From contig JAJEKV010000049.1 in assembly GCA_021234155.1 (NCBI GenBank), forward strand, positions 8,094,036 to 8,158,035: a DNA stretch of 64,000 nt, written 5' to 3'. The position numbers and the translations under genes were made by a program. The stretch comes from Isoetes taiwanensis (lineage: Eukaryota; Streptophyta; Lycopodiopsida; Isoetales; Isoetaceae). The notes under the pieces are model-generated. The model searched no databases. It saw only the letters and a program-made list of their open reading frames with translations, and had not been told where the DNA came from. Positions 1-64,000 of this stretch are shown in pieces. The number at the start of each line of letters is the position of its first letter. The stretch's first letter is position 1.

Positions 1-109
1 ATTTTCATGCCATTGCGCGACTCTTCAGAATCCCACATGTTCCACATTTGATGTTCCTTCACATAAGCCTGGCACACTTTTCAAGAGCCGTAAGTCCCTC
101 CACCATGGT

Positions 110-640
110 TTGAGTTGCTCCAAAAGGAAATTGGAATCCAACCCGCCGGAGAGAAAAACTATTTGGACATATCATTGTGTTCTACTGGTTGGCGTAACCC
201 TTATATCTCTTTGTCATCTATCAACAATGTGTTTGTCACCCGGTATCTCCAAAATTTCTGGTACACTTTGGACAGATCCTTAAGGAAAATTGGCTTATTA
301 ACCACTTTTAATTTTGTGTTGGTGCAAATATTCATTCGATTCCAAATAAAAAGAAATCTGCCCTTATATTCCCCGCAAAGAAACTTTCTCATCAACAAGT
401 CAACATTACTCTTAGCCATCTTTGGACCACAATGCAATCTCAAATTTTGAAAAACACCATTCTAAGAACTCCACGTAATCCAGGCCCGAAAAACCGCTAA
501 TTTTTATGGTTCAATTTTTGAGGGTCACTCCGGCTTGGCCGATGGGGATCCTCTCTTTGAAGTCATAAAACTTGCCTAAAACCCCATTAAAATCCGAACA
601 AGGAGAATTTCAGTTAACCTCTTGGTTTTTCTTGGTTGAG
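110..640 (-). pseudogene. NIF/FCP1-like HAD phosphatase fragment (decayed)
   Basis: Read on the minus strand, this stretch resembles the NLI-interacting-factor/FCP1 class of HAD phosphatases. From the N-terminal side there is a DFNGVL motif (about 568-600), which corresponds to the catalytic DLNG(V/L)L loop. Next comes FEIALWSK (about 440-470), matching the family's F-E-(V/I)-(A/G)-(V/I)-W-S. At 201-300 are NKPIFLKDL and TNTLLIDDK, matching the K-P-(V/I)-F-(F/L)-K-(D/E)-L and N-T-(L/I)-L-I-D-D blocks. The pieces lie in more than one frame, with a shift around 430-445, and downstream residues are garbled, so it cannot encode a working enzyme. Such phosphatase-like copies are often multiplied in plant genomes. 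The assignment rests on motif order only. Confidence 0.55.
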
Positions 641-1730
641 GTTGTATTGGACTCGTTGAGAGGCGATCGCATCTTGTCCGGGATCCGTGGATTCTTTGTC
701 AACTTTATCACCGTGATCCGCATTTGGCTCATGTTCAAAGACCAAAAACTTTTTTCTCGGTGAAGGACCCCGCAGAATGAATCTCAAGGGAATTAATTCC
801 CCCCAAAAAACAGATGCACTAGGAATCTCTTCGTGATGGCTTCCGGTTTAAAGAGCATTTATCTCGCAACATAATTGAAATGAGGAAGACCACGTAAAAA
901 TACAAAAAAATAAATCATGTATGTGGCATCGATATTTTACTTGATAATGATCGCATTCGGTTCACTATCCAAATTTCGTTTTGGAGTCTCCACGGCCGAA
1001 ATTTGGGATTGACTTAGGAGTATCAAATGGGGTGAATTCTAGGTACAACCGGAGGTATCTTGCGATCTCATAACTGATCGAGGCGTGGATAACTGTTGGA
1101 TATCCTTGGTCTCAAATTTCGCAATTTCGCAAACACTAAGTCAAGAGACCCGCGGACAACATCAAGAACATTAGTTAAGGCACTTACTTGTGTCTATTGG
1201 TTCTTGTGGTACCACTCGAATACCAAAAGCCAAAAGCCATGTCTCGGTCATAATGTGGGCAATAACCGGGCTGCAAAGAGGTTCTAGAGTGTCCGCAAAA
1301 CAAATTCAAAATCAATAGAGTCTTTAGACGAGGGTTAGAGATGATAATATTTACCTCAAATGGTGTGATAGACATGGAATGTGATATCGGGTGATCGTGA
1401 TTCTCGCTATCACAACCGGCAACATTTTACCCTCCCATTTCGCATAACGCCCACAAAATGGACAACCTTCATCACCCCTTCTTCTTCCGCCTCGCCAGAA
1501 GCATTGGAAGTGCGGGATCTAAAGGAGTGTCATGACCACTACGCCGTAAAAAATCTCAAATCTTTGCAATCGAGGTAGCACTCCAAAGCAGAAGTCTTCA
1601 TATGCCTTTAGCTCAATTTCAACTCGCTAGTTCCTTATTTAATTGATTCAGCCTGTAACACCGTACCATTTAGCTCTTCATCCTTTAGTTCGCTTACAAC
1701 CCGAACACTCTCTCGCCGCTGATTTCTTTG
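641..1730. other. No gene recognised
   Basis: Only short open frames with no recognisable motif are present. Minus-strand sequence next to the phosphatase fragment may be its eroded N-terminal part, but nothing identifiable was seen. Confidence 0.5.
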
Positions 1731-3210
1731 TCATGATTGATTGCCATCCGTGCAAATCAGCTCTAATTTCGATGCTTTATGCTCCATCAACTCAATCTTT
1801 CTTTTGATATCATTTTTTCTATCCTCGTTTGCTTGCAATCGTTGCTTGCATCTATCAAACCTAGCTGATGTTGCAGCCAACCATTCCTTCACAAGTCTGC
1901 CATAGTCTGCAAAACAAAACACTACGTATATGTCAGCCTCCTAACATAGTAAGCCACGTACTGATGGAAAACCACAATCACACACCACACAACACAAGGT
2001 AGTCTCTACACACCACCACATACCACACACCACACAACATACGGGCCAAGACAAGACACACACACACAACACTGTGGGTGGTGGTGGTGGTGTATGTGGT
2101 GGTGGTGGTGGTGGTGTTGTGTGGTGGTGGTGGTGGGGTGTGTGTGGTGGTGTGTGTGGCGGTGGTGGGGTTTGGTGGTGGGGTGTGTGGTGGTGGTGGA
2201 GTGTGGTGTGGGACATGGTGGAGTGTGGTGGTGGGGTGTGGTGTGGTGGTGGTGGAGTGTGGTGTGGGACATGGTGGAGTGTAGTGGTGGTGGTGGAGGG
2301 GGTGTGGTGTGCATGGTGGAGTGTGACGGTGGGAGATGGTAGAGTATAGTGGTGGGAGATGGTGGGGTGTGGTGTGGGACATGGTGGATGCCAACAACTC
2401 ACCACTCGCCAGACCACACATACCTCATCTATCATTCTGGCATCCATTGCACGAAATGCCCCACAGATGGCATCATAGAGATACAACATGAAAATACAGT
2501 CAACATGATGCAAAATGGTAGTAGACATACCTGATTCTTGAAGTGGATTTGATGTTATCTTTTCTGTGTTGATAGAAACAATCTAGGTCAAGCTTGAGAT
2601 TTTTTTTCTGTTGTAACACAACTAATAATTGAACATACCTGCAATGGCATGTTTTGGTCTCAGAACATTGCTCTGCTTTTCTGTTTTGATTGTGAGTTTA
2701 GATTGAATGTGTGGTCTAGAGGAACCTGATTTGGTTTTTTCCCTATCATCTTCATCATCCCTGTCACTTTTACCATTTTCCTCCTCGTCAGGTTGGATTT
2801 GCCTATGCTTTCTCTTGGGTCTACAAGAACTGGCCTCTGCTTTCTCATCGAGAGTTTTATAATAATCCGAGAAGCTCTTCCAATTAACAGCCTCCCCCTT
2901 TATATGCAGATAATAAGCCACTGCCCAGGTTCCAGGAGCCATTCCACCCCATGTATGTGGCTTCCCTGTAATTCTTTTGTAAATTTGCATGAACTCTTTG
3001 TATTGTTCATTGCTCAGATTCTTCAACTTGTACAAGAAAACATATGCCTTAATTTTTCAGTTTGAACAAAACATTTGGGGGAAAATACCTGTAGCCAGAT
3101 TTATTTGGAACTCTGTCACCCCAAAGCTTCTTTAGATCTTCGTGGGGCACAATCTCTTGTTTGAGGAGAGATTTCATCGTGTAACCAGTGGCGTTCAATT
3201 CTGACTCCAT
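1731..3210 (-). CDS. Unidentified multi-exon nuclear-type protein gene
   Basis: A minus-strand gene model starts at the ATG at 3210 (MESELNATGYTMKSLLK...). A plausible second exon lies at about 3029-2639, with a WGGMAPGTWAVAYYLH segment and a basic/acidic tract (KRKHRQIQPDEEEN...). Exon 3 is 2563-2424 and the last exon is 1906-1731, ending ELICTDGNQS. The last exon is rich in K, E and R with heptad-like spacing and is probably a coiled coil. The exon 2/3 junction (2639 to 2563) has good splice sites and matching phase. The exon 1/2 junction (near 3091, a 62-nt intron) and the exon 3/4 junction (2424 to 1906) do not match phase with the obvious sites, so either the exact sites differ or the gene is damaged. 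I do not recognise the family. The last intron holds a large GTGG satellite. Confidence 0.5.
2069..2400. repeat. GGTGGT/GTGTGG microsatellite inside an intron
   Basis: About 330 bp of G/T-only (plus strand) repeats of GGTGGT and GTGTGG, with interspersed gggacatggtggagtgt units repeated several times. It sits in the last intron of the unidentified minus-strand gene. The G runs on one strand could form G-quadruplexes. Confidence 0.9.
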
Positions 3211-3543
3211 TAGGGTTCAATCGACAAGAAGCGGCAAAACAACAGAAGAAGAGGTGATTATTTCTTAATTCAAAAAGGTGGACAATGACGTGGCATAAAA
3301 TTCAAAATAACCGACACTCATTAATTCGCACTCCCGCAATCTCCGCTTCGGTATGCACCACCCGATTCTACCACAAAGGTGGTGCCAAAATGTGGCGTCA
3401 AAATGCGCGTTTTTGATACACCACAGCGTGCTTTTACCCAACTCTCACTACTTACTCTGTCCACACTTATCCTATAAGGGTCACTGACTATGATGATGAT
3501 GATGATGAAGATATGAATATCAGACAAATGCTAACTAACCCTA
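3211..3543. other. Upstream region of the 3.2-kb gene; no gene
   Basis: No coding frame is convincing here. It contains a short GAT microsatellite (about 3489-3511) and otherwise the likely 5' untranslated and promoter side of the minus-strand gene starting at 3210. Confidence 0.5.
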
Positions 3544-5579
3544 ATGTTATTGGTTTTGAAAATGTGCAGCCAAAAGTCACAGTTGATCAACAAGATGAAA
3601 GTTGAACCTTCAAAAAGAAGGAAAAGGATAGAAGCAGAAATACTTCAAAAGGAATCAGCAACTGATCTTGAAACTTTTGGACGAGATGACATGAGCAGGA
3701 GTAAAAGGCTCAAGAAAAAAGAAGATGAGATACTCAGCCTATTTGAAATATTAATGCATTTGTATGTTTCTGTCTCTAAATATATATGATGAAGCCATGT
3801 CTTCCCCTGACTGCAAGAAATGGATAAGAGCCATGCAAGAGGAAATGGAATTCTTTAATAGAACCAATACTTATGAGCTTGTTGATATGCCAATTGACAA
3901 GAACATTGCTGGGAACAAATGGCTATTCAAGATAAAAACAGAAGCAGATGGAGTAACACCCAAATTTAAAGCCAAGCTGGTAGCCCAAGGCTTCACTCAG
4001 AGGTATGGCCAAGATTATGAAGAAACCTTCTCTCCCCTTGTAAAAATGAAAAGCATAAGGATGTTACTATCTATTGCAAATGCAGCAAACTTGGAAGTGC
4101 ACCACATGGATATGAACACAGCATTCTTAAATGCAAAGTTGGAAGAAGAAATTTACATAAAATTACCTCCAGGGTTTGAAGAAAGGAAAGGGAAAGTCTG
4201 GAAGTTAAACAAGGCAGTATATGGTCTCAAACAATCTCCAAGGGAATGGTACAAATGTATAGACTCTTATCCCAGGGAACAAGGTTTTATCAAACTGCAG
4301 AATGATGGGAATCTTTACAAATATCAAAGTGGAGATGAATGGTGTATAATAGCACTCTATGTAGATGATAATATAATGGTGTCCAAAGGCATCAATATCC
4401 TAGAGCATTGCAAAAGATTCTGAAAAATAAATTCAAGATGTTTGATCTTGGTGAATTGAAAAAATTCTTGCGAATAGAAGTGCATAGGGATAGAGCAAGT
4501 AAAACCTTGACTGTGATGCTGACTGGGGAGGAGATCTTGACACAAGAAAATCTACCTCAGGCTATTTGACATTTCTAGGGGAAGCTCCAATTGGTTGGAA
4601 ATGCAAAAAACAGAATGCTACAGCAATGCTTCAGCTATATTAACTACCAAGGAATTAACATGGGAAAGAAGGTTATTAATTGAGTTAGGTTACAATCAGG
4701 ATAAAGCCACTGAATTATATTGTGACAGTACAAGCTGCATTGCTATGACAAAAGATCCAGTCTTCCATAAGAGGTCAAAGCATATAGAATTAGAGCTACA
4801 CTTTATCAGGGAAGTGGTTGGAATAAATATAGTTAAGCTGATATATGTAAATACCTCAAGGGAAGTGGTTGGAAAAAAATAAAGGTAAGCTGATATATGT
4901 AAATACCTTAAAGCAGTTGGCAAACCTCCTGACCAAAGCCTTACCAGAAAGTAGGTTTGCAGAGTTAAAGAGTTCAATATAGTGCAAGGATTATAGCATG
5001 AAGGGGGAATTGTAAGGTTGGTCATGTTATAATTATTTCATGCTTAAGTCTAGGGGATAAGATCATGAAGCTAGGGATTGCCTAAGTTTAAAGATCAAGG
5101 GCAAGCAAGATAATGGTTAAAGGGAGCACAAATTATTTATAAAAGTCTATTTCGATGTGGACACCTAATATACATTTGAGGGGAAACTTTATTTCAATTT
5201 CCTGATTAAGCATGCCCAAGAATAGGCCTGGTCGATTGGTTCGCCACAGCGGCCGGATCAAGGCCTATAAAAAACTTTAAGAAGAATTACATTGTAGATC
5301 GGAGTGAATTAATTGTGAATGCAGGTGTCAATGGGCTGATCCGATCAGTGCTTGGGCTTTCGAAATATCAGTCAACCAAGCTACAGTAACTTGGTCAATA
5401 ACATTGCTACAGTGGTATTACTGTAGCAATACAAAGATCTGGAATATTGCTTTAACATTTGAAAATTGTATCCTTGAAGTTGTGAAAAGGTTGTAGAACA
5501 TTACATGATCTATTCAATTTTATCTTTGAATAGACTTTTTTGAATTATTCTCTATAGCTTAAATCTTTCATTCCAGACA
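3544..5579 (+). mobile_element. Ty1/Copia LTR retrotransposon fossil (partial)
   Basis: Plus-strand remnant of a Copia element. Recognisable parts are the reverse transcriptase (about 3790-4420, with KWLFKIKTEADG, KLVAQGFTQ, MDMNTAFLNAKL and LYVDDN), the RNase H end (about 4595-4930, with ELYCDSTSCIAM and HKRSKHIELELHFIRE), a polypurine tract aagggggaa (about 5001-5009) and a 3' LTR. The gag and integrase parts and a 5' LTR were not found. It is broken in several places, and the gene order is the standard one for the family. It looks old, but no age can be estimated without a matching LTR. Confidence 0.9.
5011..5579 (+). repeat. 3' LTR of the Copia fossil
   Basis: Begins with TGTAAGGTTGG directly after the polypurine tract. 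It contains a TATA-like tataaaaaac (about 5267) and probably ends with the CA near 5579. The right boundary is approximate because no second LTR is available for comparison. Confidence 0.6.
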
Positions 5580-7636
5580 CCAAAAACCTCCTATGATTTG
5601 AAGCAAGAGCATTTGCAGAGTGTATGGAAATATCGCAGCTTCTGCAAAGCAGGGCTCGATCTTCCAAGCAGAAAAAATATGAAATAGCATGCACCAAAGA
5701 AAACACAAAGGAGGATGCCCCACAACTGCTATGAAATGAAGAGGCAAGGCTCTATACACTGAGTAGCTGCAACCAAGCCATTAAAACAAAGCCAGTCTTC
5801 AATCCGAATCTGAGACTATGGAAAAACCTAAGGCAAAACCCAGAGTTGACGTGATGCACTCTTGAATTTGAATCTGTGGGAAAACCTAGGGCAAAACCGT
5901 AACGTGAGAGTCGAGCAAAAAAGAGACTTTGTTTGGACCCTTCGATGTAGTCGGGTCATTTGTGGCCCTAGGATCTAGGGCTGGATCCAAATCCAAGATT
6001 TAAAGAATAACATTATCAAGACATATATAATCGATAATGTCCGATAGGGACGTCCACGTGGCCGAAAATGCTAAGCTCTAAAGCTTAACGCAGGTTTTTC
6101 CGGAGTTTTTCCTTTTTGCATCAGAACGAAAAAAAAAAACTGAAGGAAAAAAAACTGACGTTGCGGCACTTTAGCCATCTAGGGCAACTCTATGGCGGTC
6201 TCACTGAGGCAAACAGGTATGGCGATATGATGTAATATGAGGAACTTTCGTATTTACTCTTGCCATATCTGTAATGTGATGAGGGCGAGCTTTCGAAGCA
6301 GCAATGGCTACGGCGTCAACAAGAGATAATAACAAGGCCTTCAAAAGGGCTAAGAAATGACTGGAAACATGAGAAAGAAGCTTGCAGGTTTCTTATCGCT
6401 ATTGCTTATATACTGCTTGCAAGGAAAGCTCGAAATTGTGGCTTGCAGGACTGTTATCGCTATTTGCTTTGTGGTTTGCAAGGTGAGCTCGAAATTGAGT
6501 ATGACACTTCTGCAGGTAGCTGCAGTATGCAGGGAAGGTGATGATTTGTCAAGTCCGATTTACCAAGACCAACTGCCTTGCAATCGATCTGCTTTCTTCA
6601 TATGCTCTCCTGAAGCAGGTCTTCCAAAGCATACTCAAAAGGACTGACAGAGCAGGTCTTCTCTTACAATTTCCTTCTTTTTTTTTTTTTTTGCTTGGAG
6701 ATGCAAATGAAGAGATCTATATGTATGTATGGCAGGACAAGGCAAGCTTACATCAGTTAGAGTTTGCTTTGGAATTGTTACATTGTGCAGTACGGTTGAA
6801 ATTCAAAGCAAGTATCTCTAAATAGTTTCTTTAGGGGTAAAAGCTCCAGCTGCGGTCCTAAAAGGTATAGGGTTTTGATCATGTGTTATTCTGTAGCTTT
6901 GTACTTTGGCCTTCATTTTAATTCCACTAGATTAGAAAGTAAGTATGCTTCAAATTTTTGCAGGAACAATGTTATTCAATTTGGGATTTGTTGTTTTGGT
7001 TTTATTGGTGGGTTCAAATCTCATTGGCACCATAGCCATAGTTAAGCAGCCACAACGTTTCCTATCCAATATACAGAGATTTGGAAGCTAACAAGGGTCC
7101 ATACTTATCTTAATGATCCTCAAAATAAATCGGAAGTTTTTTCAGTTTTTTGTAAGTTTGCTAATGCATGCAAGGTAAAAGCTTGAACTTCTTATTAGGA
7201 GATTGTAACATACAATTAGAGTTGAAAGTAAACCTGCTGAACATCTGAGTGCGATGTTAACAAGATTGCGTATTAAACGCGAGCAAATCATCGAAACGAG
7301 AGCAAAAGGAATATTCCTAAAAGATTCTTTTTTTTTTTTACAAAAAAGGGGGTAAAATGAGGTAAAAAAAAAGTTGCATGAAATTCAATTTTGACCCCCC
7401 CCCCCCCCAAATGACTAGTTTTTTGTGGAATGAAAGAATCAACTTTTTTAAATTGACACTTTTCAGAGCAAATAGAATGTTCTTGAGTATGTTTTTAGAG
7501 AGAAACTCTAATTTCAAAGGATAAAATATTTAACAAAAAATTGAAGTAAAGTCTGTAATTGATACTGTAGTATTCTCAAAATTTGAAGATAAAATCTTCA
7601 TATTCACATGCAAAATTTATAATCTTTTTCTAAGAC
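5580..7636. other. No gene recognised
   Basis: AT-rich intergenic DNA. It contains a pair of diverged 30-40-bp repeats at about 5815-5900 (aaaacctaaggcaaaacc type), a small tandem duplication at 6381-6500, homopolymer runs near 6678 and 7329, and a C run at about 7396-7410. Open frames around 6357-6825 have no recognisable motif. Confidence 0.5.
6381..6500. repeat. Tandem duplication, two diverged units of about 60 bp
   Basis: The blocks gcttgcag, ttatcgctat, tttgcaagg/gcttgcaagg and agctcgaaattg occur twice in the same order, giving two adjacent diverged copies. Confidence 0.8.
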
Positions 7637-10600
7637 TCATTTATGTGCAAAAGTGTGGGGAGTGATGAAGGAGGGATCGAGGACGTCATCATGTTCATTT
7701 ATGCCATCCTCATCTCCTTCACTTCTTTCACTGTCACTCGAGGAAGTGCTTGAGTTGTCTTCCTCATCACTATCAACAGATGGTGAAGCATTGCCACCAC
7801 CACTCCCTTTTTCATCCTCTTCCTCGTAATTACAAGCCTTTTAAAGCAAATTAACAGTTTTTTGGCGCAGACGATTGTCTGATTTCAATTTGAAATCATA
7901 GCATAACATAGTCACATCATTCAAGTTCAGCTCATCCCTACAACCCACTTTCTTAGACTTCTTCCCTTTTCCTTGACTTCTTATTTCTAATTCATACCTA
8001 CCTTCAAAATCATTTTCTAAACGTGTCACCAGCCAGTGAATCTTGAGTTTAGTTACTAAGCCTTCCTCCTTGACTGTATCAAGAACTTTTGCTATCCAAA
8101 AGGGTCGACCTTTGTCATCTTCCTCAGTTGGAAGAGCAATCAGCATACCTTTGGCAATTTCTGTGATATTGCCTTCAGGCTCATTCCTACGTCTTGGTCC
8201 AAGTACATGACTCGGTCCTCGTCTTCCTCTGCTGCAGGTGCTATTGTAGCATTGCTAGGACCTGTTTGGTTCTGGGGTTGATGGAAGGTATCAGGCCATT
8301 GAAACGGTTCTTGCAACTGTCTTAGAGCTAGATTTTGCAAGACCTCTTTCTGGTCAAGAAAGAAATTTGTCCACCACAATTGATCTTCTTCTGAGAAGTA
8401 CTTGAAGCCCGAGGAAATGCCATTTTCAATGGCTTTTAAGGATGTCAATGGGGTACTTTTCTTCTGCTTGGACTCCTTAGGATTTTTGAGAGGAAGTTGC
8501 TCTATGAGGCAATGGTCTGGAACAAATTTAAGGAAGTGCAATCCCTCTGCTGAACTCCAATCCTTAGTTGTGGTGTACTTCTTCCTCTGTAAGAAGCTTT
8601 GTCCATCCTTCAAGTAGAACTTGATGTGATGTTGAAAGGTAAGATCATTCAACTTGTTCACAACCAGTTCTCTATCTGAACGTTGAGGAAAAACAAACTC
8701 TCTAAAGTCTGCAGCCTCTTTAAGAAGCTCGACCACTGGAATAGGAGTGTAAGAATCTTCAATGACTCGAACTAAAGTAGGAAGACAAAAAGCTTTCTTC
8801 CTTCTAAGGCGCACAGAAAATCTGCTGAACATCTGGTTAATCTGATCATGGGTGTGCCCTACAAGTAAAAATCCAAGCTTTACTTTTCTGAAGATCCTTA
8901 GCTCCACTAGCATAGCACAATAAGCAAAGAGTGTTTGATTCTTGTTCTCTCTTGTAGTGTTGTCAAGTTGCAAGTAGAGCACAGGTGGTAGTTGCTCTTG
9001 CTCGCACAGGACCTTGTTAAGGATTGTAATTGTCAGGTTTGGGTCACCATGCAAGTTTGGATACGTCAAAAATACTTTGCACTTTAGACTTCCTTTAAAG
9101 ACCATGGCTCCTACAAGGTGAACTTTAACAAAACATTCCTCTGGCACATCTTTTGGAATATTTAGGAAATGGGGTAGAGTTGTCTTTTTTTGATCTATTC
9201 CATCAATTACAATGGACATATATTGCAGTGGACGTTCGACAGCTTTTTTTCTGTGTTTGGCGAGATTTCTTCTCTCAGCTGCTTGTTGTTCACGATGTCT
9301 GGCAAGATTCTGTTGCACAATGTCTGTAAAAGAAATCAGGTTAAAAGTTTTTCTTCAAAGCAAGTGATAGGATGGAGGACATGAGCTTACTTCTTTCGAC
9401 CTCTGTCTTTGCAGTTTCTCGTTGACTTTTCAATTCTGCACATCTCGAGCAAACAGACATTCTATGTCTCCTTGGAATTTTCACAAGGCCAAATTCACTT
9501 TTCCACAGTCTGGTGAAGTGTGAGTAAGAGATGTGCTGAAACTGAATGCATGTCTCTTTGTATTCTTTGAAGACGTCTTTTTTTATAATATTGTCTGTGA
9601 GATGATACATGTTGCTATTAGGCAACTTCTCACATGTCTCTCTAAAATATTTCTCCATCCATGTAACAGCAGCCAGGGCATGCATAGTTACAACTCTTCT
9701 TGGTCCACAATGATCATCAATTGCTGGATTTTTGTCCAGTCTTTTGTGTATTCGAGACATTCTTGTGGACCCTAGACGGTGGACAACCATGAAGCATTTC
9801 TGGCAGACTTGTTCACGGTTAATGTAGTGCAGGAAGGTGTTGCGGTCTGGTCTTACATGATAAGCTAAGTAGGCATTCTGGTTTGCCAATGTCATTGAAC
9901 TGTAGTTGTCTCTAACTGCTCGTAGTTTGGCCATGTTAAATCTGTTGATGCAACCCAATGCACAGCATTTAGTTCTCAGGAGTCTTCTCATTTTGTGTTC
10001 ATCCATAAGGTTTCTTCTTCTTACAGAGGAGCATGCTCTCAAACTAAAATCCACCTTGAATTTCTTTGAAGATTGGCTGGAGAACATGTAATCTCGTTCT
10101 TCCTCGTTGGTGTCATCATCTTCTGATGAAACTTCTACTCTAGGGGTGGCCTCTTCTGTCCTGAGTGGTGTATTTATAGAGGAAAACAGACCACGTGAAG
10201 TTGTTCCCGGAAAAGGCGGTAGTACAGTGTTGAAGGATGGTGATGGCCCATAAGAGGTTGTGGCATCAGCTGTTCTTGTACCATCTTGAAAAGGAGTTCT
10301 TGCAAACATCTCCTTTAGAGCGGACTGGAATTCTGCAAATCCGTGTGTCACAACCGTTGTGTGAAGAGGAGTACATGCTGCAGCATCGTCCTCATTTGTA
10401 GTGAAGTCCTGGTGAGAGAAATTGTAGTGAATATCACAGTCTTCTGTGTTTTCTGTGTTCCTTGTTTGTTTGCACGGAGGAGGCGAAACTACAAGGGGGG
10501 GGGGGTAGCTTGTTCTTGAACACCCCTTCTCGTGGGAGCCGCCTCAGAGGTCCGGGGATGGAAGGAAGGGTGGTGGCAGCATGTTCCGAACTGGTGGTGA

Positions 10601-10843
10601 TGCTTTGGAAGGAGATCCCAGTGTCATGTCTACTGGACTTGGTGACGGTTGGAAGGGTGGTGGAAGTCTGTTACGTGCTGGACTCGGTGTCTCTTCGAGA
10701 AGCAACAACGATGAAGTAGAGGTAGGAGTCGGAGAATGCCGGTCTTCAGAAGATAAGACGTTGTTCCCGAGCGTGTCCTCAGAACTAGACGAGCTTGAGA
10801 CAACGAAAGGTGATGGAAGTTTGTTCACGAAGCGGTTTGTCAT
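7637..10843 (-). CDS. DUF7869-type, transposase-like protein (apparently disrupted)
   Basis: Two main minus-strand exons, 10843-9391 and 9323-7637, flank a 67-nt GT-AG intron whose phases match. Order in the protein: a Ser/Pro-rich N-terminus with repeated LPPPF/LPSPF motifs; an acidic patch; a Cys-containing segment (KCCALGCINRFNM, VCQKC, then VCSRCAEL near 9440), probably zinc-binding; a basic helix-rich stretch across the intron; then the core with SIVIDGIDQ, LQLDNTTRENKN and GHTHDQINQMFSRFS. Those core motifs are typical of the DUF7869 family, found patchily in mosses, lycophytes, oomycetes and cnidarians. The spaced acidic residues suggest an RNase-H/DDE-like fold, which is inference. 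After a frame offset near 8145 comes a BAH/chromo-like GRPFWIAKVLDTV segment and a Ser/Glu-rich acidic tail. In-frame stops at 10544-10546 and 7841-7843 and the offset suggest a recently damaged copy or sequence errors. It is divergent to the methyltransferase gene. Confidence 0.7.
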
Positions 10844-11223
10844 CTTAACAACTGCAAAACAGTGTAGAGATTTGAGAAACTATCTCTACTGCAGAGCTTT
10901 TCCTATTCCCGAATACAAGCCCACCTAGTACAAGTAGTATTTCCTGTAATAATTAAAAGAAAGGCAAACTAAAAGCTATTCCGGAATACACTCGAGCAGA
11001 ACAATAAGGCTAAATGTATTCCACTTCACATAGAATACGAGCAAGACGAAATGGATACCTTTTAAAGGAAATTTTGGCGCCTTCAGTTGCGTATTCCAGT
11101 CTTTGAGCTCAAGTCGCCAGCGCCTCGAATATAATATTTAGAGACTGTATTCCGAACCTCATAGAGAAGACATAGACAGGTAAGCAACAAAGTACAATGT
11201 ACTTTCATTTCTAAGTGTGTTTC
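10844..11223. promoter_or_regulatory. Divergent upstream region with single palindrome sites
   Basis: Non-coding DNA between the minus-strand DUF7869-type gene and the plus-strand methyltransferase gene. An AG acceptor-like TTTTGCAG lies just upstream (minus) of the ATG at 10843, hinting at a 5' UTR intron. Isolated full or half copies of the GTATTCCGGAATAC palindrome occur near 10904, 10977, 11091 and 11147. Confidence 0.45.
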
Positions 11224-11507
11224 TTATTCCGGAATACACTTTCGCCTTCGCGTGAAGGCGAAAGTGTATTCCGGAATACGCTTTGGCTTACGCACTGAGG
11301 AACACTTTGGCTTACGCACTGAGGAAGTGTATTCCGGAATACACTTTGGCCTCCGCACACGAAAGTGTATTCCGGAATACACTTTGGCTTACGCACTGAG
11401 GCCAAAGTGTATTCCGGAATACGCTTTGGCTTACGCACTGAGGCCAAAGTGTATTCCGGAATACACTTCCTCAGTGCGTAAGCCAAAGTGTATTCCGGAA
11501 TACACTT
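11224..11507. repeat. Palindrome array 1: seven GTATTCCGGAATAC copies
   Basis: Seven copies are centred near 11230, 11272, 11335, 11373, 11415, 11457 and 11496; six are full GTATTCCGGAATAC and the first begins TTATTCC. Centre-to-centre distances are 42, 63, 38, 42, 42 and 39 bp; the 63-bp step contains an extra 21-bp spacer copy. The spacer ctttggcttacgcactgagg occurs in both orientations between sites. The array lies upstream of the methyltransferase gene. Confidence 0.95.
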
Positions 11508-11771
11508 TCGTGTCTTTAGGATTTAAAAGAACATTTCTTTCGATTTTTATCGTGAATCTTAGGCATTTTGTCCGCTTTTTAGACTTATTTGGGCCTCTTT
11601 TTTTGTCAATTTTTTTTGTTGTTTTGGCATTTTTGTCCTCTTTTTGTACTCTTTTTGTCATTTGTTTAAGACATTTTGTATTCTGGAATAGTTTTATGCC
11701 AGTGTCTTCTCTAAAAAAGTCGTGTTTGCACACAATGTGTACAGGCAAGAAGGCAGCACCCACAGAGAAGG

Positions 11772-14700
11772 GTTGATGATACTGCTGCGCCTGCGATTTA
11801 CGAGAACTTTCAAACTCAGTGGTTCTTTACAAGGGGTACAACTGGAAAGTACAGCACCATTACTTTCTTACATGTTTGTCGGAGTCCTGGTGCAAAAAGA
11901 TATGATGACAGAGAATTTGTCTGCATGGGCACAATGCAAGCTGTGACTGAAGTAGCTGGGTGTCTGGACAAAGAGGGAGACTGTCATTTCAGACATCCCA
12001 AGGTTTCATTCATGCTGATGAAGCCTTTTTTAGATTGGTCAAGGTAAACCCTCAGGCACTTTACAGGTTTGTTTCTCACTATATCAATAAGAGATCGCTC
12101 AGTGCCATAATCAACGAGGTTCGGAACTCACAAAGCGAAGACTTCCCCCACAGCGAGTCAGAGCAGGGGGAAGAGGAAGAACCAAAGAACCCATCAAGGA
12201 GTCCATCAGGGTCTGCGAGCAGTCCATCCGGGTCGGAAGAGCAGCCACCATGACCACCGCCAAAGAAACAGAGGCAAACTGTAGCTGATAAAGAGCCTAA
12301 AAAAAGGAAAACAGCTTTAATTGCAATAAAAGATGCTGCTGAGGAAGAACCCAAGAAGAAGAAGGGGAAGGACAAAGCACCTGGTGTTGCTATTAAAGAA
12401 AAAAAGGTTGATAAAACATCGGAAAAAATGGAAGAGATTAACCTGCACAAGTTTGTGCAAGGTGTCATTTACTTGCCAGTCACATCAATGAAGCTTCCTC
12501 CCAAAAATGAGGCTGGAGAACGACCACTGCAGGTTCGAAAGATATATGCAGATCATCTAAGGAACCTCAAGGACAGAATTCGGAGCAATCCAAACACCCA
12601 TGTTGCTCCTATTGTTGTTCTTATTGATAGAGAGCAGTGCAAAACACCTGAAGAGTACAATAGAGAAAATGCGGACACTTACACGCATTATGTTTTGGGT
12701 GGGAACCACAGCTTCAAGGCAAGGAGGCAATTGTACAAAGAAAAAAAGAATCCTAGGTACTTGTCTGTCCTCTGCGCAGTCTACTGTGGTTTGACCGACG
12801 AGGAAGCCAAAATCGTTGCCAACACTCACAACACTGACAACGAGTACAAGTTAAAAATGAGCTTTGTCGACAAAATTCGATTTATGCACAGAGAATATAT
12901 CATCTTCAAGGAAAAGTACGGGGAGGATTTAAAAAAGCCACAGTACTCCCTTGAACTTAAAGAAGCTTGGGCCATCGAGTGTTGCCTTAAATACGACGAG
13001 GCGAATAAACGGGCGTCACTCATTGGTCATGACAACTGGTTTCAGCTAGCGTTCAGGGATGGCCGGGTATGTTACAATCGTATTCCAGAATAAGATTTAA
13101 TGTACTACTAGCTTCTGAGTTTCTTATTTTGTGTGCAGATCTGGGAGCTGCAAAACGAAATATTTAATATGTTTGAGCGTGGTGAGCTAAAAAGTAAGGG
13201 CAAGGTCTCGGAGAAGAAGAAAGGCACCGACGTGCCAAAGAAAGAAATGACTATCACTGTCTGGAGGGAGATGCAGGGGTTTACTGACACAGAATTACTA
13301 GAATGGCTTCTGCAGAAGGTGGTGGACAAGGAGTTCACACTTGAAGAAATGTCGAAGGAGTTGCACAAGTAAGCATTACCATTATTGCCTTTTCACTTAT
13401 AGAATTCTACAATTACCTCAGGATAACAGCAACCGTTTACTCCTGAAAATACTGTCTAACTCTCGAGGGATCGAAAGTGTATTCCAAAATACACTTCCGA
13501 TCCTAGCGAAAACGTATTCTGGAATACACACCACAACTTCTTGCGTTGTAGAAGTGTATTCTGGAATACACTTTCGCTCCTTCTCTGCAGTCAAAGTGTA
13601 TTCTGGAATACACTGCTGCAACAACAAAAATGTTGTCTAGGGCACTCGTATTCTAGAATAAGTTTGCGTGGCAGAAAGATAGTTTACTTTACGTTTTCAC
13701 TTTCCAACTGCTAAAACGGTTGTGGTTTTCTTTCAAGCCAAAAAAATATTATCACCTGCCAGACATGTCTGATGGAGCAACTTAACGTGGAGACGTGGGA
13801 GAGGTGCAATGAGCTTTATCCCATAGCTACTTCCGACGAGCGTATTCTTCAGTACGCTCCAAATTTTGAAGGATGGGTACGCTGACTAAACACGTCATAC
13901 TTGACTTGTCTCTGTCTCAATCTCCCCTTTGTTTGCAGAACAAGAAGAAAAATAAGGACCTGCCAGAAGGTTTCATGCACCTCGTGAGACTGGCACGAGA
14001 AGAAAGAACACTGGCAGATAGGAGGACTCTAGAAGTGGAGCCTTCTGATTATGAAAAGTTTAGTTTGTACGACCAAAATAATTTGTTTTCTATTATCCAC
14101 GGGGACTGCACTAAACTGGTTGGAACAGTAACAGGATTTTACACTGGTCATAGCGGACCTTCCTTATGGCTTTAAATTAAAGGACAGCCGTTACGACGAT
14201 CAGCCTTTTAAATTTTTAGAGTTTAACGCTTTCGTCGACGGCATCAAACAAGTCACAACGGCCAAGCACTGGCGTCTCGTCGTGTTTCATTCGAGCATGC
14301 AATCCGGCCTTGTGGAGTCCACGTTCAAAAATCACATCGGATCCCCAGTGCAAGCTGGTTATGAGAATTTGGTTTGGTGAGTACTTTATTCTGGAATACG
14401 TTGGGCTTTCTTCTTCTTTCTGTTTTAGTTTTCTATTCCAGAATATGATTGCCTTTGACTTGTTCTCTTTGTTTATTTTTTGTTCTGTTTTCCTTAGTGA
14501 CACGACTCTAATTTCTACAGGTACAAAACAAATATAAACTACCATGGCGACGGGCCGAGGTTGCTGAGTAAGGTTGAATACCTCGATGTTGCTTACTGGA
14601 GTTTCGATGGCAAACGCACCATGGAGCATTTTAACACAGCAGCATGCCAGAATTTTTCTAATGTTTTGGAATTTCCAGCTGTGCTTCAAAAGCTACAAGA

Positions 14701-15190
14701 CCCTAGTGCACAAGGTAGAATTGTTAATCATTACCAGAAGCCTCAAAAGCTAATCAACCATCTCCTAGACATGTTTTCACGTCCAGGAGATTGGGTTCTT
14801 GATGCCTTCTCTGGCTCTGGTACAACAATAGCTTGTGCACTTAAGAAGGGCCGGAATTGTGTAGCAGTGGACATTGATAAAGAAGCTGTGCAATTCATCA
14901 AGATGAGACTGGCAGCCTTGCCTACCCTACCAGATGAGCACCAAGAGTTAGGCGCCAGATCCTCATCCGATTTTGCCAAGCTGACCTCTTCTGAGATACA
15001 GCCTCCATTCACTAGCTCTTTAGAGGATGAAGCTACTTTTGCAGAGCTGAAAGAAGTGGCACTAGCTACCATTCCTGAAGACACTGCAGAAGTAGACAAG
15101 GGTAAGGCACAAGAAAAGGATCAGACTACAGAATCTGACACAGCAGAAACAAGCAAAAAGAATGATGAAGACTTCGATTTGGACCTTTAG
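11772..15190 (+). CDS. ParB-like domain fused to beta-class amino-DNA methyltransferase
   Basis: Multi-exon gene; the 5' end is unresolved. Coding parts: about 11772-13066, 13139-13368, 13738-13876, 13939-14376 and 14521-15190, with matching GT-AG phases at all four introns (62-369 nt). The N-terminal part (NFQTQWFFTRGTTGKYS) is unknown. It is followed by a Ser/Glu and then Lys-rich linker and a ParB/Srx-like module (VRKIYADHLRNLKDRI, VAPIVVLID, YVLGGNHSFKAR at about 12520-12725). The catalytic half has IIHGDC, then motif IV LVIADLPYG (14144-14170), a target-recognition segment, motif X (HYQKPQKLINHLLD) and motif I DAFSGSGTT (14801-14827). Motif IV before motif I is the beta-class order of N4-cytosine/N6-adenine methyltransferases. 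The C-terminal tail is acidic. An in-frame TGA at 12251-12253 and frame offsets near 12045 and 14138 suggest damage or sequence errors. Plant N4-cytosine methyltransferases are known from Marchantia; whether this is the same family needs a search. Confidence 0.85.
13470..13612. repeat. Palindrome array 2 in a methyltransferase intron
   Basis: Four variants of the same palindrome are centred near 13485, 13520, 13562 and 13604, i.e. spaced 35, 42 and 42 bp. Three have the core CTGG instead of CCGG and the first has CCAA. The array lies wholly inside the 13369-13737 intron. Single copies also occur in introns near 13085 (CCAG core), 13653 (CTAG), 14391 (CTGG) and 14438 (CCAG). Confidence 0.92.
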
Positions 15191-15249
15191 TCTGTCTTTT
15201 ACAAAAGAAATTATTACTCACCTTCATGTGTTGTTACAAATTGTGTCAT

Positions 15250-15450
15250 TGAAGCACTCTTTCCTTGCTACTTCATCTACCTGGTTCTTGCTATTTGGTC
15301 TTCCTTGTTCCTTGATCTTCTTGCTCCTTGATCTTCCTTGTTCCTTGCTTCTTCCTACTTGATCTTGATCCTTGTTCCTTGCTACTTGGTCCTCTTCCTT
15401 GCTTCTTGCTCCTTGTTCCTTGCTCTGCTCCTTGTTCCTTGCTTGCTTGT
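15250..15450. repeat. CTTG(C/T)TCCTTGTTC minisatellite
   Basis: Degenerate pyrimidine-rich repeats of ccttgttccttgcttcttg type fill the space between the methyltransferase stop and the next ORF. Open frames running through it are artefacts of the repeat. Confidence 0.85.
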
Positions 15451-15454
15451 GCAA

Positions 15455-16045
15455 ATGATTGGACCCAATCCTCCCTGGGCTACTCCAGAAGGACTGCAAG
15501 CATGCCCCAGGCATTCTGTGCGGCCTGGAATGGATGAGCTATGGGACCATTTCTTAGAGTGGAGGTTGCGCCACAGTCCCACCAAGGAGCTTACAATAGA
15601 GTTGATCAACTTCATTCTGGAGCGATTTGATTGTGGTCATGAGCCACTGAGGGAAATTAATCCATCTGAATGTTATAGGAGACTTGGAATGAGGGGAATG
15701 CTTGAACCCCCTCCTTATCTGGACGAGATGCTACAGCAATTGAGGCCTCTTCTTCGTGCTGGATATTTAGCACACTCTCTGGATGCATACATATCAGAGT
15801 TCATTCATGAAATTTGTAAGGGACACATGTATGGCCTTATTAGGGTGTACTACAACGTGTACAACGGTTTTGTGGAGTTGGGTCCGCTCTTCTTCCGTGA
15901 GTATCATCCTCTGGAATTACTTTTTCTAATGACTAGGTACCCCATATGGTGGGAAGAATCAGGCTGGGATGAGCGTGAGCTCTTGATTCCTAACCCAGAT
16001 GCATGGGTTACACCTCGCAGGGGAAGGGGAAGGGGAAGGGGTTAG
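15455..16045 (+). CDS. Hypothetical protein, about 196 aa
   Basis: The ATG at 15455 (MIGPNPPWATPEGL...) was chosen because upstream sequence in frame is minisatellite. The product is a compact helical-looking protein with an acidic, aromatic-rich middle (LINFILERFDCGHEPL, YLDEMLQQLRPLLRAGY, LIRVYYNVYNGFVELG) and a C-terminal RGRGRGRG tail. It has no stop and reads as genuine coding sequence by its regular mix of residues. It lies 265 bp downstream of the methyltransferase gene on the same strand, between a minisatellite and palindrome array 3, and could be a third member of that locus. I do not recognise the family. The RG tail hints at nucleic-acid binding, but that is inference. Confidence 0.55.
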   Translation: MIGPNPPWATPEGLQACPRHSVRPGMDELWDHFLEWRLRHSPTKELTIELINFILERFDCGHEPLREINPSECYRRLGMRGMLEPPPYLDEMLQQLRPLLRAGYLAHSLDAYISEFIHEICKGHMYGLIRVYYNVYNGFVELGPLFFREYHPLELLFLMTRYPIWWEESGWDERELLIPNPDAWVTPRRGRGRGRG

Positions 16046-16202
16046 GAACCTAGGGGAACGTTACTAGGGACATACTGCCGTGGTCTCTAGTAACCTTTGC
16101 TATCTATCATAAATATTTCATATGATACCGTGATAATATGTTCTATAAATATTCTCTAATATGTTAATATGTTCTCTAATATGTTAATATTCTCTAGTTA
16201 CT

Positions 16203-16550
16203 GGCCCATATTTCGCACCGTAGCCACGGTGCGAAATTGACTTCAGTACAAAATTATTGAAGGGTTTATTTATAACCGCAGCCACGCGGCGTAAATCGAC
16301 CGAAGTTACAAATTATTGAAGTTTTTATTTAACCGCGGGCTACGTGCGTAAATCGATTCGCCATAAATTATTCAAGGGCCTATTTTCGCGATCAGAGCCA
16401 CGGTGCTAAAATCATTCCGATTACAAATTATTGAAGGGCCTATTTCGCACCGTGGCTACGGTGCGAAATACGTGGATCCAGTTTAGTTACAGGCCCATAT
16501 TTCGCACCGTGGCCACGATGCGCAATACATGCATCCAATTTACTTACAAC
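16203..16550. repeat. Array 3: six tandem units of about 58 bp, each with a hairpin
   Basis: Units follow the pattern ggcc(c)atatttcgcaccg, loop, then (c)ggtgcgaaat, followed by an AT-rich tttacaaattattgaa stretch. The first and fifth units have perfect inverted arms of 10-12 bp (ATTTCGCACCGT / ACGGTGCGAAAT type). Units 2-4 and 6 are diverged. The array lies 3' of the orphan ORF and is preceded by a small TTCTCTAATATGTTAATA duplication (16150-16200). Confidence 0.9.
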
Positions 16551-16618
16551 ACAGCATTTCGCACACTGAGCACTATCGAACTGATAAATAAACCAACTCT
16601 TTTACAGTAGAGACGTTA

Positions 16619-19170
16619 TCAGGAGCTCTCAATACGGACATAACCTTTGCCTTGCCTACATCTCATTGATCTCCACTCCCTTGATCGCTCAACAGCTGCG
16701 GACTTATACCAAGCTGCCCTCTTTTTTTCCCGCTGGGTTTTTTGTCTAAACAACTTAGCAAGTGTTGATTCACTCTGGTTCCGTGATTTCTTCACCCACT
16801 TGCACACGATCCTTCTGTAAAACCATTGACACATCTGCTGCAAGGAATTCCCAACCGAACCCTCGTGTTGAGTGAAACGGAAGAATGCATTCTTTGCTTG
16901 CTTATGGGACTTCTCCATTCCCTGTGTATTCCAAATTCCCAGGCTTCCATACTCCCTGACAAACCACACGCCATGTGCGAACAGAATATGGACATAGTGA
17001 GTCAAATTGGCCTCACCCCATGCCGTCAGGAAAGACTTAGTGAAGTTTGTGACTGCCTCCTGGAATTTGGCAACATCATTTTCCTGCACTACCTTTTTTT
17101 GCATTTCCTTTACCAAGTCTGGAGAAATCCTCGCCATGCCTTGATTTTTTCTTCAGCGTGATCCGCCACGATCATTTCGATCATCCTCACCGCAATAAGA
17201 TCCTTGTAAGCTTCCCAAACACCGGATAAGTTTCTCTTCGGCGGGAGGCAAAACCTCTTAGCCTTTGGACCACCCATACTGGGTTTCAGGGGAACCTTGC
17301 CGGATACCTTTGGATCTTGAAGTATTTTGTAGTGCCCACCATGAAGTCCCACATTAGATAGCACCTTTTCAACTTCATGCATGGCAGCTTCCCTAGAGCT
17401 TTGGGGTGATTTATTCCAAGCAAACAGATACTCATGTAAACCATCTTGTCTATGATTCTCAAGAAAGCATGAAGGGTGCATATGTGTACTCTTCTTAATG
17501 GAATTGGCAGAATTGGCATCAAGGTTGTGTCCTTCTCCTCTCTATTTGGTGGCTCATCACGGACACAGTCTAATGTACTCTTGTCCAATCCAAATTGAAT
17601 CTCTTCTTGCATAGAGACAGTAGGGACAAGCATGAGTAGTCTTACCAAGCACCATGCTTCATTCTCGTACATGCATTTTATTGTCTTCAAATCTGCAAAG
17701 AAGATGCCATTCAACCTCGTGACTCACCATATCCGGGGCGCAAGTTTTTCTCCGATTCAAGTGAGAGGCAATCATTGTGGGAATGGGTGTTTGATCAAAA
17801 ACCCACTCGGTACTGAAATAAACCAACCCACCAAATGTGATCTTCATTTGGACGGAAAACTTATCATCTAGATTTGACTCTTCATTCCCCACGTATTCAA
17901 AGCTCTCATTCATTAGACTCAACGAAACCCTCTCAGACTTCTCGCCTTTCACCAATTCCATTTCATCCGACTTCAAAACAATTCTTAGTTTGCCAACAAG
18001 ACTCTTCTACCTTCATATCATAAAATCGAACCAAAAGTGAAGCATTCTAGTTAAGTCTATCCAAAGAATTGTTATTTTCATTAAGGCGTAAAAGTATCAC
18101 CAAACTTCGACTTCTTCTTACCTTTGGTATAGGATGCCAATGTATCCAAGTTGACACTGCTGGTCAGCTGATACATATCACCAAGAAGCTCTTGCACTTG
18201 TCTGTTTCTCGATGACCTACAAGTCATCACGCTTAGTCATCCTTGGTAGTAGAATAGTTTTGGTAATGCCTTGTTGTTTAAAGCCATCCCCGCAAGCATC
18301 CGAACAAAGCAATATAAGCTTGCCTACTTATTCCGACATTGTCACACGTTCTTTAATCGATTCTCGAGGTTTGATTTGTTCCCCAACCCCGCAAGCGGTT
18401 GATGTACTACTGACTTTCCTAAGTTGAATGCTACCGTGAAGCTTTAACATTCTCAATACATCATCTTTAGTAACTAATTTCTTTAATAAACCGGCAATAT
18501 TAGCAGGTTTTCTCTTATTTTCTTATTCTGCAAGATTTGGATCAACAAGCTTTTTAATAGCCATGACCCTTTTTTTTGAGCTTCCACCCCCAGGGGCTAA
18601 TATATTTATGGGCTTCGTGTTTTTTTGCCCTCTCCCCGATCCCCTGGAGTTCTTTTTAAGCGTTTGACCCGTTTGTGAAGGGAATCATTTTCTTTGCGCA
18701 ACCCTCTTCATTCCTGTTTGCGGTGCATTCATCTCGATCACTAATTTTCTGATTTTCTACCTCCAATTCATTGAGCTTGCGGCATTGTTGAGACAGAAAA
18801 GTAGTTCGCCTGTTGGAGCCTGATTAACATCCGATAAAACTTTGCAATTGAATCCATACAAGTGGTTATACATGGCACGCAAATGTGGATCAAGATACCA
18901 TTAACCAAATTATTACAAGAACCTAGTAACCCTTTGCTGTCCCTTACAAGCAAATTCAATAAGACGGATGCAAGAGTGGAAGTTTGGATGGGCTCGAGTG
19001 AAAGGATCACATGGATACAGATTGGCCTTTAGCCCGAGAGGTCTATATTCATGGCTCCGTAAGCTCGCAATGCATCTTCATCTATTGGTTGCTTCCAAGT
19101 GAACTTATTCTGTAAAGGCGGGCATTCTTTTGGCACTTGCACTCTAAATTGACCCCCGGAATTAGTTTGA
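16619..19170 (-). pseudogene. Decayed repeat-family gene, possibly transposase-related
   Basis: The minus strand carries coding-like segments in changing frames. From the 5' side: a coiled-coil-like KLNELEVENQKISDRDE (about 18770), a Lys-rich linker (about 18560), QGITKTILLPRMTKRDD (about 18240), a middle part with HICTLHAFLRIIDKMV (about 17470), then PKVSGKVPLKPSMGGPKAKR (about 17290). The best-preserved block is 17137-16619, with HYVHILFAHGVWFVREYGSL and QGMEKSHKQAKNAFFRFTQH. Such spaced H/E/K-S-H motifs recall proteins repeated in mosses and other seed-free plants, some linked to DNA transposons. I cannot name the family. Several frame changes and stops make it non-functional. Confidence 0.5.
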
Positions 19171-21006
19171 TCCCAAAACGTAAGTATTAGAAGGAAGAAC
19201 ACTCAAAGGAATGCAATGACGAATTTCGGAAACCAAATACCTTTGCCATTGACGTTGCAAAAAGACCGAGAACCGGAGTGGAGATTAGAATTAGGAAGAT
19301 TCTTGCCAACAAACGAGCTTAAATTGAAAAATTTCGGCTCTATTTGCCGGCAAGAATCCGCCATAATTCAATTCAAAATCGCCCGGGCGCGATGGCAAGA
19401 TCGTTGGCGCTCGATGGCGCGATGGCAAGGTCGATGGCGCGAGGGCAAGCTCGATCGATGGTGCTGAAGCTCGATGGCATAAGCTCGAAGGTGGGAAAAT
19501 GAAAATCCTAGATATAATCATCAAATATTCAGGTCGTTAGGAAATAATGATTGCGGGGTTAGGTTCGGGGGTTAGGTTCGGAGGTTAGGTAGTTAGGTTA
19601 GGGGAGAGTGAAATTTAGGTATGGAGGGGGGAAGCTAGGTTCGGCATTCTACGTGGCGGCCCCCCTAATATATTCTTAGGAGGCCCTTATTTGACCTCAA
19701 AAAAACTCTAATGTTTGAGGAGCGGCGCCGCTAAACTGTCCCCTGTTTTATCACAAAACATTGGGGCACCATAGCTGCGGCCTATTCCGTCCGTCTTGTT
19801 TGCATATCTTTGCATTTTTTTTCCTTGTACTTGTTCGAGCTTACCTTTTGCCATTCTTCTGTTTGCCTGGACCGATTTGGGCAGGGCATCGCGCCGTTCT
19901 GCGGGCTCTTCTAAGCCTCCTATCTAGGACAGGCCTTCTGCTCCCACCATCTGTTTTAAGGGGATTTGGAGCTCCGATTCTGAAGCTCCCTCTGCCGAAG
20001 TTTTTGGTTTGAAGTCGGAATAAACTCTTGGCTCCCTCTGCTGAAGTTTTTTGTTTGAAGTCGGAATAAACTCTTGGTCTGCTTATAGATTCAAGCTCAA
20101 GGAACCCACCGGAGTTGCCTATGCAATCTAAAACAGGGGGCATTCATGTTGTGGGGCAGAGACGCAGACCCAAGAGATTTTTTTGGTCTCGGTTTGTTTG
20201 CAGATCCAAGAGTTTTGTCGTTTCCTTCATATAAAGGGCTTTACAACAGGGTACAGGGTTTCTGTGCAATCTGGCAAACATTCCAGGCCATATATCTAAA
20301 TTTCAAGCTGACATGAAAACATTCAAAGAAAAGAATGCTCCATAGCCACGTCCGGTAAGGAAGCTCTCTCTGCCGTAGATGCTTCAAGAACATAATTTCA
20401 TCCTCCCGTTTATTACGTAAGGGAATCAATTTTTCTCATATTCTCCACCTCGGAATATTCTTCGGCGGCGCCGCCAACCTCAGCGGTGCACTCGCGGCTC
20501 CGCCGCTCGTGCGCCGCTTCAGCTGGCAGCCCCGCCTCAGAAATTCCTCGGCGGAAAATCCTCGAACCATTGATTCCCTAATACAAAAAGATATGCCGAA
20601 ACTATATATACTTGGCAAAACCCAAGAGGCGTGGAAATAATGCCTCTTTGTCATTTTAACATTGGCACGGCATCTTGATTCTAAATCTTTATTTGCAATG
20701 CCGAGAAAGAATTGAAATTTTGAATACAACCCCTAAAATTTTAGTTCGTTCAAATTGGCGCGGATGTCCCTTGTACATGAATGGCCAACGGACGCATATT
20801 AGACACGAAAGGACGCTTTTCCCACTTTTAGAAATTCTAAATAAACGGAGATGAAGCTTTGAAATTGAATCATTCATCATCCATTTACTACGATTCAACC
20901 GGCGCAGGTAATTTCAATATTGCATATGTCATTTTTTTTAAACGGTAATTGAATCTGGCACTGTACAGGACTTGCTGATTCGGAATCGTAAATATTTTAT
21001 ATCGGG
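19171..21006. other. No gene recognised; small tandem duplications
   Basis: Includes a cgatggcgcgatggcaag-type repeat (about 19390-19480), GGTTAGGTTCGG repeats (19555-19615) that are not telomeric, a 46-bp tandem duplication (about 19983-20075, units starting gctccctctgc(c/t)gaag), and a GC-rich patch at 20460-20560. The last part is the likely promoter of the HVA22-like gene. Confidence 0.5.
19983..20075. repeat. 46-bp tandem duplication
   Basis: Two near-identical adjacent copies beginning gctccctctgc(c/t)gaagttt and ending aagtcggaataaactcttgg. Confidence 0.85.
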
Positions 21007-22052
21007 ATGGGCTCCATTATCACCAGAGCAGTGCTGTAAGCTTATATTCTCTCAATGTCAGTTTTTTTTTTTTACTTACTGTACCAAAAGTTTCTAAGTG
21101 CTCTATTAATTTTTAGGTTGGTCGCTGGATATGTCTATCCTGCATATGAGTGCTTCAAAAACATAGAAAAACCGCCTCTACCAGAAGTGGATGTGCTAAG
21201 TTTCTGGTGCCAATATTGGTAAGGCAAGAACCTTCATTTTTGAATTATTTTTTTATTTTTTTTGTTATTTCTTAAGCTAGACCTAATCTCCTTTTCCCTT
21301 AAGTCTAGTTTTGTTATAACCACAGAGTCTCTTTCACAGGATCATCATAGCTTTGCTGACGGTATTCGAGCGTGTTGGGGATACATTTGTATCATGGTAT
21401 GTTGGTAATTTCAACTTGGTTTGTAAGGCATCTCATTGCAGCCAAACCTGCTTTCCAGGATGCCATTCTACAACGAGGCCAAGCTTGCATTTGTCATCTA
21501 CCTCTGGTATCCCAGAACAAAGGTTGGAATTTGCTCAAGGTCTTTATTACAAGTTTACTCATATCAGCTAGTGTCACAGGTTTGCTTCATATTTTCCAGG
21601 GGACAATCTATGTGTATACAACATTCTTGAAACCATTCGTCGTAAAGCATGAACCAGATATTGACCAAAATCTGAGTCAAATAAAAGAAAGGGCTAGTGG
21701 CTTAGCTGTTCAATATACAAAGCAGGGCATGGTGTATGTTCACAAGTTGTTCTTTGAGCTTCTTCAAAACCCTGCATTACAACCACAGGTTCAATGATCC
21801 TTCCTCTTACTTTTATAACGTTATATATTGGCTATGGAATGAATGCCATTATATTACTATATCTAAGCATTTGTACTGATTCACAATTTTAAAATTAAAT
21901 TTTTGGTTTCCAAATAGGGTGGAACTAGAACAGGATGGATACGCCGGTCGTTCACAGCGGGATCTAACTATGGAACTACAACAGCAGTTTCCACTTTTAC
22001 TGCTGTGGCAGAGCCCCTTAAATCTCAACCAATAAATGAGAAAAGTGAGTGA
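21007..22052 (+). CDS. HVA22-like protein (TB2/DP1/REEP family), six exons, intact
   Basis: Exons 21007-21035, 21117-21218, 21340-21396, 21459-21522, 21600-21788 and 21918-22052 total 576 nt, a 191-residue protein with matching phases and GT-AG introns throughout. It opens MGSIITRAVLLVAGYVYPAY and carries the family signature: YPAYECFKNIEKP, then FWCQYWIIIALLTVFERVGD and AKLAFVIYLWYPRTKGT. HVA22/Yop1/REEP proteins sit in the endoplasmic-reticulum membrane through hairpin-like hydrophobic segments (about residues 7-20 and 42-85 here) and shape tubules. In barley and Arabidopsis several members respond to abscisic acid and stress. The C-terminal 45 residues are Thr/Ser-rich and cytosolic-looking. 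An alternative reading of exon 5 through its donor would stop after PQVQ at 21797. This is the clearest intact host gene in the window. Confidence 0.95.
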
Positions 22053-24421
22053 TCTCAATGAAAGTGCTGGTGATAGAATGTAAATAAGTATATTAAACTG
22101 CAAGTTGTATCGGTCTAAAAATAATTGGAACTGCATGAGGCATTGGTTGCCCGCAGGTATTTCAATGCCAATACTGCAATGAAACATTTTCCATTCACAA
22201 ATTCAGTAACAGAAAAGATCTTAAATGACAAGGCTGATAATTTTTTTGAGGTCCACACTCCAAAAGCTTTAGGTAGAGAAGTATTCTGGTCAGGACGTTT
22301 GAGTATTTTTGCCTCAAAAAATGATCGCTAATAGGAATATTAGTTCGTTTTCTGGTCATTAGGATCAAGAATTGGACGGAGCTGAGCTCAGGCAACTGTT
22401 ATACATAGGCATCCTTGCAGGTTTTCCACAATCACTCCCAAAAAAAGAGAAAAAAAAAAAAGTTTTTTTCTTCAATGTGGGCCTTAGTTTTCAAGGTCCA
22501 TTTTTGGCACAATGGAGCATGCATTTTCATAGGCGCTTGTTGCATGTGACATGTGCATGTGCACTAGCAACCAGCATCTTGAAAGAAAGAACATTCTGGA
22601 CTTTTGTTGCGCTTGAGCCTTTGCTCTAGTGGTAACACACTAATCCTAGAACAGCTACATCCTGAGTTTGAGATTGCCAAGAGTTGCATATGTATAGTTT
22701 TGTTCCATGGCATCTATTTGTCTATCTATCTGTTGAAATATGATTTATATTTGTCAATCTATCTATTGAAATATGGTTTATATGTCATTAGCCAATGACC
22801 ATAAATTATTGCCTTTCTAGATTTTAGCCAAAACCTCAAAAAACACGGGTCTCCTATAAACAACCACATAGAAAAGGGCACATGCATATAATGCATACCT
22901 TGCGTAACATCCGTGTGTGGCAAATTGTTATATCCATACTATAGCAGGTGCCATAAGTGTATCCTGACAATCCCTGCAACAAAATGGTAGCAAATCAATG
23001 AAGGAGAAGCTACTTAGCAAGCTAAAAAGAAGGCAAAGCAAGAAGTAAGAAAAAAATGGACTAATAAAATGCAAAATGACTATTTTTAATCCAAAACTAA
23101 CTATCACATAGATCAGGCTATAAGATCGATAAAAAGGAGTTTAGACTTACTTGGAGAAACGTTATGATATGGTTTTATCCACTATTGACATTGAGGTGAA
23201 AGAGAACTGATAACTCCAAATTCTTCTCAAATGATAAGCTATAGAAATGTCTAGAAATGGTAAGAATTTTCATGAGTTGGTGAAGAATGATACTGGTTAG
23301 AACATGTTCAGAAAGCTACAGTTCAATTATACGTCAAGACTTGCAAGGATGCAAATATTGTGGTTCAAAACTGGGAGGACACATTATAGCACTTTGTACA
23401 ATTCAAGATGACTTATAGGGATCGAACGTTCCCAAAATATGAGAAGTTTATATACCATCATACATTAGAAGTTGAGAAGAGACATGAGTTAACAAAGTCA
23501 GCAACTCGATTGATCTACGTGTATATCAATTATGTGTCTATTCTACAAGGCATCGAGTCTCCTTCCACCACATTTTGGGTTGTCTCAATGGCTTTAATCT
23601 CTGTCAAGATTTCTAGCCTGCACCACCTGTGCATGACCCTCCCCCCGCCCTTTGCAAAGGATTTAACAACCCTCTAGCGCATGCATCACATAACCGAGAG
23701 TAAAGTGGATTGGGAGTTGTAGGAGAAACGAGATGGTTTGATATTGATATTGATTTTACAAGCAAGGTTAGAGATGGATTGCCAAAAAAACTTTATTCAA
23801 GTTGTGGGAAGAGAGGAACTATCATTTGGGACTGCAAATTTCTACCATGATAACTAATCGCGTTACTTGGCAGAGTAGTTGAAAGGATTATTAAATTACT
23901 TCTATATGACTAATATCAGTTGAAGTTGCTATTTAGTGAAGGTTAGAAACAACCCTTAGTGTTCTTCTTGTTGCAAACAAGTTATATAATATTTAGAAAA
24001 CAACATCTTTGTGGGAAGTGTTAAGAGAACATTAGATGTTCCTACACGTGGATTTAGTATAAAAGGTCTAAGTGTCATAAGCTGATAATTTATGTAAAGC
24101 AGTGTAAGGTTGTGCAATCTATTTCAATAAGATTAGAATAACTTTAGTAAGGATGTTCTAATTAAGAAGTTTATTGTTGGAGAACTATGAAAGAGATTCT
24201 TTTATTACTAGATTTTGCACTCCATCTTACAGGTACAAATTAGAAGAATGTCGGATCTTCTAGAAAATCAATCCTGAAGTCATGTGAGAAGGAACCGTCT
24301 TACTAGACAATACTTATATGAAGAAAATAGAGTAAGATACTTTGTTCGGTGACCCATACATTTATTACACCCATACGTAGTCTATTATATATAATTATTG
24401 TCTCAATATAATTTGTACATG
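22053..24421. other. No gene recognised
   Basis: AT-rich sequence with a small duplication at 22705-22785 (TCTATCT, TTGAAATATG, TTTATAT blocks twice). A TATAAAAGG element near 24058 followed by LTR-like sequence could be part of an old LTR, but no pair was found. Confidence 0.45.
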
Positions 24422-26007
24422 TGTTATGTCTAAATAAATTTTGTTGACCATTGCTAGATATTATGGATGCATATTAATGTTCTATGGTATACGGACCATA
24501 GATATTCGGTGGTTGCATACGTCCCTAGTCTAGCTTAAGGCGGAGTGGTGCACCAAGGCCTGAGACACTAGGGGATTGTGTGCCTTATTGTAATGGTTAT
24601 GGTGAATAACCTTGACCAGTAAGATTTATTCCCTTGAATAAATCGTAACAAGGCAATAAGTATGAATATTAACCTAAGGTTGTAAATACCTTTAATGGTT
24701 TAGAAACCATTGGGCATTAAAAAGGTGAGCACCCCTTAAATCGGGGATGCCACCCACGAGCTCTTCCTGCAGCGATAGAGAGTTGACCTGAGGTGAGACC
24801 CGGGGCCACCGGACCTGTTCCGGCATGGTTTGGCCCTGCTGTATGCCGCCATGTGGCCCGGTCAAGTGGGTAGGGGTTCCCAACAAATGGGATGGGGCGG
24901 CAGAATAAGGAGGAGGCCGGAATAAGGGGCGGCAGAATAAGGAGAGGCGCTAGAAGCATGGAGATGGAAAGTAGCATAAGGGATTGAGCAAGGATTCAGA
25001 GACAAGGGTTACTTGCGCACACGAAACGGCAGTGCAGTGTAAAACTTGATTCTGGTAAGCTCATGGTAATGGTCTGAAGGTCTGTCAGCTTTATGCTGAT
25101 GGTCTGCGCTAGTTACCGCCCTCCTTTGTTTACCATAAAATGAATTAAGCTCCCTTGTAATAAACCGGGTCGTGTGACAGTCATTTATGGCAGATCATGC
25201 TACCATGAATCCGGGTGCCCCCTGAACTATGATGCTCTCTTTCTTGCTAGCTCTGTGATATCAGCTTAAGTGAAGCCTTAGGCATGCTCTGGGCTACTCC
25301 TTGCTAGGGCAGTGCTAGTCTATATCTACTACTGAGCACTGGCCTCTACTTGTTCTCCGGTAAGGGTAAGCGTGTGCTTCCCCTATTGGATTATCTTGTA
25401 AGTGCTGGTGAGATAGATAGACGATGTCGATATGGGACGATGTCTTGTATCTATCAATAGTCAAGTGAGGGCAAGTTGTCCATGATGGAGCTATGCTCCA
25501 CAGTTACAGTATCTTAGAAGATACTGAGGTAAGCATAGTAATTGCTACCCAAGGGAGTTTTGTGCATGGCATACTGATAGATGAGCATGGCTTGTCTGAA
25601 TATGAATGAAAGGTACTTGTGAGGTAAAGCCTGTCGCTGGTATGGGACGGTGGCAGGTGAAACCAATAGTCTAGTAGCCTGAGTTCTTATGATGCTTGCA
25701 GTTTCTCCCTCATTTTGGATCTACCAACGCGGGGGTTCTAGACGACGTACTGTCTAGATATGGCGGGGTGTGTCTGCTTTGCAGATACTATGATGCATGT
25801 GGTGGATTCCATATGTGTATACTAACACGTGGAAGCATGTGCAGGCTGTTTGATAGCTGGCGGGCATATGTGTGTGTATTATCTTTTGTGCCATCTTGTT
25901 ATCTGTGTACGTGGCTTTTATGTATATATCCTCGTGGGAGGCAGTACTTGTTCTGTGTACTCTGATGGTTTGATGTAAACACAAATTGAAATTTTTGGTT
26001 TGTAACA
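24422..26007 (+). repeat. Probable 5' LTR region of the Gypsy fossil
   Basis: The sequence ends with TGTAACA directly before a primer-binding site, as an LTR should. The left end is not resolved; a TGTTATG near 24422 is one candidate. It does not visibly match the 3' LTR at 29223-29617, so the element may be a mosaic. Confidence 0.4.
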
Positions 26008-26008
26008 A

Positions 26009-26021
26009 TGGTATCAGAGCC
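26009..26021 (+). other. Primer-binding site (initiator Met-tRNA type)
   Basis: TGGTATCAGAGCC is complementary to the 3' end of plant initiator methionine tRNA, the usual primer of plant LTR retrotransposons. It lies 32 bp upstream of the gag ATG. Confidence 0.9.
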
Positions 26022-29000
26022 TAAGTTGCGGCTTGGACCTTGAGTAGCTGAGATGGAGCACGGCGAGACTAGTGCAAGCGCGCATACTGTAGCGGGACAG
26101 GCGACTCCTATGGAGGAGGAACCTGATGTACGAGGGCTAGCTGCTCGCGTACAGGAAACACAGAAGAATCTGGAGACCTTGCAGACGAAGTGGGGCGAGG
26201 ACTTGCTGGGAGCAGCAGAGCCTCAAGGCTGTATTAGACACTCAGACTGCTATGAGAACTGTATTGGAGACCCTTGCTGGCACGGATGGCCTAGGGAAGT
26301 CTGCAGAGAAGAGGAAGTCTCCGGCAGTTGTGGTGGTGGACCCGGATGTACCTGGTGCTAGTGCTGCTGTGGAGCAGTCACTGAAGAGTTTTGGATTGAG
26401 CAAGGAGGACATCCGGAGTCTCGAGCGCACGAAGATCCCGGATTGGGATGGGAAGGGCACTGCTGGGGAGGCGATGGCTTGGATTGACAAGCTAGAGACT
26501 TCTTTGAGGCTACTAATAAAGGTGATAAGGACCGGTTGTTTATTGCGCATTTGGGCTGAAATCAGACGCCTATAGTTGGTGGAATGGCCCTACTATTAAA
26601 AAAGAGGTGAATACTTGGTCCAATTTCAGGAAATGCTTTATTGGAGAGTATGCACCTCAGCAAGATGCTCGTGATGCGCTTGAGAAGCTGCGGTACTGTA
26701 AGCAGACAGGTTCTCTTAGTGCTTATATCAATAAGGTACGGGGTTATATCCACAGGGTTGGAGACTATCCGAGGCTTGGTAGGTTGATTCTTCCTAGGTG
26801 GTCTATCCAGTGTTGCTCTCAAGAAGCTGATAATCGGGTTGAAGCCCGAAGATTTTGAGAGGGCAACGATGTTGGCTCGTCAGCTTGGGGAAGAGGATGA
26901 GTTCTTTAAGAGGACGTCTCGAAAGTTCTCGAAGAAGAAAAACAGGTTTTTCAAGAAGAAAAGTCTGAGCAGCCTAAGCCTAAGTCTGCAGGTGGAGAGT
27001 CCAAGAAGCGTAAGGCAGACTCTAAGTTCGGTGGTCCCAGGAAGGGGATTTTCTGTTATAGGTGTGGGGAGCCTGGGCACATTAGTCGTGAATGCTCTCA
27101 GCCACATAACAAAAAAGCTGATAACAAGAAAGCAAACGTGACTGAAAAGGCTGAAGAAGTATTAGAATCTAAGACGGTTTCAGCCATTGCCATGGAAGAG
27201 CTATGCGCGCTGGATAAGCCCGCAAGCAAGGACACCATGGACATGTTTGTTGGACGGGTGATTAGATTCTTGGGCAGAAGGGCCAAAACATTGTTGTGTT
27301 AATGGATTGTGGCTCTTCTGACATGTTTATATCTTCCAAGTTGGTGGAAGAACTGCATCTACCTTGTGTAAAGACTAATAAGTACAATGTAGATGGGCCT
27401 TTTGTGAACGATTCTCAGGTGGAGGATCGTAAAGCTGTTGGCGTGCCCATTGGGTATTCAAGGCTACCAGGAAAAGCTTGACTTTGACCTCTTAGATGTT
27501 GGCCCGGTTAAGCCTACTGCAATAGATTGGAACACTCACCAGGTGACGCTGAAGCGCAATGGAGTCCTTTGACGGGAGCTTCCAAGATCGTGTCGTCGCT
27601 TTAGGTCAAGAAACTGGTACGTAAATCTTCCAATCAACGTTTTCTTCTATTTATTGATGAATGTTATCCTGCTTTTGAGTGTTGTCATATGAGTGCTGAT
27701 AGTGAGGTCATAGAGAATTCAAAAGGCCAGAGAGAGTTGCAGGATCTGTTGAATGAATTTTAGGACGTGTTCCCTGAGGAGCTGCCTGAAGGTCTTCGAC
27801 CTAGTCGAGAGATTGAACATGAGATTGATTTAGAGCCTGGATCCAAACCTGTATTTCGTAGCCCGTATAGATTGTCCATATTGGAATAAGAGGAGATAAA
27901 GAAGCAGGTTCATGAGCTGTTAGCCAAAGGATTTATAAGACCTAGCAAATCCCCTTATGGTGCTCCTGTCATTCTAGTCAAGAAAAAGGACGGATCAATG
28001 CGGATGTGCATTGATTATCGTGCCTTGAATAAGGTCACGATCAAGAATAGGTACCCGTTGCCTAGGATTGACGAGATTATGGATAGATTAATAGGAGCTA
28101 AATACTTTTCTAAGTTGGATTTGCGCAGTGGTTATCACCAGATAAGAATGAAGGAGTCAGATCTACATAAGACTGCCTTCAGGACCACCTTTGGTCATTT
28201 TAATTTTTCGGTGATGTCCTTTGGACTAACGAATGCTCCTGCTACTTTTTCCAGAATGATGAATGAGGTTTTTGCAGGACATCTTGATACTTTTGTTGAA
28301 ACATTTTTGCAGGACATCTTGATACTTTTGTTGAAACATTTTTAGGTGATATCCTGGTGTATAGCAAAACCTTAGAGGAGCATTTGAATCATTTGGAAAA
28401 TACTGTTTGCAGGACTATTCAAATAGACTCAAGGCACGTGCTAACTCTGCTCAGACAGCATAAGTTATATGCAAAGATGTCAAAGTGTGAATTTTAAAAG
28501 CACAGGTGGAATATTTGGGCCACATTGTATCTGCGGAAGGTGTAGAAGTAGACCCCAAGAAGACGGAGGCAATTCAGTCTTGACCTGTGCCAAAGAATGT
28601 ATCTGAGTTGCGTAGTTTCTTGGGGTTGGCCAGTTAATATCGTAGATTTGTCTGGAAATTTGCCAAGATTCAGCTGCTTTGACTATGTTGTTGAAAACTC
28701 AGATGTCCAATGGCAATGAACGGCGAAGCAGTAGCAGGCAAGAAAGCAATATTGTCCACGGACAACGTAATTGCTCCAGCGACAATACCCCTAGCCCTTA
28801 GCTCTGAGGTAACTCCTGAGGCGATTCTAGACACTCGCATTTGGAAGCTGTGCAATAGAGATATTGCAGAGTACTTGATCTTGTGGCGAGGTCAATCACT
28901 CTCCGAGGCCACATGGGAGAGTGAAGAGTACGTGCAGCAAAACCCTCATTTAACTCAAAATTCGTGGAGGCCACGGAAAGATTAGATGAGTCAACGTGAG

Positions 29001-29079
29001 GTTAGTTACCTAGTACAATAAATTATGGGCTTGCATCACAGGGATGGCAAGTAAGGACGTCCGAAAACTATGAGCTATG

Positions 29080-29178
29080 AAACCATGGTCACGAGGTGAC
29101 CCAGGGAACGGGTTTCTAAAGGGACTAGATGACAAAACCATGGTCACGAGGTGACCCAGGGAACGGGTTTCGAAATAC
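29080..29178. repeat. Two copies of a 37-bp repeat near the Gypsy 3' end
   Basis: accatggtcacgaggtgacc and the following cagggaacgggtttc occur twice, about 54 bp apart, just before the polypurine tract. Confidence 0.9.
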
Positions 29179-29222
29179 ACTCCCACAATCCTTGGGGACT
29201 AAGGATTTGAAAGGGGGATGTA

Positions 29223-29617
29223 TGTTATGAACATGTTAAGATACATGGGGCAAAAAGGTAAACTAAACTAAAATTCTTAGCTATGCAAAGAATTCCCTCA
29301 TTAATGGATGAGGTGGCATGGCTCGATTGAATTGGCAAGCCAACAGCCATCGGGCTGGGCTGTGGTGCAGGCATCCTTCCGGATCTGCCATATCAGAGGT
29401 CGATTCGATCCCAGGAGGGATCTAGAAGCCAAGAGATGGATCAATTTGGCCAAATCAGCCCTTGGGCTTCAGGGGGAGCCCTTCATATCCCAGTTTGGGG
29501 TTCTGTATATAAGACCCATATTTTCTTAAAAGCAGGAGCATACTGTAAGTAAGAGCAGTTCCTGATCAAATCTCGGATTGCTAACATCAATCTAAGTCTT
29601 CAGGGAAGACTGTAACA
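29223..29617 (+). repeat. 3' LTR of the Gypsy fossil
   Basis: Starts TGTTATGAACATG right after the polypurine tract and ends GACTGTAACA, giving TG...CA ends with short inverted TGTTA/TAACA tips. A TATA-like tgtatataaga lies at about 29503. Length 395 bp. Confidence 0.75.
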
Positions 29618-29679
29618 CCGTGGGGGGATCAACGATCCCGAGGGTAGAGGCGGAAGGTGTGATTGATGTGGATTGTGGC

Positions 29680-31760
29680 TCATGTGCGGCCGAGGTCTAT
29701 TTCATTATCATCAATAGGCATTAAGACAGCCACCTCATTTGCAATTGGAGCATTATCTTGCTTCCGCACAGGGTTTTGCACGTCGCAAGAAGGTATACGC
29801 AAACGGATATCCATTATTGGATGAATACGCATAATTTGTGCCGCATTAAGAAATATGCTAACAAATGGATTGAGCTCTGTCATAAGGGCCTGCAACTGCA
29901 CCACAATTTCCTGCCTCAATCCATCAAAAAGGGACATCCTACGTTCAACTTGCATGTCATCACCATCCATGATGTATATCTGTGCAAATTTTGCATGCTC
30001 TTGATGCCCTTGTGGTGGCAATAGCGTTCCCATCTTATGGCACATACGGCCATTGACCCTAAAAGTATAAGCCCCACCAATAGCATTTGCCAGTGTCTCA
30101 TCAATTTTCACACCAACCGAGGCAAATGAGAATATATTATTGTACTTTCTAATGTTCGTCCGAAAGTGGTCACCCAAGCTATCGTTCCTTGTATATATCT
30201 CAAACAATGTCTGTGGTGGTTCTGGAATCAATGGCAGCTAAATGTTTCCATCAACACATGCTCGGCAAGTCTTTTTAACTGGAAGCTCTGCTATCCATTG
30301 CATAGCCCCACAATACAAACATCTATAATCCATATTGCCAAGGTCATGAGGAGGAGGTAAATTCCACGTCCACGCAATCGTGTTGAAGCCATTTTTACCA
30401 GTAGGACGTTCTGCTGGACCTGCAACTCTGTCTTCTATTCTTAAAGCTCGAACCTTTGCCTTTGCTCTATGCTGCACACGCCTCTTTCTCTCCGAGTTAG
30501 TTTCACTTGCAGGAGTATCATACGAACCAATATTTGCTGTCAATTGCTTTGACATTGTCGTGAGCCATGTTTGCAGGTCAACATTTTCCACTGTTTCATG
30601 GAGTCCTTTTGCCAAAACCTCTTGGTTTTCTCAATGAAATCGTATTGCAAAGCCATCAAATGAGCATCAACATTCTGCTGATCAGCTACAGTTGTTGTTG
30701 GAATGGATGATTGACCAACATCATTGTCATATACTAACCTCAAGGCTGTATGCTTTGCCTTCCTTCTGCACTGCAAGCGTTTTCTCTTTTGAGAATCATT
30801 CTCGATTTGAGGCACCTGATAAGAGGGGTTACATGCCACCATATCTGGCCTTTGTTGAGGGGACATTCTAATGAGCTCTGTAGGAGCCTGTGAAGTAATC
30901 CCTTCATCGTTCACACACACTGCTTGCAAAGATCTGACCTTATTATCTGTTTGTTCATCAATATTCCGACATCCTATTGCGCTTGACATACTCCAACCTA
31001 ATTGCTCACAGTTTATCGAACCTATTTCATCATGAACATTCCTCAAGGCTCTGTTCCTTGCCATGCATTTGAGTCTCAAACATTTCCTTCTCTGACTGTG
31101 AGTTTCATTTTCAGGTGTTTTGTAGCAGGAATTACTTGCCACTATAGGGGACGTTTTTTTGACGGGATCTTTTAGTGGGCCTTGTTTGAGGTGATGTGCT
31201 AAACCCATGCACATTCATGTCCATAGACTGCGACAACATCATCTGTTACTTAGTTGCTCTATTCTTGCTCCCTCTGTTCTGGAAAATAATTGGACTCTAC
31301 TGCCACCAACGTTTGATGCAATGAAATGTGGAATTGTTGCATCTCTCCTATGCACAACAGATCCTTCCACTACCGAGTCACTTAATGCATTTGAACCTTC
31401 TTCAACCATAGCATTCAAGCATTGATGTCTTGCTGAATGTATACCTACATGACCAGAAGGAGAATCCATGTGATGTGCAAGTACCACCTGTGGCGTAGTT
31501 GGTGTAGAAACAAAACATGTTTGAGTGGGTTCAAGATCCATTAGTGTTGGATTTGATGTTTGGCCAACTTCAATGCTCTCAGTAGCCTTTATATTGTATT
31601 CCAACCTCAGGGCTCTAGGTTTTACTGCCCGCCTACGTACCAAGCGTCTCTTCCTTGCAGACTTAGTTTCATTAATAGGTGTAATGTATGAGGGATGGTT
31701 GGCCACAATAGGTAATGTGCTTTGGTTTGACCTCCCCATATGAGCCTTGTCAAGTTGCAA
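29680..31760 (-). mobile_element. Helitron N-terminal piece (zinc finger and Helitron-like N domain)
   Basis: The minus-strand coding order is: Ser/Thr- and Arg-rich leader with four basic repeats (31760-30430); a Cys finger YRCLYCGAMQWIAE with KKTCRAC (about 30310-30250); then the typical Helitron Rep N-terminal region (30231-29690, with IRKYNNIFSFASVG, YTFRVNGRMCHKMGTLLPP, AQIYIMD and MTELNPFVSIFLNAA). The HUH nuclease and helicase do not follow; the piece stops about 65 bp from the Gypsy 3' LTR. The reading frame is interrupted several times (for example near 31240, 30540 and 30235). Helitrons are rolling-circle DNA transposons. Confidence 0.8.
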
Positions 31761-33735
31761 TGTATGTATTATCTAAATGAAGTCATTCATCCTTTCATAC
31801 AATGTCTAGAAAGAACATAGGATCATGAAATAGTATGGTTGTATCTTTTGGCCAATGTGGCCAGCTTGATAAAGCTCTAAGATTTCGTTGACCACATGCC
31901 TTTGTAAGATATAAATTCATTGGCAATAATGGTTACAATAGGATGGCAGGGGTAGCTTGAAGACCTTTTCAAAGAATGTAGGGAGACCTATCAATATGGA
32001 GCACCATGCTTACTATGCATTCTAAAACTTAGAGAAGTTAGGAATTAGCATACAATCTTTCTATTTAGGTATGAACCCTGCACTTTTGTTCATCCATGTA
32101 CTAGACAGTGATGCTCTTGCTTTCAATTATGTTGATAATGTATGTCAAATGTAATGTATGTATAGGTTCAGTGGGAACTAGAGCAGGTATATTTGAGTTG
32201 CTTCTATCTGCAAATGACTAGATGATTGTGTTGTGTATTCACAAGTCTCCAAGTATCCTTTCTAAACTTCCAACTATTGATATCTCTATATAAAGGTTTA
32301 AAAGTCTTTACATAGTTATAAAAAGTCGAAAGCATATGCCTAGGCCTGGTAGTTATGCTTATTAAAGCAATGTACATGCATCATGCTTATTATGCCAATA
32401 ACTTAGCAGCTGAAAATATGCAAGCACCTAATATTTTCCTATCCTTGCTGCCAGCATTCCATCTGATGATGAGTTTGAGCAAGCTGCAATCCTCTTGATG
32501 GCCAGTAAGCTGCAATTCTTTTGACGACATGGAGAATGTTGCTTGCATTATGGAAGGACAAGTGGATCATAGTGAGGAGAGGAACTTTGGATAAGAAGGA
32601 GTAGGCCTTTGAATGTGTTCTACAATGGCACGAGCATGGCCAACTAGATGGCCAACTAGCTACTGTGCATGGACATACATTGTATTTTATGTACACAGAT
32701 TTGGAATGCCACTAACTACAATGCATGGATATGCATGGAATTTTGTACATACAGGTTTGTAATGCCACTAATTACAATGCACGGATTTGCATTGCCTTTT
32801 GTACATTACATGGTACAATGAAACTTTTGTGCTCTTGCACCATGCCTTCAATGTTTTTGTACATTTACCTGGTATAGTGAAACTTTTGTGCTCTTGCAAC
32901 ATGTCTTCAATGTGGCAGTGAAACATTTTTGCTCTTGCAACATGTCTTCAATGTGGCACTGATTTGTGAAACAACTCTGTTTGAAATTTGTCATTTGCAA
33001 GTACTGTTCTTGGAGATATAAGTATCCCTTATAGCAGGTCAACCATTTTATCTACATGTTTGGATAATCCAGACTAAGACTTCTGCTTGTTTGGTACCAG
33101 AGTTATATATTTCTGCAAGATGGGGATCTATTTCAATGTTGCATTTTCTCAAGGTAAGCACCTTAACCTTATTTGATAAGAATTATGGAGACAACTTGTA
33201 AAACAAGTGTCTCTGAATCTTTGCTCTCCCATACTAATATTGTTCATGGTTTGCTGGAGGGGGACCATGAGAATGACATGAAAATGCCATAAAGGTTCGA
33301 ATCCTTCAGTCCCCTTCACCAGACTCTAGCAGATTTGTAGTTGATGAGTGCATTATTGTGTGCTGTTGTGAGCAAACAGTGGTGTGTAACCAAGCCAAAT
33401 AGGTGTTGAGGTAAGCTAAAGTATTGTCCACATATCTCCATACGAAGTTTTATGTGCACCAACTTGTTGTCATGGGCATCACTAACTAAATCGTCCAACT
33501 CTGTACTGCTATCACCAACTGGGGGCCCCTGACCTCGCTAATATGGCAAGCTATTACTCTCACTAGGTAGCTCCAACTCTTGCATGAAAACTATTGTTAG
33601 ATAGGTCTGAATCTTAATAACAAAGTTATGTAACTGTTAGTGAAAGAAAAACATTTGTTTGGTTCAAATAAAAAACCAACCAAGAAGCAAATGTGCATGT
33701 TGAATCGTGCATTATAAATTGCCATTTAATATAAA
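31761..33735. other. No gene recognised between the two Helitron pieces
   Basis: AT-rich DNA. It holds a short tandem repeat cluster (32680-32970). No Helitron 5' end (TCTCTACTA type on the minus strand) was found. Confidence 0.5.
32680..32970. repeat. Two small tandem repeat families
   Basis: About 32690-32810: two units of the type aatgccacta(a)ctacaatgcaNggat followed by ttttgtacat. About 32815-32965: three units of gaaac(a/t)tttgtgctcttgca followed by ccatgccttcaatg or acatgtcttcaatg. Confidence 0.8.
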
Positions 33736-33747
33736 CTAGTAAACGTG

Positions 33748-33766
33748 TGCTCGGCATTGCCGGGCA
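33748..33766 (-). other. Helitron 3'-terminal hairpin
   Basis: The plus strand reads TGCTCGGCA, T, TGCCGGGCA. Eight bases separate it from the terminal CTAG (33736-33739). This hairpin is the expected termination signal of rolling-circle Helitron transposition. Confidence 0.75.
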
Positions 33767-33988
33767 TAGGTCCTGGCATGTATCGTAAATGTATTAACTT
33801 TACGTTTATAGATTTCAGTAGAAAAAACAAAACGTTTATAAGAAATGTGGGGGGCAATTATATCTGGAAAGACAAAAATTTGGAAAGACAGACCCAAAAC
33901 TTATGCTCAAAATCTCACCCTTAGGAGTAGTTAAGTACATCAACAAAAAATAGGTATAGAAATACAAAACACATAATATTGTCCTGAT

Positions 33989-34748
33989 TCATGACGGAAC
34001 TCTAAATATGCATCTCCACATAGCACACATCACCAAGGGCCTGATCTTGTACTTTTTTGGATGCTCTCGTGATATCTTCACTTCTCCTACAAATAACATC
34101 TTAGCTGGGGTAAAAGTGAAATGCACGTGGGAGTCATTGATTCGAACTGCCCACGATGTCTCACGACTATCTAGCACGTGAGACAACTCATCCCGAAGGT
34201 AGTCTCGTATAGTGGAATCAGATACCGCATCGGGACTCCAAGATCTATAGACCCTAAAACGTTCTCCATTACATATTCCAACACATGTGAGTTCTTTTGC
34301 CACTAAAACGCCAATTCGCCACTGCACAGTACTGTTTGTCATCTGATAAAAGAAACAAACAATTGGAGGTTAGTCAAAGCATTATATTACCCAATTAGTA
34401 GAAACATGTACTCCATCCTCCACCAACCTCTCTCAAAGCACATCCACGTAGACAACGTTCCCTTGGGTAGGCTTCAACAAAGAGAAAGTCATCAATTAGT
34501 TGGATGTAGTGCTCCCACTTGATGACCTCGTCGGCGCAAAATATTTCTTTGATCTTTGTAATTAGCTCCTCAATTTCCACGTTTGCTACCCCATGCACAT
34601 GGGCATGGTATTTTCGTTCCCAATGATACCATGATCCAAGAGCACGTACGACAAAAGTAACACTGGAGACGTGATAATTTCTATCACCCTTTAGGCATTT
34701 GGCGACATGGTGGCCAAAGACATACCATGGGACCAATATGCGCACCAT
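33989..34748 (-). CDS. Spliced small gene inside the Helitron (unknown; possible captured gene)
   Basis: Two minus-strand exons, about 34748-34431 and 34342-33989, are separated by an 88-nt GT-AG intron (GAG|GTTGGT ... TTTATCAG|ATG) with matching phase. The product includes RILVPWYVFGHHVAKCLKGD, SWYHWERKYHAHVHGV and, in exon 2, VRINDSHVHFTFTPAKMLFVG. It lies between the helicase stop (34865) and the Helitron 3' hairpin. I do not recognise it. It could be a Helitron accessory protein or a captured host gene fragment; a second exon upstream of 34748 is possible because an AG precedes the ATG. Confidence 0.45.
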
Positions 34749-34864
34749 CTACATGGATGAAGAAGTAAGTAAGCAAGACAAAATAGAAAGAAAGTTGGAA
34801 AAATCAATAAGAATAAAGAAAAATTAGAAGTAGAGGTTTTTAAGTACAAGAGTTAGACTCACAC

Positions 34865-37452
34865 TTAGAGGAGTTCTTTGCATACAATATTTGTTGTATA
34901 TCTTGATCTGTCGACATCTGTAGAAGCATCTTCATTCGATTGAATAAGTACCTTTATGCCTTGGATTCCTTGAGCTTTTGAGAGTGCCACATAGAGTTGT
35001 CCGTGAGTAAACACTGGATTTGGCAAATACAAACTAATCGTTTGCATTGTTTGGCCCTGGGACTTGTTGATTGTTATACCAAAAGATGGACGCAATGGAA
35101 ATTGCATGCGCTCAAACTGGAATGGGAGTTCTGCATTATTAGGCACCAAAGGAATTCGAAATATGAACACTCTGCTTCCAATATTTTTTCCAGTGACAAT
35201 CTCAGCATCTATAGCACGTCTTCCCAATGCACATATAATGAGACGGGTGCCATTGTATAGTCCCTTATGTGTAGAAACAGACCTCATTAACATCACAATC
35301 ATGCCAACCTTCAATGTCAAATGATGTGGAGGCATCCCACTCGAAGTTTGCGCATTCGAAAATTCAGTAGGACGGACCCTTGCATCATTGTCATCAACAG
35401 CTCGATCATCACTGTAATTGTCGATGGGTGCAGCAGGCAATCACTCTGTCATCCTCTTGTTTACTTCGTCTACATCTTCATTTAGTGGCGTAAGGATTGC
35501 CCTTTGCATCCAGTAGGACACACTTGTATAATTTGTTGAAATGTTGGGAAATGGCACAGCTAGCAAGTCATTTAAGTCCTGTGACTTGACACAAATCTCT
35601 TCCGAAAGACGTATTACGTCCGATTCAATATTGGAGAACGTGGTTTCAAGTCCACCTCCAACTCGTAGGAGATAGTCAGCAAATGCCTTTTGCTCTTCTG
35701 CATCTCTTCCCATATTGTTCATTACTCGCATGTTTATGTTGAGCTTATGTTCCTCGACATCATCCCATATGTAAGAGTACTTCAAGGAAGCATGCACACT
35801 TTGGGGTCGATTTTCTCGTGGAACCACAGGTGGAAGCTGGTGAAAATCTCCTCCCAAAACATCAATCTGTCCCCTAAAAAATTTGTCACATGACATCACG
35901 TCATGAAGCATTCTATCCAGTGCTTCATAGACATGTTTATGCATCATTGGGGCCTCATCCCATATAATCATGCGAGTCGCTCTTATCGATTTTTCCAACT
36001 CGGACTGCTTTGGAATATTGCAAGTTGATGTCTTATTTATGTTTATTGGTATCTTGAATCTTGAATGTGCAGTGCGTCCACCCTTCAATAGAGTAGACGC
36101 AATTCCTGAAGAAGCAACAGCATGTGCAATGATACCTTTGGCACGAACAGAGGACAACATGGTATTAAAAAGGAAACTCTTTCCCGAGCCGCCTGCACCA
36201 TGAACAAAAAACACTTTTTCTTTTTCCAATATCACGTGTTCATTGATCACACGGTAAAAAATAACACGTTGATCATTATATAGGCAGTCAACATCTCCTT
36301 GTACCTCTACCATATCTTCCTGAAAGACCTCATCTCAAAATATCATATATGGATCTATTGCACGCTCGGGAAGAATGAACTCAAACTCCCTCAAAGATCG
36401 TCCGACAGAATTCATATGATCTTCAATGTCGAGAAGTGCCATGCCAAGTATCCGATCACACACTTGCACACTTTGATCCTCTGCAACCCTTCGAGCCTCA
36501 TGCAAGAAGTCATCGACCATAGAAAGCTTTACTTCTTCCCACAGTTGTAGCGGATTCGATGGCTCACAATTTAGAAGGATCATGGCGAACATGTGCCGCA
36601 ATTGTGGCGGCATACCCCATGTTGTTGCTTCCTGAAGAGACTGGAGCTATTCTATGTCATCTCGAAGCAACCCACAATGAATGCAAGCTTCTTTATATGT
36701 TGCACACAACTCTGCTTTCCTTCTGAAGGATTAACAAAGTACATGCGTCCAATCGTGGAAAACTTCTAGTTGTTGGATCTCTTCTTCCATATTCTATTGG
36801 GTTTATCATAGGTAAACTTTTTAAGAAAATCATGATAGAGCAATTGAGTAGCCTCTCTATCTCTAGATGCATTCATCTCAAAAAAAGCTGTCAATATTGT
36901 CGCATTATTCTTATTTCTTATAGTGTCCATGCTCACCTTCCGATAGTATACATCTTGTTGCATTGGGAGATGCATAGCCAATCTAGTGACATGAGGAAAC
37001 TGTTCTTGTATTTCATAAGAGAGAACTCTCCATGATGCCTCAGAAGATGAGTAGCGTGCATTCAAGAATTGCTCAACCACATCATGGTTTATAGTAGATG
37101 CACCATCACTCGCTGCTTCTAAGTTCACATTGATCATATCTGGCCCTTTGTAGACATATTTGTACAAATATTTAATGGCCTTAACAGCAGCACATACCTC
37201 AACATTGATATGGCACTTGAAATACGATGTCAGCCATGGATTATATGGCGCAACCCATCTGTTGTCTAAATTTATATCCCTTTTTTTCACCTTTTGGCCA
37301 TCATCCCTTCTTCGGTACAATGGATATCCATCAACAACTGTTGTCTCATCTGAAAATGCACGTGGATAACGTTTTGTACACTTACCACCCTGCATGCACC
37401 TATAAGGAGTGAATGGAACCAACCTTTTCAGTCGGTTCACTAAACTGTACAA
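34865..37452 (-). CDS. Helitron Rep/helicase C-terminal part (PIF1-like helicase, disrupted)
   Basis: The N-terminal side (37452-36766) is the region after the HUH nuclease: CMQGGKCTKRYPRAF, GYPLYRRRDDG, NPWLTSYFKCHINVE and IKYLYKYVYKGPD. Then come IGRMYFVNPSEG and, after a frame change and an internal loss, YKEACIHCGLLRDD and LRHMFAMILLNCEPSNPLQL. The helicase (36313-34865) has Walker A HGAGGSGKSFLFN, Walker B IIWDEAPMM, LGGDFHQLPPVV, and the late motifs FGITINKSQGQTM and HGQLYVALSKAQ, as in PIF1/Helitron helicases. One in-frame TGA separates the two helicase ORFs at about 35441. The gene is therefore dead as it stands but recently so, since most frames are long. Confidence 0.88.
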
Positions 37453-37499
37453 GGAAACAACAGCATTAGCAAAAGAATATATCTATTGTAATCAATTGT

Positions 37500-40143
37500 A
37501 TATTACTCACCTTGTAAATTCATCACCTGCTTCAGCATCTTCTGTGGACTGCTGCACCTTATTTGTTATCACATCAATATTTGCTTGTAGATCCTCATCC
37601 TCTTCCTCTTCCGGTTCCGACTCAGAAGGATCAGGATCAGCTTCCTTCACGGCCTGTGATCGTGTCCTATGTACAAAAAAAATGTGGTTAATTATCATAA
37701 ATCTGAGATGTTTAACAAAATTAGTTCATCTTGGACATACCTCTTTCTAGGTGGTGGTGGCACTTTTTTGCCTGGAGATTTTCTTTTCGGAGGACATTTT
37801 TTTGCTGCTGGAGATTTTGCCTGTTTTTTTCCTCTTGGAGTGCCATCACCAGCATTCTTTTGCCTCCTCTTTGGAGTGGACTCAACTACCAACTCAGCTT
37901 CCTCTTCCCTGGTATCTCCTGGGATAAAATCTGGATCTGATTCCTTTGTAGCTTATTACGTAACAGGTCCGTAGGCTGGGACTGCAGATGATCTTTGAGA
38001 CAAGTTTGAATCTTTCTTAGCTTCTCCAATTACTAATTTAGCACTTGGTGATGAAGGAGTTTACATTGCAGCCAGTCATTGAAGGGTGCGCACTGCAAGC
38101 GCTTTAGCTTTCTCAAGTGCCATCCTCTCAATTTCCTCAACTTCACTTTGCCATGTTCGAGGAGGCTTTGTTGCATTGTTCTATTGCGGCAATTTGTAAA
38201 TGTCATTGGTGATCCGGAGCTGGAAGGTAGAGGGTCTGATTCGATGCGCTTATTATGCTCAAGAAAAATCGTAAAGAGAGTCGATGCGAGATGGCTCAAG
38301 AACATCAGCCATTAAAGCCGCTCGACGGGATAGGAACGACCTCATCGCAAAACAAACAAATGATCTAAATTTCAATAGACATAAAAGAACATGAAAACAG
38401 AACTAATGAGAAATATCTGGTACATTTCGCCAAGCATGTACATTTCATGTACATAAAATGTACCAAATGTAAGTAACTACATTTAACTATAACCAAATGT
38501 ACATGTACATGTTCCTCAATGTACATAAAGGTACATCGGTGTACCCGGATATGTACATGATGTACCGTGTATCGATTAGGGAATGTAGATCTATGCCCAA
38601 AAAAAAAGCACATATATGTAAAAATGCACATACTTATGAATCCATCTGAGATGCACTCTAAAAATAAATGCATGTACATCTATTTGCAGATGTAGACTCC
38701 ATTAGAGACATGTACAACTGATACAACCTGCAAATCCAAGCTCAAAAATAAAAGCATCAATAAACAAGCAAATATATGCCTATGTACCTCTGCTTACAGA
38801 TGTACACTAAAAGTTATACATGTACAAGGAATAGCAATGCACTGAAAGCCATACATGTAGAACTATGCAGATTACAATAACAAATATGAATTAAGTGAAA
38901 TATAAGTTTAAATTAGTTGAGAGCAATGCATACTGTCCGGCCAGGGAAACCAAGTTGAATTCGAATGCCCTCATCCCGGATGCAACCTTTTATGCAATTG
39001 TCTTTCATGGACGGATAACACAAGCAGAAGAGGCAATAAGCATCTCTGCATGGAGCTAGCAGCAACAAACCAGTTTTGCCAAAGCCTTGGCCACAACAGG
39101 TACATGAACTGAATGTGATGAACTGCTCTATAGAAGTAGCTCCTACAGGGTAGGGCCTCGGGTGCAGAACAATAGGTCCTGCTCTCCCCATGAAATCCAA
39201 AATCTGTGAATGCCTTTGCTGAACCAATTCAATGCAATTAAGTTTTTCCTTTGCTTGTTCAATTGAGATTTCATGCCTTTCAATTTCTTTAGTTGCTTCC
39301 TGCAAACCAATGTCTAGCTTAGAAGAGTGCTGCTCTTTATCATGTCTACTCATAACCAAGTCTTCCAACTTGTACTTCAACACTCCGAACATAACTTGAT
39401 TTCCAGCAGGATCCTGGGACAATTTGTCAAATTCCTGTTTTGTCTCATCTATTTTCCGGCGGATCTGGCTGCGGATCTTGGATAGCATATCCTTTCTACC
39501 CTCAATCCGGCTGATGACCTTCAATGCATCCCTCCTTCTTTCTTCCAATGCTTCTACTTCATTCAATAGGTTAGTTTTCTCCTCCAACCCATGCTTAAGT
39601 AACTGCTTTATTGTGTCAACATCTGATCTAGAATAACCCAGGGCTCTAATATTTGGCGCAATGTCTGACGTCTGTTTGATAGTTGAGGATTTACCTGTTG
39701 TAGGGTCCCTCGTAACGCCCTGAAATGAGGGTTTTGGAAAGATCTTTGGCGGTCCTAGCCACGTCCATCCAATCAACAAGCCGTCCCTTCAAGTGAAGAG
39801 CAAATGCTCGGCAAAATAGGTAGAAATATAATGGTTTGTAACTTTTGTTTCTTGCCATAAACCAATTCATAATATTTAAAAAATCATCTTTCCATGCGTT
39901 CGGATTCTCCCTTCCTTGAATCCTCGATGCGTTTTTTTTGAGCTTCACCCCATACCTCGTTCATAACCATCTCTAGGTTGGGTATGTGGGCCTCTGCATG
40001 TTTATCACGGAGGTCTTTGGCTTGGATCACCTCAGAACCCAAACGTAAACTCCTTGGAGGTAAAAATCCACTGCCGGAAGCACTGGCTTCTTGCTTGGGC
40101 TGTGGTGATGAGCAAGCACTCATCTGGGGGCGTTTTGGGGCCA
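37500..40143 (-). pseudogene. Decayed nuclear-protein-like gene, coiled coil and Cys-rich domain
   Basis: The minus strand starts near the ATG at 40143 (MAPKRPQMSACSSPQPKQE...). A segment with IMNWFMARNKSYKPLYFYLF (about 39870) follows in another frame, then a long coiled coil (about 39640-39200, LKHGLEEKTNLLNEVEALEE) and a Cys-rich RING-like segment (SCTCCGQGF, APCRDAYCLFCL; about 39110-39000). Further exons at 38190-37742 hold a Lys/Pro-rich basic tract (KKQAKSPAAKKCPPKRK) and at 37668-37512 an acidic tract (PSESEPEEEEDED), joined by good splice sites (RKR|GTATGT and TACATAG|G). Frame changes (for example at an A8 run near 39936) and in-frame stops (for example the tandem TAA TAA near 37954) show decay. 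The family is unknown. Confidence 0.5.
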
Positions 40144-40307
40144 TAGCTAGATGAAGAATTCGTGATCGGAATTCAAGCAGAGAAGGCAGGGGCGGGATAG
40201 TGAACGAGAGGCAAATCAAGAAAGAATTTGGGAAAGAATTTCAAAATCCGATAATTGCAGGTTCAGAGTAGTGGATAGCCATTAATCATGGCAGTTACTA
40301 GCTGGTC

Positions 40308-42361
40308 ATGATGACAGTTATTCCAAAAATGTGCATTCGGTACATATATATATGTACAAAAAGGGCTACATTTATAGACACCCTTTCATGCTTTTACCCT
40401 CAAGATTATGTCTTTGCAACAGAAGACTTCATCTCTGAACCTCAAAACTTTGAGGAAGCAATTAAGAGTTCACAGTCTGAACAATGGCTAAAGGCTATGC
40501 ATGAAGAATTGAGCTCAATTGCTCAAGCAGGAACTTGGTCATTGACTGCTAGACCTACAGACAGGGCTGTTGTAGGGTCTAGATGGATTTTCAAAATTAA
40601 GTACAATTCTAATAGAGATATTGACAGATTTAAAGCTCGCCTAGTGGCTAGAGGTTTCACTCAAATCCCTGGTGTGGATTTTGACAGAACATTTGCTCCA
40701 CTGATAAGAATGACTACCATTCGAACTCTGCTGGAACATGCTTGTCTTCGACACTATTATATTCACCAAGTTGATGTTACTAATGCTTTTCTACATGGAG
40801 AATTATAGGAAGAAGTTTACATAGAACAACCTGAAGGGTTTGTACAAGGAGAAGGATTAGTCTGCAAACTTCACAAGGCATTGTACAGTCTGAGACAAGC
40901 TCCAAGAACATGGTATTTGAAGCTAAATCATACTCTTTTAAGCTTAAACTTTCAAGTTAGTGCTGCAAATCCTAGTCTATATTTTAGACTTGTTCCAGAT
41001 CCTATCTATATCCTATGCTATGTTGATGACCTTGTCATTATTGCTGCAAAAAAGTCTGATCTAAATGATCTGAAACATCAACTGCACCTGCATTTTAGAA
41101 TGCGCGATTTAGGACCAATTCATCATTTTTTTGGCCTCCAAATCCTCTATAACCAAGCCATGGGAACTTTGCACCTTCACCAAGAAAAATATTTCACTGA
41201 TCTTCTTCATAGGCTTTGTCTGCTCAATTGCAATTCCATCTCTACACCTCTTGAATTTGGAATATTTCTGTCATCTAATGATCCTGATTGTCTATCTCAT
41301 TTCACCTTTCTTCAAGAAAACTATAGAAGCATCATTGGGACTCTAAACTTTGCAGCAGTCTCAACTAGACCAGACTTGGCCTTGCCTATTTCAAAGCTTA
41401 GTCAATTTTGCAATGATCCCAAGAACACTCACTGTGCAGCACTAAAAAGATGCTTGAGATACATTTCTGGAAGTTTAAAACTTAGAATTAGCTACCATGC
41501 CACAGGGAACTCAAGAGCTTCTGGATACTCAGATTCTGATTAGGGAGGTGCAGCTGACAGAAAATCAACCACAGGGTATACTTTCATTTTAGCAGATGGT
41601 GCTATCAGTTGGAATAGTGTAAAGCAGAGTTGTGTGGCCCAATCAACAACTGAGGCAGAATATTATGCAATAGCAAGTGCCTTCAATGAAGGACTTTGGT
41701 TGCAGCGACTTCTCATGGAATTCTAGATACACACTGATCAAGAAATGATTATCAGGGTAGATAATCAAAGTGCTATCCAGATTGCTCATGACCCGGTTTT
41801 TCACAAAAGAATGAAACATGTTGACATAAAAGTGCACTTTATCAGAGATATCTTGGCCAAAAGATTATTGGAGATTGAATACTGTCCAAGTGGAGAAATG
41901 ATTGCTGACATCATGACAAAGGCACTTGGTGCTCCAAAAGTCTCAAAATTTGTGCAGGCACTTGGTCTGCATGACTACTCGACTTGATCATCACTTGTTT
42001 TCTGATGTGAACCGTTTTTCATATTCTGCTGTATTTTTGAAGTTATTTCTGTTTTCAAAGCTGCTTAATTTTAGAAGGGGATGTTGGAATAGTTGCTAAA
42101 ATTAAGTATGCTTATTATTAGAAAATGTTTAAGCATTGGAGCTAATTGGGGGCCAGAAGTTGAGCCAGAAGTTAAGGCTTATGTTCAGCCAAAACTTATG
42201 ACATTTCATGTATTGAAACTGTTGAGAAGATGAATGAAATACACGGTTGCGGTGCTTGAGCAATATCATCTGTTTTGCTATCATTGTTATCCTTGTTGTC
42301 ATTGTTATTCTGTTCAAAAGGTTTGATCTCTTTTTTGTTATAATCTGTTAATATTCTAACA
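40308..42361 (+). mobile_element. Ty1/Copia LTR retrotransposon fossil (3' half)
   Basis: Parts: reverse transcriptase (about 40440-41180, with SRWIFKIKYNSNRD, ARLVARGFTQIPG, VDVTNAFLHGEL and LCYVDDLVII), RNase H (about 41530-41990, with DNQSAIQIAHDPVFH and KHVDIKVHFIRD), polypurine tract agaaggggat, and a 3' LTR (42082-42361). Gag, protease, integrase and a 5' LTR were not found. It is broken at a few points. The long frames suggest it is younger than the Copia copy at 3.5-5.6 kb. Confidence 0.92.
42082..42361 (+). repeat. 3' LTR of the second Copia fossil
   Basis: It runs from TGTTGGAATA to TATTCTAACA, giving TG...CA ends with near-perfect 10-bp inverted tips. Length 280 bp. Confidence 0.85.
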
Positions 42362-42838
42362 ACTTCATGTGGGCATGGCATTTGGGTGGGTGTGTCCACT
42401 TTTTCCCGGCAGCCAACACAATTTTCCGGCCAGAACCGGGAAAATTTTGGGAGCGTGAGTTTAGTTTTGAAGTTACAGAGTTTTCTTCAGAGCTAAGGTT
42501 TTCTTCAGAGTTTTCTTACAGAGGTTTGCACTTACAAGCTAAGGTTTGCACTTTTGAATTTTTCTTGATAAGGTTTGCTGGTTTGCTTCCGGATTTGCTC
42601 ATCGTTCTGATATGCTTTTGCAGTTGGGCCATCAATCACCTTATCGGTTGCAGCAGAGCAGCTAGTCTTTCCTAATAAACTTTTCCAGTGGCAAAGCTGC
42701 ACTGTGCGTGGCATTAACCTGATCCTTAGTAAGGCCCCCAAGTAGAATCCACGTATCCCTGTTGATAGGGGCTAGGGCCCCAAAATTCTTGGTCCTCCAC
42801 AAATCCTGATTGCATAGAACTGCATGATTCTCAACCAA
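42362..42838. other. No gene recognised
   Basis: Contains short repeats ttttcttcagag(c/t) and taaggtttgcactt (42480-42560). No convincing coding frame. Confidence 0.5.
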
Positions 42839-43610
42839 TCATTCAGGAGTAACCGGGAAGTTCAGACAATTGTTCAAGGTGAAGCCAAATGCCCCATTCC
42901 CGTCCTCATCATTAGGCTTGTTGCTGGCTTTCAAGGTTTCTTTATCCTGCTCAGACAGTATAGAATTAAAGGGATCATCATCCATAACCTCATCACAAAT
43001 AAGAATGTCATCCTTTGCCTTAACGTCCCTCTTGATACAGTTAGCCTTTTCCAAGGCCTTAATACCGGTCAGATATTGGATTTTACATTGATCCTCCTCA
43101 ATTGTCCACTGATAGTCAGGTTAGGTAGGCTGTTATACAGTTCGTCAATGACTTTGACTATTTTATCCACTTCGTTACTAGCCTTATTGATGCTGGAGAA
43201 TGCTTTAATCCATTGATTAAACCCTAGATGCATTAGGGCCGAGTATTGTTCTGTCCCTCTGGCAACTTCCTTTTGTATGATGTATTCGTGAGCCTTGATA
43301 TCCTTAATGCAGCACAGTAGACTTTGAACAGCATAGCTTGGAACTTCAGATTTGAAGTAATTGTACCCTATAGTAGCTAATTCATTGTTCCAAGTGGGTA
43401 GGGTAACTTCGTATACTATTTCTCTTTCCTGTTAATCATTGATAAAGAAGAAATTAGTCCATAAGGCATCAATAAAGCAATATCATTTATCAGGATACAG
43501 TCATGTTTTAGAGCTAAATACTTGATTTCTAGGTAGAAGTGACCCTGGTAAAACCAGGGATCTGAAGTTCCTAAAAAAATCCAGTCCACACTAGCCATGG
43601 CATCAGCCAA
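42839..43610 (-). pseudogene. Unidentified decayed coding region
   Basis: The minus strand shows a run of protein-like sequence: VDWIFLGTSDPWFYQGHFYL (43590-43530), NDIALLMPYGLISSL, then a middle block with EIVYEVTLPTWNNELATIGY and SALMHLGFNQWIKAFSSINK (about 43430-43180), ending LNNCLNFPVTPE at 42839. It is interrupted. No family is recognised, and it could be a host gene fragment or an old mobile or viral copy. The residue pattern looks genuinely coding. Confidence 0.4.
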
Positions 43611-45398
43611 CTAGTAGTGACATCAACACAGGTCAATCCCTTATGCAGTCTTATCAGTTCATACTAGGATCAAGATCCATGATGACAGTATCCGCCATGG
43701 AACATCAAGTATTTAGTTCAAAACACTAAATTATCTATCCTATGGTACAGATAAAGAATGAATAGGTCACAAGACCATTGGTCAACTATTAGTGGATAAT
43801 ACAAGTCCATAACAGAGCCAAGTTCCATCTATATTTTTTACAACTGATATAACATGGTAATAACAGTAGGCCAGAGCCACATGCAACCATACATGCTAAA
43901 TACTCCCATGCATAGAGCCAATATGGATGTTTAGGATCATGCAGAACTATAAGACCATGTAGATTTTGGTCATAGGCTTTACTTTCTTAAAGATCAAATA
44001 TTTTAAAGTGTACGTTTGAAGAGACCCAAAGTCATCCTTCATTTTCAACTAAAGTTTAAATATTAGACAAAAGATGTGAGCACCAAAAGTGTCATACAGT
44101 TCCACCAGTTAACTGAAGCCCTTTTAGATATTTGACCATGCATGCAGGTCATTAGACCACCGCATGTTTAGACTGCATTGGTTCACCACTGTTATGCCAT
44201 TTTTTATTTTAAACTGTGCCACACTCAGCCTTTGCAATTCTAAGCCACTGCATGCAAGTTATTATACCAGTATACGTAAGGACGTCTATAAAAAGGTATC
44301 ATTTAAATTCCCAGCTTATGCATGATGCCACGTGCATTGACGATTACATTTTGTTTGTTAGTATAAAGTTTAACCAGTCACAAACAGATTTTATGCATTT
44401 AGACCATGAAATGGAACACAAACATTGACCTGCACATCATTCCTTTACTTGAAATATATTATGTAGTATACCGGCAAAACCTCAATTCCTGATATATGGA
44501 TGTTTTAAGACCATTATGGTCAGCCTATTCTAGTCCTGATACATCAGAATAATAGTGCATATCATCAGCCTTATTTCAGTTATTAAATAGAATATCATGA
44601 CCAATACAAATACAGCATAGTCTGCAGTGAGGAAAATCGTGGATTCATTTAGTAGAGATAGGTGAAACATTTAAGTATATAGAACTCTATCATCACAGTT
44701 GTTTGTGTAGAGTACACATCACAAAATACTGGCCAGATAAAGCAAAAAGCATGGAAATATGACAGATCCCATAGAATTCTTAATCAGCCAGAGCTTTGAG
44801 TCAAAATATTATTGAGTATGGGCTAGTGAATCTTCCCTTTCATAAAAACCTTTTGTAAACGCCATATGAGTGAGAGTGCAAGAGATGCCACCAATATTAT
44901 CCATAGTATTGCCAGGACACGAACTTGACATCGAAAAAAGGAAACAATAGGAAGAGAAACTGGTACCTGCAGCCAACCAACACAACATTAGCAAGATTTT
45001 GGTAATGAGTGAGGGGCCAAAAGGTACATTAGGTTTCTCAGCTCTTCGCTGGTCACCTATTGTCACCTTTTTCCCTCAAATTCATTCCAAGCAATAAAGT
45101 ATGAATACAAGACCAGATAGTATCCAAAATACACTTCTGCATCCTATTTGTTAATGCAGAAAACCAAGCAGTAATTCGTGCATCACTTGGACTTTAAAGG
45201 ACACAACAACAAAACCAGTAAAATGACCAGATCTTAACACTTTGTAAGCCAAGTCAAACATCAATACAACCAACCCGAACTCAATCCTTTGAGTGACCTT
45301 GAACCAACTGGGATTATTGTAGAGTCAATAAGAGTACATTAGGAACCAGCACATACAAAATGATGTGTTGAAATCCTAAATGCATGACATGATCAGAC
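43611..45398. other. AT-rich DNA, no gene; one copy of a dispersed repeat
   Basis: No supported gene. The segment 44920-45075 is one of three copies of a dispersed sequence (see the repeat entries). Confidence 0.5.
44920..45075. repeat. Dispersed repeat, copy A
   Basis: Contains ggaaacaataggaagaga, gtacctgcagccaa, gccaaaaggtacattaggtt and tcagctcttcgctggtcacc in order. It matches copy B (46660-46790, weaker) and copy C (52190-52355, strong). Confidence 0.75.
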
Positions 45399-45719
45399 CT
45401 GAGAGTCATCGGGTTCATATTCATTGTCTCCATCCTGTGTATCTGGGACAGTATTTCTGAAGCTGGAACTGCCCTGCCTTCCAGTATCATGCCCCTGCCT
45501 TCCCATATAATTTTGCTTGTGAGCATCATTGCTCTGATGGTGAATCCAGGGACGCTTAATCCCAGTGTTCCTCCCGGCATCCATGAGTATGTAATCACAT
45601 CTGTTGTGCTCAAGACAAGCTTGGAATTCCGCCTCAAGCCACTGCTCCTCAAGAATAGTCTCACTATCTGGACTGTATGGGCAACCGTCTGAATCACAAT
45701 CTAAGTAGTATGCAGACAT
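45399..45719 (-). CDS. Exon of an unidentified gene
   Basis: A minus-strand open frame from the ATG at 45719 (MSAYYLDCDSDGCPYSPDSE) to a CAG|GTCTGA donor at 45399. The product is acidic and contains LEEQWLEAEFQACLEHNRCD, and ends TQDGDNEYEPDDSQ. The composition is plausible for a real protein. It may belong with the first exon at 47822-47697 on the same strand, with an exon-like stretch at about 46121-45918 between, but the joins are not established. Confidence 0.4.
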
Positions 45720-46121
45720 CCTTCAGTAAGAGTTTTCCCGCCCTCGGCCTTTGTACACAGCAGCATACAGATTGTATGAAGTGATGCCAATAAAGTCTAA
45801 GCATGAGAGCTAATGTATTCTATGATTAAAACCAGCGTCAATGCCGTAGTTTATAAGTAAGACCAGTCAGTCTACCCATAAAATCTATAAGTGGTATGGC
45901 TAAACACCTAGCCTGAGTCAGAAGATCTCACCAAATGTGCCAGCGACGGTGTGTGGTAGATCCGCATATCTTATCATCCAATACTGCCACTGCCAGGTCT
46001 CACATCCCGCAATGGGCTCGGGGAACCAAGCGCCACGCTTCAGTCTGATACTTGAGTTACAGATAAAAGAACTGGGAGAAAACCCTAAACTTGCAATTTT
46101 AACGCTTATGCCATGAATCAC

Positions 46122-47696
46122 AAAACCTTTATTCTATTTTATTGTACTCAAAAATGTAAAGGTAGGAGTCTATGCCTTTGGCCACCGAAGGGGACATTCA
46201 TTATTATACTCTGCTTCTTGAACCCCTAGTGCAAAGATAGAGACCCCACATCAAAGAAAACCCGCTCAAAAAAAAAAAAAAAAAATCTGTTTCCAGACTT
46301 CCATCCTTGATATTCCCGACTGGAAATACCAAGTCTGCCTTTGGCAGCCATAGAAAATTGATAGGAACAATTTCCTAGGCCAGGATAAGGACATAATACT
46401 AGATAATTATAAATGTACCATATTTTTCCAATAGAAAATCCTATGTTCCAAGTACAACATCAATACAATAGTTTCTTTATGGACACTATAAGTATTTCCA
46501 AATTGTAAAAGAGTTACTCATCCCAATTATCTCTTATGGCAAGCTTACAATCTTAAAACAATAATTCTGAGTTCAAAATATGTCCCTTGATTTCCCAATG
46601 GAAATATCTTACTTCAAGTCTTGTTTTTTGAACCATCAGCTTAGAACGATAGATACATCAAAGCATGGAGCAAGAAACCTGGTTACCTGCAGTAGAACCA
46701 AAGGACAGTTAGCCTTAATCAGGGTAAGAGCCTAACTTACTAACAGGTAAGCATTAGGTTTCTTGGGTATTCCCCTTCACCATGACTTTAATGGTACTAG
46801 TGTCAATATGTAATCATTGAGAATAACTCAGATTTTCAGGACTTATGAACAGCAAATTCATATACTGTCCTAATTACCCAGCAGATTCTGCCTAGCATGT
46901 AGTCATAATTATCCAGCAAATAGTCACAGGGTACTCCCTTACCATGGAGTTATATCTGAAGCCCAACTAAACAATTATATTTACTGTACACATACATCAT
47001 TATTGCAGCAAGTGTAGTGCAGTCCCTAATGTCTATTATTGTATTTTCCATGAACATTTCACATGTTAAAGGTCTGCAGATGTTAGACAGATCCAGTAGC
47101 TAAACTAGAACTACATGGTCATCTACATACGAATTTTCAGAAGTTCATAAACAAGTTATTTGAAGTGCATTTCAATCATCCAGAATATAGAATAAATCTA
47201 TAAATAGCTTAGTGAAATCTTTACGCCCAGAGAAAGTATAGAACATTTCCTCCCAGGCCTATTTAAACTTCTAGCTAGGGCCATCATTTATCAAATGCTA
47301 CTAACACTCAACCTTCAGCAATTTGCACTATGTGCTAGCTTATAGCAAATGCATAGTCAAAAGGACAATCATATATCATAACCTTTTAATCAACATTTCT
47401 TTTGCGGATCATAGTCTGACCTTCATGCTTAGCTAGCAGAAAATTGCACGTATTATCCTGTTTCTATGTTGCTACAGGTAACCGTAAGCAGATCTACTAT
47501 TTTAAAGCTCTCTATTCATTAAGCCAATGCTAGGTTTAGAAATTTCATAAGACAAGTGCATACTACAATGCTATTCAACTATAATTGAGATAAATACTTA
47601 GATCTGTGTAATACTTTATTGTAATTTTAAGCTTTAGCTCAGCATCATGCAATAAATCAACTCTAAGCAATGATATTTCATAATAATGTATAGAAC
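46122..47696. other. No gene recognised; poly-A and one dispersed repeat copy
   Basis: Intron-like AT-rich DNA with an A run at about 46268-46286 and copy B of the dispersed repeat at 46660-46790. Confidence 0.45.
46660..46790. repeat. Dispersed repeat, copy B (weak)
   Basis: Shares gcaagaaacctggttacctgcag, split by small gaps, and gtaagcattaggtttct with copies A and C. Confidence 0.5.
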
Positions 47697-47822
47697 CTGA
47701 AGATCTTGCACTCCAATAGTTTGTTGATAAGCCGTAATTCTGGAAATCCCACTTTTCTTAGGTTCGGCAGCCACTTTTGCTGAACTACCTCCAAGATTTG
47801 TATTCATGACTATCTGCTCCAT
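47697..47822 (-). CDS. Possible first exon of an unidentified gene
   Basis: The minus strand ATG at 47822 opens MEQIVMNTNLGGSSAKVAAE and runs to a CAG|GTTCTA donor at 47697. The 270 bp upstream are GC-richer, with CTAGGGTTCTAGGGTTCC-like sequence that resembles a plant 5' UTR or promoter. Partner exons may lie at 46.1-45.4 kb. Confidence 0.4.
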
Positions 47823-48420
47823 TTTCTCAAAGTAGATTTGCCGTTATTTTCAGAGCACCATTCTTTCTGCCCCATCTCACAGCAAAAATTGCAAAGGGAG
47901 AAAAAACGAAATTGCAGAGGGAGATACAAGGAGCATCAAGAGAAAATATGGGCTCAAACATTTCTCACTCAGTTTTCTTTGACGAAAGACCAGTTCCTCC
48001 ATCTGGAAACGTCTCCATTTAAAGGCCTCAATAGCCGAAACCCTAAACCGTTTCACTGGAACCCTAGAACCCTAGAGGCAAAGTGGAGGACATGTTAGGG
48101 GATCACCGTAACTGTCCGAAAAACCCTAAAATCAAACCCTTAGTCATTTTTTATCAAATGATCTTAAAAAATACATGCCATTTTCGAATATCACTATTCA
48201 TGAAACTATTTCAACACTTAATATGACCATAGAAACCATTGCTTTGTAGCCAAAGCCTTGGTTATTCAAGTTCATGCAAACATGCATATAATAACCACAT
48301 GCAAATAATAACCCCATGCAAAAACTTTTTGTTCAAGCATGTGACAAGTGCCTTGCATGCACCCAAAGGTTGCATGCATTTGCAATACAATGTTTCCAAA
48401 TGTAAATATAAGGCTATGTT
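47823..48420. other. Upstream region, no gene
   Basis: Probable promoter side of the 47822 exon, then AT-rich DNA up to the Mutator-like element. ATGCA-rich repeats lie at 48270-48380. Confidence 0.45.
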
Positions 48421-48429
48421 TTAAACCTA

Positions 48430-49123
48430 GGGACATTTACCAAAATAACCTTAAAAAAGCCCTTCGTATTTCTAAAATTCCCAAAATGCTCTTAATTCTT
48501 AAGTATTTTCCCAAATAGCCCCTTGTAATTTAAAAATCACCAAAAGATAGAGATAAACCTATCATTCTAATGCTTTTATAAAAATCGTATTGAAGGGGAA
48601 GCTTTGTGGGCTTCTTGTGCAGAAGCTGCTTTATACCCATACATGTTACTTGTAGAGCTCATTTTGCTATTTATATGATGTCCGTATCTATCCTCCAAAT
48701 ATTGAATTTCTTGAAAATAATGAATAGCTACCTCCTGCAACATGTCATCCTCCTGGTAGTTCTAAAAGAAAACGGGATAGGACAGAAGACAGAGATTGAA
48801 AAAAGCGTATGTACAAGTGCACACGTTGTGGTAATGTCAGGCATAATGAAGGCAGTTGCAGAAATTCTATTTGACATTTCTGTTGCATATTTTTGTCATA
48901 ATGATTTTTGAAATTTATTTTCCAAATTATTGTCATATGTACGAACCACTTCCTCTTTAGAAAATGATCCTCTATTGTAAATACGTGCTTTTTGGTGATT
49001 TTTAAATTACAAGGGGCTATTTGGGAAAATACTTAAGAATTAAGGGCATTTTGGGAATTTCAAAAATACAAAGGGCTTTTTGGGAATTAAGTCAACAATT
49101 AAGGTTATTTTGGTAAATTTCCC
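48430..49123. mobile_element. Mutator-like element (MULE) with about 120-140-bp inverted repeats and 9-bp target duplication
   Basis: Terminal inverted repeats are 48430-48547 and 48984-49123; the outer 25 bases match except for one. Both arms carry the cccaaaatgc(t/c)cttaattct and aaatagccccttgtaattt blocks. Flanks TTAAACCTA (48421-48429) and TAAAACCTA (49124-49132) form a 9-bp target-site duplication with one mismatch, typical of Mutator elements. Between the arms is a decayed plus-strand end of a MURA-type transposase: YPPNIEFLENNE, PPGSSKRKRDRTEDRD, a stop, then KKRMYKCTRCGNVRHNEGSC (about 48800-48860), a CX2CX4HX4C zinc knuckle. It is an internally deleted, non-autonomous copy. Confidence 0.88.
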
Positions 49124-50686
49124 TAAAACCTATTATTTGCACGACAAACTTTGTACTCATGCCCAAGCCCAAACCTTTGGGCAAGGAGACCTTGTACATG
49201 CCAACATGCAATATTTGCCCTTACAATGTATACAAGTAAACACTAGGCATAAGATCTTGAGTACCAACAGGCCTTCCAAGTATTATCTAGGTTAGCCATC
49301 CATGGTTCTTTTGAGAAACAACAATCCTCAAATGAGCATATATCAGTATATTTATAATAATAAAAAAAAAAAAACTTCGAAATATTATTAAGAAATATTT
49401 TGCATTCAAGCTTCTCAAATACAACCTTATAACCAAGATCCACAAGTTGGCAAACTGAAATTAAATTTCTCACAAGTTTTGACATTCCAGAATCTCTAAT
49501 CTTCTGCACCCCACCATCTCCAAGCTGAACTTGACCATTCTCCTTTTTACATTCTTTTAACATCTTCAAATCATGCACTACTGACTTTTCTGCTTCTGAA
49601 TCTATAATGAGAAACCTGTTAGTATATTTGTTAAAATCTTGAGAAACATTAAGTACATGTTTTACCTCATTCATCAGAGTTTTCTTCATTTGTTTCTTCC
49701 ATAATATTCAAACTAGCATTTCCTTTAAACCGTCCCCTTCCTCTTTTAGAATCCATTTGTGCTCTTCCTCGACTTCTCCCTCTTCCTCCAATACCCTTTG
49801 GACTTGGGCAATTTGCAGACATATGACCTTTACCATCACAATTAAAGCACTTAAATTGCTTCGCTTCACTTGGACATTCATTTTTCAGATGTCCATACTG
49901 ATTGCAAGTATAGCAAGGCCCCAATCTTTCTTTTGCAAAGCTGGTACCACCTCCTCTTTTCTGCTTCCTTGTAAACAACACTTCTGGAGATTGATCATCC
50001 TCTTGCATACCTTTTGACTGCTCAAATTCGGTTCGAATCATCCTCAAGGCATGTTCTTTTGATGTGGCTATATTTCTCACTAAAGTTGCAAGCTGGGAAT
50101 TGTGAGAAACAGCTCTAGACAGTGCCAATATTTGATATTATTCACTTAAAACATTTCCAGCTCCTTCAAGGTCTGCCACAATTGAATCAAACTTCTCCAA
50201 AAAATCTGTTAGATCATCTTTTTCAAATAACTTTATCTTTCTTAGTTGTTTTTCCAACAAATCAATTTGAGATGAACTCTTTACCTCATATTGACTTACA
50301 AGATACTGCCACATTTCATGTGGCTTCAATCCTCTTAACCTCAGTTTAAGAGCAGTTCCTACCTTGCACAGAATTATTTGTTGTGCTTCCATGACCTTGG
50401 TTTCGTCTGACACAGCAACAGTGGGTGCTGAAGATACTCCAGAACCTCCTGTAACTCCAACCCCTTCTGGACTACTTGAGCTGGCACCTGGACTTGCATT
50501 ACCAGAGCTGGCTGGAACAGTAGCTCTAGCTTGACCACCATCTATAAGACGCCATAAGTTTTCAAATTCCAGAACAGACTTGATAGACTCCTTCCAAACT
50601 TGGAATCCAGTATCCCCCTTGAATACTTCAATTTGATTTAACAAATTGGCTTTAAATCTAGTAGACATAGTGACTCAAGCCAACCT

Positions 50687-50699
50687 GACTTTGATACCA
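50687..50699 (-). other. Primer-binding site of the minus-strand Copia fossil
   Basis: The minus strand reads TTGGTATCAAAGTC next to the LTR end, close to the TGGTATCAGAGC initiator-tRNA type. Confidence 0.7.
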
Positions 50700-50700
50700 A

Positions 50701-51362
50701 TGATAGAATATAAGAGTCTACTAGAACAATTTGTACCAGCAACAATTTTCTTAGTGTGAATCACTCAAGTACAATACATTAATTTTTCAAGTGCAACTGG
50801 TTTAACAAATCTCTTCAAATTCCAATGAGATGTTGTGTTGAAACAAGAGAGCCAAAATGTGGTCACTAATCTCTTGATCAATCTAACACCTTCATTTTAT
50901 TTATTTACAACCATTAACTTAAATCATAGTCATAAATAACAAAGTTACTGTAGCAAAGGTATCGAGACAAACACTGTAGCATTGCCGGCCTTCTTTGATT
51001 GTCGATTCAACCGTCTCTGCAAGCAGTACAATTGTTAAGTAGATTCATCTTGATTTAATACTTGATCCCCCGACCGTTTAGGCAAGAGATAAGACTTCCT
51101 AACTGGGAATTCGTCTCCCTTGAATTATCCCACAGGCATGGCTTTGTTTGACGAAATATTCAAGATGCCATGGTGTATTTCCCCCTTAAATATATTAACC
51201 ATTGCAACCATTGTATCTTATCAACCATTGTAACTATTTCAACCTAGTTTTCACATGCATTTAACCCCTTGAATTCTGACTATCATCTGAACCCTTTGAT
51301 TCTATTCTTCAATCTCTGTATTCAACTGCATGAAAGATTTACATGACATATAATTTCTATCA
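50701..51362 (-). repeat. 5' LTR of the minus-strand Copia fossil
   Basis: On the plus strand it runs from TGATAGAATA to TTTCTATCA, i.e. TG...CA ends with inverted TGATAGAAA tips. Length 662 bp. Confidence 0.8.
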
Positions 51363-51743
51363 TGCAAGTGCTTCTGGCTATTTATCCGGATACTTGGAAT
51401 AAGGTGCGGAATCAAGCATTTCATTTGGCATCAGGATGGTTGTTGTGGTCCATCTGGAAGCGCAGAAGATTGTGTATCTTTCAGGGTTTGGATATTCCTC
51501 CTGCAGTAGTCCTCCAGGACGCACAAGCTAGAATCACTAAGGCCTACCATTGTTCTTCGCTTGCTCCTGCCAAGCAACAGTTGATATTTGAGTCCTATTT
51601 GAGTGTGTTGTCTTATGCATAGGCTGGTTCTATTCAGTCGATCATGATTATCCTCTGAAATTTCATTCCCGCCTCTGCATTTGTATCTGGCTTTTGGCTT
51701 GGTGTTTCAATAAAGTTTGTCGTTCTTCAAAAAAAAAAAAAAA
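51363..51743 (+). mobile_element. LINE 3' end fragment with poly-A
   Basis: The plus-strand ORF to 51622 ends with a LINE reverse-transcriptase C-terminal signature (WNKVRNQAFHLASGWLLW, SIWKRRRLCIFQG). A short 3' UTR with AATAAA (about 51710) and an A tract (51729-51743) follow. It starts exactly at the edge of the Copia LTR, so the Copia element probably inserted into the LINE or its target. Confidence 0.75.
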
Positions 51744-52189
51744 CCCAGCCTGAACTAGTTAACCTAGACCAGACATTTGCCTCGGTCAATCCCTTGGCAG
51801 TATTATCATCCTACTATCCAGACTGAGCAAGCCAGTCTAGACTAGTACCTCTTTACCCAAAGCCTAAGTAATTTAATCTGAAGATCATTATTTACACATC
51901 AAAGTCTTAAGAAATGAGTCATCTACTATAGCATCAACTTGATTTCTGTAGGTATGAACTATAAAGCTTACAAATAATGCCCAAGACTTGGCAATTGTTA
52001 AGCCATTCAAATATAGATACAACTGCAAAGATGTGCATGAAATCAACTCTTATACTTATCCATGTAAAGGCATAGTAGCATCCAGTGCGACTGAAAACTC
52101 TATGGTCCATGACAATAAAATTCCAGAAATGTTATCGTTTATCACTCCAAGGCTCCTTTAGCCAGCATCTTCATTTCCATAATCCATCC

Positions 52190-52355
52190 TCTTTCAAGCT
52201 AAAGCAAACCCTGAAAAGCAAAAAAGAGACAATAGGAGGAGAGAACCCGTACCTGCAGCCAATCAATACACAATTAGTGTAAGAACGGTAAAAGTGCAAG
52301 GGCCAAAAGGTACATTGGGTTTCTCAGTTTATCACTGATCACCAATTGTATCCTT
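52190..52355. repeat. Dispersed repeat, copy C
   Basis: Matches copy A: agagacaataggaggagag, gtacctgcagccaa, gccaaaaggtacattgggtt and ctgatcaccaattgt in the same order. Confidence 0.75.
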
Positions 52356-53247
52356 TTGCCCCGAGTAAGCTTTAACAAGAAAGATAGACGGAAATTATAA
52401 CTTGAAAGTAATATAACATCTGTAACTATCATCAGACATTACATGTATAAATATGCTAACAATGAACGTTGAAGTCTGCTTCAATAATTCATAGTGTTAC
52501 AAAGATATTAACATGCTGTTGTTGTAAAAAAGTAAGAATGATCAGATTCATTGCTAATCAGAGTCACTAATGACAGTCTTGACTTGTGTAATCTTAACCA
52601 ACGACAATAAGGCTATGAAGAAAGTATCAACAAACCTGGATTGAAGTTCTTGCTTCACAAATGTGGAGTAGAAAATAATGTTGTCATTTTGATAAGGCAC
52701 ATAGGCCAGAATATACCACAACGACTTGCAATGGCTGAACTGTAGCATACCTCTATTGAATATCTAGAAATATATCAAAGAGGACTTCACATGCTTTTTG
52801 GATCATAAAAATGTATCAGCACGACCATAAATGTTCAAGGAAATGGGTTGAAACAAAGCTTTAGATGAATAACAAAAGCCAGTATTGCAGCATCTATTGT
52901 AGACTTTGAAGATGCCATAGCAATTGCAGCTAGCCGAAAACATATTGGGGAATGTTTCACCAAAAATAAGCCTGCTTGCAATAAAATCGTGCTGGGGATA
53001 AGTGAAAATCCTGAAATAGCAAAGGGAATAAGCCTCTGCCAAAACATCGAGCATTTTCTTCTCTCTTCATAGCTCGAGCTTTTTCCTCTCTGTTCATGGC
53101 CGAATAGCTCTCTGTTCATGGCCGCTACCATACAGATGCTATTAGGGCTTCTAAAATATTTTATCTATTAGAATCTTACGGCAAAAAGCCATCCAAGCAT
53201 TTAACATTATTAAACCTTTTCCATATTATTGCAAATCATACACAACG

Positions 53248-53440
53248 TACCTTAGAAATATGGAGCCCACATTCCATTAGGCACATTGTTGGGAGCATAA
53301 ACCATAGTAAAAGTTGCATGCAAAGCTCCTTTGCATTAGGCAAGTTGCAAGGCAACGTACCTTAGAAATATGGAGCTCATTAGGCATATTGTTGGGAGCA
53401 TAAACCATAGTAAAAGTTGCATGCAAAGCTCCTTTACATG
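53248..53440. repeat. Tandem duplication of about 90-105 bp
   Basis: Two units start caacgtaccttagaaatatg and share attgttgggagcataaacc and gttgcatgcaaagctccttt. The first unit is longer. Confidence 0.92.
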
Positions 53441-54399
53441 TTAACTACCACATGCCAAGCATGCATTCAAGGAAAATACATGCATATGTTCTAAGAGGTC
53501 TATAACCTTTATTTGTAGTATGATGTTACCACTTGTAATCATGTGCTGAAGACATCTCTGTATCATAATTGACTGTCCAAGCCAAATTGCTTAAGAGATC
53601 TCTGGATCATTATTGTCTATTCAAGCAAAATAGCTTATTTAAAGCAAAATAGCTTAGCTAATAAAAAAAAAAAAAAAAAAAAAAAAAAGAAAACCATTCC
53701 CTTTGCTCTATAGGATGATAAATATTCATATCCGAATATAAGGGGCCATTGTGGTAAATAGGAAATGAACAATTGTTATTGCAATCTGCTTTTCCATATG
53801 AATCAATAAATACCTTTATTTAGTAGTTTCCATGTGAATGAATAGATACCTCTATTTAGTAGTTTCCACATTCCAGTTAACACAAAATTAAATTTGTTAG
53901 TAGTGTTTATGTCAAACATTGCCGAGGTTGATGTTTACGTAACCCTTGATAGCAATCCATGTCCATTTCCATTCTTATGTCTTCCCTCACTTTTGTGGCA
54001 CTATTGCAGCCTGAGGTCATTGCATATCCATAGATATGACAAATGCAAAATATCGAATAAGAGTCAATAAACACGGCGATCGTTGTCACCTACATGGTAA
54101 TCACAATAGTCTGTAATTGTGCATGCGTCAATGACTCCTCTAAAGGGCAACCCATTGATGCGTTAGCATCTTGTTACGAGAGTAGAACATGGGTGTTATC
54201 TACTTATCTACTCTTCATAAGGCCATTAAACAATTTCAACAACAAAAATAATTATAAGAGCAAATCATGTACATTGTTGCAAGCATTTATGCTGTTGTCG
54301 AAGTTGCACATATGGACGTTAAAGGCCGAGTAAAAACACATGTCAGAACATTAATGTTTTTGGGGTTTTTGGATAAGGCTGGTGTGCGTTTTTCCGGGT

Positions 54400-55447
54400 G
54401 TTACATTTGGAAGCCAGGCCATTTCACTCTTCTTACAGCAAAGTTTCCCCTTGCTTTGTTGTAATGAGTGGATTTTTGAAACGGCAGATTTCTCGGGGGG
54501 CATTGGATCTCTGTGATTATGGTAGTGATTGGTTTGGATCTACATTATCACAATGCAAGTCGCACCAGTGGAGGTCCTGAAGGGTTTGGAGGCAGTGGTG
54601 CCCACCACCATGGAGTCTCCAATAGAGTGTGGATGGAAGGGCATGGCCAAAAGAGGTGTTTGATTGCCTCCCATGCTGTCAACAATTCATGTAGAAATGG
54701 AGAAGCACTTGGAAAAGGTTGCAGAGGCTAAATAATGGCCAAGTAGGACCGGTTTAACTTCCTTCTTGCCTCCAGGGATACAATGACCAAGAGCTTATCT
54801 AAGAAGGCATAAACTAGGAGAATCATCTTCACCATTCAGGAGTTTCCAAATGAACTTTGAAATAAAGGACTTTGCTCTGCAGTAAGAAGTCCATCATACC
54901 CAGACCATCTGCCCATTTTGGAAGGATGCACTTCGATCAGGCCACCTTAATGACAACACCTTCCTCAGTACCCATCCATATAAAGTTCCAGACTATTGCA
55001 ATGAGTTCACGTACTTTGGTCTGTGGAGCTAGCAATAAGGATGCCATATAGACATGGGTACTACTAAGGACTGACTTGGCCACTGTAATGCGACCCGCAA
55101 GAGACAACTTTGCCGTGGACCACCAAAACAAGTGTTTCTCCAAACCCTTAATGATCTCTTCCCATGCAGCTCCAGTAGTAACATGAACGCCAACTAGAAT
55201 CCCCAACAACTTGATGGCCTATCCATCAGCAAGTAATTTCCATGGATGCTCATGTAAACAAACTATATCTGGACTTATTTTTTTCAACGCCAAAGAAAGT
55301 CTACTGCCCTTAGCTTCAGAGGGAACATCATTACTCCCTGCCTATTTAAAGTTCTTTACTAGCTCCTCTAAGCGAAAACTTCTGCAGAACAGCTTGAACA
55401 TGGCAATTTCAAAACAAAATGGAGATGCAACTCTGCCAGCCTTGTGA
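54400..55447 (-). mobile_element. LINE fragment, reverse-transcriptase C-terminal half
   Basis: The minus strand carries AWEEIIKGLEKHLFWWSTAK and LSLAGRITVAKSVLSSTHVY, followed by IVWNFIWMGTE (55209-54937), a standard L1-type region after the polymerase core. Weaker pieces extend on both sides (VAWSKCILPKWADGLGMMDF near 54940-54880, and a palm-end remnant near 55400-55250). Frames are interrupted. Boundaries are approximate. Confidence 0.8.
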
Positions 55448-56219
55448 TATGGGACAATACCAATTCTTCCTGTTCATTTCTGCAAGAACACTCTAATATT
55501 CTAATATTGCAAATTACATATTTGTACAAAGTTATCATGGTCCACAAACAATATCTTGCTAGAAGTCTGACATATGAAACCTCTTACATATCCATTTATG
55601 ACAAATTCAAACAACTTCTGAATAATCAGGTCATATCTTGCTCTCACAATGAGATGACAATTGCTTGATCCATTTTGTCTCCAGTTCTAAACAAGCCATA
55701 CTATAGATAGTTTGAATCAAGGATCCAAAACAAGATAATTTCATCAACTTAAAGGATCATTTTGGAAAGTGACAACTATATAATACCAGAAGAAAAAGAA
55801 AAGCTTGGACCTTGTTTCAAAATATGAACAACAAAATGAATGTGGAGAACAGAAGAGCTTGGATCTTATTTCAAAGTATGAACAATGAAGTCAATGTGGA
55901 GAGAGCATTTACCATATTTTAAGCTAACTCATGTACAGGTAGGCTGACAGTATCGTTTGGTAGAAAATGATAGTCAAATAAAACTTATTATGACGTCAAA
56001 GGACGTAAACAATGAACTTGCTGAACAAACACGAGTTAGAGCAGAAAAAATTCATAGTTACACATAATTGTCAACATAAACGTAATGTAGACAGTTACTA
56101 ACTTGTTGGGCAGATGAAGAGCAGGTTGAATTTTTCTTTATACGGGACTTATCTGGAAATCCTTCTTCACATTCATCTCAGCATTAATCACATTCCCTTC
56201 TAGCATTTGGATGAACTTG
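55448..56219. other. No gene recognised
   Basis: AT-rich DNA with a tandem duplication of about 64 bp at 55788-55910 (aaaagcttgga(c/t)cttgttt and tgaatgtggaga blocks). Confidence 0.5.
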
Positions 56220-56232
56220 ACAGCGCCCAGCT

Positions 56233-56290
56233 CCCTCTCTCTAGCGCCCCCACAGCGCCCAGCTCCCTCTCTCTAGCGCCCTCACTCCCC
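56233..56290. repeat. 34-bp tandem duplication in the LINE 5' region
   Basis: cagctccctctctctagcgcc occurs twice (split by single-base differences) with acagcgccc before each. Confidence 0.9.
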
Positions 56291-56374
56291 TTGCATAGAC
56301 CCCCTTGATTTGCCCCTTTCTGGCTTTCTCTCTCTAGGGTTTACAATCTCTCTCTAGACCCAAAACCCCCAAAC

Positions 56375-56822
56375 CCCCAAAAGGCGCTCCACCCGCCTTT
56401 CCGAGCCCCCAAACTGGATTCTAAGCACCCTTGAGGCAGCCAGAGACCCCTCAGACTTTGGAGCCCTCAAAACCCCCACACCTTTGTAGTTGGCTGCAAT
56501 AATTGTGAGTGAAGTTCTATTCTAATCTATGAGAAGCAAAGTGGCGGTAGATTAGAGCAAATGGCATGTTAAATGGTGTCGTGTTATACAAAGCTTTGGA
56601 AAGACCTATGAGAAGCGGTGGCGGTGGGTCAAAGTCAAAGTCAAGGTGGTGGGCACCCCTACAGGGTGTTGCCGGGCTCGCTAGAAACACACAACACCCC
56701 ACGCCCACCACTTAGGGTTTCGGTTGACTAACCCAAAAGGTGCTCTGCCCAGCGTTCTTGAGTCCCCAAATTCAATTCTAGGCACCCTTTTCCGCAGCCA
56801 GAGACCCCTCAAACTTTGGGAG
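56375..56822. repeat. Direct repeat of about 90-100 bp in the LINE 5' region
   Basis: The copy at about 56378-56468 (aaaaggcgctcc ... cagccagagacccctcagac) recurs at about 56731-56821 (aaaaggtgctct ... cagccagagacccctcaaac). LINE 5' UTRs often carry such repeated promoter units. Confidence 0.85.
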
Positions 56823-56824
56823 TC

Positions 56825-58430
56825 ATGGCCACAGAAGATGGGCCGGCCTGGGAAACCCAAGGCGAGGGCCCGCCGCACAAACGGTCCCGATCAGCCATCA
56901 TGGACAGGGGAGAGTCATCCTCCATGAAGAAGGAGGCTCGGGCTAAGGCTAAGGCCCCCTCAGCGAGGCCAGCCCGGCCGGAAGGGGTTAATTGCTCAGA
57001 CCACATAGGAACTCCTGCCTCGGCAGAGAATTGGAGCCACGTCAAAGCGGGAATGGAGGCTAACAGTGCCCGCCTGGCTGGTATGGCAGTGGAGATGGAG
57101 TCCTCGGCATCCCATGTGCTCAAAAGGCAAATCGGGGTCGAGAAGAACCGTATCACAGGCTTGGAGACCCGCACGCTGCATGTGGAAGATGGCCTTGGCC
57201 TTGCACACTTCCGGCCGCAGCGAGGCGGGTGAGGTGGCCCGACATGCGGGCCCGCCTAGACACTCGTGTTCATCACTCTGGACACCATGACACAGAGAGG
57301 GAGGCAATGTCACGCAGGAGGCGATGGTCCGCTTATTTGTCACCGGCGGTCGGGAGGTAGAGGCAGCCACCACCATGGCGAAGGGGGAGCACAAGGCTGC
57401 TCTTGCAGCATGCCGAACATAGCCGGGATCTTGAGTAAGATCGAACAGCAAGCCCGCCCTCGGCGCCGTAGATTTGGGGCTCGAGCATGCTCGCTACTCG
57501 AGCCCGGAGCTCTAGGGGTTGCGGGCAACCGTCCTGAGCAGAGCAGGTCTCCCCTACCGAGGTTCATAGTCCGGCTGCGGCGGTCTGCGGCGAGGAGATA
57601 GCCAAGCGTGCGAGCTACGCAAAAGTCTGTCCTCGGAAACTTCACCGGGGGGCGGCGGCTCGGGCCGCTATCCGCCCACGGCCTCCCACCGGCGGCCTGA
57701 CCCGCCCCGCCGCTTGCCCGCTCTCCGGCCACTCCCACGCCATCCCGGCCACACTCCGGTCCTCCCGCCATCCCGGCCACCACCACCACCCCGGCCACGG
57801 GACCCGGCCCGCCCCACCTTGGACCGGGCCTTGAGAACTCGAGGGGGCCTTGGCCGGAGGCCACAATCTGGTAGTTCGAGGCATGCGAGAACGGCGAGGG
57901 GAGAGTCTGCGCCCACCACATCCGAACACACATTCTCGATCGGATGACATTCGAGGCAGTTCACATTTCTCGGCAACCCGGCATGGGGCTCCCGGCCGGG
58001 CGTGACCGCATTGTCATATTCGCGGTTGCGGATGCAGTGCGTGATGCCATATTGCGCCCGGGGCCCGGATGTTGAAGGGGACATCCACATCGTGGGCCGG
58101 GACCTCACACCCGTGCAGCAGGGGCAGCGAGCGAGGAGCTTGTCGGGGTCGAGGCATTCGCCAGCGGGGGTGCAGGGGATTGGTTGGCGGGATGCACATT
58201 TTTTTTTTCGACGGCACACTCTGCTTTGCGGACCCAGCAGCCCCAACCCGGTACCTGTGCCACCGCTTCTGCTTCTACTACCACGGCCCCCCTTCTCCTG
58301 CTCCCTACTCCCTGCTCCCTGGCGGCCCACGCCCTCTCGACCACATCGCCTCCGCTCCATCTACTTCTCCCTTTCGGCCTCTGCTTCGAGTCCTCCCGCT
58401 GACTCGGTTTGCGCATACCATCCCTGTGGC
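56825..58430 (+). pseudogene. LINE ORF1 region (decayed)
   Basis: The open frame from the ATG at 56825 (MATEDGPAWETQGEGPPHKR) is charged and Ala-rich with a probable coiled coil (to 57232). After frame changes, a segment RDRIVIFAVADAVRDAILRP (about 57990-58055) resembles the RRM/C-terminal domain of L1-type ORF1 proteins, followed by DIHIVGRDLTPVQQGQRAR. The function in intact relatives is RNA binding and chaperoning. This copy is broken. Confidence 0.5.
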
Positions 58431-61400
58431 GACAAATAGGAATTGTGCCTCGGGTGGTCTCATGGAATTGTCGAGGCTTCTCTTGGCGAGAAGGGGACGG
58501 TCTGAACTCCGTGTGGCGGCCGGTATGGATCTCATCTTCCTCATGGAGACATGGGAGCATCTTTGAGCCTGAGGCTACGATTTGCCGGGTTACCAACATT
58601 TCTCGGTCTTCAATACATGCGGGGACCCGGCGGGGTCATGGGGGAGTGGCTTGCTACTAGGACAACCTTGGCACATTCGGTTTACCCTCGGAAGGCAGCC
58701 GGACACAACCCGGTACCGGGTTCGTGTGCATAATACCGGTGGCAACCCTCTTTTACGGCGCTGTTATTTCCCTCGCATGACGGCACCTTCTATAAGCCAC
58801 CCGATGCGGATAGGATGGACCCGTATGTCGATCTATATGATGACATCTGGCTGAGCATCGGCGCCGATTGGGTAAGTGCGTCCTTCTTGGAGATTTCAAT
58901 GCGGACGGGGAGTAGAAACAGTCCATGCGACTTGACCCCTCGGCGGCGATGTCTTGCGGCTTCGCCGCAGAAGTAGCACGGCCCATGGTGGGATGACAGC
59001 CAGTCACTCGCTTTGTGACGATTACTCCTGCTATGTGGCATTTTGACTTGATAATTTGCAATGGCCTTTCCACGGTGGCCCGATTCACCAAAAGTGCACA
59101 TCGCATGGGACAATCGGGGAGGGTCTAGTGTGGTGGACTATGTGCTTTGTAGTTGCGCCAAGATATGCATCTCATCGGTCGTTTCCGGGTGGGCCGCAGG
59201 GCGGTCGGGATGAGGAGGTCGACTTCGGATCACCTCCCACTTTATTTGGACCTGGTTTGGCGAGCCGCCCGGAACCCCCACTATACCCGACCCCTCGCCG
59301 TCCTCGGTTGAGACTTCGATTATGGCGGCGAGAGGACTTCGCAGAGATGCTCATGGGCGCCCTCCGGTAATTGCAGACCTCCACACTAGAAGCGTGAGCG
59401 GACCGGTGACAGCTATTACGGGATGCGGCCGGAGGTGCTGGCGGGCCCCGTGTCGCCGCTCGGGGTCCGACAACATTCCAGCGTAACCGATGGTTTGATC
59501 GCGGTTGAAGAAAGCATAGCGGCAGCTCCGTCACGATACGGATCGGTACCCGCTTGCGGGGCCACCACGATCTGGCGCCCATCCCGAAGGACACAAAGGC
59601 GGCGGTACCTTGCTAAGCATCGGGGAGATGTTGACTGCTTGGACACTCATCCTCGAACCTTTTGGCTTGAAGTGCTTGAAGGCCAGACCCGACCCTCGAG
59701 GGGACATCACATCGAGGCGGTGGGAGCGATTACTTGCGGCTGACTCTATGACCCGCCCGGGGGGCGTGCGCCCATACCCTCACGGGATGGCCCCCATTGG
59801 TTCGTGGGCCGAGGATGTTGAGGAGGGCACGCAGCGGCTAGCTAATGGGAAGGCGGTGACCTCGATGGTATCGCGCGGGCGCGTTACTCAAGTGGGCGGG
59901 GCAGCCGCTTGTGCGGTCCTCACTACCACGTTCAGCGAGCATTGCGGGGAGGGTTTCCCCGACAATGGACCCAAAGCGGGGTTGTTCCCATTCACAAGCC
60001 CAGGCGACCCACCTTTGTCCGGCCAATTACCGGACGATCATGGTCGATTCGATTATTTGCCAAACTGTTGGGCGGCATTCTCGGCAGCGATTGACCCGGC
60101 TGGGCGGGCGGATGTCGCGAGCCCTCACACACCGGCGCTTTTCGACCCGCCACTCAGCGATTGACCATATCTTTTCTGCTGCGGGCGATTGAAGACAGCC
60201 CGGAATCATCGGTTTGGACTTGTATTCTTTGCTTTGTGGACTTATAAAGGCTTTTGATCTGGTCCCGGGAAAAGGCGTGGGCTAAGGCTGCGTCAGCCCT
60301 GGGGCTCCAGCTGCATGCGAATGCCATATCTGAGGTTGTATGAGAGTTGTTTTGGCGGGGATGCAGCCCGGACGGACCAAGCATTCACCAGTAGTATCGG
60401 GGTCGGCGGGGTTGCCCCCCGGCGCCAACACTTTTGGCCTCTACATTGTCAGTTAGAGCCCGGCTTCTGCGAGCATGGGGGGGATGGCATACTGCTTTTG
60501 CACCGGGTCATCCGCCCGGCTCATCTATCGCGGACGATGTTGGCTGCTGGCCCACACCCGAAGCTATCGCGGTCTCACACGGATGCCCTAGACACATTTT
60601 GTCGGGGCTCTGAGACATCTTGGCGTCAATCGGCCAAGACCGGGGTGGTTCTCATATCCTCTTCACGTCACCCCATGCCTCCTGCGCACTCACATATCGG
60701 GGGCGGCTTTTGTGGGCGTCACGCCCACCTACAAGTACCTAGGGGTGGAGTTCCCCTCCTCGCTCTGGCTGGGAGGCGTCTATCGCTTGCGGGTGACAGG
60801 GTGGAAAAGCGCTTTATGCCATCTTGCGAATTGATCCTGGCGAGCTATATGATTGGGGCCATCGGTCCACATATTAGGGCAGCCCGAGCTTTGTCTTACA
60901 ATGCGAGTCGAGGTTTGGGGCCCGTCGTCTCTTTGGCGACTGGAATGACTTGGGCAGTCGAGAAGGCATTTTTAGCACGGGCGCTTGGGGTGAAACCTTG
61001 ATCCCCTATCGGTCTTCTGCGAAGCTGGATTCTTGCCGCTTCAGCGGCAGCCCTTGATAGACACATCGTCTATTTTCGGAAAGTGGTTACTATGGGTGAT
61101 GCTCGGCTCCCTTTTGGCCTACTTGTGGCCATGAGTCAGCGGCTTAGGAGACTGTTGGAGGGTAAGAGAGATCGGTGGTTCGCCGGATGGAGCGTCGAGG
61201 ACCTGCAGTCGTCTGGTGAGGCGCGGTGACGATCGTGGCGACTGCGGGAGTACCTAGATGCTTGTTTCCTTGGCAAGCTACGGGACCCCATTGCTCTAGA
61301 AGCGGTCAAAATGGCCCATTACAAGGAGCACATCAACCCGTGTTAGCGGGGCCCACAGCTCTACTGCGTTCCCGGTGCCCACTGAAAAAGCGGGACTCAT

Positions 61401-61690
61401 TGCCTCCATTCGCCGAGGTGCCCACCATCTTCGCATCGAGGCGAGGCGGTGGATTGGGGAGCCCGCCGGGGCGAGCTCTGTCAGTCTTTGTCAAGCGGGT
61501 GCCATTGAGGATGAGTCTCACACTTTCGAGTTGCCGGTGTTGGTCGGTCCGGGCGGATCGGCTCCCTTAATGCGGCGGACGTGCCCTTGCATTTCTTTGA
61601 TGAACTGCCGTCGATGCGTGCCACGGGGTCATACATCGAGAGTACCGGACTGCGAGTCACATTTGCCCCGCTTTTTGTCCGTGACTAGGC
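58430..61690 (+). pseudogene. LINE ORF2 region: endonuclease and reverse transcriptase (decayed)
   Basis: In order: an EEP endonuclease start (VSWNCRGFSW at about 58460), a LLGDFNADG-like segment (about 58885), reverse-transcriptase block 1/2 (SGVVPIHKP, NYRTIMVDSII at about 59970-60070), a palm-end FDLVPG (about 60255), YKYLGVEFP (about 60735), and a C-terminal region with VVTMGDARLPFGLLVAMSQR (about 61083) and FFDELPSM. No YADD was clearly read. Many stops and frame changes are present. Confidence 0.7.
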
Positions 61691-61892
61691 ACTACTGGGG
61701 GTGGTGCATATTTTGTATCTATTGGGATGTTTACGCATTTTATATGATTAGCCGCGGTTTGTCGGCCGGTGATTCTTTGCCCGCGGTTTTCCCTCGAAAA
61801 CCCCGGGGTGGGGTTTTTAATCAGGGCGGTAAAAAACTTGGCTGCGTTTTTGTATTGAGTCCCATAGACCGATTGGTCTCCGTGGACGATAA

Positions 61893-61922
61893 AAGTACCT
61901 TCCTTCCTTCCTTCCTTCCTTC
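61893..61922 (+). repeat. (CTTC)n tail of the plus-strand LINE
   Basis: Six or so TTCC repeats close the LINE. The mirror GGAA repeats lie at 62499-62527, where the opposite copy ends. Confidence 0.95.
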
Positions 61923-62498
61923 AACCGCTTACCTAATTCTATTATTTCACGCTTACTCCACTTTTTTTCTACTTTCTGATTCCATTTTCCTCTTGATGCA
62001 TGCATGCACTCACCCGAACTGCCTCTCCTCCATTTTTCATGGCTTTTCTTATGGCAAGTTGCTAATTTCACAATCCCAAACGCCCTTTCCATCTTCTACT
62101 CATATCTTCATCGTTCTTTCGGTATATGTCTAGTATATTCCTCTTTGTGCTACTGTACCCTAGGGTTGGCACTTTGGACAACCCAAAAATGCAGAGATTG
62201 GAACTTTTGCAAGGAAATGTTGATCGAAATATTTTTTACGATCCTAGAATACATCACATTGCTTTCTAGAATAGTATTTGACATTACACTTCTTATAATG
62301 ACTTATCGAAATATTTCTTAGGATCTTAGAATACATGATTTTGCTTCCTAAAATGTATTGACTTTATACTTCCTATAACGACTTATCAAAGTTTTGGAAT
62401 TTTTGTAGTATTAAATAGCAACAAAAATATTTTGAGATTTTGCTCATTCTTTGAACTAATAAGTTGATTCAAGTAATTTGTGAATGACTTTGAAAGTT
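61923..62498. other. AT-rich spacer between the two facing LINE copies
   Basis: A 576-bp host-like spacer. It contains two diverged copies of a block of about 90 bp (tcgaaatattt, atcctagaatacat, gacattacacttcttataa at 62222-62400). No gene. Confidence 0.7.
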
Positions 62499-63905
62499 AA
62501 AGGAAGGAAGGAAGGAAGGAAGGAAGGTACTTTTATCGTCCACGGAGACCAATCGGTCTATGGGACCCAATACAAAAAAAGAAAGCGGACACGCCGGATT
62601 AAAAACCCCTCACGGCAAGGGTTTTCGAGGAAAAACCGTGGCAAAAGAATCACTCGGGCCGACAAACCGTGCTAATCATATAAAATGCGTAAACATCCCA
62701 ATAGATACTGATCATGCACCACCCCGTAGTGCCTAGTCACGGACAACCCGGCAAAGGGGCAAATGTGACTCGCAGTCCCGGCACCTCCCGGATGTATGAC
62801 CCTGTGGCACGACCGACGGCGGTGTGTTCATCGGCAAATGCAAAGGGCACGTCCTACCGCACTAAAGGAGCGTGTCGGCCGGATGACCGAATCAACACGG
62901 GCAACTTCTGGAAAGTGTGAGACTCATCCTCAATGGCACCCGCTTGACAAAGACCGACAGAGCTCGCCCCTGGCGGGGGCTCCCCAATCCACCCGCCTGC
63001 CTCGATCGCGAAGATGGTGGGCACTGTATGCGAATGGAGGCAATGAGTCTGGCGGCTTTTTGGTATTTGGGAGCGGGAACGAGGTAGGGCCCGGGCCCTC
63101 TTAACACGGGTTGATGTGCTCCCTTGTAATGGGCCATTTTGACCGCTCTAGAGCAATGGGTCCCAGAGCTTGCCAAGGAAACAAGCATCTAGGTACTCAG
63201 CGGTACAGTTGCCACGATCGTTGTGCGCCGCGCCCACCAGCATCGTGCTCACCAGACGTTCCATCCGGGCGAACCACCGATCTCTCTTACCCCTCCAACG
63301 GGCCCTAAGCGTGCCGGACTCATGGCCACAGTGTAAGCCAAAAGCGGAGCCGAGCATCACCCATAGTAACCACTTTACGAAAATAGGCGATGTGTCTATC
63401 AAGGGCCGCCACCGGGCGGCAAGAATCGATTTCTGCGGCGAGAATCGATGGGGGTGAAGGTTTCACCCCAAGTGCCCGTGCTAAAAATGCCTTTCGCGAC
63501 CGCTGCTCCAAGTCATTCCGTGTCGCCAAAGAGGCGGCCAGGGCCCCAAACCTCGACCCCCCGCATGTAGGGATGTTTCGACCCGATGCCCGGAGCAGAT
63601 GTGACCGATGGCCCCAATCATATAGCTCGCCTCGGGGATCATGTTTCAAGATGGCATAAAGCGCTTCGGCCACTTTGTCACCAGAAGCGGATAGACGCCT
63701 CCCAGCAGAGCGAGGAGGGGAACTCCACCCCTAGGTACTTGTAGGTGGGCGTGACGTCCACAGGCTGTCCCCGATATGTGAGTGCAGGAGGCATGGGGTG
63801 ACGTGAAGAGGATATGAGAACCACCCTGGTCTTGGCCAGATTGACGCGCATGTCTGTAGCCTGACAAAATGTGTCTAGGGCATCCAGGTGAGACTGCACA
63901 TGCCA
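62499..63905 (-). mobile_element. 5'-truncated LINE copy, inverted relative to the first
   Basis: Reverse complement of the last 1.35-1.4 kb of the plus-strand LINE, visibly diverged. It begins (5' side) near 63905 at GCCCTAGACACATTTTGTC-type sequence and ends in the GGAA (TTCC on the minus strand) tail at 62499-62527. It carries the same TPTYKYLGVEFPSSL, KVVTMGDARLRF and DACFLGKLWDP segments on the minus strand. Confidence 0.9.
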
Positions 63906-64000
63906 TAATGGCAACTTGATAAAACTTGAGAATTGGATGGTCTAACATTGTATATTGAATGGCAATTTAATAAAACTTGAGAGTTGGATGGTCTAATGTT
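63906..64000. repeat. Tandem repeat at the window edge
   Basis: Two units of about 52 bp: aatggcaacttgataaaactt and aatggcaatttaataaaactt, each followed by gag(a/g)(a/g)ttggatggtctaa. The array probably continues beyond the window. Confidence 0.9.

Follow-up and report, generated by a model that had tools for sequence, protein, structure and literature searches.

The window, that is, the entire 64-kb stretch of DNA that was analysed, contains a spliced gene that joins a likely ParB-like domain to a beta-class amino-methyltransferase domain, is arranged head to head with a divergent gene for a DUF7869 protein, and carries, together with the space between the two genes, a family of short palindromes (TATTC-NN-GAATA). 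That this family keeps to the non-coding stretches of the two genes and the space between them is new here. We consider it an evenly poised proposition that the gene started out as an accessory gene of a eukaryotic DNA transposon and is present here as a damaged copy, and that the ParB-like part and the methyltransferase would be targeted to the element itself via the palindromes. If true, this would be a self-marking epigenetic device of a transposon with an identified target site.

Protein searches with the ParB part (residues 58-450 of the joined reading), the methyltransferase region and the profile yielded, respectively, 0 of 4677 candidates, 5 of 776 (three Gb_ entries and two other methyltransferases) and 2 of 7997 (an Adiantum nelumboides protein and P0007). 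The Gb_ entries, P0001 (Gb_37443), P0002 (Gb_17912) and P0003 (Gb_10123), are presumably proteins of Ginkgo biloba (names of this type are absent from the one Ginkgo paper that was searched for them); P0006 is L7F22_048967 of the fern A. nelumboides, P0007 is a metagenome protein, and P0008 is from Methanoculleus virus L4768. The two domains, along with a conserved tail downstream of the methyltransferase, are found in P0001 and P0003, which are 40% and 38% identical to the window gene in the alignment; P0001 is missing the beginning of the ParB domain, and motif IV is missing from P0003. Judging by these sequences, the ParB-methyltransferase fusion is present also in the two probable Ginkgo proteins, which points to this kind of fusion in vascular plants and makes such a plant the likely host of the window; to our knowledge, amino-methylation of DNA in these plants is disputed and the enzymes have rarely been identified. 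No alignment with the ParB boxes was obtained for P0002 and P0006, and P0006 has no Pfam methyltransferase match and aligns to the later part of the gene and to the exon 1/2 join; both may be incomplete gene models. Identity to P0003 amounts to 95% for P0001 and 88% for P0002, the near-identity expected of a repeat family. Little or nothing in P0001-P0003 and P0006 matches exon 3 of the window gene.

The gene model (12254-15190, forward strand) consists of five exons and four GT-AG introns of 72, 369, 62 and 144 bases with consistent phases (Table 1). The initial annotation had already described GT-AG introns with matching phases, a description that holds for these four, with homology backing two of the joins: in the alignment with the plant proteins, the exon 1/2 join is gap-free in P0001 and P0003 and the exon 4/5 join is gap-free in P0001, the BLASTP alignment of which spans residues 444 to 746 of the joined reading. 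The alignments cross these two joins and, therefore, open frames that merely happen to follow one another do not explain the gene; the exon 2/3 and 3/4 joins were placed by splice sites and phase alone. Of the span proposed earlier, 11772..15190, the part covered by these exons stands, while its first position, 11772, cannot be taken as the established beginning of the gene. The probable N-terminal coding part (11715-12253) showed no similarity to P0003 in a BLASTP comparison.

Table 1. Positions in the window of the two divergent genes, their parts and the palindromes
Feature	Coordinates	Strand	Remarks
Divergent DUF7869 gene, head to head	7844..10843	-	DUF7869 match 5.2e-51
Likely C-terminal continuation of the DUF7869 gene	7844-8254	-	other frame
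Intron of the DUF7869 gene	9324-9390	-	67 bp, GT-AG
In-frame TGA of the DUF7869 gene	10544-10546	-	
Space between the divergent genes	10880..11714	.	10 of 18 palindromes, several in an array with a 42-bp period
Probable N-terminal coding part	11715..12253	+	two frames; start codon putative only
Exon 1	12254..13066	+	basic linker, then ParB-like domain
GGNHSFKARRQL box of the ParB-like domain	12698-12733	+	exon 1
HNTDNEYKLKMSFVDKI, second conserved ParB-like box	from 12827	+	exon 1
Intron 1	13067-13138	+	GT-AG, phase
Exon 2	13139..13368	+	exon 1/2 join crossed by BLASTP alignments of P0001, P0003, P0006
Intron 2	13369-13737	+	GT-AG, phase
Exon 3	13738..13876	+	mostly without counterpart in P0001, P0003
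Intron 3	13877-13938	+	GT-AG, phase
Exon 4	13939..14376	+	methyltransferase start; motif IV DLPYG 14156-14170; frame break 14130/14132
Intron 4	14377-14520	+	GT-AG, phase
Exon 5	14521..15190	+	remaining methyltransferase; motif I DAFSGSGTT 14801-14827; conserved tail; stop
Intron palindromes (8 of 18)	13081; 13480, 13515, 13557, 13599, 13649; 14387, 14434	.	introns 1, 2, 4

The C-terminal domain is, by sequence comparison, clearly a beta-class N6/N4 amino-methyltransferase, with membership at the level of the fold beyond doubt. The METHYLTRANSFERASE part matches Pfam N6_N4_Mtase (PF01555) at 3.3e-17, residues 366-717 match PHROG 67 'DNA methyltransferase' at 2.2e-26, and a three-row profile produced 11 matches to sequences of solved structures, led by CcrM (7.7e-11) and followed by MboIIA and RsrI. 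Within one domain, motif IV (DLPYG) precedes motif X and motif I (DAFSGSGTT), with a QKP...GDWVLD stretch between motifs IV and I; this beta-class order, which had been read from the sequence at the outset, agrees with the alignment to CcrM, where DLPYG lies opposite DPPYN and DAFSGSGTT opposite DPFFGVGTT. Compared with CcrM-type adenine methyltransferases, the protein shares the motif order and aligns over the domain, and differs in motif IV (DLPYG versus DPPY) and in the ParB-like N-terminal part. The canonical motif IV of beta-class amino-methyltransferases is (D/N/S)PP(Y/F). None of the four plant versions that include this motif has its first proline (DLPYG here, DIPHG in P0001, DISQG in P0002 and DAPYG in P0006, the region being absent from P0003), so that the methyltransferase activity is uncertain. 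Kinship to adenine enzymes favours N6-adenine as the predicted product, with N4-cytosine as the alternative. A place among the N4-cytosine methyltransferases is not supported: the structure entries that bear the name DNA cytosine-N4 methyltransferase give much poorer matches than the adenine ones, ranking last among the 11 (0.012-0.013). With DN4MT of Marchantia and N4CMT of bdelloid rotifers the present protein has in common that it is a eukaryotic amino-methyltransferase (PMC8885841, in part); membership in a common group is not supported, as judged by the structures named cytosine-N4 methyltransferase rather than by the DN4MT and N4CMT sequences.

The N-terminal domain is likely to be ParB-like, an assignment for which the evidence comes from several sequence comparisons. 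Exon 1 from position 12428 matches the NCBIfam family TIGR03764 ParB (9.1e-5, residues 42-179), the sole NCBIfam family matched, with a score of 22.2 bits that is far under the curated cut-off of 143.75, so that the domain is a relative of this equivalog and not a member. Pfam ParB_N (PF02195) gave no match in the plant sequence, and PF20188 (DUF6551) gave a weak one in all three plant members (best 0.019); the Ginkgo-type ParB piece matched no NCBIfam family and reached 0.058 against PHROG 1033 'ParB-like partition protein'. A tblastn search of 72,556 plasmid records with the ParB exon returned five records at E <= 10, each individually non-significant and all five annotated as ParB family protein, and the search of phages returned four chance-level records, none of them a ParB. 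In a profile-profile comparison with hhalign, the plant ParB profile (the window and two Ginkgo-type rows, of which 2 of 3 were retained) matched three of the five plasmid ParBs with an E value of 2.8e-5 and a probability of 74 over 111 columns, a match favoured by the choice of these ParBs via the query's own matches. For comparison, phage ParBs gave 1.1e-4 (probability 56) against the same three sequences and the methyltransferase control gave 0.19 against plasmid ParBs; between the plant profile and five phage ParB sequences there was no match (E 0.044, probability 1.2). The AlphaFold models were poor, with a mean pLDDT of 50 for three rows and 35 for seven; a Foldseek search with the former resulted in 153 matches at E <= 10, the best at 0.79, with no ParB among the 50 listed. 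A helix-turn-helix was not identified in the domain, and the region of the plasmid ParBs past the second box aligns loosely. Thus, the proposal that a ParB-like module lies upstream of the methyltransferase in the same gene is supported by the family match and the profile-profile match, and the structural comparison, with its poor models, added nothing to the assignment.

The copy in the window is damaged, a point that the initial annotation did not raise. The ParB-methyltransferase gene contains an in-frame TGA at 12251-12253 and frame breaks near 12003 and between 14130 and 14132, the latter just before motif IV. We rejected an intron as the cause of the 14130/14132 shift, which displaces the frame over no more than a few bases: homology, in the form of the P0001 BLASTP alignment, bridges the shift, so that it represents a lesion or a sequence error. 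The divergent DUF7869 gene is damaged as well, with an in-frame TGA and a break suggested by the continuation of its coding sequence in another frame. The DUF7869 protein is a candidate transposase of the same element. Our literature search found no paper that names DUF7869 or states its function, and the best match of the domain to solved structures had an E value of 0.56. The window also encodes reverse transcriptases, which we take to be of the Copia and Gypsy types, and a PIF1 helicase, presumably of the kind borne by Helitrons, and the surroundings are rich in transposable elements. Inverted repeats bounding the gene pair were found neither in a dedicated search nor among the 25 of 141 pairs listed. 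Considering the frame breaks, the stop, the damaged DUF7869 partner and the transposon remains, we think it improbable that this copy is an intact host gene.

Fusions of this kind are already known, given that one has been published as an accessory protein of a transposon: in Sola1-1_Ec32 of Ectocarpus, a protein combining ParB with a DNA methyltransferase is encoded on the strand opposite to the transposase (PMC12477816, 2025). The relevant section of the same article refers to Iyer 2011 and Petroll 2025 for green and red algal cases and proposes that the transposon carrying such a protein is itself what the protein binds and modifies, naming no site (PMC12477816). Both Sola1-1_Ec32 and the gene pair described here combine a ParB-like part and an N4C/N6A methyltransferase in one protein, encoded opposite to a gene that, in our case, may be that of a transposase. 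Unlike the Ectocarpus element, the present one is probably from a land plant, the neighbour is a DUF7869 protein with a putative transposase role, no element ends were found, and there is a palindrome family, of which the section of PMC12477816 makes no mention. Among the titles and abstract starts listed in literature searches, with most subscription papers outside them, there was no ParB-methyltransferase case in a land plant, which is weak evidence of absence.

These observations bear on the view, put forward in the initial annotation, of a distinct and possibly horizontally acquired epigenetic writer, taken here as a host gene acquired from a phage or a bacterium and retained. The introns are in place, both domains are common to two plant relatives, and P0007 and P0008 have the same domain order, with a ParB-like part followed by a beta-class methyltransferase. 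The similarity of these prokaryotic-type fusions to the plant gene is limited to the surroundings of motif I, where the BLASTP matches at 1e-3 cover 53 and 66 residues, and the Pfam ParB_N match of P0007 stands at 0.027. When contigs were scanned with the plant profile, none of 106 viral stretches and none of 292 prokaryote stretches was confirmed as a relative. The scan of viral contigs with P0001 gave 2 of 305 stretches, including one locus with a methyltransferase ORF recognised by its motifs, and the scan with P0007 gave 3 of 5. Among phages, 536 records matched P0001, none covering 80% of it, and the best 15 of these matches all start at residue 328 at least, past the ParB boxes. The shortage of such relatives, together with the frame breaks and the stop in this copy, the three near-identical relatives in one set, the DUF7869 neighbour, the transposon surroundings and the carriage by a transposon published for Ectocarpus (in the section of PMC12477816 cited above), makes a retained host writer improbable. 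Transposon fusions could be a source for the recruitment of host writers.

The palindromes set the gene pair apart from the rest of the window. Allowing at most two mismatches, TATTCCGGAATA occurs at 18 sites, all between 10904 and 14445, whereas 100 shuffles averaged 2.44 sites and never exceeded 6; with exact arms, TATTC-NN-GAATA is found 17 times, and the runner-up among palindromes built in the same way, which is a run of A, three times. Ten of the 18 sites are intergenic and eight are located in introns 1, 2 and 4, with none in modelled coding sequence, in intron 3, in the DUF7869 gene or in its intron. At up to three mismatches, the window contains 55 sites, 20 of them in 10880-15190, where the two extra ones have three mismatches and one is exonic; all 35 sites outside this region have exactly three mismatches. 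A dispersed satellite was rejected within the window, since no exact-arm site exists in the remainder of the 64 kb. Grouping the 17 exact-arm sites by their flanks at a threshold of 60% gives ten groups, of which one has eight members and the other nine have a single member each; therefore, tandem duplication accounts for part of the array and not for the isolated sites. Exact arms around a variable centre would look like a bound site, with the proviso that the pattern search favours exact arms; forms with three mismatches are also detectable and yet nearly absent (2 of 20).

The same data allow one to weigh the possibility that the locus is a dead copy devoid of present function, its palindromes being leftovers of the 42-bp tandem array. 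The frame breaks in both genes, the periodicity of the array and the similar flanks of 8 of the 17 exact-arm sites are in line with such a relic. Against it, the other nine sites each have a flank group of their own and three-mismatch forms are scarce, so that either the copy began to decay recently or the breaks reflect errors in the sequence. We regard this reading, which concerns this copy and not the family, as very improbable.

ParB proteins recognise palindromic parS sites. Here, a ParB-like domain and a methyltransferase are joined in a gene that bears, in its promoter region and introns, the short palindrome that is by far the most frequent of the counted forms in the window. This suggests self-targeted methylation of the element, with the palindrome as a candidate for a parS-like site of the fusion protein. 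In the mechanism that we propose for the transposon, the DUF7869 protein would serve as the transposase, the ParB-like part would recognise the palindromes in the manner of ParB at parS and thus bring the methyltransferase to the DNA of the element itself, and the resulting N6-adenine (or N4-cytosine) marks would act on the shared promoter, in autoregulation, anti-silencing or control of transposition. Stated in its most specific form, a land-plant DNA transposon with its own parS-like system, in which the fusion protein would methylate the element after reading TATTC-NN-GAATA in its shared promoter and introns, the proposal is a tentative one, with the chances somewhat against it. The palindrome family gives it a defined site that is open to laboratory experiments.

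The chief rival is the binding of the palindromes by another protein, either the DUF7869 protein, as a transposase or the partner of one, or a host factor such as heat-shock factor, in the same transposon gene, with the methyltransferase acting elsewhere. Transposases commonly bind repeated sites near the ends of their elements, a habit that would fit the DUF7869 protein, and 10 of the 18 sites are in the promoter region that the DUF7869 gene has in common with the methyltransferase gene; as for the heat-shock factor, the inner TTCNNGAA fits TTCnnGAA, the core of heat-shock elements. However, across the 18 sites the outer TA...TA varies no more than the inner TTC...GAA does, which is beyond the need of a heat-shock element, an invariance that the search at no more than two mismatches limits but does not force. 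Furthermore, the sites extend to three introns of the methyltransferase gene and are missing from the DUF7869 gene and its intron. We consider binding by another protein unlikely on the whole, and self-targeting by the fusion protein remains our preferred reading.

Two minor features of the palindromes can be added. Some of those that form a flank group of their own resemble the array over part of one flank. The centre is CCGG in 8 of the 10 intergenic sites versus none of the 8 intron sites (Fisher p 0.001, noticed post hoc), and decay of methylated CpG is a possible cause of this difference.

The palindromes of the first family (TATTC-NN-GAATA; 10904-14445) differ in their centres between the two settings in which they occur. 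A CCGG centre is present at 8 of the 10 sites between the DUF7869 and methyltransferase genes, whereas none of the 8 sites in the methyltransferase gene introns has it, and 6 of these intron sites carry CTGG or CCAG instead, a difference that is compatible with the loss of methylated CpG from the introns.

The intact ORF immediately downstream of the methyltransferase gene, which has no clear family in Pfam, is possibly a further gene of the putative transposable element that carries the methyltransferase. The second palindrome family lies between this ORF and a set of ORFs on the minus strand, which overlap one another and resemble the exons of one more gene; a Pfam scan of three ORFs within this set yielded nothing convincing, with the best match, to IML1 (0.0013), being below the cut-off for that family.

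Other features of the window

Feature	Position	Strand	Basis or description
Reverse transcriptase remains, Copia-type (PF07727) and Gypsy-type (PF00078)	3755-4420, 40302-41540, 27890-28342	+	Pfam; ORF listing alone for 40302-40805
ORF	15455-16045	+	Intact from ATG to stop
Second palindrome family	16209-16237, 16441-16470, 16498-16527		~TATTTCGCACCGTGGCYACGGTGCGAAATA
Overlapping ORFs, several	16622-18006	-	
PIF1-type helicase, two ORFs	34868-36334	-	Pfam 1.3e-70; 2B domain 1.7e-13
Inverted repeat	60569-61922 and 62503-63897		Arms ~1.4 kb, 82% identity

The PIF1-type helicase is of the kind found in Helitrons; its neighbour, the ORF at 36769-37482, has no Pfam match. The Copia and Gypsy labels of the reverse transcriptase remains are our reading of the two Pfam families. 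The large inverted repeat near the window end is placed in a GC-rich stretch (GC of 0.56-0.60 across 56-62 kb).
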